A stretch of DNA of 64,000 nucleotides from Paracyclopina nana (lineage: Eukaryota; Arthropoda; Copepoda; Cyclopoida; Cyclopettidae). The first letter of the stretch is position 1; every line of letters starts with the position of its first letter. Below, one piece after another: positions 1 through 64,000 of this stretch. The position numbers were made by a program, and so were the translations under genes. The stretch covers positions 1,245,001-1,309,000 of the forward strand of contig JAGUCH010000008.1 of the NCBI GenBank assembly GCA_019096065.1. The letters run 5' to 3'. Under the pieces are notes generated by a model. The model saw only the letters and a program-made list of their open reading frames with translations. It made no database searches and was not told the origin of the DNA.

Positions 1-19
1 CGGAAAATCTGATATTGAG

Positions 20-574
20 CAGAGTTATCAACGGATTTTTAGGCTTCCGACCACCTTTTTGGCCAAAAGCGACCACTTTTGCGACCACCATTTTTCAGGC
101 TATTTCAAAAACGACCACTTTTCCGACCACCTACACAAAAACGGCCAAAATTCACACAATTTATGCATAAAATGTCCTTTTATTATCTGCAAAGTCTTTT
201 TGAGCAATGTTTGCTGTAAAGAAATATGTCACTTAGGAAAATGTTTACAAGAAATCAGAATTTTTATGTCGCATCTCTGAGCAAAAAAATTAGCCTTACT
301 CATGAGAAGCTGTTCCTCATCTAATTTCATATTTCTATTGAGACCAATCTTATTTGCTAAGTTTATATATTTTAGATTACTTCCCAAAGCAAAAAATGTG
401 CAATTTTAAATTGGAATTTTGGTCCTTTTTTGTCTAAAAGTGCCTATTTTTAGCTAGTTTTGGTCAGTTTCAAAAACGACCACTTTTCCGACCACCGACC
501 ACCAATTTTTTTTCCGACCAAAGTCAGTCAAAAACGACCACTTTGGTCGTTTCCGACCACCGTTGATAACTCTG
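20..574. mobile_element. Non-autonomous hAT-like DNA transposon with intact ends
   Basis: The ends are 15-bp perfect inverted repeats, CAGAGTTATCAACGG at 20-34 and its reverse complement at 560-574. They are bracketed by an exact 8-bp direct repeat ATATTGAG at 12-19 and 575-582. An 8-bp target duplication plus CAGnG-type termini is the classical signature of hAT elements (established knowledge). The 555-bp interior encodes no transposase and is rich in a repeated CGACCAC word on one strand, so it must depend on an enzyme supplied elsewhere. Intact target duplications suggest a fairly recent insertion. Confidence 0.88.
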
Positions 575-830
575 ATATTGAGGTCTAATTATTATTGGGT
601 TTTTAGGTTTTTGCATTAAAAATTACTTTTTTCATAAAATAAGAATTTTGAAGCAAGTGTTCATCATTAGCAAATATTTTACAATTTTTTTTCAAAAACA
701 AGTGGTTTTCTATTCATGTTGGTGAAACTTGATGATCTGCAATTTTTATCGCTTAATAAGTTAAATTTAGTAGATCACCCTGGAAATATTACTGAAATCA
801 ATTATGTTTTTAATTTGTTGTTTCACCAAA

Positions 831-1029
831 GAAACCTTCATCTTTTTCGGTTGATGAGCCAATTTTAAAAAGAAAAGTTTTGGCAGATTTTCTGTTCCTC
901 AAAATGAACCGAAAATGCATCGTTATTCCACCAAGGTCCAGAAGTTGGCCTCTAGCTCGGCCGGGGAGCATTTCTGAGGCCAGGTTGTGTAATACGAAAA
1001 TCATCCCACCAAATATGAATGCACTTAAG
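831..1029 (+). CDS. Candidate upstream exon of the CUB-type gene (5' partial, uncertain)
   Basis: The reading frame is open from a possible acceptor (CCAAAG, ending 830) to a good donor AAG|GTAGGT after 1029. It ends in phase 0, exactly what the next exon at 1140 needs. The end reads RLCNTKIIPPNMNALK and would join NVTYLANPGF; a cysteine shortly before the NxTY...NPGFP motif is usual in this CUB family. There is an internal ATG at 904 but no signal peptide, so the true first exon is not found. The upstream half of the exon looks unlike the family, so the acceptor may lie further downstream. Confidence 0.35.
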
Positions 1030-1139
1030 GTAGGTTTCGTTTGATTCCAATTTTAGGTCATTCGACAAAATGGCTCGTTAGAGAGCCAAAGCTACATAAT
1101 TGATGAATGGCTTTGTTTAGCATCGATATCTCATTTCAG

Positions 1140-4100
1140 AATGTGACTTATCTGGCCAATCCTGGCTTTCCATCCGCGTTTAACCAGGCTACAGCTCAAA
1201 CTTGCAAGGTTACCGTAAAACCCGAGCTTCCAGGTGAATTAACATACTTTTTGTGTAACTCAGTTTATTGCTCGAGAAGCATCTGCCGAAAGTCCCAGAT
1301 GTTGCCCCAAAAGGCCGCTAGGATCGCCCTACATCAATGTTATTGTCATGATACTGATGTGCATTGATTTCAGGCATTTGCCAACTGAGGCTGGATTTTG
1401 ACCAATTTGTGCTGAGTCCACCTGCCGCAAATGGAGATTGCACCACTGAGCAACTCGATGTTGTCTCCCCGACCGGATATTTCACGCCCAGAATTTGCGG
1501 CACCAACACTGGCCAGCACAGTAAATAAGATGAATTAAAATGCTTCACAAATACTTCATTTTTCCCCCAACTTTTTCAGTGTACATTGAAACAGGTTCTC
1601 AAGATCCAGCAGCTGTCTTGAATTTCAACACAAGAGCTATTGCTTTTGACAGAAAATGGAAGGTGAGGCAAAAATAATATCTATTTATTTGTGTAAACAA
1701 TTTATAAAATAAGGTAATAAGATAGCTCAGCAAATTTTGTTAAGTAAAAATCGAGAGCCCAGTGATGCTACAAGATTTTTACTTTGTAAAATGAGCTCAG
1801 ATATTTTGTAAGCCTGTTATATTATTTGCTTACATATGTATTCAATTTTATTTGATGGAAAGTAATTTACAAATGTTAATGAAGTTACCAGACCAGGCAA
1901 TCTTGACTTAGCATCTGATCCATTACTTTGAGGGCTTGTGTTGAGAGGCCCTCAGTAGTGCAAGAGTAGTTGAAAGCGTTAATCACTCAATCAAAAATTG
2001 TGCATTTTGAATTTGGCACTTTTGGGAGCTTAAAGATCTGTTAGATAAAGTTTTGTCTGGTATCTCGAAAAAAGACTGTACTCTTCGACTAAGCTTAGCT
2101 GAGCTTAGTAGAGTACGAATATCACTGTTAACAACAAACTAATTGACTTTATCAGTAGCTCAGTCAGTAGAGTGTCAGACTCTAATCTTGATGATCAGGG
2201 TTCAATCCCCGTATGTGAATTAGGCACTTTTCCTCCTTTCTTCTGCTATGGGATTTACTAGTTATTTATTTCGAGCTGGGGCACGTAAAGTAGGGTCATT
2301 AAATAGCTGAGCGAGGATTTTAAAATGGGAAAACTCGAGTACAGCTTTACTAGCCCGAGCCTTCAAGGGCTGTAATTGTACGAGTGTTTTTCCATTTTAA
2401 AATCCGAGGTCAGCTCTTTAATGACCCTACTTTACGTGCCCTAGCTCAAAATATACAATTTTATATTCTGTAATACGATTTTTGAGTGTTTTAATGAAGT
2501 TACCGGGCTGCCCCGTGCCCTAGAAAATACTGCTCGGTTTTTAGTTGCTATGTGAATGTCAGTGGCTCTCATGAGCTAGCATCCCGTTGTTTGGGAGCAA
2601 TAAAAAAGACTTTTAAGATTCAATTAGCAGAGGTGCTCCTATGGCACAATGGTTAGAGCGCATGGCTCTTTATTCAGCAGTCAAGAGTTCAAACCCCAGT
2701 CATTCCTTCTTAACTTTTTTTATTTCTTTATCTGGCTTAAGTTATGGTTAAAGTCCTGTACATAGCATCCAATCTTCATGATGTTTCCATAGCTCAGTGG
2801 TTAGAGCATTGGCTTGCTAATCCAACTGTCTAAAGCTCAATTCTTGGATGATCCTCTCTTTTTCCAACTTCTTTGGAATTTGGATTACATCCATTAATTA
2901 TGAGGGCATTAAATTGCTTAAAATCCCTCAAATTTGATTCCAGGGCCGTTAAGTATTTAATATCCCCCAAATTGCTTAGAAAGAAATGTGACATAAAAGA
3001 GCTGAGTCGGATCGGTAAACTGAATTATAACACGAGGAAATCGTATTACAGTATATAAAATATCATAGTCTCTGGTCATACAGAGGAGCGACACCTTATA
3101 AAATACTTTATAATGTGTGTCACTTGATAAAGTAGAAGGTCAGAGCTTTTATATATGTGTAGTTGAATAAACTGAGACGAATTGGTTAACTATACATGCG
3201 AAAATTGCTTTCCATCATGTAAAATGAATAAATGAGGATTTTTTCCGCGATTTGATGTCAGGTCAAAGTGTCGCAAATCCCTTGCCATGTGAATTACAAG
3301 GCGCCCTCAGATTGCCTCCAATATCACACTGGGCAAATCGGAGCTTTCAAGTCCTTCAACTACGCTGCGACCGGACGACTTCTCAAAAATATGAGATACA
3401 ACATTTGCATTCGTCAAGAGGAGGGATTTTGCTTGATTGCCTATGATGCCAATCCAATTTTCACTGGGGTCCCGGCATTTTACGTCCAAATGGGCACCGA
3501 AAAAGCAAAGGTACATAATACATTTTTGTCAACTTTACGGTGGGCTTACTACATACGTATTAGGGTTCTAGAAATTCCTCCGCGACTTCGTTTTACTACG
3601 GTATAGGGTAGCATACAAAGGCAACAGCTGACCCCATTTAGAACAGTTCATGGGGGATTTTTACTAAGTAAACTGTTCCAAATGAGTACAGCTGATTTTC
3701 TCTATAGGTTACCCTCTAACGTAGTGCAACGAAGGAGGAATTTCCCTGTATTTTGCTGAGATTTGGCGTGCGCTCACATCCACCGTACAATAATGGTATT
3801 TTTTCGTCACATGGGAAGACATATTGGCAACCTGACAGTTCTTCTTCAATTAAAAAAAGGACATGATTGGGATTCGAACCTGGGTCGGCCAAGTGAAAGG
3901 TCCGCACTCTACCACTGCGCCACCAGATCTCATGAGCTATCTTTCTGATGATCAAATCTATTTCCTTTTTCTTATGTATATTCTTATTTACCTTTTTTTT
4001 TTTTTTGCAGAGATCTTACTGTAACGTAGCACATATTCAAATAAGAACGAGTGTTGATGCCGATTACTATTGCGGAGGAACATTTTCAGCTACCAGCGCA

Positions 4101-5084
4101 GACACGGTTCCCGGAACTGTGATAGGTAAGGGTCTTTTTAACGATTTTTGGCTCGTTTCCGATGCTTTGTATGGTCACGCTATTTAAATAGCTCATAGAA
4201 TAAAATGTATTTAAATAGCCTCTGAATAGCTATTGTTTAGATACGTTTTATGGTATATAGGTGCAAATAGTGTAAAATTGGCTTAGTCTTTCGCAAGTTT
4301 TGCATAGTCACGCTATTTAAATAGCTCATAGCATAAAATGTATTTAAATAGCCTCTGGATGTATTTAAATAGCTGCTATTTAAATACGTTTTATGTTATG
4401 AGCTATTTAAATAGCGTGACTATGCAAAACTTGCGAAAGACTAAGCCATAGTTACAAAAAAGATTTTGGCACAAGGTTGTCACTTGAAACAAAATTTTGA
4501 TAATTCTTTGTCGGTTTAGTCTTTCGCAAGTTTTGTATAGTCACGCTATTTAAATAGCTCATATCATAAAATGTATTTAAATAGCCTCTGACTTTGTTTA
4601 AATAGCCTCTGAATGTATTTAAATAGCCTCTGAATGTATTTTAAAAATAGCTGCTATTACTTTCGCGAGTTTTGTATAGCCATGCTATTTAAATAGCCTT
4701 TGAATCTATTTAAGTAGCTGCTATTTAAATACGTTTTATGCTATGAGCTATTTAAATAGGATGACTATACAAAACTTGCGGATTTGGACCGAATTTTGCA
4801 CGAGCAATAGTAAGCCAACTCTAAGGTAATCCCACCAATTCTGGGCGTTAGCTCAAAAAAGAAGGTTATTCACAGCAGCAGCTCCTTTTTGAATTAACGC
4901 ACCCCCATTCTGAAAAGATCTCGAAAAGCCTGTTTTTAACCGGCCCTGCTTTTTTTTCGCAGGCTCTGTTGTGCCATATGCAATTTCGGTGGCCCAATAC
5001 AATGTAGACCAGCAAGCAGTTGATGTGGGATTCAGCCTCAAGTACCACCAATTGCCCTGCGGAGAAAGGGAATCCATTGCTTAG
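1140..5084 (+). CDS. Secreted-type CUB-domain protein, arthropod family (6 exons, 5' end incomplete)
   Basis: Exons 1140-1233, 1374-1520, 1580-1662, 3262-3510, 4011-4125 and 4963-5084 (TAG) join in phase to 269 residues. The first part is a CUB domain: NVTYLANPGF at 1-10, cysteines at 22, 34, 54 and 73, CQLRLDF at 34-40 and RICGTNTGQH at 71-80. The second part has PSDCLQYHTG (about 123-132), a GAFKSFNY stretch and ICIRQEEGFC, followed by a further cysteine-containing segment (YYCGG) and a final PCGE near the C-terminus. Such two-part CUB proteins are abundant in crustaceans and insects and are extracellular; their ligands are mostly unknown. The signal peptide and first Cys must lie upstream and are unresolved. 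Introns range from 59 bp to 1.6 kb; the long ones carry tRNA-like units and foldback elements. No catalytic residues are expected. Confidence 0.82.
2078..2116. repeat. Short intronic hairpin
   Basis: GTACTCT ... AGAGTAC encloses ACTAAGCT ... AGCTTAGT, giving a nearly continuous 15-bp stem. It lies in the 1.6-kb intron of the CUB gene. It has no other recognisable feature. Confidence 0.6.
2149..2221 (+). repeat. tRNA-like unit 1 (degenerate, Lys-like)
   Basis: It has an A-box-like TAGCTCAGTCAGTAGAG and a B-box-like GGGTTCAATCC at normal spacing, and the anticodon arm TCAGA/TTGA resembles tRNA-Lys with a disrupted loop. The acceptor ends do not pair, so it is not a functional tRNA. It is followed by a T-rich stretch. 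It is one of three such units within 700 bp, all in the same orientation in an intron of the CUB gene; they look like tRNA-derived short interspersed sequence. Confidence 0.6.
2273..2447. mobile_element. Foldback/MITE-like element with ~60-bp inverted ends
   Basis: The left end (GAGCTGGGGCACGTAAAGTA...) is repeated inverted at the right end (...TACTTTACGTGCCCTAGCTC) with few mismatches over about 60 bp, leaving a centre of roughly 55 bp. Both arms share the GGGTCATTAA...ATTTTAAAATGG block. No clear target duplication is visible, and no coding capacity. Confidence 0.75.
2636..2707 (+). repeat. tRNA-like unit 2 (degenerate)
   Basis: An A-box-like TGGCACAATGGTTAGAGC and a B-box-like GAGTTCAAACCC are present at tRNA spacing, and a T-run (ACTTTTTTTATTT) follows. 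The acceptor and anticodon stems are poorly paired. A related unit (TGGCACAGTGGTTTATGCGC) begins at about 12735. Confidence 0.55.
2782..2853 (+). repeat. tRNA-like unit 3 (Ser-GCT-like anticodon arm, degenerate)
   Basis: The D-arm TAGCTCAGTGGTTAGAGC is good and the anticodon arm TTGGC-TTGCTAA-TCCAA is almost fully paired with GCT in the anticodon position. The T-arm (AGCTCAATTC) is degraded and there is no long variable arm or paired acceptor, so it is not a working tRNA-Ser. A T-rich tract follows. Confidence 0.55.
3595..3725. mobile_element. MITE-like element with ~50-bp imperfect inverted ends
   Basis: Ends ACTACG...CGTAGT are followed inward by a TATAGGGTA / TACCCTCTA pairing and a shared AACAGCTG ... 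CATTTAGAACAGTT block (with CAGCTG and AACTGTTCC on the right arm). The arms pair over about 50 bp with a short A/T-rich centre. The GGGTAAAC ... CAGCTGA combination recurs in the 45.3-kb repeats, suggesting one family. Confidence 0.65.
3859..3930 (-). repeat. tRNA-like unit 4 (degenerate)
   Basis: On the minus strand it has TGGCGCAGTGGTAGAGTGC and GGTTCGAATCCC, excellent A and B boxes. The T-stem and acceptor stem do not pair, so I read it as a tRNA-derived short interspersed element or tRNA pseudogene in an intron of the CUB gene. Confidence 0.6.
4280..4447. mobile_element. Foldback element copy 1 (palindromic, 168 bp)
   Basis: The sequence begins GGCTTAGTCTTTCGCAAG and ends with the exact reverse complement CTTGCGAAAGACTAAGCC. 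The whole element is close to a perfect palindrome built from ATTTAAAT-containing blocks (CACGCTATTTAAATAGC). Partial related sequence precedes it from about 4160. A homologous copy lies 51 kb away at 55998-56166, which supports mobility rather than a local duplication. Confidence 0.8.
4514..4783. mobile_element. Foldback element copy 2 (longer, internally duplicated)
   Basis: It has the same outer arms as the neighbouring 168-bp copy (TTTAGTCTTTCGCAAG ... ACTATACAAAACTTGCG) but the centre is expanded by repeats of a GCCTCTGAATGTATTTAAATA word. It lies in the last intron of the CUB gene, about 180 bp before the final exon. Confidence 0.75.
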
Positions 5085-5112
5085 TAATGCCATCAATTAA
5101 TTTTTGGTTGCA

Positions 5113-5118
5113 AATAAA
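5113..5118 (+). terminator. Polyadenylation signal of the CUB gene
   Basis: AATAAA lies 29 bases after the stop codon at 5084, implying a very short 3' UTR. Confidence 0.55.
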
Positions 5119-6105
5119 TGCTCTTTTTGAAGTGTGATGCTAATGGTGATGCTACTATTGAGAGGGCGAAAATTCATCGAATGGCTCCTCTTACAATATT
5201 CCATGTGGGAAAGTTGGCGTTGCCGTCAAAGTTTCCCGCGTTGCAGCCAATTTTCCCTCGCTTCCACCGCTCTAGGGGGTCTTGCCACCCTTCGCAAAAG
5301 CATGTTACTTCTTTTACCATCCTGACATTCCCTACCATCCTGATAAAAAGCCAAAAAATATGGCCATTCTTGGCACTGAATGCGAGATTTGTTTGCTTGA
5401 AATTCGCTACAATTTCCGCTCGCCGCAAACGTCCGCGGAATTTAAAAATGCTACAAAAAAGTTCCCGTATTGAAAAAAACAACATAAGTTTAAAACTATT
5501 TAAAGTTGTAAATATTTTTGGTATTAAAGCAGTGAAAAGGTTTTTTTTATTCATTTTTAAGAATGATGGAAATTTCGTAAATGATTTGCGTGCAATCTGC
5601 ACGAGTTGAAGATAAATTTGGATTTTCCGGGCGAGTGAGTCATTTTTCTGGTGGGGTTTTGTACATTGACTTGGAATTGCCGTCGCGTGATCAGCTTTCG
5701 AACCTACCCTTTTACATTCATCGTTCTTTTTCCTGGAAGAATTTTTTGGGAGTCATCCCCAATTTTCATGTGTGATTGATGGTGACTTAAAGAGTGTTTA
5801 GGATAATCCTCTAATCTCAGTGGATCTACAAATGGTTCAAAATATCTGCTAATATTCACTGATTACAATGCAGCTTGATGCTTATCCCTGTGTAGCACAT
5901 CAATCACAGTGGGGGGAACCAATCTCTTGAAAACACCCTTTTCATTCATACTTTTTGTTCAACTTCAAAATGTGTTTTAAACTAATGATTTGATTTGCCC
6001 ACTTTTAGAGTGAAATGCCAATTTTAAGGCAATATGTCTGTTTTTAAGTTGAAATGATGACTATAAAAATGAAATACACATTGTTACATAAAAGATTACA
6101 TTTTA
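5119..6105. other. Intergenic, no supported gene
   Basis: Overlapping open frames occur on both strands (the longest about 160 codons, 5118-5609), but none has a recognisable domain, splice structure or start context. The stretch 6050-6105 is the degenerate lead-in to the following minisatellite. Confidence 0.5.
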
Positions 6106-6496
6106 TTAGTAAAATACACATTTTATTAGAAAATACACATTTTATTAGTAAAATGCGCATTATATAGGTAAAATACACATTTTATAAGTAAAATACACAT
6201 TTTATAAGTAAAATACACATTTTATAAGTAAAATACACATTTTATAAGTAAAATACACATTTTATAAGTAAAATACACATTTTATAAGTAAAATACACAT
6301 TTTATAAGTAAAATACACATTTTATAAGTAAAATACACATTTTATAAGTAAAATACACATTTTATAAGTAAAATACACATTTTATAAGTAAAATACACAT
6401 TTTATAAGTAAAATACACATTTTATAAGTAAAATACACATTTTATAAGTAAAATACACATTTCATAAGTAAAATACACATTTTATAAGTAAAATGG
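6106..6496. repeat. 20-bp minisatellite, about 19 copies
   Basis: The unit TTTATAAGTAAAATACACAT is repeated head to tail, almost without change from 6180 to 6490; the first units are more variable (TTTATTAG). There is no unique spacer between units, so it is a plain tandem repeat. High homogeneity implies recent expansion or conversion. Confidence 0.95.
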
Positions 6497-6530
6497 CAAT
6501 TTGATAGGGAAAATACCTTTTCTCGAGGTA

Positions 6531-6641
6531 AATTGCCCATTTTGGGCAAAAATGCCCATTTTGGGCAAAAGTGCCCATTTCGGGCAAAATTGCCCATTTC
6601 GGGCAAAAATGCCCATTTTGGGCAAAAATGCCCATTTTTGA
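6531..6641. repeat. 18-19-bp palindromic minisatellite
   Basis: There are about six copies of a unit containing TGCCCATTTTGGGCAAAAA. Each unit is itself a hairpin, GCCCA-TTT-TGGGC. It starts only about 35 bp after the end of the unrelated 20-bp array. Confidence 0.9.
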
Positions 6642-8368
6642 TACTTTCAGAGTGTTTTCAGAGAGCAGAATGAAGTTGGTGGTGCCAAAAAGGGATCCCA
6701 TTAAAGTTGAACTTTTGAGCATGCCAGGCGCCCCAGTGTGCGCAAGTGCTTTCATGTGATAGAGAAAGTGGCTCGATGATCATCCCCTCCCTGTTTCGGC
6801 ACGCTGCACATTCATTTCAGGAGTGAAAAGCGCAGTGAGACCACCAAGAGAGCTGGCACGCGACCATTGATGATCAGTCTCTCGATCACTGATCTAAATC
6901 CAAGAGGTGAATCCGACCCAATGAGCCCGAAACGAACAGGGTCAACGCATGCTCAAACCCCCACCAAAAAAAGGCTTTCACCCCCAAGAAAATTCACATT
7001 GCTAAATATCATGTGCAGATTGGCGCCAAATCATACCAAAAATTAGTAGGCCGCAACGTTCACTAACCTTAAAAACTAAAATAACGCTTAACAATCTTTT
7101 TTATTATAATTTTGCTAAAAGAAGTGTTTTAAACTTTGTTTTGAATTTTTAAAAATTTGAATTGCGCATTTCGCATATAAAATTGTAGCGTATTTTGAAG
7201 CGTCTTTAAAAATTAATTGCAGTGAATTTGAGGCAGATAAATTTGCTTTTCAGTCCCGACAAAGGCCACTTTTTATGGCGTCAAACGCAGAAAAAAGGGG
7301 GAAAAAGACAACAGCAGCAGGCGTTTGCTTTGACGATGATTTGTTTGCATTTTGTTGTTTGCTGAGATGAACCCACACCAGCTAGTTCATTAGCCATTAG
7401 TAGGAGGGGTCATCCCAGCCCCCTACCCCGACTCGTGAAAGTTCGGTAAAGCACAGCAGCTTTCTCTCTCCCATGCCAGCAATGAATGGTGCCATAGTTG
7501 ATGGGTGACACGTGCTTACTTCTTCTTCGTCTTCTCATGTTGTGAATATACCGTGCGCGCGCTATATTAAAACACTTGCATTTCTATAAAAACTGCCATA
7601 TGAGTATGACATCATTTGCACATTTTCAAAGAGTGCTCTACTTAATTTAAACTTAATTTAAACTACTCTATTTAAAAGCCCTGAAAGTCGTCGGATAAGT
7701 CACTTTTTTTACTTTTGAAAAGTGAGAGCTAAAATGATCAAAATATCAAAAACTGGAAAAATCAAATAAAAAGCCAATTAGCAGTCAATTTTAAACCCGT
7801 ATTTTATCCTTTCTTAAGCTAATTTCCGTCACTTCCAAGCAACCTCTTAATCAACTGAAAGTAATATTTAGAATCTAAGATTCGTTTAAAAAGTTTATGG
7901 TTTGTTGATGCTTTTGAATTAGGGCGCGCACGGTATGTGCGTGGATGGTAAATAGCCTTTATGTACTATATGTAGTAGGCGAGTGAGGCAAAGTCACGCC
8001 AGACTGACTTTCACTTTTGGAGCTCACTTGTGGGAAAATTGCTGATGATGATGTTTGATTGCCCCTACTGTACTCGACTTTCCACCCGTATGAATGTTAT
8101 GACGCGTGCGTCTTTTATTTACGTGCAGCATCAGCTGACATTAATCATCCATATCTCTCCCCGGGCATTATTTTATCTCGCCAAACTCCCAATTCTCAAC
8201 TTTTTCATTTCCTTTGCGATATTGTGGCAAGAGCCTTTTTCACGTTTTTGAGTCACCTTAGCCGTAAATTGAGTTTGAAATACTTTTTTTAGCATATGCA
8301 AAGGAGCAAAAAAATGCCTGAATTCAGTTAGTTTTAGGCTGATTTAAGTCACTTTCAATTCAGATTAG
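6642..8368. other. Intergenic, nothing recognised
   Basis: I find no convincing coding exon or RNA gene. It is mostly AT-rich unique sequence with a few CGCGCG words (about 7554) and a short region around 6770-6960 with higher GC but no conserved reading frame. Confidence 0.4.
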
Positions 8369-8560
8369 GACCATTTTAAAGTTGCTTTTAAGTCACTTTA
8401 AAGTTGCTTTTAAGTCACTTTAAAGTTGCTTTTTAGTCACTTTAAAGTTGCTTTTAAGTCACTTTAAAGTTGCTTTTAAGTCACTTTAAAGTTGCTTTTA
8501 AGTCACTTTTTAAGATGCTTTAAAGTCACTTTTAAATCACTTTAAAGTCTTTTTTAAGTC
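8369..8560. repeat. 22-bp minisatellite
   Basis: About eight units with the core AAGTCACTTTAAAGTTGC are followed by a decaying tail (to about 8600) of AAGTCCCTTTT-like words. Confidence 0.9.
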
Positions 8561-10058
8561 CCCTTTAAGTCCCTTTTAAGTCAATTCTAAAATCTAGTTT
8601 TATTCACTTTTAAGCCAATTAAAGCCACTTTAAGGCCAGAAAAAGTAACCTCAGCATAGTTCACGTTTAAATTAATTAAATCACTCTAAGACAATTTTTA
8701 TTCACTTAATTTTTCTTTAGCAAAATGAAGTTTCATTAACTTTTTAAGCAATTCAAATTAAAAGCCAAATTTAGCGCCTTTTTCGATTTTTAATTCAACT
8801 TAGTCCTAAGCTGTTTTAAGTATCTTTAAGTCACTTACCAATACACTCAAGACTTCCACGCCAAAAAAGCAGCTAAAGAAAAAAATCCCTTTTTCCCATA
8901 AAAAAGGAATGGAAGCGTTTTACTGATGAGGGAAATCTCGGCTCCACTATACAGCATCTCTACTAGTACATTTACTGTATTCTGTAGTAGCATTAACAGC
9001 CAGAATATGCAAATACTGCGGAAATGGCATTTATATTCTCATGGTGTATTATGGCAAGTCTACAACTTCATTGTTATCTTGATTTCGCTCCTCCTATGGA
9101 AATGAGTGACATGCCCCTTTAGAAATACAGATCCATTTTTGATTACTGCCATAATACATAAATACATACAAGGGGAAGTTTTCTACTATAGTATACAAGT
9201 TTCACATGCCAGGTTGTCATTTCGAAATCTTTTTCATCAATCTCCCCTTGGGACCATTTGAAAATGAGTAAAAAAGTGAAAAATGAAAGCCAGCACGTGG
9301 CCAGTTGGGAAAATAAACGTAACTTGGCCATCTTTGGCTATTTTTTGTTGTCTAATCGATCCAGGGACATGAATTTCGGGAAAAGCATGCATTTTACGTG
9401 TACTTCATATACATGTGGTTTTTATGTAGTAAAAGTTCGCGTGCACTCGCGGCTTGGCACGCGACTCTTTCCTATTGCTCATTCACGAATTGTTGAGGGG
9501 ATTATTTAACCACCATCCACTAAGCCAAGTGCTATATACACTACTTTCAAGTTAATCCCATGTTTGCCCCGATCATCTGATAATGATGACATCATCCACA
9601 GCGGGGGAGAAAGGCACTAAAAAGCACCCTTTTTTATGTTATTAAGTGGCGCGCGCGCTTGGGAGTTTTTTTTTAAAAAAGGTAAACAAAGGAGGAAAAA
9701 GTCGCAAAATTCCCACGTGGCTTTCTAACTGTAAATAAATGGTGTTGCGTGTACGTGCCATTATTTACGCATCGGGTTAATGATCTTTTGTGATAATATT
9801 TATGGTCTTTTTCTCGTTAAGTGAGAAGAAGAAAGGATGGGAACTGCTGACCTTTTATTTACTGATAACAAGCCAAATTATGGGTCCCTTGGGACGCACA
9901 AAGTAAGGGATTGCTCAAGCTGAAAAACTGGAGCAATTTTCGACTTCATAAAAAAGCCACCATGTGCTGCTCCTTTCTAACCATTAAGAAGTCATGTGAA
10001 ATTGAGCGCATCAGCCAGAGCTTTTTGGCAGCATAATATTACAGCATCTAGTATACAT
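8561..10058. other. Intergenic, nothing recognised
   Basis: AT-rich sequence without a supported exon. Small open frames at 9143-9509 on both strands show no domain or splice context. Confidence 0.4.
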
Positions 10059-10492
10059 TTAGAGTCTGATGCAAGAAAAATGAAATGCTAAAAGTAGCAG
10101 GACTTTTGCTTGTCCTGCTAATTTAGAAAGCTTCTACAAATGTTAGTTTTGCTTTCTAATTTTTAAAATCAAAACTCGATTTATTTGATTTTTGAGCTTT
10201 TCATAATTGAGTCTGATGCAAACAAAACGAAATGCCAAAAAAAGCACAATTTTGCAAGAATATCCAGGTTTTTTTGGTCTTTTGAGATCGAGCTTTCTAA
10301 TTTTTATGAAATGTAAAAGTCGAATCAAGTCTCGATTTTTAGGGGTCATACTACATAGAGTCTGATGCAAGAAAACCCCAAAACTTATTCATAAGTTTCT
10401 TTCTAATTAACTAATTCTATGTATTTTATGAGATGCTTTCCTTTTGTTCAAAAATAGATAAATCAAGTCTCGATTTTCAGGCGTCAGACTCT
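10059..10492. mobile_element. Nested small inverted-end elements (TAGAGTCTGATGC family)
   Basis: The left end TAGAGTCTGATGCAAG occurs at about 10060 and again near 10357, with a GAGTCTGATGCAA copy near 10204. Right ends AAGTCTCGATTTTTAGG... and GCGTCAGACTCTA occur at about 10334 and 10492. The outermost ends are inverted repeats (TAGAGTCTGA / TCAGACTCTA). Related ends recur at about 30955-31213, 34350-34440 and 49150-49260. No coding capacity is visible; I interpret it as a MITE family with tandem or nested copies. Confidence 0.6.
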
Positions 10493-12335
10493 ACTGCCAA
10501 AACCACTTAATCTGGCTCCCCCAAAGCAAAGTCTGCTTTTGGGTGTATATAAATGGAGGTAATATAATGAGAGGTTTGCGGTGGATAAATAAGCAGATAA
10601 TCCTCAAGTGGCTTAAAGTAGCTCTTGGTCACGTGACTCAAAATCCCTTTAAGCCTTTCACGCACTTTACATTGAATACTAGAAAAAAAGAGTCCTTTTA
10701 CCATGGCAAACACACAAAAATGCACTTTTCTTGTTCGTGCGAAAAAAGGGGCATATTTGGCTGTTATTGAATGTAGAAAGGTCACTTTTTGCTGCCAAGA
10801 CCAGAAAAAGCATGCAAAGTAGAAAATCAATTAAACGAGTTGGACGTCCAAGTCTGGGATTCGGTTGGTCGACTCGGATCATTTGAGCGGAGGAAAATAC
10901 ACCAAAAATTAGTCTTTCATATACACTCTGGGGCTTTGGGGACGAAAAAAGTTAATTCCATAAAATCATTTTTAATGAAAAAAGATGTCCAAGAACGGTG
11001 CTTTGCCGACTTGAATCATTTAAGCGGATGTGGGCGATTTTGGCCAATATTGGATAAATCAGTGATTTTAGGTGTACTGTGGGGCTTTTGGGATTTAAAA
11101 AAGATGCACAGAGAGAAAAATAAATATTTGAGAAATTAATTATATTCAATTTAAGCTAATTTCCAAGTTATTTCAGTCAGGATTGAATTTTGTCAGAACA
11201 ATGGATATAATTTTTAAAAGACTCGCTTCGCTCGGCTCCGCTTCGCTCCTATGAAAAAAAGGCTTGAAGACTTTGTTGGAAAGTCCGCAAAGCTTTCACT
11301 TTAGGCTCCGCCTTCGCGGCGGAAGCCATCTTGAGCTGCGAGCTTTCTTATTCGCGGAAGAACTCGCGAGCAACCTCTGGCTTCCGGTGGCCTCGATTTC
11401 GAGGCTCCGCCCACTTTTACGAGGCTCTTTGGAGGCCTTCGAGGCTAGCAACATCTCACTCAAGATCCTTAGATGTATTCTTTTTATAGAGCTTTCTCCT
11501 TTCACTCAGCAAGCAAAACGCGCTTATTTTGACTTCAGACTGTATTTCAAATGAACGTATTTCAATTGGATACATCTGATATTGATACTTTGGCGCTATG
11601 ATTGTTTATAGTTTTGACTGGATGTATCCCAATGAGTCAAGTCCTTCAATTACTTGTAATCTAAGTAATGTATCTGTAGTAGTGCATTTGATCAAACCCG
11701 GAGTTTCAATTGCGGTACAATTGTATTTAGGCTAAATACAATTGAAATTTGTGAAAAAACGGGCTAAGACTGATGTATTTTCTGAAAGACTGCCTTTGTA
11801 TATACAAACGGAAAAGATTAAAAAAATAGTTCAAATACACCCCGATACAAAACAATATTTTCTGAATTACCACTGAAAAGTTTTTCAAATTCATAGTATC
11901 CGATTTGAATAAATACCCCGATACAGCAGAGGAGTTTGAGAATACAACCTGATCCAACTTAACCAATTCTTCATACAACTCAATACAACTGAACCATTTC
12001 TTAAAGCATATGTGTATCTGAGTATTTTCTTAGAATGCCCTGATACAGTAGAGATACTGTCAGAATTAAAACCCGATATAGCCAAACCATTCATGGATAC
12101 AACTCAGTTCCGATCACCCACCTCTTCATTTACCCAAATACAGTTGAATTATTTCTTCATTGAACCATGCAGATAATAACTTATAAATGCGCCTGTGAAT
12201 AAAAAAAGGAGCTAGGTAGTTTATATTGATGTAGTATATAGACAATTTCTAAATACACCCTGTACATCTCATCAATGACTTCTTTTCACGACCCGAACCA
12301 TCTCAATAATGGCTGAATACAGCAAATAATAAGAA
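10493..12335. other. Intergenic with degenerate repeats
   Basis: Two diverged copies of a ~150-bp unit lie at about 10840-11110; each contains the hairpin module described in the findings (GTCCAAG ... ATCATTTGAGCGGA). A GC-richer patch of TTCGCTCGGCTCCGC-like words spans 11220-11460. From 11560 the words ATACA and AATACA dominate. The 116-codon open frame 10789-11139 simply reads through the two repeat copies and is not taken as a gene. Confidence 0.5.
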
Positions 12336-12733
12336 AGGAGTTAAGGTCATGCAGAATATCACGCCTGTATCGCGATACATCTTGATGTAATGCAAAACAA
12401 TACAATAATTTCTCAACATCTCAGAAACTTCTGAATACAGCTGATGACGGTCAAAATATCACGCCTGTTTCGCGATACATCTAGATGTAATGCAAAGCTA
12501 TACAATAATTTCTCAATTCACCTCGATACATCTCAGAAAGTTCTGAATACTGCTGATGAAGAAAAAGGCGTAAGGTCAAAATATCACGCCTGTATCGCGA
12601 TACATCTTGATGTAATGCAAAGCAATTCAAGAATTTCTCAACATCTCAGAAATTACTGAATACAGCTGATGATGAAAAAGGAGTAAGGTCAAAATATCAC
12701 GCCTGTATCGTGATACATTTCAACATGATGCAT
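12336..12733. repeat. Tandem repeat of ~110-125 bp, 3.3 copies
   Basis: Each copy starts AATATCACGCCTGTATCGCG and contains the palindrome GTATCGCGATAC and the word GATGTAATGCAAA. It ends with CTGAATACAGCTGATGA. The last copy is cut off at 12733, where a tRNA-like A-box sequence and the GC-rich leader of the ETS gene begin. Confidence 0.9.
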
Positions 12734-12915
12734 ATGGCACAGTGGTTTATGCGCCAGCCTTTTCGAGCAGCGCGCAGTGTGTGGGGTTGGCGGCCTCCGC
12801 CGCTGGCCTCGCGTTGGGCTGCGCTCCGCGCGTTTTGCGCGAGGAGCGTCGCGCGATCTTGTTCGTGGTCGCGTTGCGACTCTGCAGCCACTTCCTCCGT
12901 GCACATCCGCTCACC
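12734..12915 (+). promoter_or_regulatory. GC/CpG-rich leader of the ETS gene (probable 5' UTR/promoter-proximal)
   Basis: About 180 bp of strikingly CpG-rich sequence (GCGCTCCGCGCG, GTCGCGCGATC) sits in an AT-rich setting directly before the proposed start codon. Its first 40 bp resemble a tRNA A-box region without a B box. The ETS frame is open backwards through it to 12742, so extra N-terminal coding sequence cannot be excluded. Confidence 0.4.
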
Positions 12916-15900
12916 ATGTTGTACAACGGTAAGCTGCCTTTTTCGTAATTTCCGTCAACATTTCCTGAAACGGGGCTACTTTATATTGGACTCTTGCAAC
13001 CATATTATAATAGCTAGCGCGGCTCTACACTACACACAAACGCACCTGATCTCACCTGCAGATATTACTTTTAATTATTGCCGACTTTCGTGACATTCCG
13101 CATTTGTAGTGCGCTAAAAGCTACCAGGTATTTTCTGGGAAATACAGAAGGGGAATGGTGCTTGGCTTGTATTGTGTAAGTGTGATTTGTCTGATTTTGC
13201 TTCAAGTGGTTTTGGGTGAATTTGTGTAAGAATGTATCCGATACGTTTTTTTTCATGCTAGAAAAACAGCGATTTTGTCAAGACAAAAATACTTTCTTTC
13301 AAAAGATGAATACATTCATGGTTGTATTTGGATACTATTGAAATACTACTTATAGTGAAAACAATGATTATGCAAGGAACACCTTATGAAATGTAAGGAA
13401 TACGTAGCGTAAATCTTAGTGAAATGCAACGAATACATTCAGAAATGTAATATATACATTTTTTGAATGATTTTGTTGCTATATTTTATTTTCAAATCAC
13501 GTAGAGCATATTTGAATCAGGAATCAGGAATCTGGAATAGCAATACATTTTCACTGTAAGAAATTTCTTTACATTGCATTATTAAAGAGATCGACGAAGT
13601 GTAGCGGCGAATACATTCGAAATTTTCACAAATACATTTGGAGATTTAAGCAAAGCCGTTTTCTGATTGTTTCGCTAAAGCGGCTTTCTTTTTTCCCATG
13701 GCTAAGCATTTTTGACGAATTATTTTCAAACTTTTTAGTTGACAACCTTTTGTTTAATCAATTAGCAAAGGTTTTGTTGTGGACACGCGCGCAAAGTAAA
13801 AAAAGAGGCGTTTATTTTGATCTTTGACTCTGAATGAATTTGACACTTTTTCCGCCAACGCAATGCACGCAATTTCCCACAACCGACTTTTCCCCTTTTT
13901 TTCATGTGAAATTGACAAAACGATTTTTCGTGGAAAAAAATCTAGTTTTAAGGCTGCACCCCATGCCCAAGAAAAATGGCGCTTTTGTATGAGATTATGC
14001 AAATTTTCTGGCTGGAAAAAGTCGCTTACATTCACGACAAAAAAGAAATAATGATGAAGCCGCATGAAAAATTGAATCCCTGAGAATACATCACAATACA
14101 TTTCTCATTACAGAGTTTCGCAAAGGTTGCTGGGATACGACTTACTCAACGAGTCTCACAACTCAACATTTGGGCAATAAAAGCTCCGTTGATGCACATA
14201 ATGGTGAGTAATTGCCCCTGAAAGTGTATTCTGAATTCTGAATACATCCATATGTATTATGCATTCTGTACCGTTATGCTTTAGTTAGCTCCTTTTCATA
14301 CGCCATTATTTTCGCTAAAAAACCTACAAATAAATAAATTAATGGATGATTTGTAAGCAGAACTGTATTTTCACGAGGAAAGGCAAAAGCTTGTAATTTT
14401 AATTATAACTTGTAAGATGAAACATTGTAAAAGAAAATATTTTTAGCCAAGATGTGCAAAAAAAAATGCATTTTCATAGGTGTAATTTTGTTCTATTTTG
14501 TATTCATGAAAATCTTTTTTTTTTGGTATTTTAGGTAGATTTCATAGCATTAAAAAATGTATGATATTGCATTTGTTAGCTTGACTATGGCAAATGTACT
14601 GGACAGCTTCAACCTTTGAATAATCTGTATCTCACAAAAAGAAGCAATAAATGCACATTTAATTACTCTCGATACACAAATGTATTTTTATTCCTGTTTT
14701 TTATGCATTCCAAATACATTTTCTATGTATTTTACAATAGTAAACAAATTGAATGGCAAAAGCTGTATTTCAGCATTTTACAAGTTCAATACAATATAAA
14801 GTCAAATGAAGAAGTCAATTGAAATTCTGGTCCAAATACATTGAATACATATAGTACGTTTATCCCGCTTTCACATACGTATTTGAGCCTCATTTACAAG
14901 TCTGATTTTCTGTTTTGTAGCTGCAGTTTCGGCTGCTGCAGCAGCAGCTGATCCCTACGCGTTATTGTCTTCAACATCCCGAGGTTTGGTATCCCAAGGA
15001 TCCGGGCAAATCCAGCTTTGGCAATTCCTCCTGGAATTGCTTTCAGATGCGGCAAATGCCAACATCATCACTTGGGAGGGCACCAATGGAGAATTCAAGC
15101 TCACGGATCCGGACGAAGTGGCGCGAAAATGGGGAGAGCGAAAGTCAAAGCCAAACATGAACTATGACAAGCTGAGCCGCGCATTAAGGTAAAATACATA
15201 TTCCGTATTTTTTATGAGCGTAAAGAAAGCAAGTCACTCACTAAGCTTGAAATTCATGAATTAATGTGCCGAATTGGAATAAATTTGCCGGGCGTCATTG
15301 AAATGACGTTGTGAATGTCCAAGTCAAATTTGGTTGATATCCAGCGTTGCTATCTTAAGGACGATTTTGGCCTTGTTTATCCTCAAGTTATCGCTGAGCT
15401 AGAAGCCTTAAAAGCGCCTTTCTAATTCAGATTCAACCCAGCAGCCATCTCAAAAATTTATTATATTATAATAAGTGTAACAAGTACAATAATAATAATT
15501 TAAGCACGGTTCAAATCACCCTTAAGTAATTAACATACGCTCTCAGCCAAATCTGGCTTGGACATTCACAACGCCATTTCCATGACTCTCAGCAAATTTG
15601 TTCCAATCCGGCGCATGAATCAATGAGTTTCAAGCCTTGCCAGTGACTTGCGCTTTATACACCCGATCACGGCCTAATTCCGGATGTATTCCAATTACAG
15701 GTATTACTACGACAAGAACATCATGACGAAGGTGCACGGGAAGCGGTACGCGTACAAGTTCGACTTCCACGCGCTGATGCAAGCGTGTCAGTCGCAGGGT
15801 CACGACGCGACCGGCGGTTACAAGTACGCGTCCGAGTTCAGCGCCGCCGCCGGTCTCTTCTCATCGCCGGCGGGCTACCAGTGTCCCAAGCTGAACGGGC

Positions 15901-16370
15901 TGACCGCCGGCGCGGCGCACCTGCAGCTGGCGCATCAGCAGTCGCTCTTCGGCCCGCCGCCCTCGCCCTGGAATTGGAACCACACGGGCATGAACAACCT
16001 CACCAACCTCTACAGCTCGGCGGCCTCGGCCATGACCACCAACTCCATGGTGGGCCAGCATGGCCACCAGCAATTCCACGCGGCCATGCCGGTTTTGCAG
16101 CAACAGCAGCAGCAGCAGCAACAGCAGCAAAAAACGGCCTCTTCTTCGGCCTCGGCGGAAAGCGAGGCCGCCGCGGCCCTCGTTACGTCTTCCTGCTTCA
16201 CGCCGAGTTCGGCCTCGGCGGCCTCGGTGGCGGCCGCGGCGGCCGTCGCGTCCGCCGGTTTCAACCCGCGGGATTTCCGCGACTTTCCAAACCTCGTTTC
16301 GCGCCACCATTCGCCGCCCACCGGGCCTTCCACTTTGGACCGTTATCCCTACCTTTCCCAGACCTCTTAA
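12916..16370 (+). CDS. ETS-domain transcription factor, ERG/FLI/FEV (Ets65A-like) subfamily
   Basis: Coding exons 12916-12928, 14114-14203, 14921-15188 and 15701-16370 join in phase to 346 residues. The ETS winged-helix domain spans about residues 64-150: [15 protein letters not shown], then [47 protein letters not shown], with the DNA-contacting RALRYYYDK split by the last intron. This is the ERG/FLI/FEV signature, so GGAA-core binding in the nucleus is expected. There is no Pointed domain, as in FEV and short Ets65A-type proteins. The C-terminal half is low complexity: a Trp-containing SPWNWN patch, about 12 Gln (near 16098-16132), then Ala/Ser runs. The first exon (MLYN) rests on phase, a CACCATG start context and a GTAAG donor; it is the least certain part. 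Bases 15785-16435 are also open in another frame, a by-product of high GC. Confidence 0.9.
15221..15658. mobile_element. MITE/foldback element with ~105-bp inverted ends in the last ETS intron
   Basis: The left arm (GCAAGTCACT at about 15230, AAGCTTGAAATTCATG, through TTGTGAATGTCCAAG to about 15334) is matched inverted by the right arm from CCAAATCTGGCTTGG at about 15547 to CAAGCC...AGTGACTTGCGC at about 15653. The arms are roughly 80-85% similar by eye, with about 210 bp between them. The right end lies only about 45 bp before the exon-4 acceptor, so the folded arm could affect splicing. Confidence 0.8.
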
Positions 16371-16604
16371 ATATATCTATATACTTATTAGGGGGAGAAC
16401 AGCTGCTTTTGCCCTCCGGTATTTTGCATAATTAATGCAATTGTTGGAGCAGATGAGCGGGGCCCCAAAAAGGCAGTAAATGAGAAGACCTTCCAAGCTT
16501 TCACTACTTCGTATTTAATATGAAATAAGATGTATTTAGCCATTCCTCCATTTAAAGTCAGTACAATAATCTTGTCTAGTCATCATTATATCCTTATTAT
16601 TATG

Positions 16605-16610
16605 AATAAA
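16605..16610 (+). terminator. Polyadenylation signal of the ETS gene
   Basis: AATAAA lies about 235 bases after the ETS stop codon. Confidence 0.5.
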
Positions 16611-16988
16611 GAGATGCCATAATTTGCTCGTTAATGAACCACCCGAGTCGAATTGGCGATTATCCACGGGTATCTAATAATACCGCGCACCGAAAGTGGA
16701 AAGCACGTGCAAATTGATCAACTTGATATGTCTATTAAAAAAAAGAAACCATTTTCTCAAAACACAAAAAAACCCGATAAAATAATCATTGATATTATAT
16801 TTAAAAAAAAATGTTATTTGTGCTTTTTTAAAATGAAGAGAAAATCAGCGGTAACGGCGGCAAAAGCGAGGTTGCGTGACTGACATAAAAATGTTCCGCT
16901 AAACAAATTCTCTTCTAGCTAGTATTAATTATGCTAAGTGAACATTGTTGAAAATCACACATATATTTGGATATTTTGAAAATTGATC
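16611..16988. other. Intergenic between ETS gene and nuclear-receptor cluster
   Basis: AT-rich, no exon supported. Convergent transcription (ETS plus, receptors minus) meets here. Confidence 0.4.
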
Positions 16989-17183
16989 TGTCCTCATTTT
17001 CCATGAAAGCGTTCAACTTTCGGTTCAGATATTTTTGGATAGTCCACTGAAATTTCTTGTAGAGTGGATCAATCCCAAGGAATTCCTCGACAACGGTTGG
17101 CATCAAATCAAGAATGAAATCCAGAAACGCAGATATGTCACCAATGATGAACGTCATTTGGGCTTGGTCGGTTTTGTGGTGAA
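16989..17183 (-). pseudogene. Duplicated ligand-domain fragment of the adjacent nuclear receptor
   Basis: These 195 bp match 17491-17685, inside the last exon of the neighbouring receptor, base for base without a gap and with only scattered substitutions. The reading frame is still open (QAQMTFIIGD, GIDPLYKK, WTIQKYLNRKLNAFM). It lacks flanking receptor sequence and its frame runs on into unrelated residues, so I read it as a solitary duplicated fragment. It could also be an alternative 3' exon or the remnant of a third gene. Confidence 0.75.
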
Positions 17184-17254
17184 TCACTCAAATCCGGAAT
17201 GAAACCACAAACACACAGAAAAAACACATTTCTCACCAAAAAATGTGACCACTT

Positions 17255-20168
17255 TTAAGAAACGTCAGCTTTTTCGCATTCACTGATGAACTTTCGCATT
17301 AACACAGCGTATTGGCAAAGGTCGTCAAAGAAGGAATTGAGCATGGCCTCGGGCGAAACTTCGTCACAAATGGAGGCCATGGACTCCTTGATTTTTTTCA
17401 GCAGCATTTTCCGCGTGAATGTAAACAGCGAGATCATCTCATCGCCTAGAGGGTTATTCAATAAAAGTAGGACAAGCGTCAATCCGAAAATGTCCTCATT
17501 ATCCATGAAAGCGTTCAACTTTCGGTTGAGATATTTCTGAATAGTCCACTCATGTTTCTTGTAGAGTGGATCAATGCCATGGAATTCTTCGACAGTGGTT
17601 GGCGTCAAATCCGGAATGAAATCCGGAAACGCGGATTCGTCGCCAATGATGAACGTCATTTGTGCTCGGCCGGTTTTGTAGTGAACTTGCTTCAAAAAAA
17701 GGACAAGACACGCTAACGGAAAATTGTTTCGAATCATGATCGGTACTCTTTTGGATGTGAGGCAATCCATCATGAAATGGAGCCTTTGCGCCACGACGAG
17801 CGAAGCGAATTGAAGCACCTGAGGCCGCGCTTCAAGTTGGCCTTGCTTGAACGCTACATAGGCCTTGAGGAATTCCTCAGTGACAGGTACACTTGTCCTT
17901 GCTTGGCTGTACAAGCCAGCTTTCTGCGCAATCCATCCGGATTCATCACCCTGCAAAGCGGACATGTCCAAAGTTTCGATGTCAGCAAAAGTTGGGTAAA
18001 TGTTGGCCAAGGTAGACATCTTTTTCAGCGTCCCAGCAAATACGTCCATTTTGACCCCGAAAGTGACCTCAAGCAGGGAATTGTTGTAGTTTGAGGTCAT
18101 TAGAATTTGCCCTGGATTCAACAGAGCTTGGAATTCCTCGCGGCTCCAGGATGAAGTGTCGAAAATGAGGCAGTGAGCGATGAAACCTTTCTGAGTCTGA
18201 GGAGGACGCAGCTTGGACGTCCATTGACACATTTTCTTGTACGCTCGAATGTCCTCCGGACGTTCGAGTGGTATGAGCGTGCCGCAAAAATTCAACTGAC
18301 CGAAGGTGACTCTGTTGAGTAAGTGGACTTCCCCAGCGCCTTTAAAAACAATATAAAAACTATATTTTTTAATGAAGAAAATTGGACGTCCAAATTATTT
18401 GCGCTATAGATTATTGAAGCGAAATCAAACTTTTTAAGCACGCACAAAAGTAATAAGAATTACTGATTTTTACGGAAAAAATAGATGTACTATTTTAAAG
18501 AGTGAGTTCCGCTACACTCTGCTACACTCCGCTACACTCCGCTTCACTCCGCTTCACTCCGCTTCACTCCGCTTCACTCCGCTTCACTCCGCTACACTCC
18601 CTTAAATTCCTTAAACTTTAATCTAAGCTCCGCTACATTCAGTTTCGTACTCAAACACTTTTCTCCTCTCCTCTTCACTTCGCTACATTTCACTTAACTC
18701 CGCTTCACGCATTTTAATTCCTAAAGCTTGAGCTAAACTCGGATTTAGTTAGATACATCAATGTTAATTCTTTTTTCTTCTCTCCTCGTCACATTGCTAC
18801 ATTTCGCTTCACTCCACTGTTGCGTTACGCTACATGCGTCTCGATTCACTCCGCTACATCTCGATTCACTCCGCTACATCTCGATTCACTCCGCTACATC
18901 CCGATTCACTCTGCTACACCTCGATTCACTCCGCTGCACATAGTTTAGATTCGATACATTTCGCTTCGCTCCGCTACATTTCCGTTCTCACACAACAATC
19001 ATACTTGCGATTCAAAAGCACTTTCTATGCTTTTCACTGGAATTAGCATGCACATCTTCATCATAGCATTAAAGACACTTTTTCATGCTCTGATCTTTTT
19101 AAAAAAGTGATCTTGTAAGAAGAGAAAGAGAAATGTTCTGGCGAAACCTTACTTTCTCATTTTCAAAGGTAAGTGTAAGCCCACATACATTACCTTCAAG
19201 AGCTTCTCTGAAACGTATCCTGATTAATTTGTTCATAAGCATCTACCTTAATTCACTCAAGCTTTCTACCATTGCTCAACAAGAAGTATCAGCTTTCTAT
19301 TACAAAATACCATGTCTTGTTTTACACTAACTCAAAGCTGTAAAATACATATAAAATACAGTTTTTTGGGCGGGATGACGTATTGCTTACACCTCGAAAA
19401 ATAATGAAACTGTATTCGTATTAACAACTTAAAGTTCAGTCTGTGCAACTGAAAATAGCCTCAAAAGGCCAAGATTTACCGAGCTTACGTACATAGATAT
19501 GGAAGTGATGATCCAAAGAGCCAATTGAGTTGTTCCATAGCATTGTCAGCTGTTAGGTAGTTGGCCATTACGTAATGCTGAAACAGCTGAGCATTCCTGC
19601 TGAGCAATAAGCCTTGGTCATGTGGATGCAATACATTGAAGGAGGTGCACTTCAATGCAAAAGTCCACAGCATTTCCGGCACTTTTTGCACCGCAGTCAA
19701 TACACCTTTGGTGTGTTGAGGCCCCCACACCTGACTCAGGTGCCCGTTGGTGACCAGGTGCTCACAGGGCTGACCACTCAAGAGGGACACTTCAAACTGT
19801 TGGTTGTACACCTGTATAAGCGATTGATGCGTCCCGCCATTACTTACACCTGCACCTGCACCTGCCCTCTTGGGAAAGGTGTATTTCTTGCTCTCCTCTT
19901 CATCGGGAACGACATCAGGGTTCATGCCCACCTCGATGCACTTGTCGAACCGGCATTTCCTGCACCTGGTCTTCTTTCCCAGGTGCAAATTGCACCTGCC
20001 TCCTTCTTCCTCACCTTTGCATTCTAAGCCACCCTTTTTTTCCCGCACGATCCGCCTGAAGAAAGCTTTGCAGCTCAAGCAGCAAATTCCACCATAATGT
20101 GCAAAATGCACCTTATTTGGTTTGGCATTTTCGCCACAAATTTGGCAGACTTTCTTTCTCACATCCAT
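17255..20168 (-). CDS. Nuclear receptor 1 (divergent NR, 2 exons)
   Basis: Minus-strand exons 20168-19493 and 18339-17255 join in phase 1 to 586 residues. The DNA-binding domain is at the N-terminus: CQIC at 8-11, then HYGGICCLSCKAFFRR (P-box region CLSCK) and CRKCRFDKCIEVGM. The spacing between the second and third zinc cysteines is 18 rather than the usual 13, and the second finger has C-x8-C-x9-C-x2-C. The rest (about 200-586) is an alpha-helical ligand-binding region aligning along its length with receptor 2 (for example NAFMDNED and MLLKKI). It should act as a nuclear, ligand-regulated or orphan transcription factor. The start is the ATG at 20168, matching receptor 2 (MDVRKK/MDIKK); an in-frame ATG at 20300 would add 44 residues. 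The donor is T|GTACGT and the acceptor TTTTTAAAG, both weak, chosen because they restore the homologous join YLC-AGEVHLLNRV. Confidence 0.82.
18509..18605. repeat. 10-bp minisatellite CGCTTCACTC (intronic)
   Basis: About nine units of CGCTTCACTC/CGCTACACTC lie in the single intron of nuclear receptor 1. A second block of related 15-bp units (CTCCGCTACATCTCG) lies at 18836-18950. Confidence 0.9.
18836..18950. repeat. 15-bp minisatellite (CTCCGCTACATCTCGATTCA-type)
   Basis: There are about seven units with core ATTCACTCCGCTACA, evidently derived from the same GCTACACTCCG words as the 18.5-kb array in this intron. Diverged single words link the two blocks. Confidence 0.85.
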
Positions 20169-20439
20169 CACTGCTAGTTTGTCAGCAATTGGCTGGCACC
20201 TGCACCTGCCTCCGGGGAAGTGAGCAGAGAAATCCTCTCTGCTTTTACTACAGAGACGTTCAACCAAAACAGAGTACACTTCTTCCTTTTTTGGGTACAA
20301 CAGCTTCTAATATACAGTATAAGAGTAATAGTACATTTTATCATCACAACTTTGCAAAGTGGACTATGTTCAATAATTGCATCTGCAGCCAAATAAAAAT
20401 ATTGGTATTTGTAATTTGAATAGGTTTTTTCACGATACT

Positions 20440-20660
20440 CTTTAAGTTTATTTCTAATGAGGGTTATGTATTTACAATGCGTTTTACGTATTTGCTACAC
20501 GTTTAATGTATTTCAATACGTGTTATGTATTTTCAATTCGTGTTAGGTATTTTCAATTCGTGTTAGGTATTTTCAATACATTTATGTATTTTTAATACAA
20601 TTTATGTATTTTCATTATATTTATGTATTTTCAATACGTTTTATGTATTTTGAAGAATTT
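20440..20660. repeat. TATGTATTTTCAATACG word repeat
   Basis: About ten loosely periodic copies (roughly 20 bp) of GTATTTTCAATACG lie just upstream of nuclear receptor 1 on its strand. The words GTATTT and AATACA are frequent throughout 11.5-15 kb and 20.4-22.9 kb. Confidence 0.7.
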
Positions 20661-20825
20661 ACACATTTTCATGTCGCAGATCTTTCTTGTCGATTGAAAA
20701 ATTAGAAGCATTCACAATAATGCTACTACGAACACAGTACATATATTCAAAATACATTTAAGTGTGTTCCCTAAAATAGTTCACACTTTTTAGTGTTCGC
20801 AATACATTTTAGACCGTTCCCAATT

Positions 20826-20831
20826 TTTATT
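20826..20831 (-). terminator. Polyadenylation signal of nuclear receptor 2
   Basis: AATAAA on the minus strand lies about 120 bases after the receptor 2 stop codon. Confidence 0.5.
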
Positions 20832-20951
20832 GTTCACTCAATACATACGCATGTATCCACAACAATGCATTTTAGTGCGTACACAAACCATTTGAGGGTT
20901 TCCAGAATACCTGTGTATTTCAAAATACTTTGATACGTAATCTGCATCCCA

Positions 20952-22768
20952 TTATTCTGTTCTTTGATATGAAGCCTGCAGTATTTTCTTAGACAGCTCA
21001 GCATATTCTTTGAGGTCAATGAAGAAGTCGTACAGTATTCGCTCTGGATGCTCATGAATGGACATTTGCCTCAGCTTTTTGAGCAACATTTTCTTGTAGC
21101 ATTGGTACAGACCTTCATTGTTGCTAGTGAGGATCAAAAAGAGGACCAAGACAAAGAGGTCATACTGAGCAATGAATTCTAGGAGCCTTTGGCTGAGTCG
21201 TTTTTGAAGTTTCCATTCATGCTTTCTCTCCACTGGATACATTTCATGGAAGGTCTCTTGAGTTGAAGGCTCCAATCGAGAGATCTCCAAACTTGACAAG
21301 CTGTGGAAGCTTTCGTCTCTGCCCATGATGAATTCCAGTTGATCATCAACTGTCTCTTTCTCCAGCTTCTTTAGGAAAGCCACCAAAATGGCAAAGGGCA
21401 TTTGAGATGACTGTATTCCACTATGGAGTGTATTCAGCATCAAGTCAAATCTTGCCTCAAGTATTCCAGTGCCAAGCTTCAATACCTTCAAAAGCAACAA
21501 TGTATTCCAGATGTATTTCGAAATTGCTATGATGTACCTGGCTCTTGGACTCTGAACGGTGGCTCTGGTGGTAAGCAAAGTAAGCTTGGAGAAATTCCTC
21601 ATTGACCTTCACCTGACTTCTGGCCAGGTGGAAGGTGTCCACCTTTTCATCTATCCACCTTTGCTCATCCAAGCTGACCTCCAATTGACTCATGGAATGT
21701 ATCCGATAGGATACCTTGGCTGCCAACTTGACAAGTGTATCCAGGATGACCAACATTTGGCTCAAGCTGGAGATGCCTTTAAAGTTGTCCAGAATCAGCT
21801 GTTCAGACATGGCAGCAATCTCATTGATGGCATTGGGATTCTTGAGCTTGTTGATGTCCTCTTGGCACCAATTCGCTGTACTGAAGAGTATGTAATGAGC
21901 TACCGCTCCATTGAGACATTGAGGTAAGTTGTATTTGTGTTCCATTTGGCAACATAAATCCCGATACATTTGGCCATGAAATCCAAAGTGACCCACTAGG
22001 TCAACAGACACCCTCTGTAGCATCATTGTATCTGCCAAAGCTGCAAATCCGGAATGGCATTATCGCTTTAAGCTGTATTCGACTAATCTCTTTTCGCTTA
22101 CATATTTGGGGAAGGTTCATCCCAAGGAGCCAAGAGAGCTGTTCAAATCCGCTGCTAGACATGAAGTATTTGGCCGAAATGTATTGCTGAAACAAGCTGG
22201 CATTGCCAAGCAGAAGGAGTTGGTCATCCGGATCCAAGCGACAAAAATGTATCGCTTTGTAAGCGAATACTTTGAAAAGTTGTCGGTTGAAATACTGAAC
22301 TTCTTGCAGGCTCTTTGAGTTGTCCTGGTGCCACAGTGAGCTCAAATGACTTGAGATCATCTTATGAGCCAGCCAAGCTTGGTACTCATTCCTCATCTCT
22401 ACATTGGCCTCCTTGAAGGACTCCATGACAGCATTGAATGTAAGCGGTGGAATGTTGTTGGTACTTCCTCCTTTCTTCTTCCTTGGAAAAGTGTACCTTT
22501 TGCACTCCTCTTCATCTGGCACCAGCTCAGGTCTCATGCCAATGGCCAAGCACTTTATGTACCTACATTTCTTGCATTTCTTCATCTCAGCAAAGCCACC
22601 AACATTCTCCAGCTTACATTCAAAATCTTGAGGATTCTTCTCTTCTCTGAAGATCCTTCTAAAGAAAGCTTTGCAGCTCAAGCAGCAAATGCCTCCATAG
22701 TGAGCAAAGAGCTTTTCCTTGGGCTTGGCCAAGACTCCACACACCTGACAAGTCTTCTTGATATCCAT
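20952..22768 (-). CDS. Nuclear receptor 2 (divergent NR, 3 exons, altered second zinc finger)
   Basis: Minus-strand exons 22768-22102, 22040-21538 and 21485-20952 join (phases 1 and 0) to 567 residues; the introns are only 61 and 52 bp. The DNA-binding domain begins at residue 7: CQVC, HYGGICCLSCKAFFRRIFRE, CKKCRYIKCLAIGM. The start is fixed: MDIKK is preceded in frame by a stop 24 bases upstream. Compared with receptor 1 the second finger is six residues shorter and the Cys after GG is missing (GGF instead of GGRC), leaving three of four ligands visible. The first intron sits at the same position and phase as in receptor 1; the second intron is absent from receptor 1. The ligand-binding region aligns over its whole length (for example EEFLQAYFAY with EEFLKAYVAF). 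It lies head to tail with receptor 1, about 780 bp apart, so they are tandem duplicates. Confidence 0.85.
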
Positions 22769-23639
22769 CAAAGCAAGGCTTACAAGGCTCTCTTAGCAAA
22801 ACTGCTTTGAATACTAGCATTTGCTTTACTGCTTATAAAGTGAGAGAAATACAGCTGTTGCTCTCAAATGTATTACAGGGGAATATGTAGCCTTATGTAT
22901 GGCTGGTAAATTTCCTACTTTCGTGAGTTCATGGAAAATTTTAGGTCACTTTCCATGAACTAATGTTAAAATTGTTATCAGTGCAATATTTCACACCTAT
23001 TAAATAATATCTTTTAACTTTGAATATCAAAGATTCAGCTGAAAAGGAGAATTGTACATAACTTTACTTTTTGGAAAGTCATGTAAACTATTTAAATATG
23101 TACTCATTTACTTTTTTCTTTATATTTAAATGATTATTTTAAGGAATTATCAGCATTTTTCATAAAGCAAGCACAAAAACCTTAAAATTGGAGCAATCTT
23201 TCATTTTGATTCACATTGATAAGAATGTAAAATGGAGGTTAAAAATAGGGGAAATTTTAAAGGTTAGAGAAAGCACTAAAATAAAGAATTCGATTTCTCA
23301 TGAATTATCCTTGAATGTCACATACCAATTTCTATAGAGCAAATTAACTAACAATCATAAGCGGATCATTTACAGCTGAAATTTTATGCAGAGAAAAGCT
23401 GCCACCATCGAATTATTTTTTGCGCCAAATGGCAAATGGTCACATGGTAAAAGTAAACACTAAACAAAAGAGCGAAAAGATTAAAATGTTGCGAGGTTGC
23501 GTGATAAAAAAGTAATGTTCCGAACTTCCGATCAAAAATCATAACAAAAACAAACATGGTTTGTTTCAAGTTGATGGTAATGTCAACGAATTCAGTAAAT
23601 AAGCTCAACGTCATTTAAAAATAGTTGCCATCCATCATT
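22769..23639. other. Divergent intergenic/promoter region
   Basis: It lies between the minus-strand receptor 2 and the plus-strand LisH/SANT-like gene, so it should hold both promoters. It is AT-rich; I see no TATA box at a clear position and no other exon. Confidence 0.4.
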
Positions 23640-25250
23640 ATGTCAAGGTAAGGAACACATAAAGTTTACTTCTCGTTACAAAGTTGTCCATTGCTACTTT
23701 TTAGCCAAATTCGCGAAGCTGTGATATCCGTGAGTGACGCTCTTGTCCATGACTACCTTACCAAAAATGGACATGACCAAATCGCCAAAGATCTCTTGAA
23801 AATCAGGAAGCGAGAGGAACTTCCCAACCTCCACGGAATTGATCTCACGTCTGTGACAAGTCAATTTTACTCGAAAAAAGTGTCAGAAGATCAAGTATTG
23901 TGCAACGACTCCAAATGTGTCAATAATTTTGTTTTCAAGTACCTGCTCATGAATGGACATGTCCATGTTGCTCGTGAGTTCAAGGTCTGTACTCAATCGA
24001 GGCTCAAAGAAGATGACCACAATGATATGCACCTGGCTGATCTTGTCGAGCATTACGAGAATTTCAACTACAACGATAGGAACAAATGGATGCCTATCCG
24101 GGAAGTGTTTGGAGACAAACTGGACCTAGTAAACGAGCTGGATGATGGCCAATCTGAAGTTGCCAAAGTTGTGAGATACATTTTGGGTAACAACATTCCA
24201 ATTCGAAAGGAGCAAATTGATGCAGCCAGATTGTACATGAGGATGAGACTCGACGATTTTATTTACCCTAAGCATGCCATTGAGGGAATCGATGCTCGAA
24301 GATTTTCAGCTGGTGTTTATGGTACATCTTCTGATGAATGTCAGATTGACAAAGCAAGAAAGGAGCTAATTGACAAAGCACTCATAGTGAATGAAAAGAA
24401 GCTTTTAGAAGACTTGTATGCAATGTCAAAAATGCAAAAACAATGGCCTCTTTGCATTGTCGGTTGCTACTTGGCCAAATACTTGAAAGCTGCTAGATAT
24501 CCACAGAAAGTGTTTATGAAAGTGGCCAAGCCTGTGTTGTTCAATACTGGCTCATTGTCCCCTGAAGAGCTTGAAGTCATTACTAAGCACATGTCAACTA
24601 AAGGCAAAATTGATTATGCATTTCTTCAAGAATGCACGAAGAGAACAAGAAAAGATATAAAAGAGATAATTGATAGCTTAACTAAAAACAAAAGTGCGAA
24701 TCTAAAAGGACGTTATTCGCTTGCTGAAGACACAGCAATTTTGAAACATGTTTTGGGAGACAAGAAGCCAAAATCTTATGAAGAGTTCAGTGAGATATTA
24801 AGAAGCCCTAAAACATTTGTTGATCTAGCTAAAAATCTTGGTAGACCTTATAAAGGCTTGATTAATCGATGGGACAAGTATCTCAAGACAGTTGTCTTGT
24901 CCTTGTTTCACGGCAAGATAAATGCCAATGTTTTTGAAGAATTTTCTGCCTTTCTAGTGACATCAAAAACTAAATCCATTGGAGACATTGATTGGAATGA
25001 GGTGTTAAAGAAGTTTCCTTACTGCTCGAAAGGTTACCTCATGGACATCCTTAAAAAACCAGTTGAGAAAAGGAAAAGGAATGATCCACTATACAAGATT
25101 TTGATAGAAAGCCGGTCACTACCACGAAGAGAAATGCATCAAGCTTATCGATCAAGGAAAGAAAAAATTGCCCAGATTTTTGATGAACTCCGAGGAATTC
25201 TCCCCATGAGTGAAAGCACCAAAGAAGCTCTGCAAAAATACAATTTATAA
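23640..25250 (+). CDS. LisH-like / Myb-SANT-like protein, 517 aa
   Basis: A tiny first exon 23640-23647 (ATG TCA AG) is spliced over a 57-bp intron to 23705-25250, giving 517 residues starting MSSQIREAV. Near the N-terminus ALVHDYLTKNGHDQIAKDLLK (about 15-35) and FVFKYLLMNGHVHVAREF (about 78-95) resemble LisH dimerisation motifs. Residues about 342-400 (RYSLAEDTAILKHVL ... NRWDKYLK) look like a Myb/SANT helix-turn-helix, and DWNEVLKKFPYCSKGYL may be a second, weaker one. The protein is Lys-rich. A nuclear DNA- or chromatin-associated role is an inference from these motifs. I do not recognise the specific family. The spliced start is preferred because it supplies an ATG and agreeing phase; the long exon alone has no ATG near its 5' end. 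No canonical AATAAA was found close to the stop. Confidence 0.75.
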
Positions 25251-26479
25251 AACCTTTTTAATTCCCCAAAAGGAAAATAATATATAATATTCAAAAGTTT
25301 AGAGGTTCAGTGGTCAAAGTTTAAAGTTCCGCTAAATCATCACAGTGTAAAACAAAACAAAGAAAATGAGCGTTTAAGCTATCAAAACAGCCAAATCCAA
25401 GAGTTACTCTTCAAAGTTGATGTCTGGCAACTCTGACGGTTCATTGACACTTTTCAGACAATGTGAGAGGCGCGTTATGCCTAAAGAGAAGCTCTTCAAA
25501 TCGGTAGTCTTTTTTCAGTAAGGAATTTTGGCCGAAAAGTCTTTCTCCTTTGAAAAGTGTCAGACACTTTCGTGCCTTTTGGTGGCCATTTGTAAAAAGG
25601 CCAGTGACAAAAAGGTAGAATGACCTGGCCTTGGCCTTCAACATTGTAAAAACATCACTGTTGCAACTTCGACTCGTCCATTTTTCCTTCCTTCCCCCGA
25701 AAAATTGACAGTTTGCTCTGACCGAAACAAAGAAAATTACTTCTTTCTTCACTTCAATTTTATTGTTGTTGCTGTTGCCAACTCGTTTTTCTGACAGTTT
25801 TCCCTGCTTGACAGCAGTGTTCAAAGGTAAGAAAAATAATTAATATTGATGAAAATAATCAGTTTTTAAAGTTTTTTCTCATTTTGACATTTAATTTTTT
25901 TTGCTGCATGGTTGTTACCTTGAACTTAAGTTTAAGGTCAAAACTCTTTGTTTTCTGCTTATAACTGACCTGAATTAATTTTGAAATTCCTTCTTAATAA
26001 ATTTAACTGAGGCGAAAACATTTGTGAAATATTTTTAAAAAATAATGTTAATGATAAGCAGCATGAAAAACTCTTATCAATCATATTTGTTTTTATTGTG
26101 ATGAGATGACTCAATTATTTGAAATTCATAACATTATTTGAACAATATTTCACATATTTGATTGAGAAATGCTCATATTGAATATAAATGAAATTAACTA
26201 AAAATGCAATTTAAGGCGCTTAGCTTTCCTTGTCTGACTTACTAAATCTGATGAAATAACTAAAGGCTATTGCAATGTTGCCTTAACAACATAATAAAAG
26301 TAACTGTTATTGGCTTCTTTACAATTCAAAGCCTTATCAAGGCTGTGTACATCAAATTTCTAAGCATGATGAAATCATCTATAAATAGCTCTCATGCCTT
26401 ACATATTTTCTCAGTTTGCTCTTATTATTCAAACAGGCATGATCCTAAGGATATAAGACCAAAGAGAAAAGAAGAGACA
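25251..26479 (+). other. Intergenic plus probable 5' UTR of the GTPBP2-like gene
   Basis: A good donor (TTCAAAG|GTAAGAAA at 25826/25827) and an acceptor (TTCAAACAG ending 26436) could define a non-coding first exon ending at 25826 and a second beginning at 26437, 43 bases before the ATG. An ATG at 26439 opens only a 5-codon frame. The rest is AT-rich and empty. Confidence 0.4.
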
Positions 26480-29347
26480 ATGGCTGACCTTTTTGGCCTT
26501 TTTGACCCTGCCACCTCAGATGAGCCCATCCTGGATGATCTGGATGAATTGCTATCAGCCTCGGCCTTCCTTGAGAAAAGGCCACCAAGTAGTAAAAAAG
26601 GCCTGGCCTTGATGCCTCCAAGGTCCAAGACCACGCTGGACTTGTCTGCCCAGTTCAGGCTGTCCAGTGCTGAAATGGCACATTTGGCCATTGGCACTGT
26701 TCGGGTCAATACCAGGATCAGGTCCAGCCTCAGCGAAGGGGATTTTAACTCCTTGCCACCAGAGCCTCAGCAGGGCAATGTGGAGTACAAATTGAAATTA
26801 GTCAACCCCACCAGCCAAAGGTTGGAACATTTAGTCACTCAAATGAAGTGGAGGCTTCGCGAAGGCCAAGGCGAGGCCATCTACGAAATAGGCGTGGAGG
26901 ACAATGGATTCATGACCGGTTTAAACGATGATGATATGGTATCCTCAATTGAAACATTGAGAGAAATGGCACGAAGACTCGGGGCCACCATTCAGGTATA
27001 TCCCATGAAATCTTTTCATTTGATTCTTCTGGAGATCCAGTTTATTTCTTGACATCATCAACAGCAAAGGCGATTTGTGAAAATGCAACTAAACACTAGT
27101 CATTCATCGACATAACTTGTGCTTTCTTTGCTGTTAAAGGTTCTTCGTGATCGAGTTGTGGTGACCGAAGAAGGTCCTCGAATCGTGGCTGAGATCCTGG
27201 TGAGAAAAGTCCCTGATGATCGTCAATGCATTGACCTCAGGGTATGCATATTGGGTTCAGCTGACGTTGGCAAATCGACCCTACTAGGCGTGCTGAGCCA
27301 AGGCCAACTTGATAATGGTCGAGGCCGAGCTAGGCTGAACATGTTTAGGCATCTGCATGAGATCCAGACTGGCCGCACCTCAAGCATATCCCATGAGATC
27401 TTGGGATTTGATTCTGCCGGAAATCCAGTGGATTACTCCACTTGTTCAACAGCCGAGGAGATTTGTGAAAATGCAACTAAACTCTTGACGTTCATCGACT
27501 TGGCTGGTAATTTCACCATTTTCACTCACGATCTTGAGCACGTACCTAGTCTATTAATGCTTTTTTTAATGTACAGGTCACCAAAGGTACTTGAGGACTA
27601 CCTTGTCCGGATTGACCGGTTACTCTCCGCACTATGTTATGCTTGTTGTGAGTGCCAATGCTGGCATCGCTCCCATGACTCAAGAGCATCTGGGCTATGC
27701 GATAGCTCTGGAAGTACCTTTTTTCATCGTGATGACCAAGGTGGACATGACACCCAAGCTCAAGCTTCAGTCAACCCTCGAGAGCCTCAAGAAGTTCTTG
27801 GCCAATGTGGGCACCAAAAAGGTGCCCTTGGTGGTGAAGAACAATGATGACATCATCAACGCTGTGAGCAACACTCCCAAAGAGAATGTGGTGCCCATCT
27901 TCTGCGTCTCGTCCGTCTCAGGTGCTGGCTTGAAGGAGGTGCGGAGCTTTCTGCACCTGCTCCCACCTGTGGCTGGCCTGAAGGAGCAGGAGAAGCTGGA
28001 GCTGGCCAATCCGGAGTTCCAGATTGACGAGATTTTTGATGTGCCTGCGGTGGGCACTGTGGTGGGTGGACTGGTTAGTCAGGGCATCATCACTGAGGGA
28101 ATGACCCTGAAGCTGGGGCCCTATGAGGACGGCTCTTTCAGACCGGTTAATGTGACCTCCATCAAGCGGAACCGAGCGCCATGCAGACTGGTTAGGGCGA
28201 CTCAGTCAGCTGCCTTGGCCATCGAAGTCCCACTGTGTGAAGTGAGGCGTGGCATGGTGCTGGTGGATCCGAGGGACTCTGACGTGTTTGCCACCATGCA
28301 CTTCAAGGTATTTACAATTCGTATTCTGCTATATTGATAGCATTTTCTTGAAGAGAAGTTGGGATTTTCTCGTGAGAAGTTGTGATTATCTCGTGAGAAG
28401 TTGTACATTTTTTGGTGAGAAGTTGTGAATTTTTGAGGGTTTTTTGGAGATTTTTTGCTAGCAAGCTGTGAGTTTTCGTCAGGATTTGTTGCTTCCATTG
28501 TTGAGCATTTTCTGTTGAAGGACACTTGCACAAGTCAAAAATCTCACAAATGAAAGTCGCCATTTCATTCCAAAAGCTACTATTACTTCAATAAGAACTG
28601 AGTCTCTTTCGAAGGTCCCAATTCTAATAGAAAGTACCAATTCGTCATAATTAAACAACCACAATTTTTTAACAAAAATTCAGCAATTTCTTGACACTAG
28701 ATACACAATTTCTAGATAAAAGCAGTGCAACATCTTGACAAATAATCAGCAATTTCTTGACAAGAATTAAGCAATATTGTGTCAAAAATTCAGCAATTTT
28801 TTGACGAGAATTAAGTAAATTCTTGACAAAAATTCAGCCGTTTCTTGACATAAGCTGTGCTCTATCTTAACAAGAATTAAGCAATTTCTTGACAAGAATA
28901 AAGCTACTCCTTGAAAAAAATTCAGCAATTTCTTGACTTAAATTCAGCAATTTCTTAACAAAAATCTTTACAAGAATTCTTCAATTTCTTCAAGAAAGCA
29001 AAAAATTCCTGCTTTGTTTCACACAATTCATGGCTGAGATGCTAAAATAGCTTATTTCTTTCAAGGCCTCGGTGAGTCTGTTGTACCACCCGACGGAAAT
29101 CCAGAAGGGTTTCCGGACAACCGTGCACGTGGGCAACGTGCGACAAACCGCTGTGATCGAGTCCATCCAGCCGATCTCAAGCATCAGCATGAAATGCGAC
29201 CAAGCCCACGTGCTCTTCCGCTTCAACCGGTGTCCGGAATACATCAAACCGGGCGCCCGGCTCCTTTTCCGGGAGGGCCGCACCAAAGGCATGGGCCGCG
29301 TCACCGAAGTCATGCCGTACGATTTCGGCGCCAATTGTAGTCGCTGA
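26480..29347 (+). CDS. GTPBP2: GTP-binding protein, GTPBP1/GTPBP2 family (GTPBP2-like)
   Basis: Exons 26480-26995, 27140-27506, 27577-28307 and 29066-29347 join in phase to 631 residues (human GTPBP2 is about 600). After an acidic N-terminus, VEYKLKLVNP...HLVTQMKWRLREGQGEAIYEIGVEDNG is characteristic of GTPBP2. The G domain follows: P-loop GSADVGKST (211-219), DLAG (292-295, split by intron 2) and TKVD (348-351). Then come the elongation-factor-like beta-barrel domains (AVGTVVGGLVSQG, and LLFREGRTKGMGRVTEV near the C-terminus). Family members are cytosolic GTPases linked to ribosome rescue with Pelota and to mRNA decay (known from mammals). The start is the first ATG after the probable 5' UTR acceptor. 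Intron 1 is unusual: nearly all of it is a decayed copy of exon 2. Intron 3 (758 bp) holds simple tandem words. Confidence 0.93.
26997..27118 (+). pseudogene. Decayed copy of GTPBP2-like exon 2 inside intron 1
   Basis: The 144-bp first intron reads TATATCCCATGAAATCTT...GATTTGTGAAAATGCAACTAAA...TCATTCATCGACATAACTT. It aligns almost end to end with the last ~120 bp of exon 2 (about 27385-27505: ATATCCCATGAGATCTTGG ... GATTTGTGAAAATGCAACTAAA ... CGTTCATCGACTTGGC). The donor GTATAT corresponds to GCATAT in the exon. The copy is frameshifted with stops in frame, so it cannot be an alternative coding exon. Confidence 0.88.
28345..28985. repeat. Two simple word repeats in GTPBP2-like intron 3
   Basis: From 28345 to 28460, GTGAGAAGTTGTGA words recur about every 28 bp. 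From about 28675 to 28985, CAGCAATTTCTTGACA-type words of about 26 bp repeat roughly ten times with much divergence. Confidence 0.75.
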
Positions 29348-29781
29348 CAGCGAAAGAAAACAACCGCCGGCGCGTGCGCGTTTTCCGTCAAGTCGCACGG
29401 CCGCGCACCGGCGGCGCTCACGTCGCCGCCGGCGCGCAAGACCGTTACGGCCGAAAAAACATCGACGCTTGACGTAAAGTCGCCGGAAGAACGCCGTGAC
29501 GCCGCCGTAATAATTCCGCTCATTTTGGCCGCCACTGTAGTCATTTTGGCCGTTGGTATGCTGTTACCTTATTATTGCTATGACTTTTTTCCGGTCACCC
29601 TTTAAGCAAAAAGTGTGTTTTTTTCCGGAATTTTTCTCCCCCACGCACGCGGTGATTTGACCCGCAATGCTTGCAAATCACCGTATTTTCTGACGGAATA
29701 TTTTAAGCCTATCCTCGATCCCCACTGTGTATATGCAAGTATTACATACAAAACCCAGAGTTAATTTAACGAAAGAACAAG

Positions 29782-29787
29782 AATAAA
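29782..29787 (+). terminator. Polyadenylation signal of the GTPBP2-like gene
   Basis: AATAAA lies about 435 bases after the stop codon; it is the first canonical signal downstream. Confidence 0.5.
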
Positions 29788-31879
29788 CCTTTTAAGTTCA
29801 ATTTTTGAATTAGCAATTTTGCATACGTGTTGTGCATGTCATGCCAATTTGCTCAGCTGAACTTGTTATTTCATAACTGAATTTCGTCTCACACGAGCGT
29901 ACTCTTCTTCGTTTCATTTCCTTTTGGCGCCTTTTTATGACCCTTTTCTGCTACGGCAAGAAGAAATGGGGAAATGGGACAGTTCAGGATTGATTTTACG
30001 GACTTTTTTGCCGCCCGTTTAAAAATATACGAAATCTGAGCGTTTCTCGTCAAACCGCGTGGCGTTACAGCTAGCCAGCAGGGATCCGTTACCATTTCGC
30101 GAGTTTTGTTGAGGGCGAAAAAAACATGTTAATTCCACCCAGCAACATTAGTCATCATCTCATGGAGCCGCAAAAACGCACTTTTATGGCGGCAAAAACA
30201 AAACGTACTAGACATGTGCAAAATTCAAACGTCAGAGTCACTCAAAACTTACAACAATGACAAGCAACTTTTCTTTATATTTGTCTTTAACGTATTTTTT
30301 TTTCACCTAAAAAACTTGACAAATTCCCTGACTAGAAGTCCTGTAATTATGTTCAGCTAAAATATTACGAATCCAGCTTTTTTGTTGTATAGCTTTACAT
30401 AAAAATAATTAGGTATTTTGGAAACTTAATTATGAGTGGGAAAATTACTTTTCAGTGAATAATTTGATTTTGCAACTTTTGAAGAAGTTTGCATTAAAAA
30501 AATGTTTTCTTCAACATTTAAAAGAGGTTTTGGTGTAAAGTAAATCACCAAGGGAAAAATACTTTCTCGCTGGCATTGTAAAGTAAAAAAAAATCCGCGT
30601 GAGAATAAGACAAAAGGTCACAGAGGAGGAAAATAAAAAAGAAAACAATGAGCGAAGGGAAAAAAGCCTGTGAAATCAAATAATAATTGGACGCTCACGC
30701 TTCATTCAAATCCAAGATCGCGAGCATAAAATTGTGGGAAATGATGATGATGATGCGATTAGAGCTCGAGCTTAAAATTGATCCATCTCTTTCAAAGGAT
30801 TTCCAAGAAGAAAAGTGTGCTCCTTAAAAAATGGAACTCTCGTAACTTCACGAATTTGAGTGCGATTTTTATGAACTACCCTTTTTTTCGAGGTTTTCTT
30901 TTACAGAGTTCTGTTTTTTAAGCGTCCATCTCAATCATAAAAACGAATTAAGTCTGATTCGAAAAAAATGAAGACAATAATTATATAGCCTTTCAATGAA
31001 AGATGTTATTATCAATTTTTTTCAGTCTCGTTTTTTATGCGTCACCCTCTTCCCTAATAATATAGAAATAAACGAATATAGTCTGACTCGAAAAAAATGG
31101 AACTATTTTGTGAATATGCTACAAAAAACTCGATTTTTATTGAAAAAAACCTTTTTTTATTCAAAATTTTTTTCAGTTGAAAAGACTTCTGTTTTTAACG
31201 GGTCATACTCTATTGTTACGCAAGTTTTCCCCTTGTGAACAACAACATGGCTTATAAGGTTTTATTTGTATGACACGACATGCTGACTGCCAACTTTGTG
31301 TGGTGATGAGAGACTTTTCTGTCAAAAATGTGCACAGTGGATTATTCTGTCCGCATACTTGAACTCAAATTCTATCAACTGCTCCATTCACATCACGCCC
31401 AATTTGGCTTTTTCGCACTCCATTTGGCTCTTTTTCGCTCTCCACTTTTTGGAACAATTATCCCCCATTTACCCCACTGTGCACGAATAAACTTGGCACC
31501 ATTCATACATTACTGAAAAAAGCCAACAGATCGGCTCATTTTATGTACTGTGCGCATCTCGAGCACAGTGGGCGAAAAATCCCTCATAAAGCTCAAAATT
31601 GAGGATTTTTTCAAGGTATGATTGCCCCACAGTGCAATAAATAAGAGGAACAATTGCCAAGGATTAATTGAGCTCGGTACAAAAAAATGGAGGTCATGGT
31701 CTGAAAAATGGCTTGTTTGGCGTTTTCTGACAACTGATATTGTAAACAGGGTCGTAAACGCGTATGATAACTCTGCAAGATAGCGAAAAATTGGCTGACA
31801 ATTCAAAGCTCGTGAAATGATGGGTGGAGTTCAGTCACAAACTAGCATTGTTGTGATGTGATCGAAGTGGGCTCATTTT
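29788..31879. other. Intergenic; one TAGAG-family element, nothing else recognised
   Basis: About 30950-31215 holds AGTCTGATTCGAAAAAAATG and AGTCTGACTCGAAAAAAATG starts and GCGTCACCCTCT / GGGTCATACTCTA ends, matching the inverted-end family at 10.1 kb. Between 31290 and 31660 the word CACAGTG or CACTGTG recurs about six times on both strands. No exon is supported. Confidence 0.4.
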
Positions 31880-32350
31880 TAGGGTCACAACTGGTAGCAC
31901 CCAGACTGGTTAAACTTCTTTAAAAATATGATGCATCTAGTGGTGCTAAGGCAGGTTAAGATATTATTAAAGACTTGATCACTTTCTAAATGCCATGACT
32001 GGTAGCAACTTGTAGACTTTTATGTAAAGATTCTCATAAAAAGGTCATATCTGGTAGCGCTGAGACAGGTTAAGTTCTCCATAACAAATTGATGTCGGCC
32101 CTAAGGCCACATCTGGTATCAGTTCCTAAGATTTGTTTTGTTATAAATGGCATTTACTAATATTTACTCCTACTGAGGGCCGTATCTGGTAGCGCTGAAA
32201 CAGGTTAAGTTTACCATAAAAAATTACTCTCTTTCTTTAAGTCACATCTGATAGCATTACCATGACTTGTTCAATTAAATGTAAATATGTAGACAAGTAA
32301 TGACTACTTTTTTAAAGTCACATCTGGTAGCGCTGGGACTGGTTGAGTTC
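31880..32350. repeat. Degenerate ~70-bp tandem repeat (CATCTGGTAGCGCTG)
   Basis: Seven copies of TCACATCTGGTAGCGCTG...GACAGGTTAAG occur at irregular spacing of 50-75 bp. Alternate copies are more diverged (CATCTGGTATCAG, CATCTGATAGCAT), suggesting an old dimeric unit. Confidence 0.8.
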
Positions 32351-32835
32351 TCAGAAGAACGAAGCCCGATTCCAATAATAATGACATTGTAGCCGCTAGC
32401 TGTGAAGATTTCCATCTTGAGACAAAATCTCTCCCTCTATTTTTATACCACTATTCCTCAATGACAAAGGATGTAATAGAAATATTTGAAGGTTCTTCTT
32501 CTTCTTTTACAGTGTAACCTTTGGGTCACCTCCTCAAGCAAAGCGGCTTCCAGCCAGAAAACCACAATGGGAGTAAAATTAGGATTAAATTAGAAATTGC
32601 ATTTCTTGGTGGGGGCCCTTTAAACTTTATGACGGGCATCATCAGCTGACTCAGACCTAGCTTCTTTTTTCACAATTCAATTTCGAAATCCATCTGGTGA
32701 AAACAATCAATTGCGCGTGAGCTGACTTGAACTGTCGAGTCTAAGCATTTATGTAATAAATTATGCCTTTGATCACGTGGAAAAATGTGAGTCAACTCAA
32801 ATTGCAAGTCAAGTTCAAAGATTTTGTGAGTCAAC

Positions 32836-33800
32836 ATAGATGAGTTGCGAGGTTACAAAGATGAGTCTTTTGGCAACTAAGATGAGTCTTGTGGCAATCA
32901 AGTCAAGTCGTGAGGTAATCAAAATGAGTCATGAGGCAACAAAGATGAGTCATGACGCGACCAAGATGAGTTGTGAGGCAACTAAGATGAGTCATTTGGC
33001 AATCAAGCCAAGTCATGAGGTAATCAAAATGAGTCGTGAGGCGACTAAGATGAGTCATGAGGCGACCAAGATAAGTTGTGTGGTAAATAAGATGAGTTGT
33101 GAGGCAACTAAGTTGAGTAATGAGGCATCTAAGCCAAGTAGAGTAGTGAGGCATCTAAGCCAAGTAGAGTTGTGAGGCAACTTAGACAAGTAAGTTGTGA
33201 GGCAACTTAGACAAGTAAGTTGTGAGGCAACTTAGACAAGTAAGTTGTGAGGCAACTTAGACAATTAAGTTGTGGGGCAACTTAGACAAGTAAGTTGTGA
33301 GGCAACTTAGACAAGTAAGTTGTGAGGCAACTTAGACAAGTAAGTTGTGAGGCAACTAAGTCAAAGATTCAAAGATAAGGTGAGTCTTTTGGCAGCTAAG
33401 ATGAGTCATGTGTAGATTTGTGAGGCATCTAAGCCAAGAAGAGTTGTGAGGCAATTTAGACAAGTTTGTTGTGAGGCAACTAAGATGAATTGTGAGCCAA
33501 CTTAGATCAGTTTTGAGGCAACTAAAGATGAGTTATGAATTCCCTTAGTAGAGTCATGAGGCAACTTAGATGAGTTGTGAGGCTACTACAAAGAGTAATG
33601 AGGCAACTATGATGAATCGCGAGGCATCAAAGTTTAGTTGTGAGGCAACTTACTCAGTTGTGGCATCTCACATGAGTCATGAGGTGGCGCTCAAGTCAAC
33701 TCAAGATTCGTGAGGCAACAAAGAGTTTTGAGCCAACTTATCACAAGTGTAACTGCAAGCTCAGAGATTCATTAAGATTAATCGTGAGGCAATCTAGATC
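32836..33800. repeat. GTTGTGAGGCAACT minisatellite region
   Basis: The core 33170-33360 consists of about eight 25-bp units (AAGTTGTGAGGCAACTTAGA...). The flanks are degenerate 15-18-bp words such as GATGAGTCATGAGGCAAC. Each core unit carries the short palindrome GTTGTGAGGCAAC. The 111-codon open frame 32840-33175 is only the repeat read in phase. Confidence 0.9.
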
Positions 33801-36800
33801 AATTATGCCCTGAATGAGTCAAATATTATAATATGTGAGTCATATCATTGAAAGTTTGAGGCATGCTCAGTTTGACTCAATATTTCAGCAGATATTACAT
33901 TACCTTGGTGAAATCTATTTGCTTGGCAGAAACAAATAGAAGAGAGGTTAATTTGACCAAAAACTAGACTCGATTTCGGTTGTGAGTCAGCAAAATGCGT
34001 TTAGTACTCAGAGGTCATGTGCACGGTGTTTATTATTATGGCAAGAGCAATGAAAATTCTTCCCCTCTGTGTTTCTCCAATTGTGGCGGGAAAATGCAAA
34101 GAAGAAGATGCCTTTTATTGTGCTTCATTTTTGCCAGCTGGCTTTTTAAAGACTGACCCTATAAAAATCGGACTTTATTCTGAGAGCTGAAATAAAACTT
34201 TAAAAACTGAACAAAAAACAGACTGATTCCTAAAAAACCAAAATGTGTCAAGTTTTGTGAGAAAAACGAAAAAACCTGAAAAGTTCAACTTTTTTCGGTT
34301 CACCCTTTCTCTTTAATTAAGCTGGATTTAAAAAAAAATGAAATAAATAAATTAGAGTCTGATCCGTAAAAAAGTTATATCCAGATATTGTAAATATATA
34401 GAGGCAAGTAAATGTAGTTTTACTTTTTGCGGATCACACTTGATTTGGCGTAAAAGTGAATTTTAAATGGTAGTTTATGAAAGAAAGTGGACATAAAGTT
34501 CCATGCGAGTTTTATTATGCTCACAATTGGACTATTGTGCTCACTGTGCACGTTTTGCAACGTGCAATGCGTGAGCTCTGGTGATGGATCGGAAATGGCT
34601 CGAGCCGGCAGAAATGAGGCACTGCTGTTAATTTTGGGCACATTTTTAAGTTGTAACCGTGATTTGCGCGCGTTTCGCCCGTTCCATGCATTAAAGCGCG
34701 CACGCAAGGCGCATAAAGCGACAAGTCGGCCCAAAAATGCAAACACTGTAATTCTTTTAAATCCCTTAGATAAATCTGTTGACTTTTCAGCAAAATACCT
34801 AGAGGACACAGTGGGGAGAAATTATCCAAAACTCTCCGCAAATCCAGCATTGTTTCATATTTTAAAAGCCAGAAATTCATTTAGGTTTTTATATAAGAAG
34901 TCCTTAAAAGTACATAGAATTCGGGCGAGAACTCTTATTTTACCTTTAAAAATGAAAGAAAGTTTTTTTTTAAGAGTGCAGAAATTTTTCAATAATTTAA
35001 TTTAGTTCAGTAAAAACAATTGAAATCATAAAAAATAAAGTGTTTTTTTGGAAAAATGAATTTTATGCATAAGAAATAAGCAGATTATGCTAATATAAAT
35101 TGACCATTTTAAAAGATAGTTGAAGCAAATATTTATTTGGGCCTTGAATTGCGCTTGAATTGACTCAAACCTTGTTTTGAGCCACCTTGTTTTCGTGAAT
35201 GGCTGAGAGCGCCCTTATGAATGGAAGAAGGGATTTTCTTCTTCAAATTCAGTCGGGTTACGCAGATCCTCCAGCAATTTTGTTTCCCGCTTTTTCTATC
35301 TGCTGCTGCTCATCATTATAAAGCCATTATTCATCATTTGTGCTCAATTCAAGGTAAGCACTTGTCACAAAATCAGCCATGACCAATTTTTCAAAATTTT
35401 TCAATTTCCATCTTTCAACCCAAGGCAAACCTGCTAATGATTGTTTGGCATATACTAAACTAACTTTAAAGGAATTTTTCTCTTTTTTAAATTAAAAGTT
35501 GTTATTTTTCGCTGTATTTCAAAAGCGGAAGTTTTTTAAAAATTCGCCTTGAGAGTTTGTCGCATAATTATTCTCTCATTACACAAGTTGGAAAGTTGGA
35601 ATATTAATTGTTGGTGGGGAAATGTCACAAAGTTGAGCACTGAGTGAGAGTTTGTTGAAATTAGCGCTATTTGAATTATTGACGGTTTGAGAGGGTTTCG
35701 GCCCAGTGTGCTATGTCGCCGCCAATCAAGATTGCGGAGTAAAAATGTCACTTCACAATAATGCAAATGAATGCACATATGTTGTTCAGTGCCAGAAAAG
35801 GAGGCTAAAAGGAAACAGAAACCCACGTGCAAATGAAGTTAGGACTTCATTTGTTTTCTTTTATAAGCAGGTGAGAAGATGCATTATTTGCTGCAGTAGG
35901 CCAAAGTGATTTCTCCCGCCTTAAATTCAGTTCTCGGAAATCCTTATCTATTCTTGAAAAATCAAGCAATTTTCTGGCTTTATTTATTAATTTGAAAAAC
36001 ATATTGTTCACTACCTTTCTTTCATTTGGGGAAAATCCAATTTTTAACATATTTCACTTTTTTCACAACTTTTTCACTGTTTTTTAAAAAAGTAAACAAG
36101 CGCGGAAATTCCGCATATTCCGCATTTTTCAACATTACTAAAAAGATTATTTTTAAAGAAGTGTTTTTATTTATACTTTTTAAAAAGCACACAGGCCAAA
36201 TGCATTTAAAAAACCTTTTTTAGCCCCGATGTGCCATCAAATTTCGCTGCATAATAATTAAAAAAAATAATGAACCGAAATCAAGGATCTCATGTCATAA
36301 TTAAGGCCATTCTTGCTTCAGAAATGAGTTCTGTGAACAAGATGATGAATAATTAAGCAGTCATGCACACAATTACGAGCCATGTGCCAAAATCGCAAGG
36401 CTGAAATTACTTGTTACATAATCATCGCTATTATTTCTGCTGTTTTGATCGTAATAATAGCAATAATAAATCAGAAGGCAAAAACGCCTCAAATTATTTA
36501 TGAGCCCCCTTCTTTTGTTTTTTAATGAGGGGCTAAATTGCATACGTTAATAATTGGTGCAAATCACAGCCCCATTTTTGGCAATGAAACCACACACCCA
36601 ATTCAGCAGCACACTGGGCCGAAATTGCCCGCATAATTCGGCCCAGTGTGCGTGATTTATTTTCCCGGACGAAAGTCTATGCAAAATCATTGCGCGGGGG
36701 CGGAAAACGGATTTGCAGCCTATTAAATACTTGCTTAATTTATGGCCTGTTGATTGGCAGAAATGGACGCCCAAAACATGTGAAGCGCTCCGCTCGGGCT

Positions 36801-37348
36801 CCGCTCCGCTCGATTTTCTGGCTGCTTTGTGTGCGTACTATCTTGGATCCATATTGCGCTCAATAAGAATGATAGCCAAAAGCAATGCAAGAGATTTGCA
36901 TTTAGGGCAACAGAAGCTGGATGAATTATCTAAACCGAAAATGAACTCGGATTTGATATTGAAAAATAAATAAAAAAATGAAAACGACAATAATAGATCT
37001 AAGAAAAAATAGTAGGTTCAAATTCGAAAAAATAGGTCAAACATTGTATTGAAATAATGTGTAAAATTGCAAAAAAACACTTAGAAAAGATCTAAATAGG
37101 TCTAAAAATTAAGTATAACACTGAAAATAGGTCCAACAATGAAACATAGGTCTTCCAGTGAATAAGCATTCAAAAACAGGATTACTATTGAAAAATAAGC
37201 CTGAACAATGAAGTACACAATATGAATAAAATAAGGAGTAGGTCTAACGTTAGACTTTGGTCTCACATTGAGAAGTAGGTCCAAGATTGAAAATCAGTCA
37301 AATTTTAATGGGGCATATTTTGAAAGCATCTAATGATATAAGTTTGAA
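33801..37348. other. Intergenic; no supported protein gene
   Basis: Short open frames (for example 34487-35005, 172 codons, and its antisense) lack domains and splice context. A TAGAG-family element lies at about 34350-34440. A possible non-coding first exon ends at a strong donor CAATTCAAG|GTAAGCAC (35353/35354), 25-30 bp after an ATTATAAAGCC box; no partner exon was found. The stretch 37000-37320 repeats the words TAGGTCTAA and ATTGAAAA. Confidence 0.4.
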
Positions 37349-37499
37349 ATGATTGGAGGGCGGGCCGAAGGCCCGCCCTCCACATTTCGCTGTGACCTAT
37401 GTCACTCCCCAGTTTTTAGCCAGGAAACTGCACCAGGAAACCAAACCAGGATATCGACCAGGAAGTAAATTGCAATCCAGAAAAAACCAGAAAAATAAC

Positions 37500-37570
37500 T
37501 GCCTGTTGTGGGATTTGAACCTGGGTCTGACTGCATTGCAATCAGACACTCTGTCACTGAGCCACCAAAG
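37500..37570 (-). repeat. tRNA-like unit 5 (within the composite repeat)
   Basis: On the minus strand: GGTGGCTCAGTGACAGAGTG (A box) and AGGTTCAAATCCCAC (B box). The putative anticodon arm is TCTGA...TCAGA with an 11-base loop around TTGCAAT, so a normal 7-base loop is not formed. I regard it as the head of a tRNA-derived SINE. Confidence 0.6.
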
Positions 37571-37980
37571 CATCACATAAAATTTACTTCTCTGATCAGC
37601 ATTATCAATGAAAAAGTTGAAGTTGAGCAAATTTTTAGGATTGCCTGTACCCCAAGCAAATTTTGTATGTTGGCCGCATTCTGCCCAGTGGCCGTAGGCC
37701 TCTGGGCAGAATATGGCAGTTACTGTTTTTCCAAAGATGGGATTTAAACCTTCATTCCATTAAACACAAACAGCAATGCTATATACAATTTGATTGATGC
37801 ATATTACATTGGGAAAGGCAAAAGGCCCGCCCTACTCAATTTTTTTATGAGGGTGGGCCGTAGGCCCGCCCTCCACATTTCCCTGTGACCTATGTCACTC
37901 CCCAGTTTTTAGCCAGGAAACTGCACCAGGATATCGACCAGGAAGTAAACTGTTATTCAGAAAAAGACAAAAAATGTTTG

Positions 37981-38050
37981 CCTATACCGGGATTTGAACC
38001 TGGATTGGACTGCATTGCAATCTAACACTCTGTCACTGAGCCATCAGAAC
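37981..38050 (-). repeat. tRNA-like unit 6 (second copy of the same element)
   Basis: It is nearly the same as the unit at 37.5 kb on the minus strand (GGCTCAGTGACAGAGTG, AGGTTCAAATCCCGG). It sits at the same distance from the GC hairpin, showing the hairpin and tRNA-like head travel together. Confidence 0.6.
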
Positions 38051-38770
38051 ATCACACAATTTTTCCAACTCTTTGCAGTATCATTCATAGCAAAAGTTGA
38101 ACAAATGTTTTGGATTGCCCCTACACCAAACAAATTATTCAGTAATATTCGGGCAATATTTGTGGGAGCGGGCAGAAGAAGACCCGCCCTCCACATTTCA
38201 CTGTGACATATATTGCTCCCCTGTTTGAAAATGGAAACAACAAAAACCAATGACCCACCATGATTCCTTTGTATGCTTCTTCTGATATTATATGCTTTTT
38301 TGCAACAAGGACATTTTAAGAAGAGCAATATTCGGGCAGTGTAAGTGAGAGAGGCCAAAGGCCCGCCCTTTCTCATTATTTTGGGAGGGAGTGCTCTCAT
38401 AACTCAAACTGCAATCCTATCAACTAATTGATTGCAGCACATTATTGGGATTGTGCACAAGGACTGCCCTCCACATTTCACTGTGACTTGTGTTGCTTCC
38501 CTGTTTGACACAAGTAGCTGTACCAAAATCAATCAGGTACCATGATTCCTTTGCATATGTGATGTTTCTAGTTTGATATTAAGTGCTTTGAAAATACAAA
38601 ATTTTAAGAAGAGCAATAGGCAGGAAATATTAGTTGGAGCGGATCAAAACCCGCCCACTCTAATTATTTTTGGGAGGCTGGGCCCTCATAACTCAAACTG
38701 CTATCAACAAAGTTATTGAAGCATATTATTGAGAGGCAAAAGGCCTGCCCTCTCTCCCTTCCCAATGCAT

Positions 38771-41700
38771 CTCTGTCCTGTCTATCCACGGAGTGTGTGT
38801 TCTAACAATCGATCCAAGTAGTATCCCTCTTGTTGATCCAAGGACTGTACAAGTAGTTGATCCAAGTAGGATGTTTATTGCAGTTTTGAGTTTTTGGGAT
38901 AAGTTTCAAACTTCTTTGGAAAAAGAAACACTACCACATTCAGCACAGAGGCCTACAGCCTCTTGTGCAGTAATTTCAGCAAAATGTCAAGGGCAGGCCT
39001 TCAGTCTGACTTCCAAAAGAAGGACCCAGATCATGACCAACAAAACATTTCAGGAACATGGCCTACTGGTATGACTGACCCAGAACATAGCATGACAGGA
39101 CCAACTACTATTCTATTATTCTAACATACCTAAGTTGGGGCTCATTTGTGTAACCTAACTGACTTGTGACTTAACTAGCTTGGGCTGACTTGGTTAAACA
39201 CAAACTACTTAGGAATGACTTGGGTAGCTAAGCCTTATTAAGCTTCACCTTGTGCAGCCACTGCAGCCACTTAAGGAGTGACTTGAGTCACCATTTCTGA
39301 CTTTGGAAACCATAGCTGAATTGAGGAGCAATGGATTACTTGGATAATGGTTATCCAAGTAATCCATTGCTGACTTAGATTTACCAAGACATAGGTAAAT
39401 TTTGGGCAGCCAGGTCCAAGAACTGACTAAAATCTATTAGAACAGTTGGGACTCCTTCCCTTGGATTCACAATGGATCGTCCATGGATAGACTACGACAA
39501 ATTGGCCTCTCATGGACAAAATAAATCGTTCTTGGATCAATTACTTTTACAGATAATCCATGGATCATCATTGGATCGACAATCAGAACACACAGGCCGT
39601 AGATAGACCAGGACAGACATATATTAGTCTGACAAGAAATACCAACTCACATAAAAAGCCATTTCGCAATCTCTAGAAATTCCACCAATTGCCAAATTCT
39701 CATTTCAAGACCACTTTCAGCATCTTATTTTTGAATGACTTCTTGGCTATCAAAAGTGCCCAAAGTAGTAGATATTGACAAATAAGATGAAATTTTGCCT
39801 TAAAATAAATTTTTCTTGATATAGTCCATTTTTGGAGAAAAAGAAGAACAGTTTGGCCATTTTGAGGCAATCAAGATATTGTGACAAAAAATAACCAAGA
39901 CACCATTTCAGGATAATCAATTGAAATTGGGCCTGGAAATTTATGGAATGAGTAGATATGATAGACTGTTTTAGCTTAGGGCTATAAGAAAAGATTTTGA
40001 AATACTGTCTCAAATGTAGCTATACTTTTGCTGCAAGAGTCAAAATTCAGTTGCTGAGCACTTTCTCCAGCCATGGTAGTCTCTTTTGCCAGTCTATCCA
40101 AGGATAGTCTGTTCTGCCAGTCTATCCAAGGACAGAATGTTTTTGTCAATACAGGGACAGTTTGTTGCTGCATTCTAACAATGTACAGGTGCAGCGCCAA
40201 AATGCAACTGTGCAACAGCCAATTCGGCCAGTTTCTTTACTACTTCTGAGCAGCCCTGCTGTGTGTAGGGGCTCCTATCCTAGGATCTACTATGGACCTG
40301 GACTAGAAACTACTGTGATGCACCTGGACTAGCATCTACACTGGACCCGAATTGAATCTACTGCCACAACGTACCAGGAATAGAAACTACTGTGACAGAA
40401 CTGGAATAGGATCTACTGTGTAACATAACAGGAATAGCATCTACAGACCTGTACTTACATCTACTACAAAGACAGAAAAGGAATAGAATCCACTAGAACA
40501 AAAACTAGGCCAGCAAAGTTAGTAATACATCAGGTAGATAAATCAGCTAAGTGATTAAGGTCATGACAAATAAGATATATTAAAGTATGCAACAAGTCCT
40601 AGAAGTCATGGCCATGTTTTTCAGTTAGGAAGAACTTTGGCATAAAAAGTCATAGTCTAATAAGTAAAACACAAGTCTTGAACTTATAGGCAAGTCTTGG
40701 AGTTATAGGCAAGCTCTAAGTTTTGGCCAAATCCTGAAGTATTGGCCAAGTCCTGAAATTTTGGTAAGTCCTGAAGTTTCAACTAAGTCCTAAGTATTGG
40801 CTAAGTCTTGAAGCTAGAGACAAGTCCTGAAGTATTGGCCAAGTTCTGAAGTTAAGGTAAATCCTGAAGTTAAAAGCAAGTCTTGAAGTGAGAGGCAAGT
40901 CCTTAAGGTTCAGCCAAGTCCTAAAGTCCAAATCTTGAATGTAGTGGCCAAGTCCTGAAGTCCAAATCTTGAATGTTTTGGCCAAGTCCTGAAGTATCAG
41001 CTAGGTTGTAAAGTAAATTGCATTTCGGCTTTGGTTTCAACAAATTCAGAGTATTAGGTCAGCCTAAATTTATTATGGCATGCATTAGCAATTGTTTAAA
41101 TCCCAAGTCTGGTAAAGATGCTGTTCCTGGTCTGTCACAGTAGTTTCTATTCCTGTACTGTCACAGTAGATCCTATTCCTGCTCTGTTATGGAGTAGATT
41201 CTATTCCGGTATCGTCACAGTAGTTCCTATTCTAGCTCTGTCATGGAGTAGACTCTATTCCATTACCGTCACCTTAGTTTCAGCACAGTATGTTCTGGTA
41301 GGTCCTATTCCAGCTTCTTGAGTACAGTTTTGGAGCCGCATGCTTTTCTAGCTTCAATCCAAGTTTGATCCGTTTTTTGGTGCAGGGACAATCAGATTTG
41401 TCAGGCTATCGAGTCACAGTTTGAAATACTTGACCCAAGTCCTGCTAAGTCAGAGTAGTCGATCCAAGGACTATCCATTTCATTGATCCAAGGACAGTTT
41501 GTCTTCAAAGTTAATCCAGGGACTATGAGTTATGTCTATCCAAGGGCAATCCGTTGGAGTATTCCAAGTACAGTATGTCTTAGTTGATCCAAGCACAGCT
41601 GCCCGATAGTTGGTCCTGGCTCTAGCAAACAGTTGGTCCTGGTCTGAGTTTGTCTCAGTTGATCCATGCATAGGACACAGGTCTTCTTAATATTAGCATA

Positions 41701-42056
41701 TTTGAACCTGAGTGCAACTACTAGTTCAACTGTACATCAGAGAGAGTGGCAATCTTGGCAAGCTGAGCCCGCCAAAATTTGCCAAGGTCAAACTTATTTA
41801 CTTGGTGAAGTGGAGTGACAGATTTCCTTAAAATTGCACCACCTATGACTTCGACCATTTTCAACCTTTGCAATCTGCTCAGCAATGTGCGTTGGATGAT
41901 TGCCGCTCTGTCATATAATAAAGTTGAACTATTAACTACACATGTGACTCAGCTCCATTTAAAAGTGAAGGTTGCTGAATGAAAAAGCTTTGTGATATGA
42001 AGCATGCTTTCCATTTTTTTTTTATTAAAATAAAGGGCTATACTTTCAAATATTTC
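38771..42056. repeat. Long region of degenerate short-word repeats
   Basis: There is no coding exon. Successive sub-blocks are built from different words: GATCCAAGGACT and CTATCCAAGGACAG (38.8-39.6, 40.08-40.18 and 41.4-41.7 kb), GACTTGG/ACTTAGC (39.1-39.4), GGAATAGGATCTACTGTG (40.27-40.5), AAGTCCTGAAGTATTGGCCA, about 20 bp (40.67-41.0), and CTGTCACAGTAGTTTCTATT (41.12-41.3). All look like old, strongly diverged minisatellites. Confidence 0.7.
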
Positions 42057-42156
42057 CGTAGGCCCGCCCTCCGCTGTCCATTTATGGACGCCTTTACCTA
42101 GTTGTAGAAACAGTATTTTTCTTAAGCAATCCTATGCCAAAAAAAAAAAAAAAAGT

Positions 42157-42228
42157 AGGTCCCACCGAGATTTGAACTCGGATCGCTGGATTCAAAGTCC
42201 AGAGTGCTAACCATTACACCATGGGACC
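42157..42228 (-). tRNA. tRNA-Gln (anticodon TTG)
   Basis: The minus-strand 72-nt sequence begins GGTCCCATGGTGTAATGG and folds completely: acceptor GGTCCCA/TGGGACC with discriminator T, D-arm, anticodon arm CTGGA-CTTTGAA-TCCAG (anticodon TTG) and T-arm CCGAG-TTCAAAT-CTCGG. There is no intron, and the CCA is not encoded. On the minus strand it is followed within a few bases by a run of about 16 T (42139-42154), a Pol III terminator. This is the only intact tRNA in the window, in contrast to seven degenerate tRNA-like units. It lies about 330 bp upstream of the PPP1R27-like start codon on the opposite strand. Confidence 0.97.
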
Positions 42229-42560
42229 TTCCTTCTTAGCTCTCATCTTTGTTTACTCTATTTAAAGCAAGGGAAAGTTTGCTTTACTGCAGTAGCACAA
42301 TAGCAATTTGTGCTACACCGAGTTGAACTCTGTTGATCTCGAAATCCAGTACAAAACACAGACTAACAGGTGAAATTGATGATGACACACATGGAAAAAA
42401 ATAACAGTGCAGGTGTTTTTCTGTTCCAGGCTCAAAACCGCAAAATCGAATTCAGTCCATGGTGAATTATTATCATTTCTGGAGGGGCCCAAAATCATCA
42501 TCATTTTCATTTGGGGGCCATTTTGGTTTTTTCTCCCCCTCTTAATGACCGCTGAGTGCA

Positions 42561-45500
42561 ATGAGTCGAAGAGCGAGCATTTTTGTGAGAAATAATCCGG
42601 GAAAACGCAGGGTGAGATTTCCGGATGAGGTCATCTTCGAAAATGAAATCCGGGAAAAGGATGGCGATGCAGTGATGACCATGCTCAGAAGGGCTTCAAT
42701 TGACATTGACATAAACAGGATCAACTCAGCAGGTAAATGTAGTCAATGCTAGATAGGCGTCCAAGGCGAGGAAACGGCGCTTCAACGCCTTGGGTCATTT
42801 GAGCGGATCGAGCAATTGTGTCCTTTGCTCAGTGCGAAGCTTCTGAGGCCAAATTCAGCAAAGTGGAATTCTTTGTTACGTTCTTTCATCCTTAAGTTAG
42901 CGTAATTTAGTCACCTATTCAATTTGCTCCTCATGTAAACAAATCAACTAAACTAGTTAGGAGTCCAGAGCGGCGGAGCAATGCTTCACCGCCTTTGATG
43001 ATTTGAGCGGAGTGAGCAAAGTGAATTAGACTGATAAAAATGTATGCAATGCTAGATAGGTGTCCAAGGCGAAGAAACGGCGCTTCAACGCCTTGAGTCA
43101 TTTGAGCGGATCGAGTAATTGTGTCCTTTGCTCAGGTAGAAGCTGCTGAGCAAATCAACTAGTTAGGAGCCCAGAGCGGCGGAGTAATGCTTCACCGCCT
43201 TTGATGATTTGAGCAGAGTAAGAAAAGTGAATTTGACTGATAAAAATGTATGCAATGCTAGATAGGCGTCCAAGGCGAGGAAATGGTGCTTCAACGCCTT
43301 AGGTCATTTGAGCGGATTGAGTAATTGTGTCCTATACTCAGTGCGAAGCTTATGAGAGCAAATTCAGCAAAGCAGAATTCTTTGTAATGTTGTTTCATCC
43401 TTAAGTTTGGGTAATTTAGTCACCTATTCAATTTGCTCCTCATGTAAACAAATCAACTAAACTAGTAAGGAGTCCAGAGCGGCGGAGCAATGCTTCACCG
43501 CCTTTGATGATTTGAGCGGAGTGAGCAAAGTGAATTAGACTGATAAAAATGTATGCAATGCTAGATAGGTGTCCAAGGCGAAGAAACGGCGCTTCAACGC
43601 CTTGAGTCATTTGAGCGGATCGAGTAATTGTGTCCTTTGCTCAGGTAGAAGCTGCTGAGCAAATCAACTAGTTAGGAGCCCAGAGCGGCGGAGTAATGCT
43701 TCACCGCCTTTGATGATTTGAGCAGAGTAAGAAAAGTGAATTTGACTGATAAAAATGTATGCAATGCTAGATAGGCGTCCAAGGCGAGGAAATGGTGCTT
43801 CAACGCCTTAGGTCATTTGAGCGGATTGAGTAATTGTGTCCTATACTTCTGAGAGCAAATTCAGCAAAGCAGAATTCTTTGTAATGTTGTTTCATCCTTA
43901 AGTTTGGGTAATTTAGTCACCTATTCAATTTGCTCCTCATGTAAACAAATCAACCAAACTAGTAAGGAGTCCAGAACGGCGGAGCAATGCTTCACCGTCT
44001 TTGATGATTTTAGCGGAGTAAGCAAAGTGAATTTGACTGATAAAAATGAGGCGAGACTGAGACGTTTCTGAGGCGCAATTGTTGGAGTACAGGGCTCATG
44101 TGCGTGCGGTCTGAGTTCAAGTCCCCTGAAAGCTTTTTATTAATTGTAAGATTCCATTTTTTAGTCATGTTGCCTTTCGCACTTTTGTATTGTGTTTGTG
44201 AACCTTAAAAGAGTTTTTGGGAAAATCTTGCTTGGGACATTCCGTTCCATTGCATACAAATAAATGGGCTGATAATACCAAAGTATTTGCTCAGCTCTGG
44301 CAGATTATCTCGCTCCGCTCTAAGAACACTGTCTAAAAAATCAGCTGTTGGGCATTATTTACAATTATGCAAGGTTAGAGTGCTATTTGGGCACCAATAC
44401 ATTTGGGACGTGCAGCTGTTGCGCGCGCAGTGAAATCAGCTGTTGCGCGTGCGCGCGCTCGCAGGAATTTAAAACAACAATTTGCCAGCTATCTATTTAC
44501 CTAATAGATCCAAATTAAGACCTAATTTAAAAGTAAAGAGCCTTTCTCAAATTTGGCTTTTTTTGCCAAAATTCTGGCAAATTCAAGAGTCTCAAGAAAA
44601 TCCAAAAATCCACAGCTGTCTACTTTTTTCGCAAGCTGATCGCTTTCATTTGCTGTTCTGCATTATGGAGATTGCGATGCGGGTGGAAATAATCCACTGT
44701 GTCCATTTTTTCAGGGCTGACAGCGTTACACCAAGCAGTGCTTGACAATAACCTCACAGTGGTCAAGATTCTGATCAATCACGGCTCGGATATCAATCAG
44801 CAAGATGAAGACTCGTGGACGCCTTTACATGCTGCTTGCGCCAATGGCATGGCCGATATTGCCAAGTAAGTAACATAAGCCACAGCGGATTATTTTTGAA
44901 AATTGCCCCGCATTGAAAAAAATCCAACTTGAGCAAATCCAATTTTTTGCCCCCTTTTTTGGAAGCTTGCCTGGGATTGAGATGCGAGCCAAAGAGGCGG
45001 GAAATAATCCACTGTGGAAATCTCTCATCACTCATTTTAAAATCAATCAAGGAAAAATGGGTGGAGAGGGCATCATTTAAAAATGGCCGCTCCCTTTCGC
45101 GAAAAAAACGCGTTTTCAAAGTTGCACTTCAGCTGCAATTGCCAGACCTGAGATTAACAACTTTAATCTAATTTTAAACAATTTCCAGACCTGATATTAA
45201 CTATTTTAAACTAATTTTATGAAGAATAGATCTTCGAATTTTCAGCGTTAAAAAAAATGTGTTTGGATTTTAACCATTATGCATTAAAATCAGCTAAAAT
45301 GGCGTAAGTAAGACAAAAAGACTTTAGTTTACCCTAGCGTCAGCTGATTTTCAGCCTTTGATCAAATTTGGCAGGATTTTAACCTTTAAAAATCAGCTAA
45401 AACGTCGAAAGTAAGACCAATAAGAGTTTAGTTTACCCTAGCGTCAGCTGATTTTCATTTGATAAAATTTGGCAGGATTTTAACCTTGATAAAACAAGCT

Positions 45501-48464
45501 CAAAATGAGTCAAAAAGCGAAAAGGCGCCAAGTCAAGCTTTGAAAAGTAGAGTTTAGTTCACCCTAGCGTCAGCTGATTACTTTGAGGAAGGCGTGTTCC
45601 CGCAATTTGGCGGAAAAATAAGAAAAGCAAGAGCGAAGGAGATTGCATTCATCTTTTGCTCACATTCTTGCGCGTGGAAGTGAAAATCACTGCGAATTGA
45701 ATGGCTGGTAATGCAGTAATGACTTTTTGAACCCTTTACTCGAGAATTAACAAGTCACGCTCCCCCTCAGCCCATTGTGCGCGGGTCACACGCTCGTTTT
45801 TATTGGCACGTGAATGTGCACAGCATAACGCAGAAATTACGTCCCATTTGAACTTTTTTGTTTTCAATTAGCAGAAAACGCGGGATTTTTTCAGCGATCC
45901 GCCCAGTGTGCGCACTATGTCGTGGGTAGCTGCTACTAAAGTGTTACAGCTAATCACAGTGGTCTGAGCGGAAAAAATTTGCTCATAAAATGCGGATTGT
46001 TTAAAACTTTTTGGTTTTTGAATGACAGCCCCAAAATTGCTTTAGAAATTGACTTGTCAGCTCCCAAATTTGAAATTGGACCAGAAAGATTGCTGTTTAT
46101 TTGCTTTCAGCACCGCTAAATTATCTTCCGTCAAATTGCAGCGTGCACGCGCAAAAATGACTTTTGTGACAACTTACATGCACCAACCTTCACTAAAGAT
46201 AAGAAAACAAGTACTAAAATATAAAAGTTGAAACTGCATCAGACCAACTTGACAATTTGACTCGTAAAAGTTGTCAAAAAATGCAAGGATTTCACGGTTT
46301 TTCTGCATTGAAGAATTATCAATGAAAAGCCTTTAAATAAGTATGATAATTAGATTGTAAATACTTATTTGAAAACTATAACATTTGTTAATGCTGACAA
46401 TAGGAATTGGTCAGTTTTTTTGAATAATTAACGGATTTCAGCTGTTGCGCGCGCGATGAAGTCAGCTGTCGCGCGCGCGCGCAATTTCCAAGACATCGTA
46501 AAATTGTAACCAAAATGGCGCGTAAATCAAGGAAGTGCACAATTTGTTGGCTGGAAACAATGGCAGCAATAAAACCATTTGCAAACATTATCTTGGATTG
46601 CAGAGCAGTAAACAAAGAAGGCGGATTTTGACATACAAAAAATTTGGAGCTCATTATAAAGAAGTTGTTGGAGGAAAATGCGTCGTTTCAGCCATTGATG
46701 ATCGATTCTTCTTGATGGTTTTCGATGCAAGTGGGTGACTAATGGCAGGATTGCGTGGCCTGATAAAGATTCCATTAGTAGCAGAGCAGGGGGAATTTTC
46801 GACAAAACATCCTCATTTCAGCTACCCAAAAAATCCTTGAACTTTGCCCTCCTCTACGAGGAAATTTTCTAATGAGCCAACGAGATTATTTGTAGCGAGA
46901 ACTGCTCGCAGGAAGTCGTTAAATTGGTTGATTCTTCAACGTGAGTCAGCTGTCGCGCGGGCGCGGCTGTCTGCTGCACCGGCGCGCGCTTAAAAGTAAA
47001 ACTAGTTTCGAGGAGTACATTTTTCATCTAAAAAGGTAAACAATTGTGAGAACTGATTTTAATTGTTGACTTTTTTTGCAGATGTTTAAAAACGGAAATT
47101 AGAGGTCAGCTGACGCGAGGGCCCGCAACGTCAGCTGTTGTTTGTGTGAAATATACAAACTTTTGAGTGAATCACAATTTCAAAACTCTCGCCAATTACA
47201 TTTTAGTCAACAATTGGAACTTTGCCATAAATTCAATTCCTTTACAAAATGGGGATATGTGAAAAAAAAACAAAAATCAGCTGACGCGAGGGCCCGCACT
47301 TCAGCTGCTATTAGTTAGTTAAGACTAACAGTTTCAGCCTTAAAATAAGTGACTTATCACAGATTAATGGGTGAAATGAGTAAGAGTGAGATAATGGTCA
47401 GCTGACGCGAGGGCGCGCGAAAATTCAGCTGTTGCGCGCACACAAATCGCACCCAAATTCAATGCAGGCAATTTTTCATCCCCGATTCCAAGTTAAAATT
47501 GGAAAATAATGACAGATTTTGGAACTTACACAAAAGGGTGGAGTTGAAGATTGGAGGATATAATAACAATATTGTTTTTCCGCCCAAGATTTTAGCTAAA
47601 GATTATTTCCTCAGCTGAGCAGAACCAAAAATTGACAAATTCACATCTGGCCAAGTTTGAGTGCAAATCATGTAGCGAAATGTTGAGCTTTTTTGGTGAC
47701 ATCATGAAAAGTTGCTCAAATGTGGATCTCCACCTGTTTCAATTCAGTTTAAGTGCATTTTGCATTTCGCACAAGATGAGTCATCCCAAAATGGCAAAAG
47801 TAAGAGAAGAAGAAATGCACTTTTAAGGGAGGTTCCAACTTCAAATTATGGAACTTTGCATTAAGTTGTGTTACAGCTGCTTGTTAAGTTAATTTTCAAG
47901 CCTGCTTGAGATCATTCTTTACATACTCCAAGGATGTAAAGTATTAATACACTATCAACCTTTCAATTTTTTGGAGCATCTGAGAGTTGTAAAATGAAAA
48001 AAGGTCTTATCATCCATAAATGTTTTGGGTACACTGTCACTAAATAGGGTTTTTTCACTTTACAGCCCTAGCCCAACGACTTTACATCCCTGAATGAAAA
48101 GTAATTTACGCAGGCCTTTCTACGCTGTTTTTCATGCCAGTAGCAAAAAATGAAACTAAAAAGTGACGTTGTAAAGTAAAATTCCCAGGTATTTTACATC
48201 CCTGTTTACATCCCACCTTTGCGTAAAAATAGATATTCACCTTTGAAACTTAGTTATAATGAAGGGTTTTCACTTTACAGGCCTGTGAGCTGTTTTACAT
48301 CCCTAGCACGTTTAACAACAAAGTATTTTTCCAGGTTCTTATTGGAGGCTGGGGCAAACCGAAACATTTTGACAGACCAAGGCGAACGCCCTGTGGACTT
48401 AATTGATCCTGGAGATGCAAGAATGGTTGCAGTCATGTTAACACCGATGGAAAAGAAGCGCTAA
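42561..48464 (+). CDS. PPP1R27: PPP1R27-like protein phosphatase 1 regulatory subunit with ankyrin repeats
   Basis: Three exons, 42561-42732, 44715-44865 and 48335-48464, join (phases 1 and 2) to 150 residues, close to the ~154 aa of vertebrate PPP1R27. KRRVRF at 15-20 is an RVxF docking motif for the PP1 catalytic subunit, followed by FPDEVIFENEIREKD as in the family. Ankyrin repeats cover about 58-121: GLTALHQAVLDNNLTVVKILINHGSDIN and DSWTPLHAACANGMADIAKFLLEAGANRN. The tail ERPVDLIDPGDARM matches the family's DLIDPD end. It should bind and inhibit or target PP1 in the cytoplasm (known for PPP1R27; inferred here). Only 453 coding bases are spread over 5.9 kb. Intron 1 is filled with a higher-order repeat containing sequence from the next gene's exon. 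A possible 5' UTR acceptor TTCTGTTCCAG ends at about 42429. Confidence 0.9.
42737..44050. repeat. ~510-bp higher-order repeat (300 + 208 bp units) in the PPP1R27-like intron 1
   Basis: Five units begin GCAATGCTAGATAGG (first AGTCAATGCTAGATAGG) at about 42741, 43038, 43248, 43551 and 43757, alternating about 300 and 208 bp. The array starts within 10 bases of the exon-1 donor. Each unit has a CCAAGGCG...CGCCTTGG-type hairpin module, a central block homologous to the XKR-like exon 2/intron 2 junction, and a second module (GAGCGGCGG...CACCGCC). Short units lack about 95 bp of the central block. The array ends at a tRNA-like unit. Confidence 0.88.
44061..44134 (+). repeat. tRNA-like unit 7 (degenerate)
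   Basis: GAGGCGCAATTGTTGGAGTAC (weak A box) and TGAGTTCAAGTCCCC (good B box) are followed by CTTTTTATT. Stems are poorly paired. It lies directly at the end of the 510-bp higher-order repeat. Confidence 0.45.
45300..45570. repeat. ~105-bp tandem repeat with TTTACCCTAGCGTCAGCTGA core
   Basis: Three copies carry the TTTACCCTAGCGTCAGCTGA core (TTCACCCTAG in the third) at about 45330, 45430 and 45560, separated by GGCAGGATTTTAACC and AAATCAGCTAAAA words. They lie in intron 2 of the PPP1R27-like gene. The core resembles the ends of the MITE at 3595-3725. Confidence 0.8.
46435..47440. repeat. Dispersed CAGCTG/GCGCGC modules in the PPP1R27-like intron 2
   Basis: CAGCTGTTGCGCGCGC and CAGCTGACGCGAGGGC modules occur at about 46440-46480, 46947-46990, 47105-47142, 47279-47310 and 47399-47440, usually as an inverted or direct pair. 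Similar modules lie upstream at about 44411-44460 (outside these coordinates). Otherwise the intron is AT-rich, so these are sharp GC islands of 40-60 bp. Confidence 0.75.
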
Positions 48465-48628
48465 ATACTTTTTATCATTTTCTCGTAACTTATTGAAAAA
48501 ATAACGCACCAATATCAATCACAGTTTGTTGATCTCATCATTGCTGCATCGGATCTACGATTTTTCTTAATTATTCTAGCTTAAACGAGTAAAAAAAGTA
48601 GGGAGAGAGAGGTTGCGTGAGTCTTTAA

Positions 48629-48634
48629 AATAAA
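48629..48634 (+). terminator. Polyadenylation signal of the PPP1R27-like gene
   Basis: AATAAA lies about 165 bases after the stop codon. Confidence 0.45.
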
Positions 48635-48713
48635 AGTTCCGAAATTCGATTTTTAACAATTATTCAAAAACTCTCCATATATTTAAAAAAGTTCCTTTTG
48701 ATATAAACTTGTT

Positions 48714-48775
48714 AGGAGTCCAAGACGCGAAAATTGCGTCTTGGAGTCCCGGATTATTCGAGCGGAGTAGAATTT
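48714..48775. repeat. Single hairpin module (CCAAGACGC stem)
   Basis: TAGGAGTCCAAGACGC is followed by a 7-base loop and GCGTCTTGG, a perfect 9-bp stem (48720-48744), then GATTATTCGAGCGGAGTAG. This is the same layout as the modules at 10.85, 42.76 and 50.91 kb but with different stem bases. Confidence 0.75.
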
Positions 48776-49468
48776 CCACTTTGATAGGCATTTATGCTCA
48801 ATAAAAATTATCTTAATAGTTAAAATTCAAATTTAAGATAAAGTTTAATTCAAATCAGAAAAATGCTCATTATTTTTTTTTTAAATGAAGGCTTGATTGA
48901 TGGGACTCAAATTGAGAGAAACTTTTTGCGTCTGTTGATAGTAATTTCCTGTTGTAGCATAGCACAACTACAGCTAAATTGCTAAAGCTGGGCCCAAACT
49001 TAAAAGTTGACAATGGCAGTAACAAAAAAAGAAAGAAAAAGATTAAGTAATCATCGCATGGCAGCATAAAATGCATGCCCTTTTATTTCGAATGCAGTTT
49101 CATTTCTGAAACAAAGAAAAGCACTGCATTTCCTTTTGCTTCAATTCTAGAGGGTGATGCAAAAAAATAAAATTGAGTGGAGACTGATGCAAAATTATCG
49201 CAAGTTCAATTTTTCAGCCCATTTTCATAAGATGCTTCAAGTAAAGGGTGACGAAAAAAAAAAAAAAAAAAAAAAAAAATAGTGATATTTTTTTATTCCA
49301 CACAAATTAAAAGGTAATGCTGAAAAATAGAATTTATTTTTAAAAGAATTTATTTTTTAACAAGTAAAATGACTAATTTTAAATTAATGAAAAACTATTT
49401 TTTTCCGTGGAAAGGAAGTGCGATAAAAATAAACAATTCAGTAAGTTTTTTAAGGTGGACCATAAAAC
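48776..49468. other. Intergenic between PPP1R27-like and XKR-like genes
   Basis: Contains a TAGAG-family element with several ends (TAGAGGGTGATGCAAAAAA at about 49150, GAGACTGATGCAAAA, AAGGGTGACGAAAAA) running into about 25 A at 49256-49281. No exon is supported; the last 100 bp should include the XKR-like promoter or 5' UTR. Confidence 0.45.
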
Positions 49469-50883
49469 ATGTCTGGCGAAATTATGAGACAGGCAAACGA
49501 AAATACTGAGTTAGCTGAGCTCGATGAAATCGACCTCAGAGCTGAGAAACCAGACTGCAAAGCAGAAGAGGCCAAAAGTGAGCTAAAACAGCCAGTTTTT
49601 GGCTTTGTCAGCTTTCTCACGCTGAAAATCCTTTTCTTTGACATTGTCATTTCTGTGGGCGATGTGGGATCGGATTTTGCCCAGGGCTGGCAATTGATCC
49701 AGTCCAAACAGGTGATTTACGGCGTCATCACCATGGCGGTTAACTGGCTGCCAGGTCTGGTAGCCTTTATACATGTTATTTCCATGTACAGGCAAAAAAT
49801 GCCCGCCAAACTCACCATCACTTATGCTAGTAAGTTCTTTATTTTGTAAATAATTTGAAAAGAATCAAGAAGGGCGAAAAAGGGCAAAATATGAAAAATA
49901 CTAAAATTGACCGAGTTTGGCCACAAAATCAAAAATTGACGAAATCAAACAAAAGTAGCCTGAATTGGAGGAGAGAGACGCCAAATGGGCAAAGATGGGC
50001 AATAATAGACATTGAAGGGCCGAAATGGGCAATTAACAGGACAAAAAAGCTATTTAAAGTATCTCAAAGGAACCCTAGGTAATTTTGGGCAATTAGAGCT
50101 TAAAGTGGGCTAAAATGGGAGTTATAAATAATAAAGGGCACTTTTGGGCAACAAGAGCTTATAGTGGGCTAAAATGGGTGTTTTAATTAATAAAAAGCAC
50201 TTTTGGGTAATACGCGCTAAAAGTGGACAAAAATGGGCACTGTAAATAGAAAAGGGCCCTTATAGCAAATAAGACATAAAAGTGGGCCAATATTGACAAT
50301 GGAAATAGTAAAAGGCACTTTTGGGCAAAAAGAGCCTAAAAGTGGGCGAAAATGGGCACAGTATATAGTAAAGGGTACTTTTGGGCAATAAAAGCTTAAA
50401 GTGGGCCAAAATGGGTGTTTTAACTAATAAAGGGCATTTTTGGGGCAACAAGAGCCAATAAGTGGGCCAAAATGGGCACTGGAAATAGTTTAGGCACTTC
50501 TGGTGAAATAGGGCTTTTGCAGGGCAATAAGAGCGAAAAAAGCACTTTAAAGCATGTTTTCAAGTTGATTTTCAGTACTTTTGCTGACATTTTACCCCAT
50601 TGTGCCCCCCTTGGCCTACGTCATCATGCTTTGGAATCGACCTCGTCGAGGCCGGTCGGGTTCTGTGGCCGTTTCGAGGTTCAATTCGTTGCAATTGTCG
50701 ATAAGAAGGAAGAAAAAGGTGTCAGTGAAGGCTGAAGAGGGGCTACAGAGGAAAAAGGCCTCCATTTTGTCCTTTGCTGAGCTCGGAGCTGCTGAGATCA
50801 AATTCAGAGAAGTGGAATACTTGGCCATGTTGTCACACGCCATCGCTGGTGGAATCGAGTCGCCAATTCAATTTGCTCTTCAG
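49469..50883 (+). CDS. XK-related-like multi-pass membrane protein, 5' part (3' exons not found)
   Basis: Exons 49469-49829 and 50576-50883 join in phase to the first 223 residues; the second ends in phase 0 at CTTCAG|GTAGGA. An acidic cytosolic N-terminus (about 1-40) is followed by hydrophobic segments at about 44-64 (FGFVSFLTLKILFFDIVISV), 82-106 (VIYGVITMAVNWLPGLVAFIHVISM) and 121-140 (ILLLTFYPIVPPLAYVIMLW). GDVGSDFAQGW and, after a very basic loop, FREVEYLAMLSHAIAGGIESPIQFALQ resemble the XKR DxGTD and ESxPQ motifs. XKR/CED-8 proteins are plasma-membrane lipid scramblases; whether this one scrambles is unknown. Intron 1 has a gggcaa repeat and intron 2 begins with a hairpin module followed by a 2.7-kb minisatellite. 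The remaining exons lie beyond the repeats or outside the window. Confidence 0.6.
49880..50530. repeat. ~62-bp degenerate repeat in XKR-like intron 1
   Basis: About nine copies are built of AAAGTGGGCTAAAATGGGC and AAAGGGCACTTTTGGGCAA words. They fill the intron almost from donor to acceptor. Confidence 0.85.
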
Positions 50884-51119
50884 GTAGGAAAATCAACTGA
50901 ACTAACTAGGTGTCCAAGGCCAAGGGAAGGTGCTTCGCCGCCCTGGATGATTTGAGCGCAGTGAACTAGGCTCAAAACTGAGAATGGACCGTTGCGTCGG
51001 TAACACTCTCATGTTCAGCGCACAAAAATGCTCAAATTGACATAGATTTCATATGAAAGAACACAAAAAACCTGAAATTCCTATGAGGTCAATAGCAGAG
51101 CACAAAAAATCTCAATTTT

Positions 51120-53850
51120 TCTTTCCCAACCATAAATTTCGTTTTGCCTCTTTTTTCTCAATCACCACCCATCACCACCCAGATATGAATTTTGTTTTGC
51201 CTCTTTTTTCCCAATCACCACCCATCACCACCCTGATATGAATTTCGTTTTGCCTCTTTTTTCCCAATCACCACCCATCACCACCCAAAATGATTTTGGA
51301 TTTGGTCTTTTTTTTCTGATCACCACCCATCACCACCAAAACATAAATTTTGTTTTGCCTCTTTTTTCCCAATCACCACCCATCACCACCCAGATATGAA
51401 TTTTGTTTTGCCTCTTTTTTCCCAATCACCACCCATCACCACCCAAAATGATTTTGGATTTGGTCTTTTTTTTCTGATCACAACCCATCACCACCCAAAC
51501 ATAAATTTCGTTTTGCCTCTTTTTTCCCAATCACCACCCATCACCACCCAAAATGATTTTGGATTTGGTCTTTTTTTTCTGATCACCACCCATCACCACC
51601 CAAACATAAATTTCGTTTTGCCTCTTTTTTTCTGATCACCACCCATCACCACCCAGATATGGATTTTGTTTTGCCTCTTTTTTCTCAATCACCACCCATC
51701 ACCACCCAGATATGAATTTTGTTTTGGCTCTTTTTTCCCAATCACCACCCATCACCACCCAAAATGATTTTGGATTTGGTCTTTTTTTCTGATCACCACC
51801 CATCACCACCCGAACATAAATTTCGTTTTGCCTCTTTTTTCTCAATCACCACCCATCACCACCCAGATATGGATTTTGTTTTGCCTCTTTTTTCCCAATC
51901 ACCACCCATCACCACCCAAAATGATTTTGGATTTGGTCTTTTTTTCTGATCACCACCCATCACCACCCAAACATAAATTTCGTTTTGCCTCTTTTTTCTC
52001 AATCACCACCCATCACCACCCAGATATGAATTTTGTTTTGCCACTTTTTTCCCAATCACCACCCAAAATGATTTTGGATTTGGTCTTTTTTTTCTGATCA
52101 CCACCCATCACCACCCAAACATAAATTTCGTTTTGCCTCTTTTTTTCTGATCACCACCCATCACCACCCAGATATGGATTTTGTTTTGCCTCTTTTTTCC
52201 CAATCACCACCCATCACCACCCAAAATGATTTTGGATTTGGTCTTTTTTTTCTGATCACAACCCATCACCACCCAAACATAAATTTCGTTTTGCCTCTTT
52301 TTTCCCAATCACCACCCATCACCACCCAAAATGATTTTGGATTTGGTCTTTTTTTTCTGATCACCACCCATCACCACCCAAACATAAATTTCGTTTTGCC
52401 TCTTTTTTCTCAATCACCACCCATCACCACCCAGATATGAATTTTGTTTTGCCACTTTTTTCCCAATCACCACCCAAAATGATTTTGGATTTGGTCTTTT
52501 TTTTCTGATCACCACCCATCACCACCCAAACATAAATTTCGTTTTGCCTCTTTTTTTCTGATCACCACCCATCACCACCCAGATATGGATTTTGTTTTGC
52601 CTCTTTTTTCCCAATCACCACCCATCACCACCCAGATATGAATTTCGTTTTGGCTCTTTTTTCCCAATCACCACCCATCACCACCCAAAATGATTTTGGA
52701 TTTGGTCTTTTTTTCTGATCACCACCCATCACCACCCGAACATAAATTTCGTTTTGCCTCTTTTTTCTCAATCACCACCCATCACCACCCAGATATGAAT
52801 TTTGTTTTGCCTCTTTTTTCCCAATCACCACCCATCACCACCCTGATATGAATTTCGTTTTGCCTCTTTTTTCCCAACCACCACCCAAAATGATTTTGGA
52901 TTTGGTCTTTTTTTCTGATCACCACCCAAGTATGAATTTTGTTTTGGCTCTTTTTTCCCAATCACCACCCATCACCACCCAAAATGATTTTCGATTTGGT
53001 CTTTTTTTTCTGATCACCACCCATCACCACCCAAGTATCAATTTCGTTTTGCCTCTTTTTTCCCAATCACCACCCATCACCACCCAAAATGATTTTGGAT
53101 TTGGTCTTTTTTTTCTGATCACCACCCATCACCACCCAAACATAAATTTCGTTTTGCCTCTTTTTTCTCAATCACCACCCATCACCACCCAGATATGAAT
53201 TTTGTTTTGCCTCTTTTTTCCCAATCACCACCCATCACCACCCTGATATGAATTTCGTTTTGCCTCTTTTTTCCCAATCACCACCCATCACCACCCAAAA
53301 TGATTTTGGATTTGGTCTTTTTTTCTGATCACCACCCAAGTATGAATTTTGTTTTGGCTCTTTTTTCCCAATCACCACCCATCACCACCCAAAATGATTT
53401 TCGATTTGGTCTTTTTTTTCTGATCACCACCCATCACCACCCAAGTATGAATTTCGTTTTGCCTCTTTTTTCCCAATCACCACCCATCACCAACCAAAAT
53501 GATTTTGGATTTGGTCTTTTTTTTCTGATCACCACCCATCACCACCCAAACATAAATTTCGTTTTGCCTCTTTTTTTCTGATCACCACCCATCACCACCC
53601 AGATATGGATTTTGTTTTGCCTCTTTTTTCTCAATCACCACCCATCACCACCCAGATATGAATTTTGTTTTGCCTCTTTTTTCCCAATCACCACCCATCA
53701 CCACCCTGATATGAATTTCGTTTTGTCTCTTTTTTCCCAATCACCACCCATCACCACCCAGATATGAATTTCGTTTTGCCTCTTTTTTCCCAATCACCAC
53801 CCATCACCACCCAGATATGAATTTCGTTTTGCCTCTTTTTTCTCATGCAT
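51120..53850. repeat. 2.7-kb pyrimidine-rich minisatellite with higher-order structure
   Basis: Monomers of about 52-57 bp share TCACCACCCATCACCACCC and a TTTTTTCCCAA or TTTTTTTCTGA tract. At least three types alternate: AGATATGAATTT, AAAATGATTTTGGATTTGG and AAACATAAATTTCG. Rare variants repeat at about 410 bp: CCACTTTTTT at 52041 and 52452, and AGTATGAATTTTG at 52929 and 53339. The array lies in or after intron 2 of the XKR-like gene, and its plus strand is strongly C+T-rich. Open frames of up to 116 codons in it are repeat artefacts. Confidence 0.95.
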
Positions 53851-53942
53851 CACCCATTACCAACCTGGTTCTGCCTCACATTTAGAGTCAAGTTGCCTCA
53901 AATTATCAGCCATTACTTGGCCGTTCTCATATTGCAGGTAAA

Positions 53943-54091
53943 AGCTGAGCTAAGGAAAAAATAGCTAAGCTAAGGTAAAAATTATGCAACGAAAACTGGT
54001 TTTTTCGCTCAACATTCACAAAAAGCAGCTACTTTGCTTGAAATGTTGAGCGTTTGCTTAGCTATTTTTACCCTAGCTTAGCTTTTTCAAA
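53943..54091. repeat. Imperfect foldback
   Basis: AGCTAAGCTAAGGTAAAAAT...CGCTCAACATT faces AATGTTGAGCG...ATTTTTACCCTAGCTTAGCT. The arms are about 60 bp and imperfect. It sits between the minisatellite and the first inverted satellite fragment. Confidence 0.65.
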
Positions 54092-54106
54092 GAATTTCGC
54101 GTTTTC

Positions 54107-54262
54107 GTTTGATTTTGCCTCAAATTTAGAGTCAACTTGCCATTAAGTAACAGCTGCAACTGACATTTTGAGTTTTTGAAAATGTCAATAATTTCGAGTT
54201 TTGACTCAAAGGGCAGTGGCCAGATATCCAGCGCACAGAATCCCCGAAATAGGCACGCCCGC
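54107..54262 (-). repeat. Inverted fragment of the 169-bp satellite plus its unique border
   Basis: Read on the minus strand, this contains the satellite words AATGTCAGTTGCAGCTGTTA and GAGGCAAA. It also holds a 39-bp sequence (54212-54250) identical to the plus-strand border of the large array at 58929-58967. A further satellite scrap in the same inverted orientation lies at 53875-53920. Confidence 0.88.
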
Positions 54263-54484
54263 ATTCATTGAGCATCACAAATAAGACAAGAAATCACAGC
54301 ACACAGAATTACCGAAATGGGCACGCCCGCGATTGAGCATCAAAAGGAAACACAGCAATCCCAAGAAAAAATGGCTGTCCTAAGGCCGACCAAAGCTTCC
54401 TGGGCGGGCGCGCTAGCGCGAGGGACCTGTAGCAACATAACCCAGAGCCGCTGGAAGCGACCCGGGCCAGCGTCCTCACCAAAA

Positions 54485-55980
54485 GCCACCTAAAGCTCCT
54501 AGCTCAAAAAGTTGGCAAAAAACATGCTAGTTTTCAGCTAGCATTTTGCACTAGGAGATTAGTCCTATCAAAACTAGGTAAAAAAAGACCAAACTTTGGC
54601 CTTTTTCAAAAAATGCAATTTCGCATTGGCAATTGTTCACGTTACGCGAGTTTCGCTACTAGCTCAAAAAAGTTGCCAGAAAATATGCAAGTTTTCAGCT
54701 CGCATTTTGCACTAGGAGATTAGTCCTATCAAAACTAGGTAAAAAAAGACCAAACTTTGGCCTTTTTCAAAAAATGCAATTTTGCTCTGGCAATTATTCA
54801 CATTACGCGATTTTCGCTCCTAGCTCAAAAAAGTTGCCAATAAATATCCTAGTTTTCAGTTAGTTTTGGCACTAGGAGACTTGTCCTGTCAAAACTAGGT
54901 GAAAGGGAGGCAAAAGTTTGGCCTTTGTGAAAAAATTCAATTTTGCTAATTATTCACGTTACGCGACTTTGGCTCCTAGCTCAAAAAAATTGCCTATAAA
55001 TATGCTGGTTTTCATTTAGCATTTTGCACTAGGAGACTAGTCCTGTCAAAACTAGGTGAAAAAAGCAAAAGTTTGGCCTTTGTGAAAAATTCAATTTCGC
55101 TCCGGCAATTACGCTCCCAGCTCAAAAAAATTGCTGCTAGTTTCAGTTAGTTTTTGCACTAGGAGACTAGTCTGGTCAAAACTAGGAGAAGCAAAGGCTT
55201 AATTTTGGCCTTTGTCAAAAAATGCAATTTTGCTCCAGTAATTATTCACGTTACGCGAGTTTCGCTCCCAGTTCAAAAAAGTCGCCAAAAAATATGCTAG
55301 TTTCAGTTAGTTTTTGCACTAGGAGACCAATCTGGTCAAAACTAGGAGAAGCCAAGGCTTATTTTTGGCCTTTGTCAAAAAATGCAATTTTGCTCCATTA
55401 ATTATTCACGTTACGCGAGTTTCGCTCTCAGTTCAAAAAAGTCGCCAAAAAATATGCTAGTTTCAGTTAGTTATTGCACTAGGAGACTAGTCTGGTCAAA
55501 ACTAGGTGAAGCAAAGGCTTAATTTTGGCCTTTGTCAAAAAATGCAATTTTGCTCCAGTAAGTAATACGTTACGCGAGTTTCGCTCCCAGTTCAAAAAAG
55601 TTGCCAAAAAATATGCTAGTTTCAGTTAGTTTTTGCACTGGGAGACTAGTCTGGTCAAAACTAGGTGAAGCAAAGGCTTAATTTTGGCCTTTGTCAAAAA
55701 ATGCAATTTTGCTCCAGTAATTACTCACGTTACGCGAGTTTCGCTCCCAGCTCAAAAAAGTTGCCAAAAAATATGCTAGTTTCAGTTAGTTTTTATACTG
55801 GGAGACTAGTCTGGTAGAACTAGGTGAAGCAAAGGCTTAATTTTGGCCTTTGTCAAAAAATGCAATTTTGCTCCAGTAATTACTCACGTTACGTGAGTTT
55901 CGCTCCCAGCTCAAAAAAGTTGACAAAAAATATGCTAGTTTCAGTTAGTTTTTGCACTGGGAGACTAGTCTGGTCTTTGG
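54485..55980. repeat. ~160-bp tandem satellite, about 9 copies
   Basis: The unit contains GCACTAGGAGACTAGTC, TCAAAACTAGG, TTTTGGCCTTTGTCAAAAAA and CACGTTACGCGAGTTTCGCT. Spacing is about 157-161 bp with one short unit (about 130 bp). Early copies (54.5-54.9 kb) are more diverged than later ones. It is not related in sequence to the 169-bp satellite. Confidence 0.93.
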
Positions 55981-55997
55981 CAACTTGACTCATAGTC

Positions 55998-56166
55998 TCA
56001 GTCTTTCGCAAGTTTTGTAGAGTCACGCGATTTTTAAAAATAGCTCATAACATAAAACGTATTTAAATAGCAGCTATTTAAGTACGTTCAGAGGCTATTT
56101 AAATACATTTTATGCTATGAGCTATTTAAATAGCGTGACAATACAAAACTTGCGAAAGACTAAGCC
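55998..56166. mobile_element. Foldback element copy 3 (169 bp) at a satellite boundary
   Basis: It begins CTCAGTCTTTCGCAAGTTTT and ends CTTGCGAAAGACTAAGCC, with internal CACGCTATTTAAATAG-type arms, matching the copies at 4.3 and 4.5 kb. ATAG occurs on both sides as a possible short target duplication. It sits exactly between the 160-bp and 169-bp satellites and interrupts a GACTCATA...GACTCAT context. Confidence 0.82.
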
Positions 56167-56170
56167 ATAG

Positions 56171-58165
56171 TTTTGACTCATTTTGAATTGCAATTGCAAT
56201 TTGAAACTTGCGCATCGCGTTATACTACTCCATAACTGCTAAGAATGTGCGAAATTCTTGACTTGGCCAATTGTGAGTCAACAATTCAATGACAGCTGTT
56301 TATTTGAGGCAACTTGACTCATAATGTGAGGCAAAGTCAAACTTTTGTTTTATTTTGAATTTATAAATGCGAAAACTTGCGCATCGCATTATGCTACTCC
56401 ATAAATGCTAAGAATGCGCAAAATTCTTGACTTGGTCAATTGTGAGTCAACAATTCAATGACAGCTGTTTATTTGAGGCAACTTGACTCATAATGTGAGG
56501 CAAAGTCAAACTTTTGCCTCATTTTGAATTCGCAAATGCAAAAACTTGCACATCGCGTTATACTACTCCATAAATGCTAAGAATGCGCGAAATTCTTGAC
56601 TCGGTCAATTGTGAGTCAACAATTCAATGACAGCTGTTTATTTGAGGCAACTTGACTCATAATGTGAGGCAAAGTCAAACTTTTGTTTTATTTTGAATTT
56701 ATAAATGCGAAAACTTGCGCATCGCATTATGCTACTCCATAAATGCTAAGAATGCGCAAAATTCTTGACTTGGTCAATTGTGAGTCAACAATTCAATGAC
56801 AGCTGTTTATTTGAGGCAACTTGACTCATAATGTGAGGCAAAGTCAAACTTTTGCCTCATTTTGAATTCGCAAATGCAAAAACTTGCACATCGCGTTATA
56901 CTACTCCATAAATGCTAAGAATGCGCGAAATTCTTGACTCGGTCAATTGTGAGTCAACAATTCAATGACAGCTGTTTATTTGAGGCAACTTGACTCATAA
57001 TGTGAGGCAAAGTCAAACTTTTGTTTTATTTTGAATTTATAAATGCGAAAACTTGCGCATCGCATTATGCTACTCCATAAATGCTAAGAATGCGCAAAAT
57101 TCTTGACTTGGTCAATTGTGAGTCAACAATTCAATGACAGCTGTTTATTTGAGGCAACTTCACTCATAATGTGAGGCAAAGTCAAACTTTTGTTTTATTT
57201 TGAATTTATAAATGCGAAAACTTGCGCATCGCATTATGCTACTCCATAACTGCTAAGAATGCGCGAAATTCTTGACTCGGTCAATTGTGAGTCAACAATT
57301 CAATGACAGCTGTTTATTTGAGGCAACTTGACTCATAATGTGAGGCAAAGTCAAACTTTTGCCTCATTTTGAATTCGCAAATGCAAAAACTTGCACATCG
57401 CGTTATACTACTCCATAACTGCTAAGAATGCGCGAAATTCTTGACTTGGCCAATTGTGAGTCAACAATTCAATGACAGCTGTTTATTTGAGGCAACTTGA
57501 CTCATAATGTGAGGCAAAGTCAAACTTTTGCCTCATTTTGAATTCGCAAATGCAAAAACTTGCACATCGCGTTATACTACTCCATAAATGCTAAGAATGC
57601 GCGAAATTCTTGACTCGGTCAATTGTGAGTCAAAAATTCAATGACAGCTGTTAATTTGAGGCAACTTGACTCATAATGTGAGGCAAAGTCAAACTTTTGC
57701 CTCATTTTGAATTCGCAAATGCAAAAACTTGCGCATCGCATTATGCTGCTCCATAACTGCTAAGAATGCGCGAAATTCTTGACTTGGCCAATTGTGAGTC
57801 AACAATTCAATGACAGCTGTTTATTTGAGGCAACTTGACTCATAATGTGAGGCAAAGTCAAACTTTTGACTCATTTTGAATTTGCAAATGCAAAAACTTG
57901 CGCATCGCATTATGCTACTCCATAACTGCTAAGAATGCGCAAAATTCTTGACTTGGTCAATTGTGAGTCAAAAATTCAATGACAGCTGTTTATTTGAGGC
58001 AACTTGACTCATAATGTGAGGCAAAGTCAAACTTTTGCCTCATTTTGAATTCGCAAATGCAAAAACTTGCACATCGCGTTATACTACTCCATAAATGCTA
58101 AGAATGCGCGAAATTCTTGACTCGGTCAATTGTGAGTCAAAAAGTCAATGACAGCTGTTAATTTG
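56171..58165. repeat. 169-bp satellite, subfamily I (about 12 monomers)
   Basis: GACAGCTG starts recur at 56291, 56460, 56629 and 56798, exactly 169 bp apart. Two monomer types alternate over the first copies: one with TTTTGTTTTATTTTGAATTTATAAATGCG, the other with TTTTGCCTCATTTTGAATTCGCAAATGC, giving a 338-bp dimer; later copies are mixed. It is clearly homologous to the subfamily after 59 kb (GAGGCAA, TTGACTC, AAATTCTTGAC, CAGCTGTTA). Confidence 0.95.
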
Positions 58166-58169
58166 AAGC

Positions 58170-58910
58170 AAGAAAAATTGAAAAGCTTAGTAGTAAGCAA
58201 CTGACGCTTCTCAAAACAGATTGGCTGGCATTTAATCGCTTTTGTGAGGGCGCATGATAATTTTAACAGGTCATTGACCCCCTGAGCACATGAGGACAAG
58301 TTTTGTAGCAAGAAAAAAGTTTTTCTGGCAGGCCAGTATATAAGCGCTTAAATGAGGGCGCGCGAGAATTCAAACAGGTCATTGACCCCCTGAGCACCTG
58401 AGGACAAGAAATTTGGCTAGAAAAAAGTTTTTTCCTGGCGGGCTGGCATGAAAGAGCTGAATAGAAGGCGCGCGAGAATTTAAACAGGTCATTGACCCCG
58501 CCGGAGAATTAAATCAGGTCATTGACCCCCTGAGCACATGAGGACAAGAAATTTGGCTAGAAAAAAGTTTTTTCCTGGCGGGCCGGCATTAAAGCGCTGA
58601 AATGAGGGCGCGCGAGAATTTAAACAGGTCATTGACCCCGCCAGAGAATTTAAACAGGTCATTGACCCCCTGAGCACATGAGGACAAGTAATTTGGCAAG
58701 AAAAAAGTTTTTTCCTGGCGGGCCGGCATTAAAGCACTGAAATGAGGGCGCGCGAGAATTTAAACAGGTCATTGACCCCCTGAGCACATGAGGACAAGTA
58801 TTTTAGCAAGAAAAAAGTTTTTTCCTGACCAGCCGGTATAAATGCGCTTAAAAGAGGGTGCGCAAGGATAGGCAGGGCGCGATCTGAGTTTTTTGTTGCA
58901 CTTGCCCAGC
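58170..58910. repeat. ~110-bp GC-richer tandem repeat between the two satellites
   Basis: About six irregular units carry AAAAAGTTTTTTCCTGGCGG, GAGGGCGCGCGAGAATTT and CAGGTCATTGACCCCCTGAG. Some units hold a duplicated TTTAAACAGGTCATTGACCCC half. GTCATTGAC is itself palindromic. Confidence 0.9.
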
Positions 58911-58928
58911 TTGGTTGCGGGCGAGCCA

Positions 58929-61900
58929 ATTTCGGGGATTCTGTGCGCTGGATATCTGGCCACTGCCGAAATTCTTGCCCTAGTCAAATTTGAGTCAAAA
59001 TGTCAGTTGCAGCTGTTACTTTGAGGCAAGTTGACCCTAAATGTGAGGCAAAGTAAAATATTTGACTCATTTTGAATTCGCATTCGCGAAAGCGAAAACT
59101 TGCGCACCGTGGTATACTTCTGCTAAACTGCAAGGAAAACGCAAAATTCTTGACCTAGTCAAATTTGAGTCAAAATGTCAGTTGCAGCTGTTACTTTGAG
59201 GCAAGTTGACCCTAAATGTGAGGCAAAGTAAAATATTTGACTCATTTTGAATTCGCAAAAGCGAAAACTTGCGCACCGTGGTATGCTTCTGCTAAACTGC
59301 AAAGAAGACACATAATTCTTGCCCTAGTCAAATTTGAGTCAAAATGTCAGTTGCAGTTGTTACTTTGAGGCAAGTTGACCCTAAATGTGAGGCAAAGTAA
59401 AATATTTGACTCATTTTGAATTCGCAAAAGCGAAAACTTGCGCACCGTGGTATACTGCTACTAAGCTGCAAAGAAAACACGAAATTCTTGACCTAGTCAA
59501 ATTTGAGTCAAAATGTCAGTTGCAGCTGTTACATTGAGGCAAGTTGACCCTAAATGTGAGGCAAAGTAAAATATTTGACTCATTTTGAATTCGCAAAAGC
59601 GAAAACTTGCGCACCGTGGTATACTGCTACTAAGCTGCAAAGAAAACACGAAATTCTTGACCTAGTCAAATTTGAGTCAAAATGTCAGTTGCAGCTGTTA
59701 CATTGAGGCAAGTTGACCCTAAATGTGAGGCAAAGTAAAATATTTGACTCATTTTGAATTCGCAAAAGCGAAAACTTGCGCACCGTGGTATGCTTCTGCT
59801 AAACTGCAAGGAAAACGCGAAATTCTTGCCCTAGTCAAATTTGAGTCAAAATGTCAGTTGCAGCTGTTACTTTGAGGCAAGTTGACCCTAAATGTGAGGC
59901 AAAGTAAAATATTTGACTCATTTTGAATTCGCATTCGCGAAAGCGAAAACTTGCGCACCGTGGTATACTTCTGCTAAACTGCAAGGAAAACGCAAAATTC
60001 TTGACCTAGTCAAATTTGAGTCAAAATGTCAGTTGCAGCTGTTACTTTGAGGCAAGTTGACCCTAAATGTGAGGCAAAGTAAAATATTTGACTCATTTTG
60101 AATTCGCAAAAGCGAAAACTTGCGCACCGTGGTACACTTCTGCTAAACTGCAAAGAAGACACATAATTCTTGCCCTAGTCAAATTTGAGTCAAAATGTCA
60201 GTTGCAGCTGTTACAATGAGGCAAGTTGACCCTAAATGTGAGGCAAAGTAAAATATTTGACTCATTTTGAATTCGCATTCGCGAAAGCGAAAACTTGCGC
60301 ACCGTGGTATACTTCTGCTAAACTGCAAGGAAAACGCGAAATTCTTGCCCTAGTCAAATTTGAGTCAAAATGTCAGTTGCAGCTGTTACTTTGAGGCAAG
60401 TTGACCCTAAATGTGAGGCAAAGTAAAATATTTGACTCATTTTGAATTCGCAAAAGCGAAAACTTGCGCACCGTGGTATGCTTCTGCTAAACTGCAAGGA
60501 AAACGCGAAATTCTTGCCCTAGTCAAATTTGAGTCAAAATGTCAGTTGCAGCTGTTACTTTGAGGCAAGTTGACCCTAAATGTGAGGCAAAGTAAAATAT
60601 TTGACTCATTTTGAATTCGCAAAAGCGAAAACTTGCGCACCGTGGTACACTTCTGCTAAACTGCAAAGAAGACACATAATTCTTGCCCTAGTCAAATTTG
60701 AGTCAAAATGTCAGTTGCAGTTGTTACTTTGAGGCAAGTTGACCCTAAATGTGAGGCAAAGTAAAATATTTGACTCATTTTGAATTCGCAAAAGCGAAAA
60801 CTTGCGCACCGTGGTATACTGCTACTAAGCTGCAAAGAAAACACGAAATTCTTGACCTAGTCAAATTTGAATCAAAATGTCAGTTGCAGCTGTTACATTG
60901 AGGCAAGTTGACCCTAAATGTGAGGCAAAGTAAAATATTTGACTCATTTTGAATTCGCAAAAGCGAAAACTTGCGCACCGTGGTATACTGCTACTAAGCT
61001 GCAAAGAAAACACGAAATTCTTGACCTAGTCAAATTTGAGTCAAAATGTCAGTTGCAGCTGTTACAATGAGGCAAGTTGACCCTAAATGTGAGACAAAGT
61101 AAAATATTTGACTCATTTTGAATTCGCATTCGCGAAAGCGAAAACTTGCGCACCGTGGTATACTTCTGCTAAACTGCAAGGAAAACGCGAAATTCTTGCC
61201 CTAGTCAAATTTGAGTCAAAATGTCAGTTGCAGCTGTTACATTGAGGCAAGTTGACCCTAAATGTGAGGCAAAGTAAAATATTTGACTCATTTTGAATTC
61301 GAACAAGCGAAAACTTGCGCACCGTGGTATACTGCTACTAAGCTGCAAAGAAAACACGAAATTCTTGACCTAGTCAAATTTGAGTCAAAATGTCAGTTGC
61401 AGCTGTTACATTGAGGCAAGTTGACCCTAAATGTGAGGCAAAGTAAAATATTTGACTCATTTTGAATTCGCAAAAGCGAAAACTTGCGCACCGTGGTATG
61501 CTTCTGCTAAACTGCAAGGAAAACGCGAAATTCTTGCCCTAGTCAAATTTGAGTCAAAATGTCAGTTGCAGCTGTTACATTGAGGCAAGTTGACCCTAAA
61601 TGTGAGGCAAAGTAAAATATTTGACTCATTTTGAATTCGCATTCGCGAAAGCGAAAACTTGCGCACCGTGGTATACTTCTGCTAAACTGCAAGGAAAACG
61701 CAAAATTCTTGACCTAGTCAAATTTGAGTCAAAATGTCAGTTGCAGCTGTTACTTTGAGGCAAGTTGACCCTAAATGTGAGGCAAAGTAAAATATTTGAC
61801 TCATTTTGAATTCGCAAAAGCGAAAACTTGCGCACCGTGGTACACTTCTGCTAAACTGCAAAGAAGACACATAATTCTTGCCCTAGTCAAATTTGAGTCA

Positions 61901-64000
61901 AAATGTCAGTTGCAGTTGTTACTTTGAGGCAAGTTGACCCTAAATGTGAGGCAAAGTAAAATATTTGACTCATTTTGAATTCGCAAAAGCGAAAACTTGC
62001 GCACCGTGGTATACTGCTACTAAGCTGCAAAGAAAACACGAAATTCTTGACCTAGTCAAATTTGAGTCAAAATGTCAGTTGCAGCTGTTACATTGAGGCA
62101 AGTTGACCCTAAATGTGAGGCAAAGTAAAATATTTGACTCATTTTGAATTCGCAAAAGCGAAAACTTGCGCACCGTGGTATACTGCTACTAAGCTGCAAA
62201 GAAAACACGAAATTCTTGACCTAGTCAAATTTGAGTCAAAATGTCAGTTGCAGCTGTTACAATGAGGCAAGTTGACCCTAAATGTGAGACAAAGTAAAAT
62301 ATTTGACTCATTTTGAATTCGCATTCGCGAAAGCGAAAACTTGCGCACCGTGGTATACTTCTGCTAAACTGCAAGGAAAACGCAAAATTCTTGACCTAGT
62401 CAAATTTGAGTCAAAATGTCAGTTGCAGCTGTTACTTTGAGGCAAGTGGACCCTAAATGTGAGGCAAAGTAAAATATTTGACTCATTTTGAATTCGCAAA
62501 AGCGAAAACTTGCGCACCGTGGTATACTGCTACTAAGCTGCAAAGAAAACACGAAATTCTTGACCTAGTCAAATTTGAGTCAAAATGTCAGTTGCAGCTG
62601 TTACAATGAGGCAAGTTGACCCTAAATGTGAGACAAAGTAAAATATTTGACTCATTTTGAATTCGCATTCGCGAAAGCGAAAACTTGCGCACCGTGGTAT
62701 ACTTCTGCTAAACTGCAAGGAAAACGCAAAATTCTTGACCTAGTCAAATTTGAGTCAAAATGTCAGTTGCAGCTGTTACATTGAGGCAAGTTGACCCTAA
62801 ATGTGAGGCAAAGTAAAATATTTGACTCATTTTGAATTCGAACAAGCGAAAACTTGCGCACCGTGGTATACTGCTACTAAGCTGCAAAGAAAACACGAAA
62901 TTCTTGACCTAGTCAAATTTGAGTCAAAATGTCAGTTGCAGCTGTTACATTGAGGCAAGTTGACCCTAAATGTGAGGCAAAGTAAAATATTTGACTCATT
63001 TTGAATTCGCAAAAGCGAAAACTTGCGCACCGTGGTATACTGCTACTAAGCTGCAAAGAAAACACGAAATTCTTGACCTAGTCAAATTTGAGTCAAAATG
63101 TCAGTTGCAGCTGTTACAATGAGGCAAGTTGACCCTAAATGTGAGACAAAGTAAAATATTTGACTCATTTTGAATTCGCATTCGCGAAAGCGAAAACTTG
63201 CGCACCGTGGTATACTTCTGCTAAACTGCAAGGAAAACGCAAAATTCTTGACCTAGTCAAATTTGAGTCAAAATGTCAGTTGCAGCTGTTACATTGAGGC
63301 AAGTTGACCCTAAATGTGAGGCAAAGTAAAATATTTGACTCATTTTGAATTCGAACAAGCGAAAACTTGCGCACCGTGGTATACTGCTACTAAGCTGCAA
63401 AGAAAACACGAAATTCTTGACCTAGTCAAATTTGAGTCAAAATGTCAGTTGCAGCTGTTACATTGAGGCAAGTTGACCCTAAATGTGAGGCAAAGTAAAA
63501 TATTTGACTCATTTTGAATTCGCAAAAGCGAAAACTTGCGCACCGTGGTATACTGCTACTAAGCTGCAAAGAAAACACGAAATTCTTGACCTAGTCAAAT
63601 TTGAGTCAAAATGTCAGTTGCAGCTGTTACAATGAGGCAAGTTGACCCTAAATGTGAGACAAAGTAAAATATTTGACTCATTTTGAATTCGCATTCGCGA
63701 AAGCGAAAACTTGCGCACCGTGGTATACTTCTGCTAAACTGCAAGGAAAACGCAAAATTCTTGCCCTAGTCAAATTTGAGTCAAAATGTCAGTTGCAGCT
63801 GTTACTTTGAGGCAAGTTGACCCTAAATGTGAGGCAAAGTAAAATATTTGACTCATTTTGAATTCGAACAAGCGAAAACTTGCGCACCGTGGTATACTGC
63901 TACTAAGCTGCAAAGAAAACACGAAATTCTTGACCTAGTCAAATTTGAGTCAAAATGTCAGTTGCAGCTGTTACATTGAGGCAAGTTGACCCTAAATGTG
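58929..64000. repeat. 169/175-bp satellite, subfamily II, with 513-bp trimeric higher-order repeat
   Basis: After a unique 39-bp border (58929-58967) there are about 30 head-to-tail monomers up to the end of the window. Starts of GTCAGTTGCAGCTG at 59002, 59177, 59346 and 59515 show 175- and 169-bp monomers; the longer form has a 6-bp ATTCGC insertion. At least six monomer types are recognisable (for example GTGAGACAAAG, CGAACAAGCG, GAAGACACATAA). From 62.6 kb the same three-monomer order repeats with GAGACAAAG at 62630, 63143 and 63656, exactly 513 bp apart. Every monomer keeps a GAATTC site. The array continues past the window. Confidence 0.97.

Follow-up and report, generated by a model that had tools for sequence, protein, structure and literature searches.

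We found that the three long units of a tandem array in the first intron of a PPP1R27-like gene match the end of exon 2 and the beginning of intron 2 of the neighbouring XKR-like gene, with alignment scores of 66-91 against shuffle maxima of 16. The array probably arose by a local DNA duplication of ~460 bp into the PPP1R27-like intron, followed by decay and then by tandem duplication. The core of an earlier, sequence-only reading, in which a piece of coding exon with its splice site was copied upstream and then amplified, is thereby supported, but the extent given for the piece was too narrow and the amplification is modest. The genome totals 92 Mb in 10 contigs; the window, that is, the whole stretch of 64,000 nucleotides analysed, corresponds to C8:1245001-1309000, and positions past 64000 are quoted as C8 coordinates. 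Features lie on the forward strand unless marked (-).

Exon 1 of the PPP1R27-like gene (42561..42732, with the ATG at 42561 and the donor GT at 42733) comprises 57 codons plus one base and contains an RVRF stretch, presumably a motif; scanned alone, it has no Pfam match. Exon 2 (44715..44865, end approximate) contains ankyrin repeats (Pfam family Ank_5 at 44717-44863, E 4e-14), and the name PPP1R27 is putative. The last exon (48336..48464, start approximate) was read from the sequence and has no Pfam match. TTTTCAG acceptors had raised the suspicion of a nematode origin, which was dropped when a spliced-leader pattern searched with at most one mismatch gave 0 matches. In the XKR-like gene, exon 1 (49469..49829) matches a paralogue on contig C1 (E 1e-15), and exon 2 (50576..50883) is an open frame along which the C1 paralogue aligns across to the last residues. 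The first 115 bp of intron 2 (50884..50998) contain an H module, described below, at 50902-50964 and one copy of an 8-bp target duplication at 50991-50998. Exon 3 starts at C8:1316153 and later exons, located via the C1 paralogue, extend to ~C8:1320340; the last of these are placed by their order and by weak matches (E 2.9) and are to be taken as predictions. The name XKR-like is tentative. In a single-exon scan, exon 1 reached 14.4 bits (E 0.019) with the Pfam family XK-related (PF09815), whose cut-off is 24.8 bits, and exon 2 had no match to this family. A genome-wide search for the XK-related family gave 16 matches, none of them in the XKR-like gene or the C1 paralogue, and a search against sequences of known structures gave none for exon 2 and two for the C1 paralogue, at E 0.38.

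The array spans 42737-44042 in the order L1-S1-L2-S2-L3, or ~2.5 dimers of a long and a short unit. An upstream H module of the first unit (H1, 42734..42812) lies at its head, and the repeat period begins ~3 bp inside the intron. L1 (42737..43036, 300 bp) and L2 (43246..43545, 300 bp) are identical at 280/300 positions, while L3 (43755..44042, 288 bp) is 12 bp shorter than L2. The short units S1 (43037..43245) and S2 (43546..43754), each 209 bp, correspond to a long unit minus ~94 bp and are identical to each other at 209/209 positions. When S1L2 is aligned with S2L3, 490/497 aligned bases are identical, with 12 gap positions. The pentamer AAATG at the unit junctions is also found where the host intron begins, and CAAAT is present at both break points of the ~94-bp deletion in S1. 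The array is followed by an unamplified remainder of the copied intron 2 (44043..44291), consisting of a tRNA-like part and the intron tail.

The alignments between long units and source are ungapped. L1 matches 50764-50964 at 146/201 positions (72.6%, score 91), L2 matches the same interval at 143/201 (71.1%, score 85), and L3 matches 50789-50962 at 120/174 (69.0%, score 66), with a maximum of 16 in 500 dinucleotide-preserving shuffles for each unit. The claim of an XKR-like exon border in the array is confirmed by these per-unit alignments, which score far beyond shuffled sequence. Taken alone, the exon part of L1 (source 50764-50883) is identical at 86/120 positions, a divergence of ~28% from its source, and its score of 53 compares with at most 17 in 1000 shuffles. 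For S1 and S2 the best match is limited to the H module (44/57, score 31; shuffle maxima 16 and 17). Of the five motifs said to recur in each long unit, only CAAATTCAG and ATTCAATTTGCTC are present in all three: TGTCCTTTGCT is found in L1, S1 and S2 and is absent from L2 and L3, AAGTGGAAT is confined to L1 among the array units, AAATCAACT is found in L1 and L2, and AAATCAACC in L3. As had been stated, the copies keep a readable SPIQFA and carry in-frame stops, the latter in 3/3 long units. The donor GT, by contrast, had been thought lost and is in fact retained: in the ungapped alignment CAT/GTAAAC stands opposite CAG/GTAGGA (the slash marks the exon border), and the base that was lost is the G at position -1.

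The copied piece does not end at 44050, as had been proposed, and its match goes on to 44291. Extent alignments were judged against the maximum of 23 in 300 mononucleotide shuffles. If 43846-44291 is aligned with the source intron on both sides of a 19.9-kb insertion described below (50789-50998 plus C8:1315896-1316119), 304/464 columns are identical, with a score of 115, and the match ends 33 bases before XKR-like exon 3. The part beyond the array (44042-44291 against 50974-50998 plus C8:1315896-1316119) is identical in 169/264 columns and scores 54. For the intron tail after the tRNA-like stretch (44175-44291) the signal is modest, with 86/124 columns and a score of 40. In a control with real sequence, in which the tail was scored against 550 stretches taken from the 81 kb on both strands with the source set aside, two overlapping stretches at 44 kb alone reach 40, and the next best score, with both copies also set aside, is 24. 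A genome-wide search with the tail found the tail itself alone at E <=1; the tail therefore shows no sign of being a dispersed repeat. That search is not sensitive enough for the diverged copy, whose full length is thus supported by the local alignment. The most likely reading is that the copy comprises ~120 bp of exon 2 and ~340 of the 372 bp of ancestral intron 2, or ~460 bp in total. Since an intron and a splice donor lie inside the copy, copying was DNA-mediated and did not pass through spliced RNA; a retrocopy of spliced RNA is rejected for the same reason.

A genome search with the 211-bp query 50750-50960, suggested by the sequence-only reading, yielded five places at E <=0.001, all on C8: the query itself, the three long units and one further copy of the exon fragment at C8:1318673-1318769 (-). 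Perfect matches to the 17-base exon tract ATTCAATTTGCTCNTCA are confined, in the 92 Mb, to these five places, which span no more than 31 kb; a further 18 matches with one mismatch are spread over eight contigs. The third copy as a whole (C8:1318533-1318769, -) is inverted, lies 23 kb from the source and contains 22 bp from the end of exon 2 together with ~215 bp of intron 2; it aligns to the source in segments of 138 and 130 columns, with identities of 83% and 87%, respectively. Judging from the order of the exons, it probably sits between later XKR-like exons, in an intron. Another H module (H') lies upstream of its exon piece, and the spacer between the two, aligned as a decayed exon, scores 8 against a shuffle maximum of 12. 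Two tandem tRNA-like stretches follow the H module of the third copy (C8:1318400-1318660, -); they include motifs that look B-box-like by eye, and ARAGORN called no tRNA at this locus. A SINE-type spread of the tRNA-like part was considered and rejected: among 35 matches to the third copy, this part matched itself and the XKR-like intron alone.

The source intron is today split by a 19,889-bp element (50999 to C8:1315887, no strand assigned; the window holds its left 13 kb, 50999..64000). Its inverted ends are identical at 127/130 positions and the 8-bp target duplication GTTGCGTC stands on both sides, which makes it a terminal-inverted-repeat transposon. The minisatellites from 51135 to the end of the window fall inside this element, and the ancestral intron 2 measured 372 bp. 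The element ends have 29 matches genome-wide, including its own two, and several are paired 5-23 kb apart. A second member of 5.8 kb also has an 8-bp target duplication, read from its flanks. Like the Foldback transposons Tetris and Galileo, as far as the descriptions in PMC4079207 and PMC3573991 drawn on here go, the 19.9-kb element has inverted ends that run into minisatellite-like repeats and a target duplication; a difference concerns the transposase, which was sought in the 5.8-kb relative alone, where the three ORFs of at least 120 aa all lie within repeats. Neither the array copy nor the third copy contains the element, and in the third copy the empty site is uninterrupted. Most likely, therefore, both date from before the insertion or derive from a chromosome free of the element.

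The direction of copying proposed by the sequence-only reading, from exon to array, is borne out by the C1 paralogue (C1:272341-272646), a single frame of 599 aa, seemingly without introns, that aligns with XKR-like exons 1, 2 and 3 and with one later exon. It has no Pfam match at E <=1 and may be a retrogene or an intron-loss copy. At the end of XKR-like exon 2 the aligned residues of the two genes read AITGGLESPIQLIFQ versus AIAGGIESPIQFALQ. As the paralogue conserves the exon end, the coding state is old and the array, whose copies contain stops, is the derived copy. Over the three codon positions, L1 and L2 differ from the exon at 20/80, 24/80 and 26/80 sites; an excess at the third position would be expected if both sides were coding, and its absence indicates that the array side is not. 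The opposite course of events, in which a block of a dispersed repeat was exonised into the XKR-like gene and the exon is the derived form, could draw on the resemblance of the exon end ATTCAATTTGCTC to the reverse complement of the post-H sequence GAGCAAAGTGAATT, and on the H module that adjoins the exon piece at 5/5 places. We regard it as extremely improbable, as the paralogue aligns with the exon end as well as with the flanking exons, the exact H pattern does not occur in the fetched 3.3-kb locus of the paralogue, and the exon tract is free of mismatches at only five places, four of which are copies. The copy count and the conserved exon end thus contradict exaptation of an ancient dispersed repeat, the outcome by which the sequence-only reading would have fallen. 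Nor is the array likely to be what remains of a duplicate that once covered more, or all, of the XKR-like gene. In favour of this, the copy includes both exon and intron sequence, and its decay is what a pseudogene would undergo; against it, the sequence upstream of the array (42441-42740) scores 16 (shuffle maximum 23), the exon 3 side scores 16 (23), 44292-44714 scores 24 (26), and intron 2 of the host gene scores 27 and 28 on its two strands (28 and 34). Neither XKR-like exon 1 nor the start of exon 2 nor exon 3 was found near the copy above shuffles, and we reject a larger gene duplicate on these grounds.

The H module bears on a further alternative. The sequence-only reading had the copied piece bounded by hairpin modules; modules are indeed present, but they belong to a dispersed ~60-bp repeat family, and the two array copies tested fold no better than shuffles. 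A 16-mer of H, allowing at most one mismatch, gave 212 matches, whereas its reversed pattern gave 6. Fourteen of the 84 exact matches fall into six clusters with gaps of <=509 bp; four of these clusters, with 10 sites, lie elsewhere than the array and the third copy, which make up the other two. Among the fetched clusters, those at C2:595k, C2:1079k, C3:162k, C7:495k and C1:1140k form tandem arrays, each with a spacer of its own, while the cluster at C4:8062k has two H copies at a distance of 110 bp, with the repeat limited to ~55 bp. Folding of three H copies from the window gave z values of -0.9, -0.8 and +0.4, no better than shuffles, and a consensus made by eye gave -3.9; H as a conserved structured RNA was set aside, since the tested window copies do not fold better than shuffles. 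The second H of the array is the counterpart of the H module in XKR-like intron 2 and was carried over as part of the copied piece. An extra H lies upstream of the 5' edge of both copies, ~2 bp away in the array (H1) and ~37 bp away in the inverted copy (H'). These two are 61% and 62% identical to the XKR-like H, which is not their closest relative. H loci might be hot spots of copying, through rolling-circle replication, circle integration or template switching, with the exon as a passenger; we consider this doubtful. Such an account gains from the genome-wide occurrence of H, from the several tandem clusters with locus-specific spacers, from an inverted 76% copy of the C3:162k spacer ~52 kb away, and from the extra H at the 5' edge of both XKR copies. 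It is weakened by the H copies looked at, which show no recognisable coding capacity, element ends or target duplications, and by H1 and H', whose closest relative is not the XKR-like H, contrary to a simple H-to-H duplication. Moreover, the copied piece extends ~260 bp beyond H, almost to the end of the intron, the C2:1079k spacer has no copy elsewhere at the sensitivity of the search, and the C4:8062k repeats cover only ~55 bp. That H seeds local copying genome-wide, in tandem and within tens of kb, and here carried the exon end and intron into two introns, appears rather unlikely to us, and some role of H in the copying is plausible.

The local duplication that we favour would have proceeded as follows. 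About 460 bp of the XKR-like gene, that is, the 120-bp end of exon 2, the donor and nearly all of the 372-bp intron 2, would have been duplicated as DNA and placed ~8 kb upstream, in the same orientation, in intron 1 of the PPP1R27-like gene, where coding ability was presumably lost after placement. Tandem duplication between AAATG, a few bases into the intron, and AAAAATG, after H, may then have produced repeated units, one lineage of which would have lost ~94 bp between CAAAT repeats and become the short unit. A duplication of the 509-bp pair of short and long units would have given L1-S1-L2-S2-L3; the identity of S1 and S2 and the near-identity of S1L2 and S2L3 indicate that this last step is recent. 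Part of this piece would also have been copied, in inverted orientation, into a later XKR-like intron. The 19.9-kb transposon, which neither copy carries, entered the source intron. The short matches at the junctions suggest slippage, unequal exchange or end joining, a route of repair or replication that we infer from the sequence. The extra H just upstream of the 5' edges of both copies counts against a plain random duplication. Also counting against the duplication are the mere 22 bp of exon shared by the third copy and the preceding spacer, in which no exon is recognisable. Nothing that we saw points to a function of the array, which presumably has none.

Partial gene duplications and intronic pseudogene fragments form a general class of known events. 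As in these, an exon-intron border was copied here at the DNA level and decayed at its new place; the copy includes an intron and a splice site, and the source is older than the copy. Unlike the general case, the fragment landed in an intron of the adjacent gene and was then tandemly amplified. Helitrons and Pack-type transposons are known to capture gene fragments, including exon-intron pieces. The array resembles their products in that host exon-intron pieces stand next to repeated modules, but we recognised neither the ends of a transposon nor a target duplication flanking the array or the H module; around the fragment we saw the extra H at the 5' edges and no consistent ends. The passages of PMC2812944 drawn on here describe tandem repeats that change gene structure in human segmental duplications. 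The likeness to that account lies in duplication combined with internal change of tandem repeats; the account concerns paralogous genes, whereas the array is a non-coding fragment in another gene. The event is therefore of a known kind and belongs to ordinary genome turnover, and it is unusually readable because the third copy and the transposon insertion show the sequence of events. It illustrates clearly how unique sequence of a gene can turn into repeats, with the source, a scattered copy and an amplified copy within 31 kb; the empty site of a 20-kb transposon is revealed by a copy in which the intron is preserved as it was before insertion. The short dispersed H module may mark sites of local duplication in the genome. 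Within the window, H is also found at 10824-11045 and at 48704-48768, and a tRNA-Gln (TTG) gene (42155-42229, -) lies just upstream of the PPP1R27-like gene.
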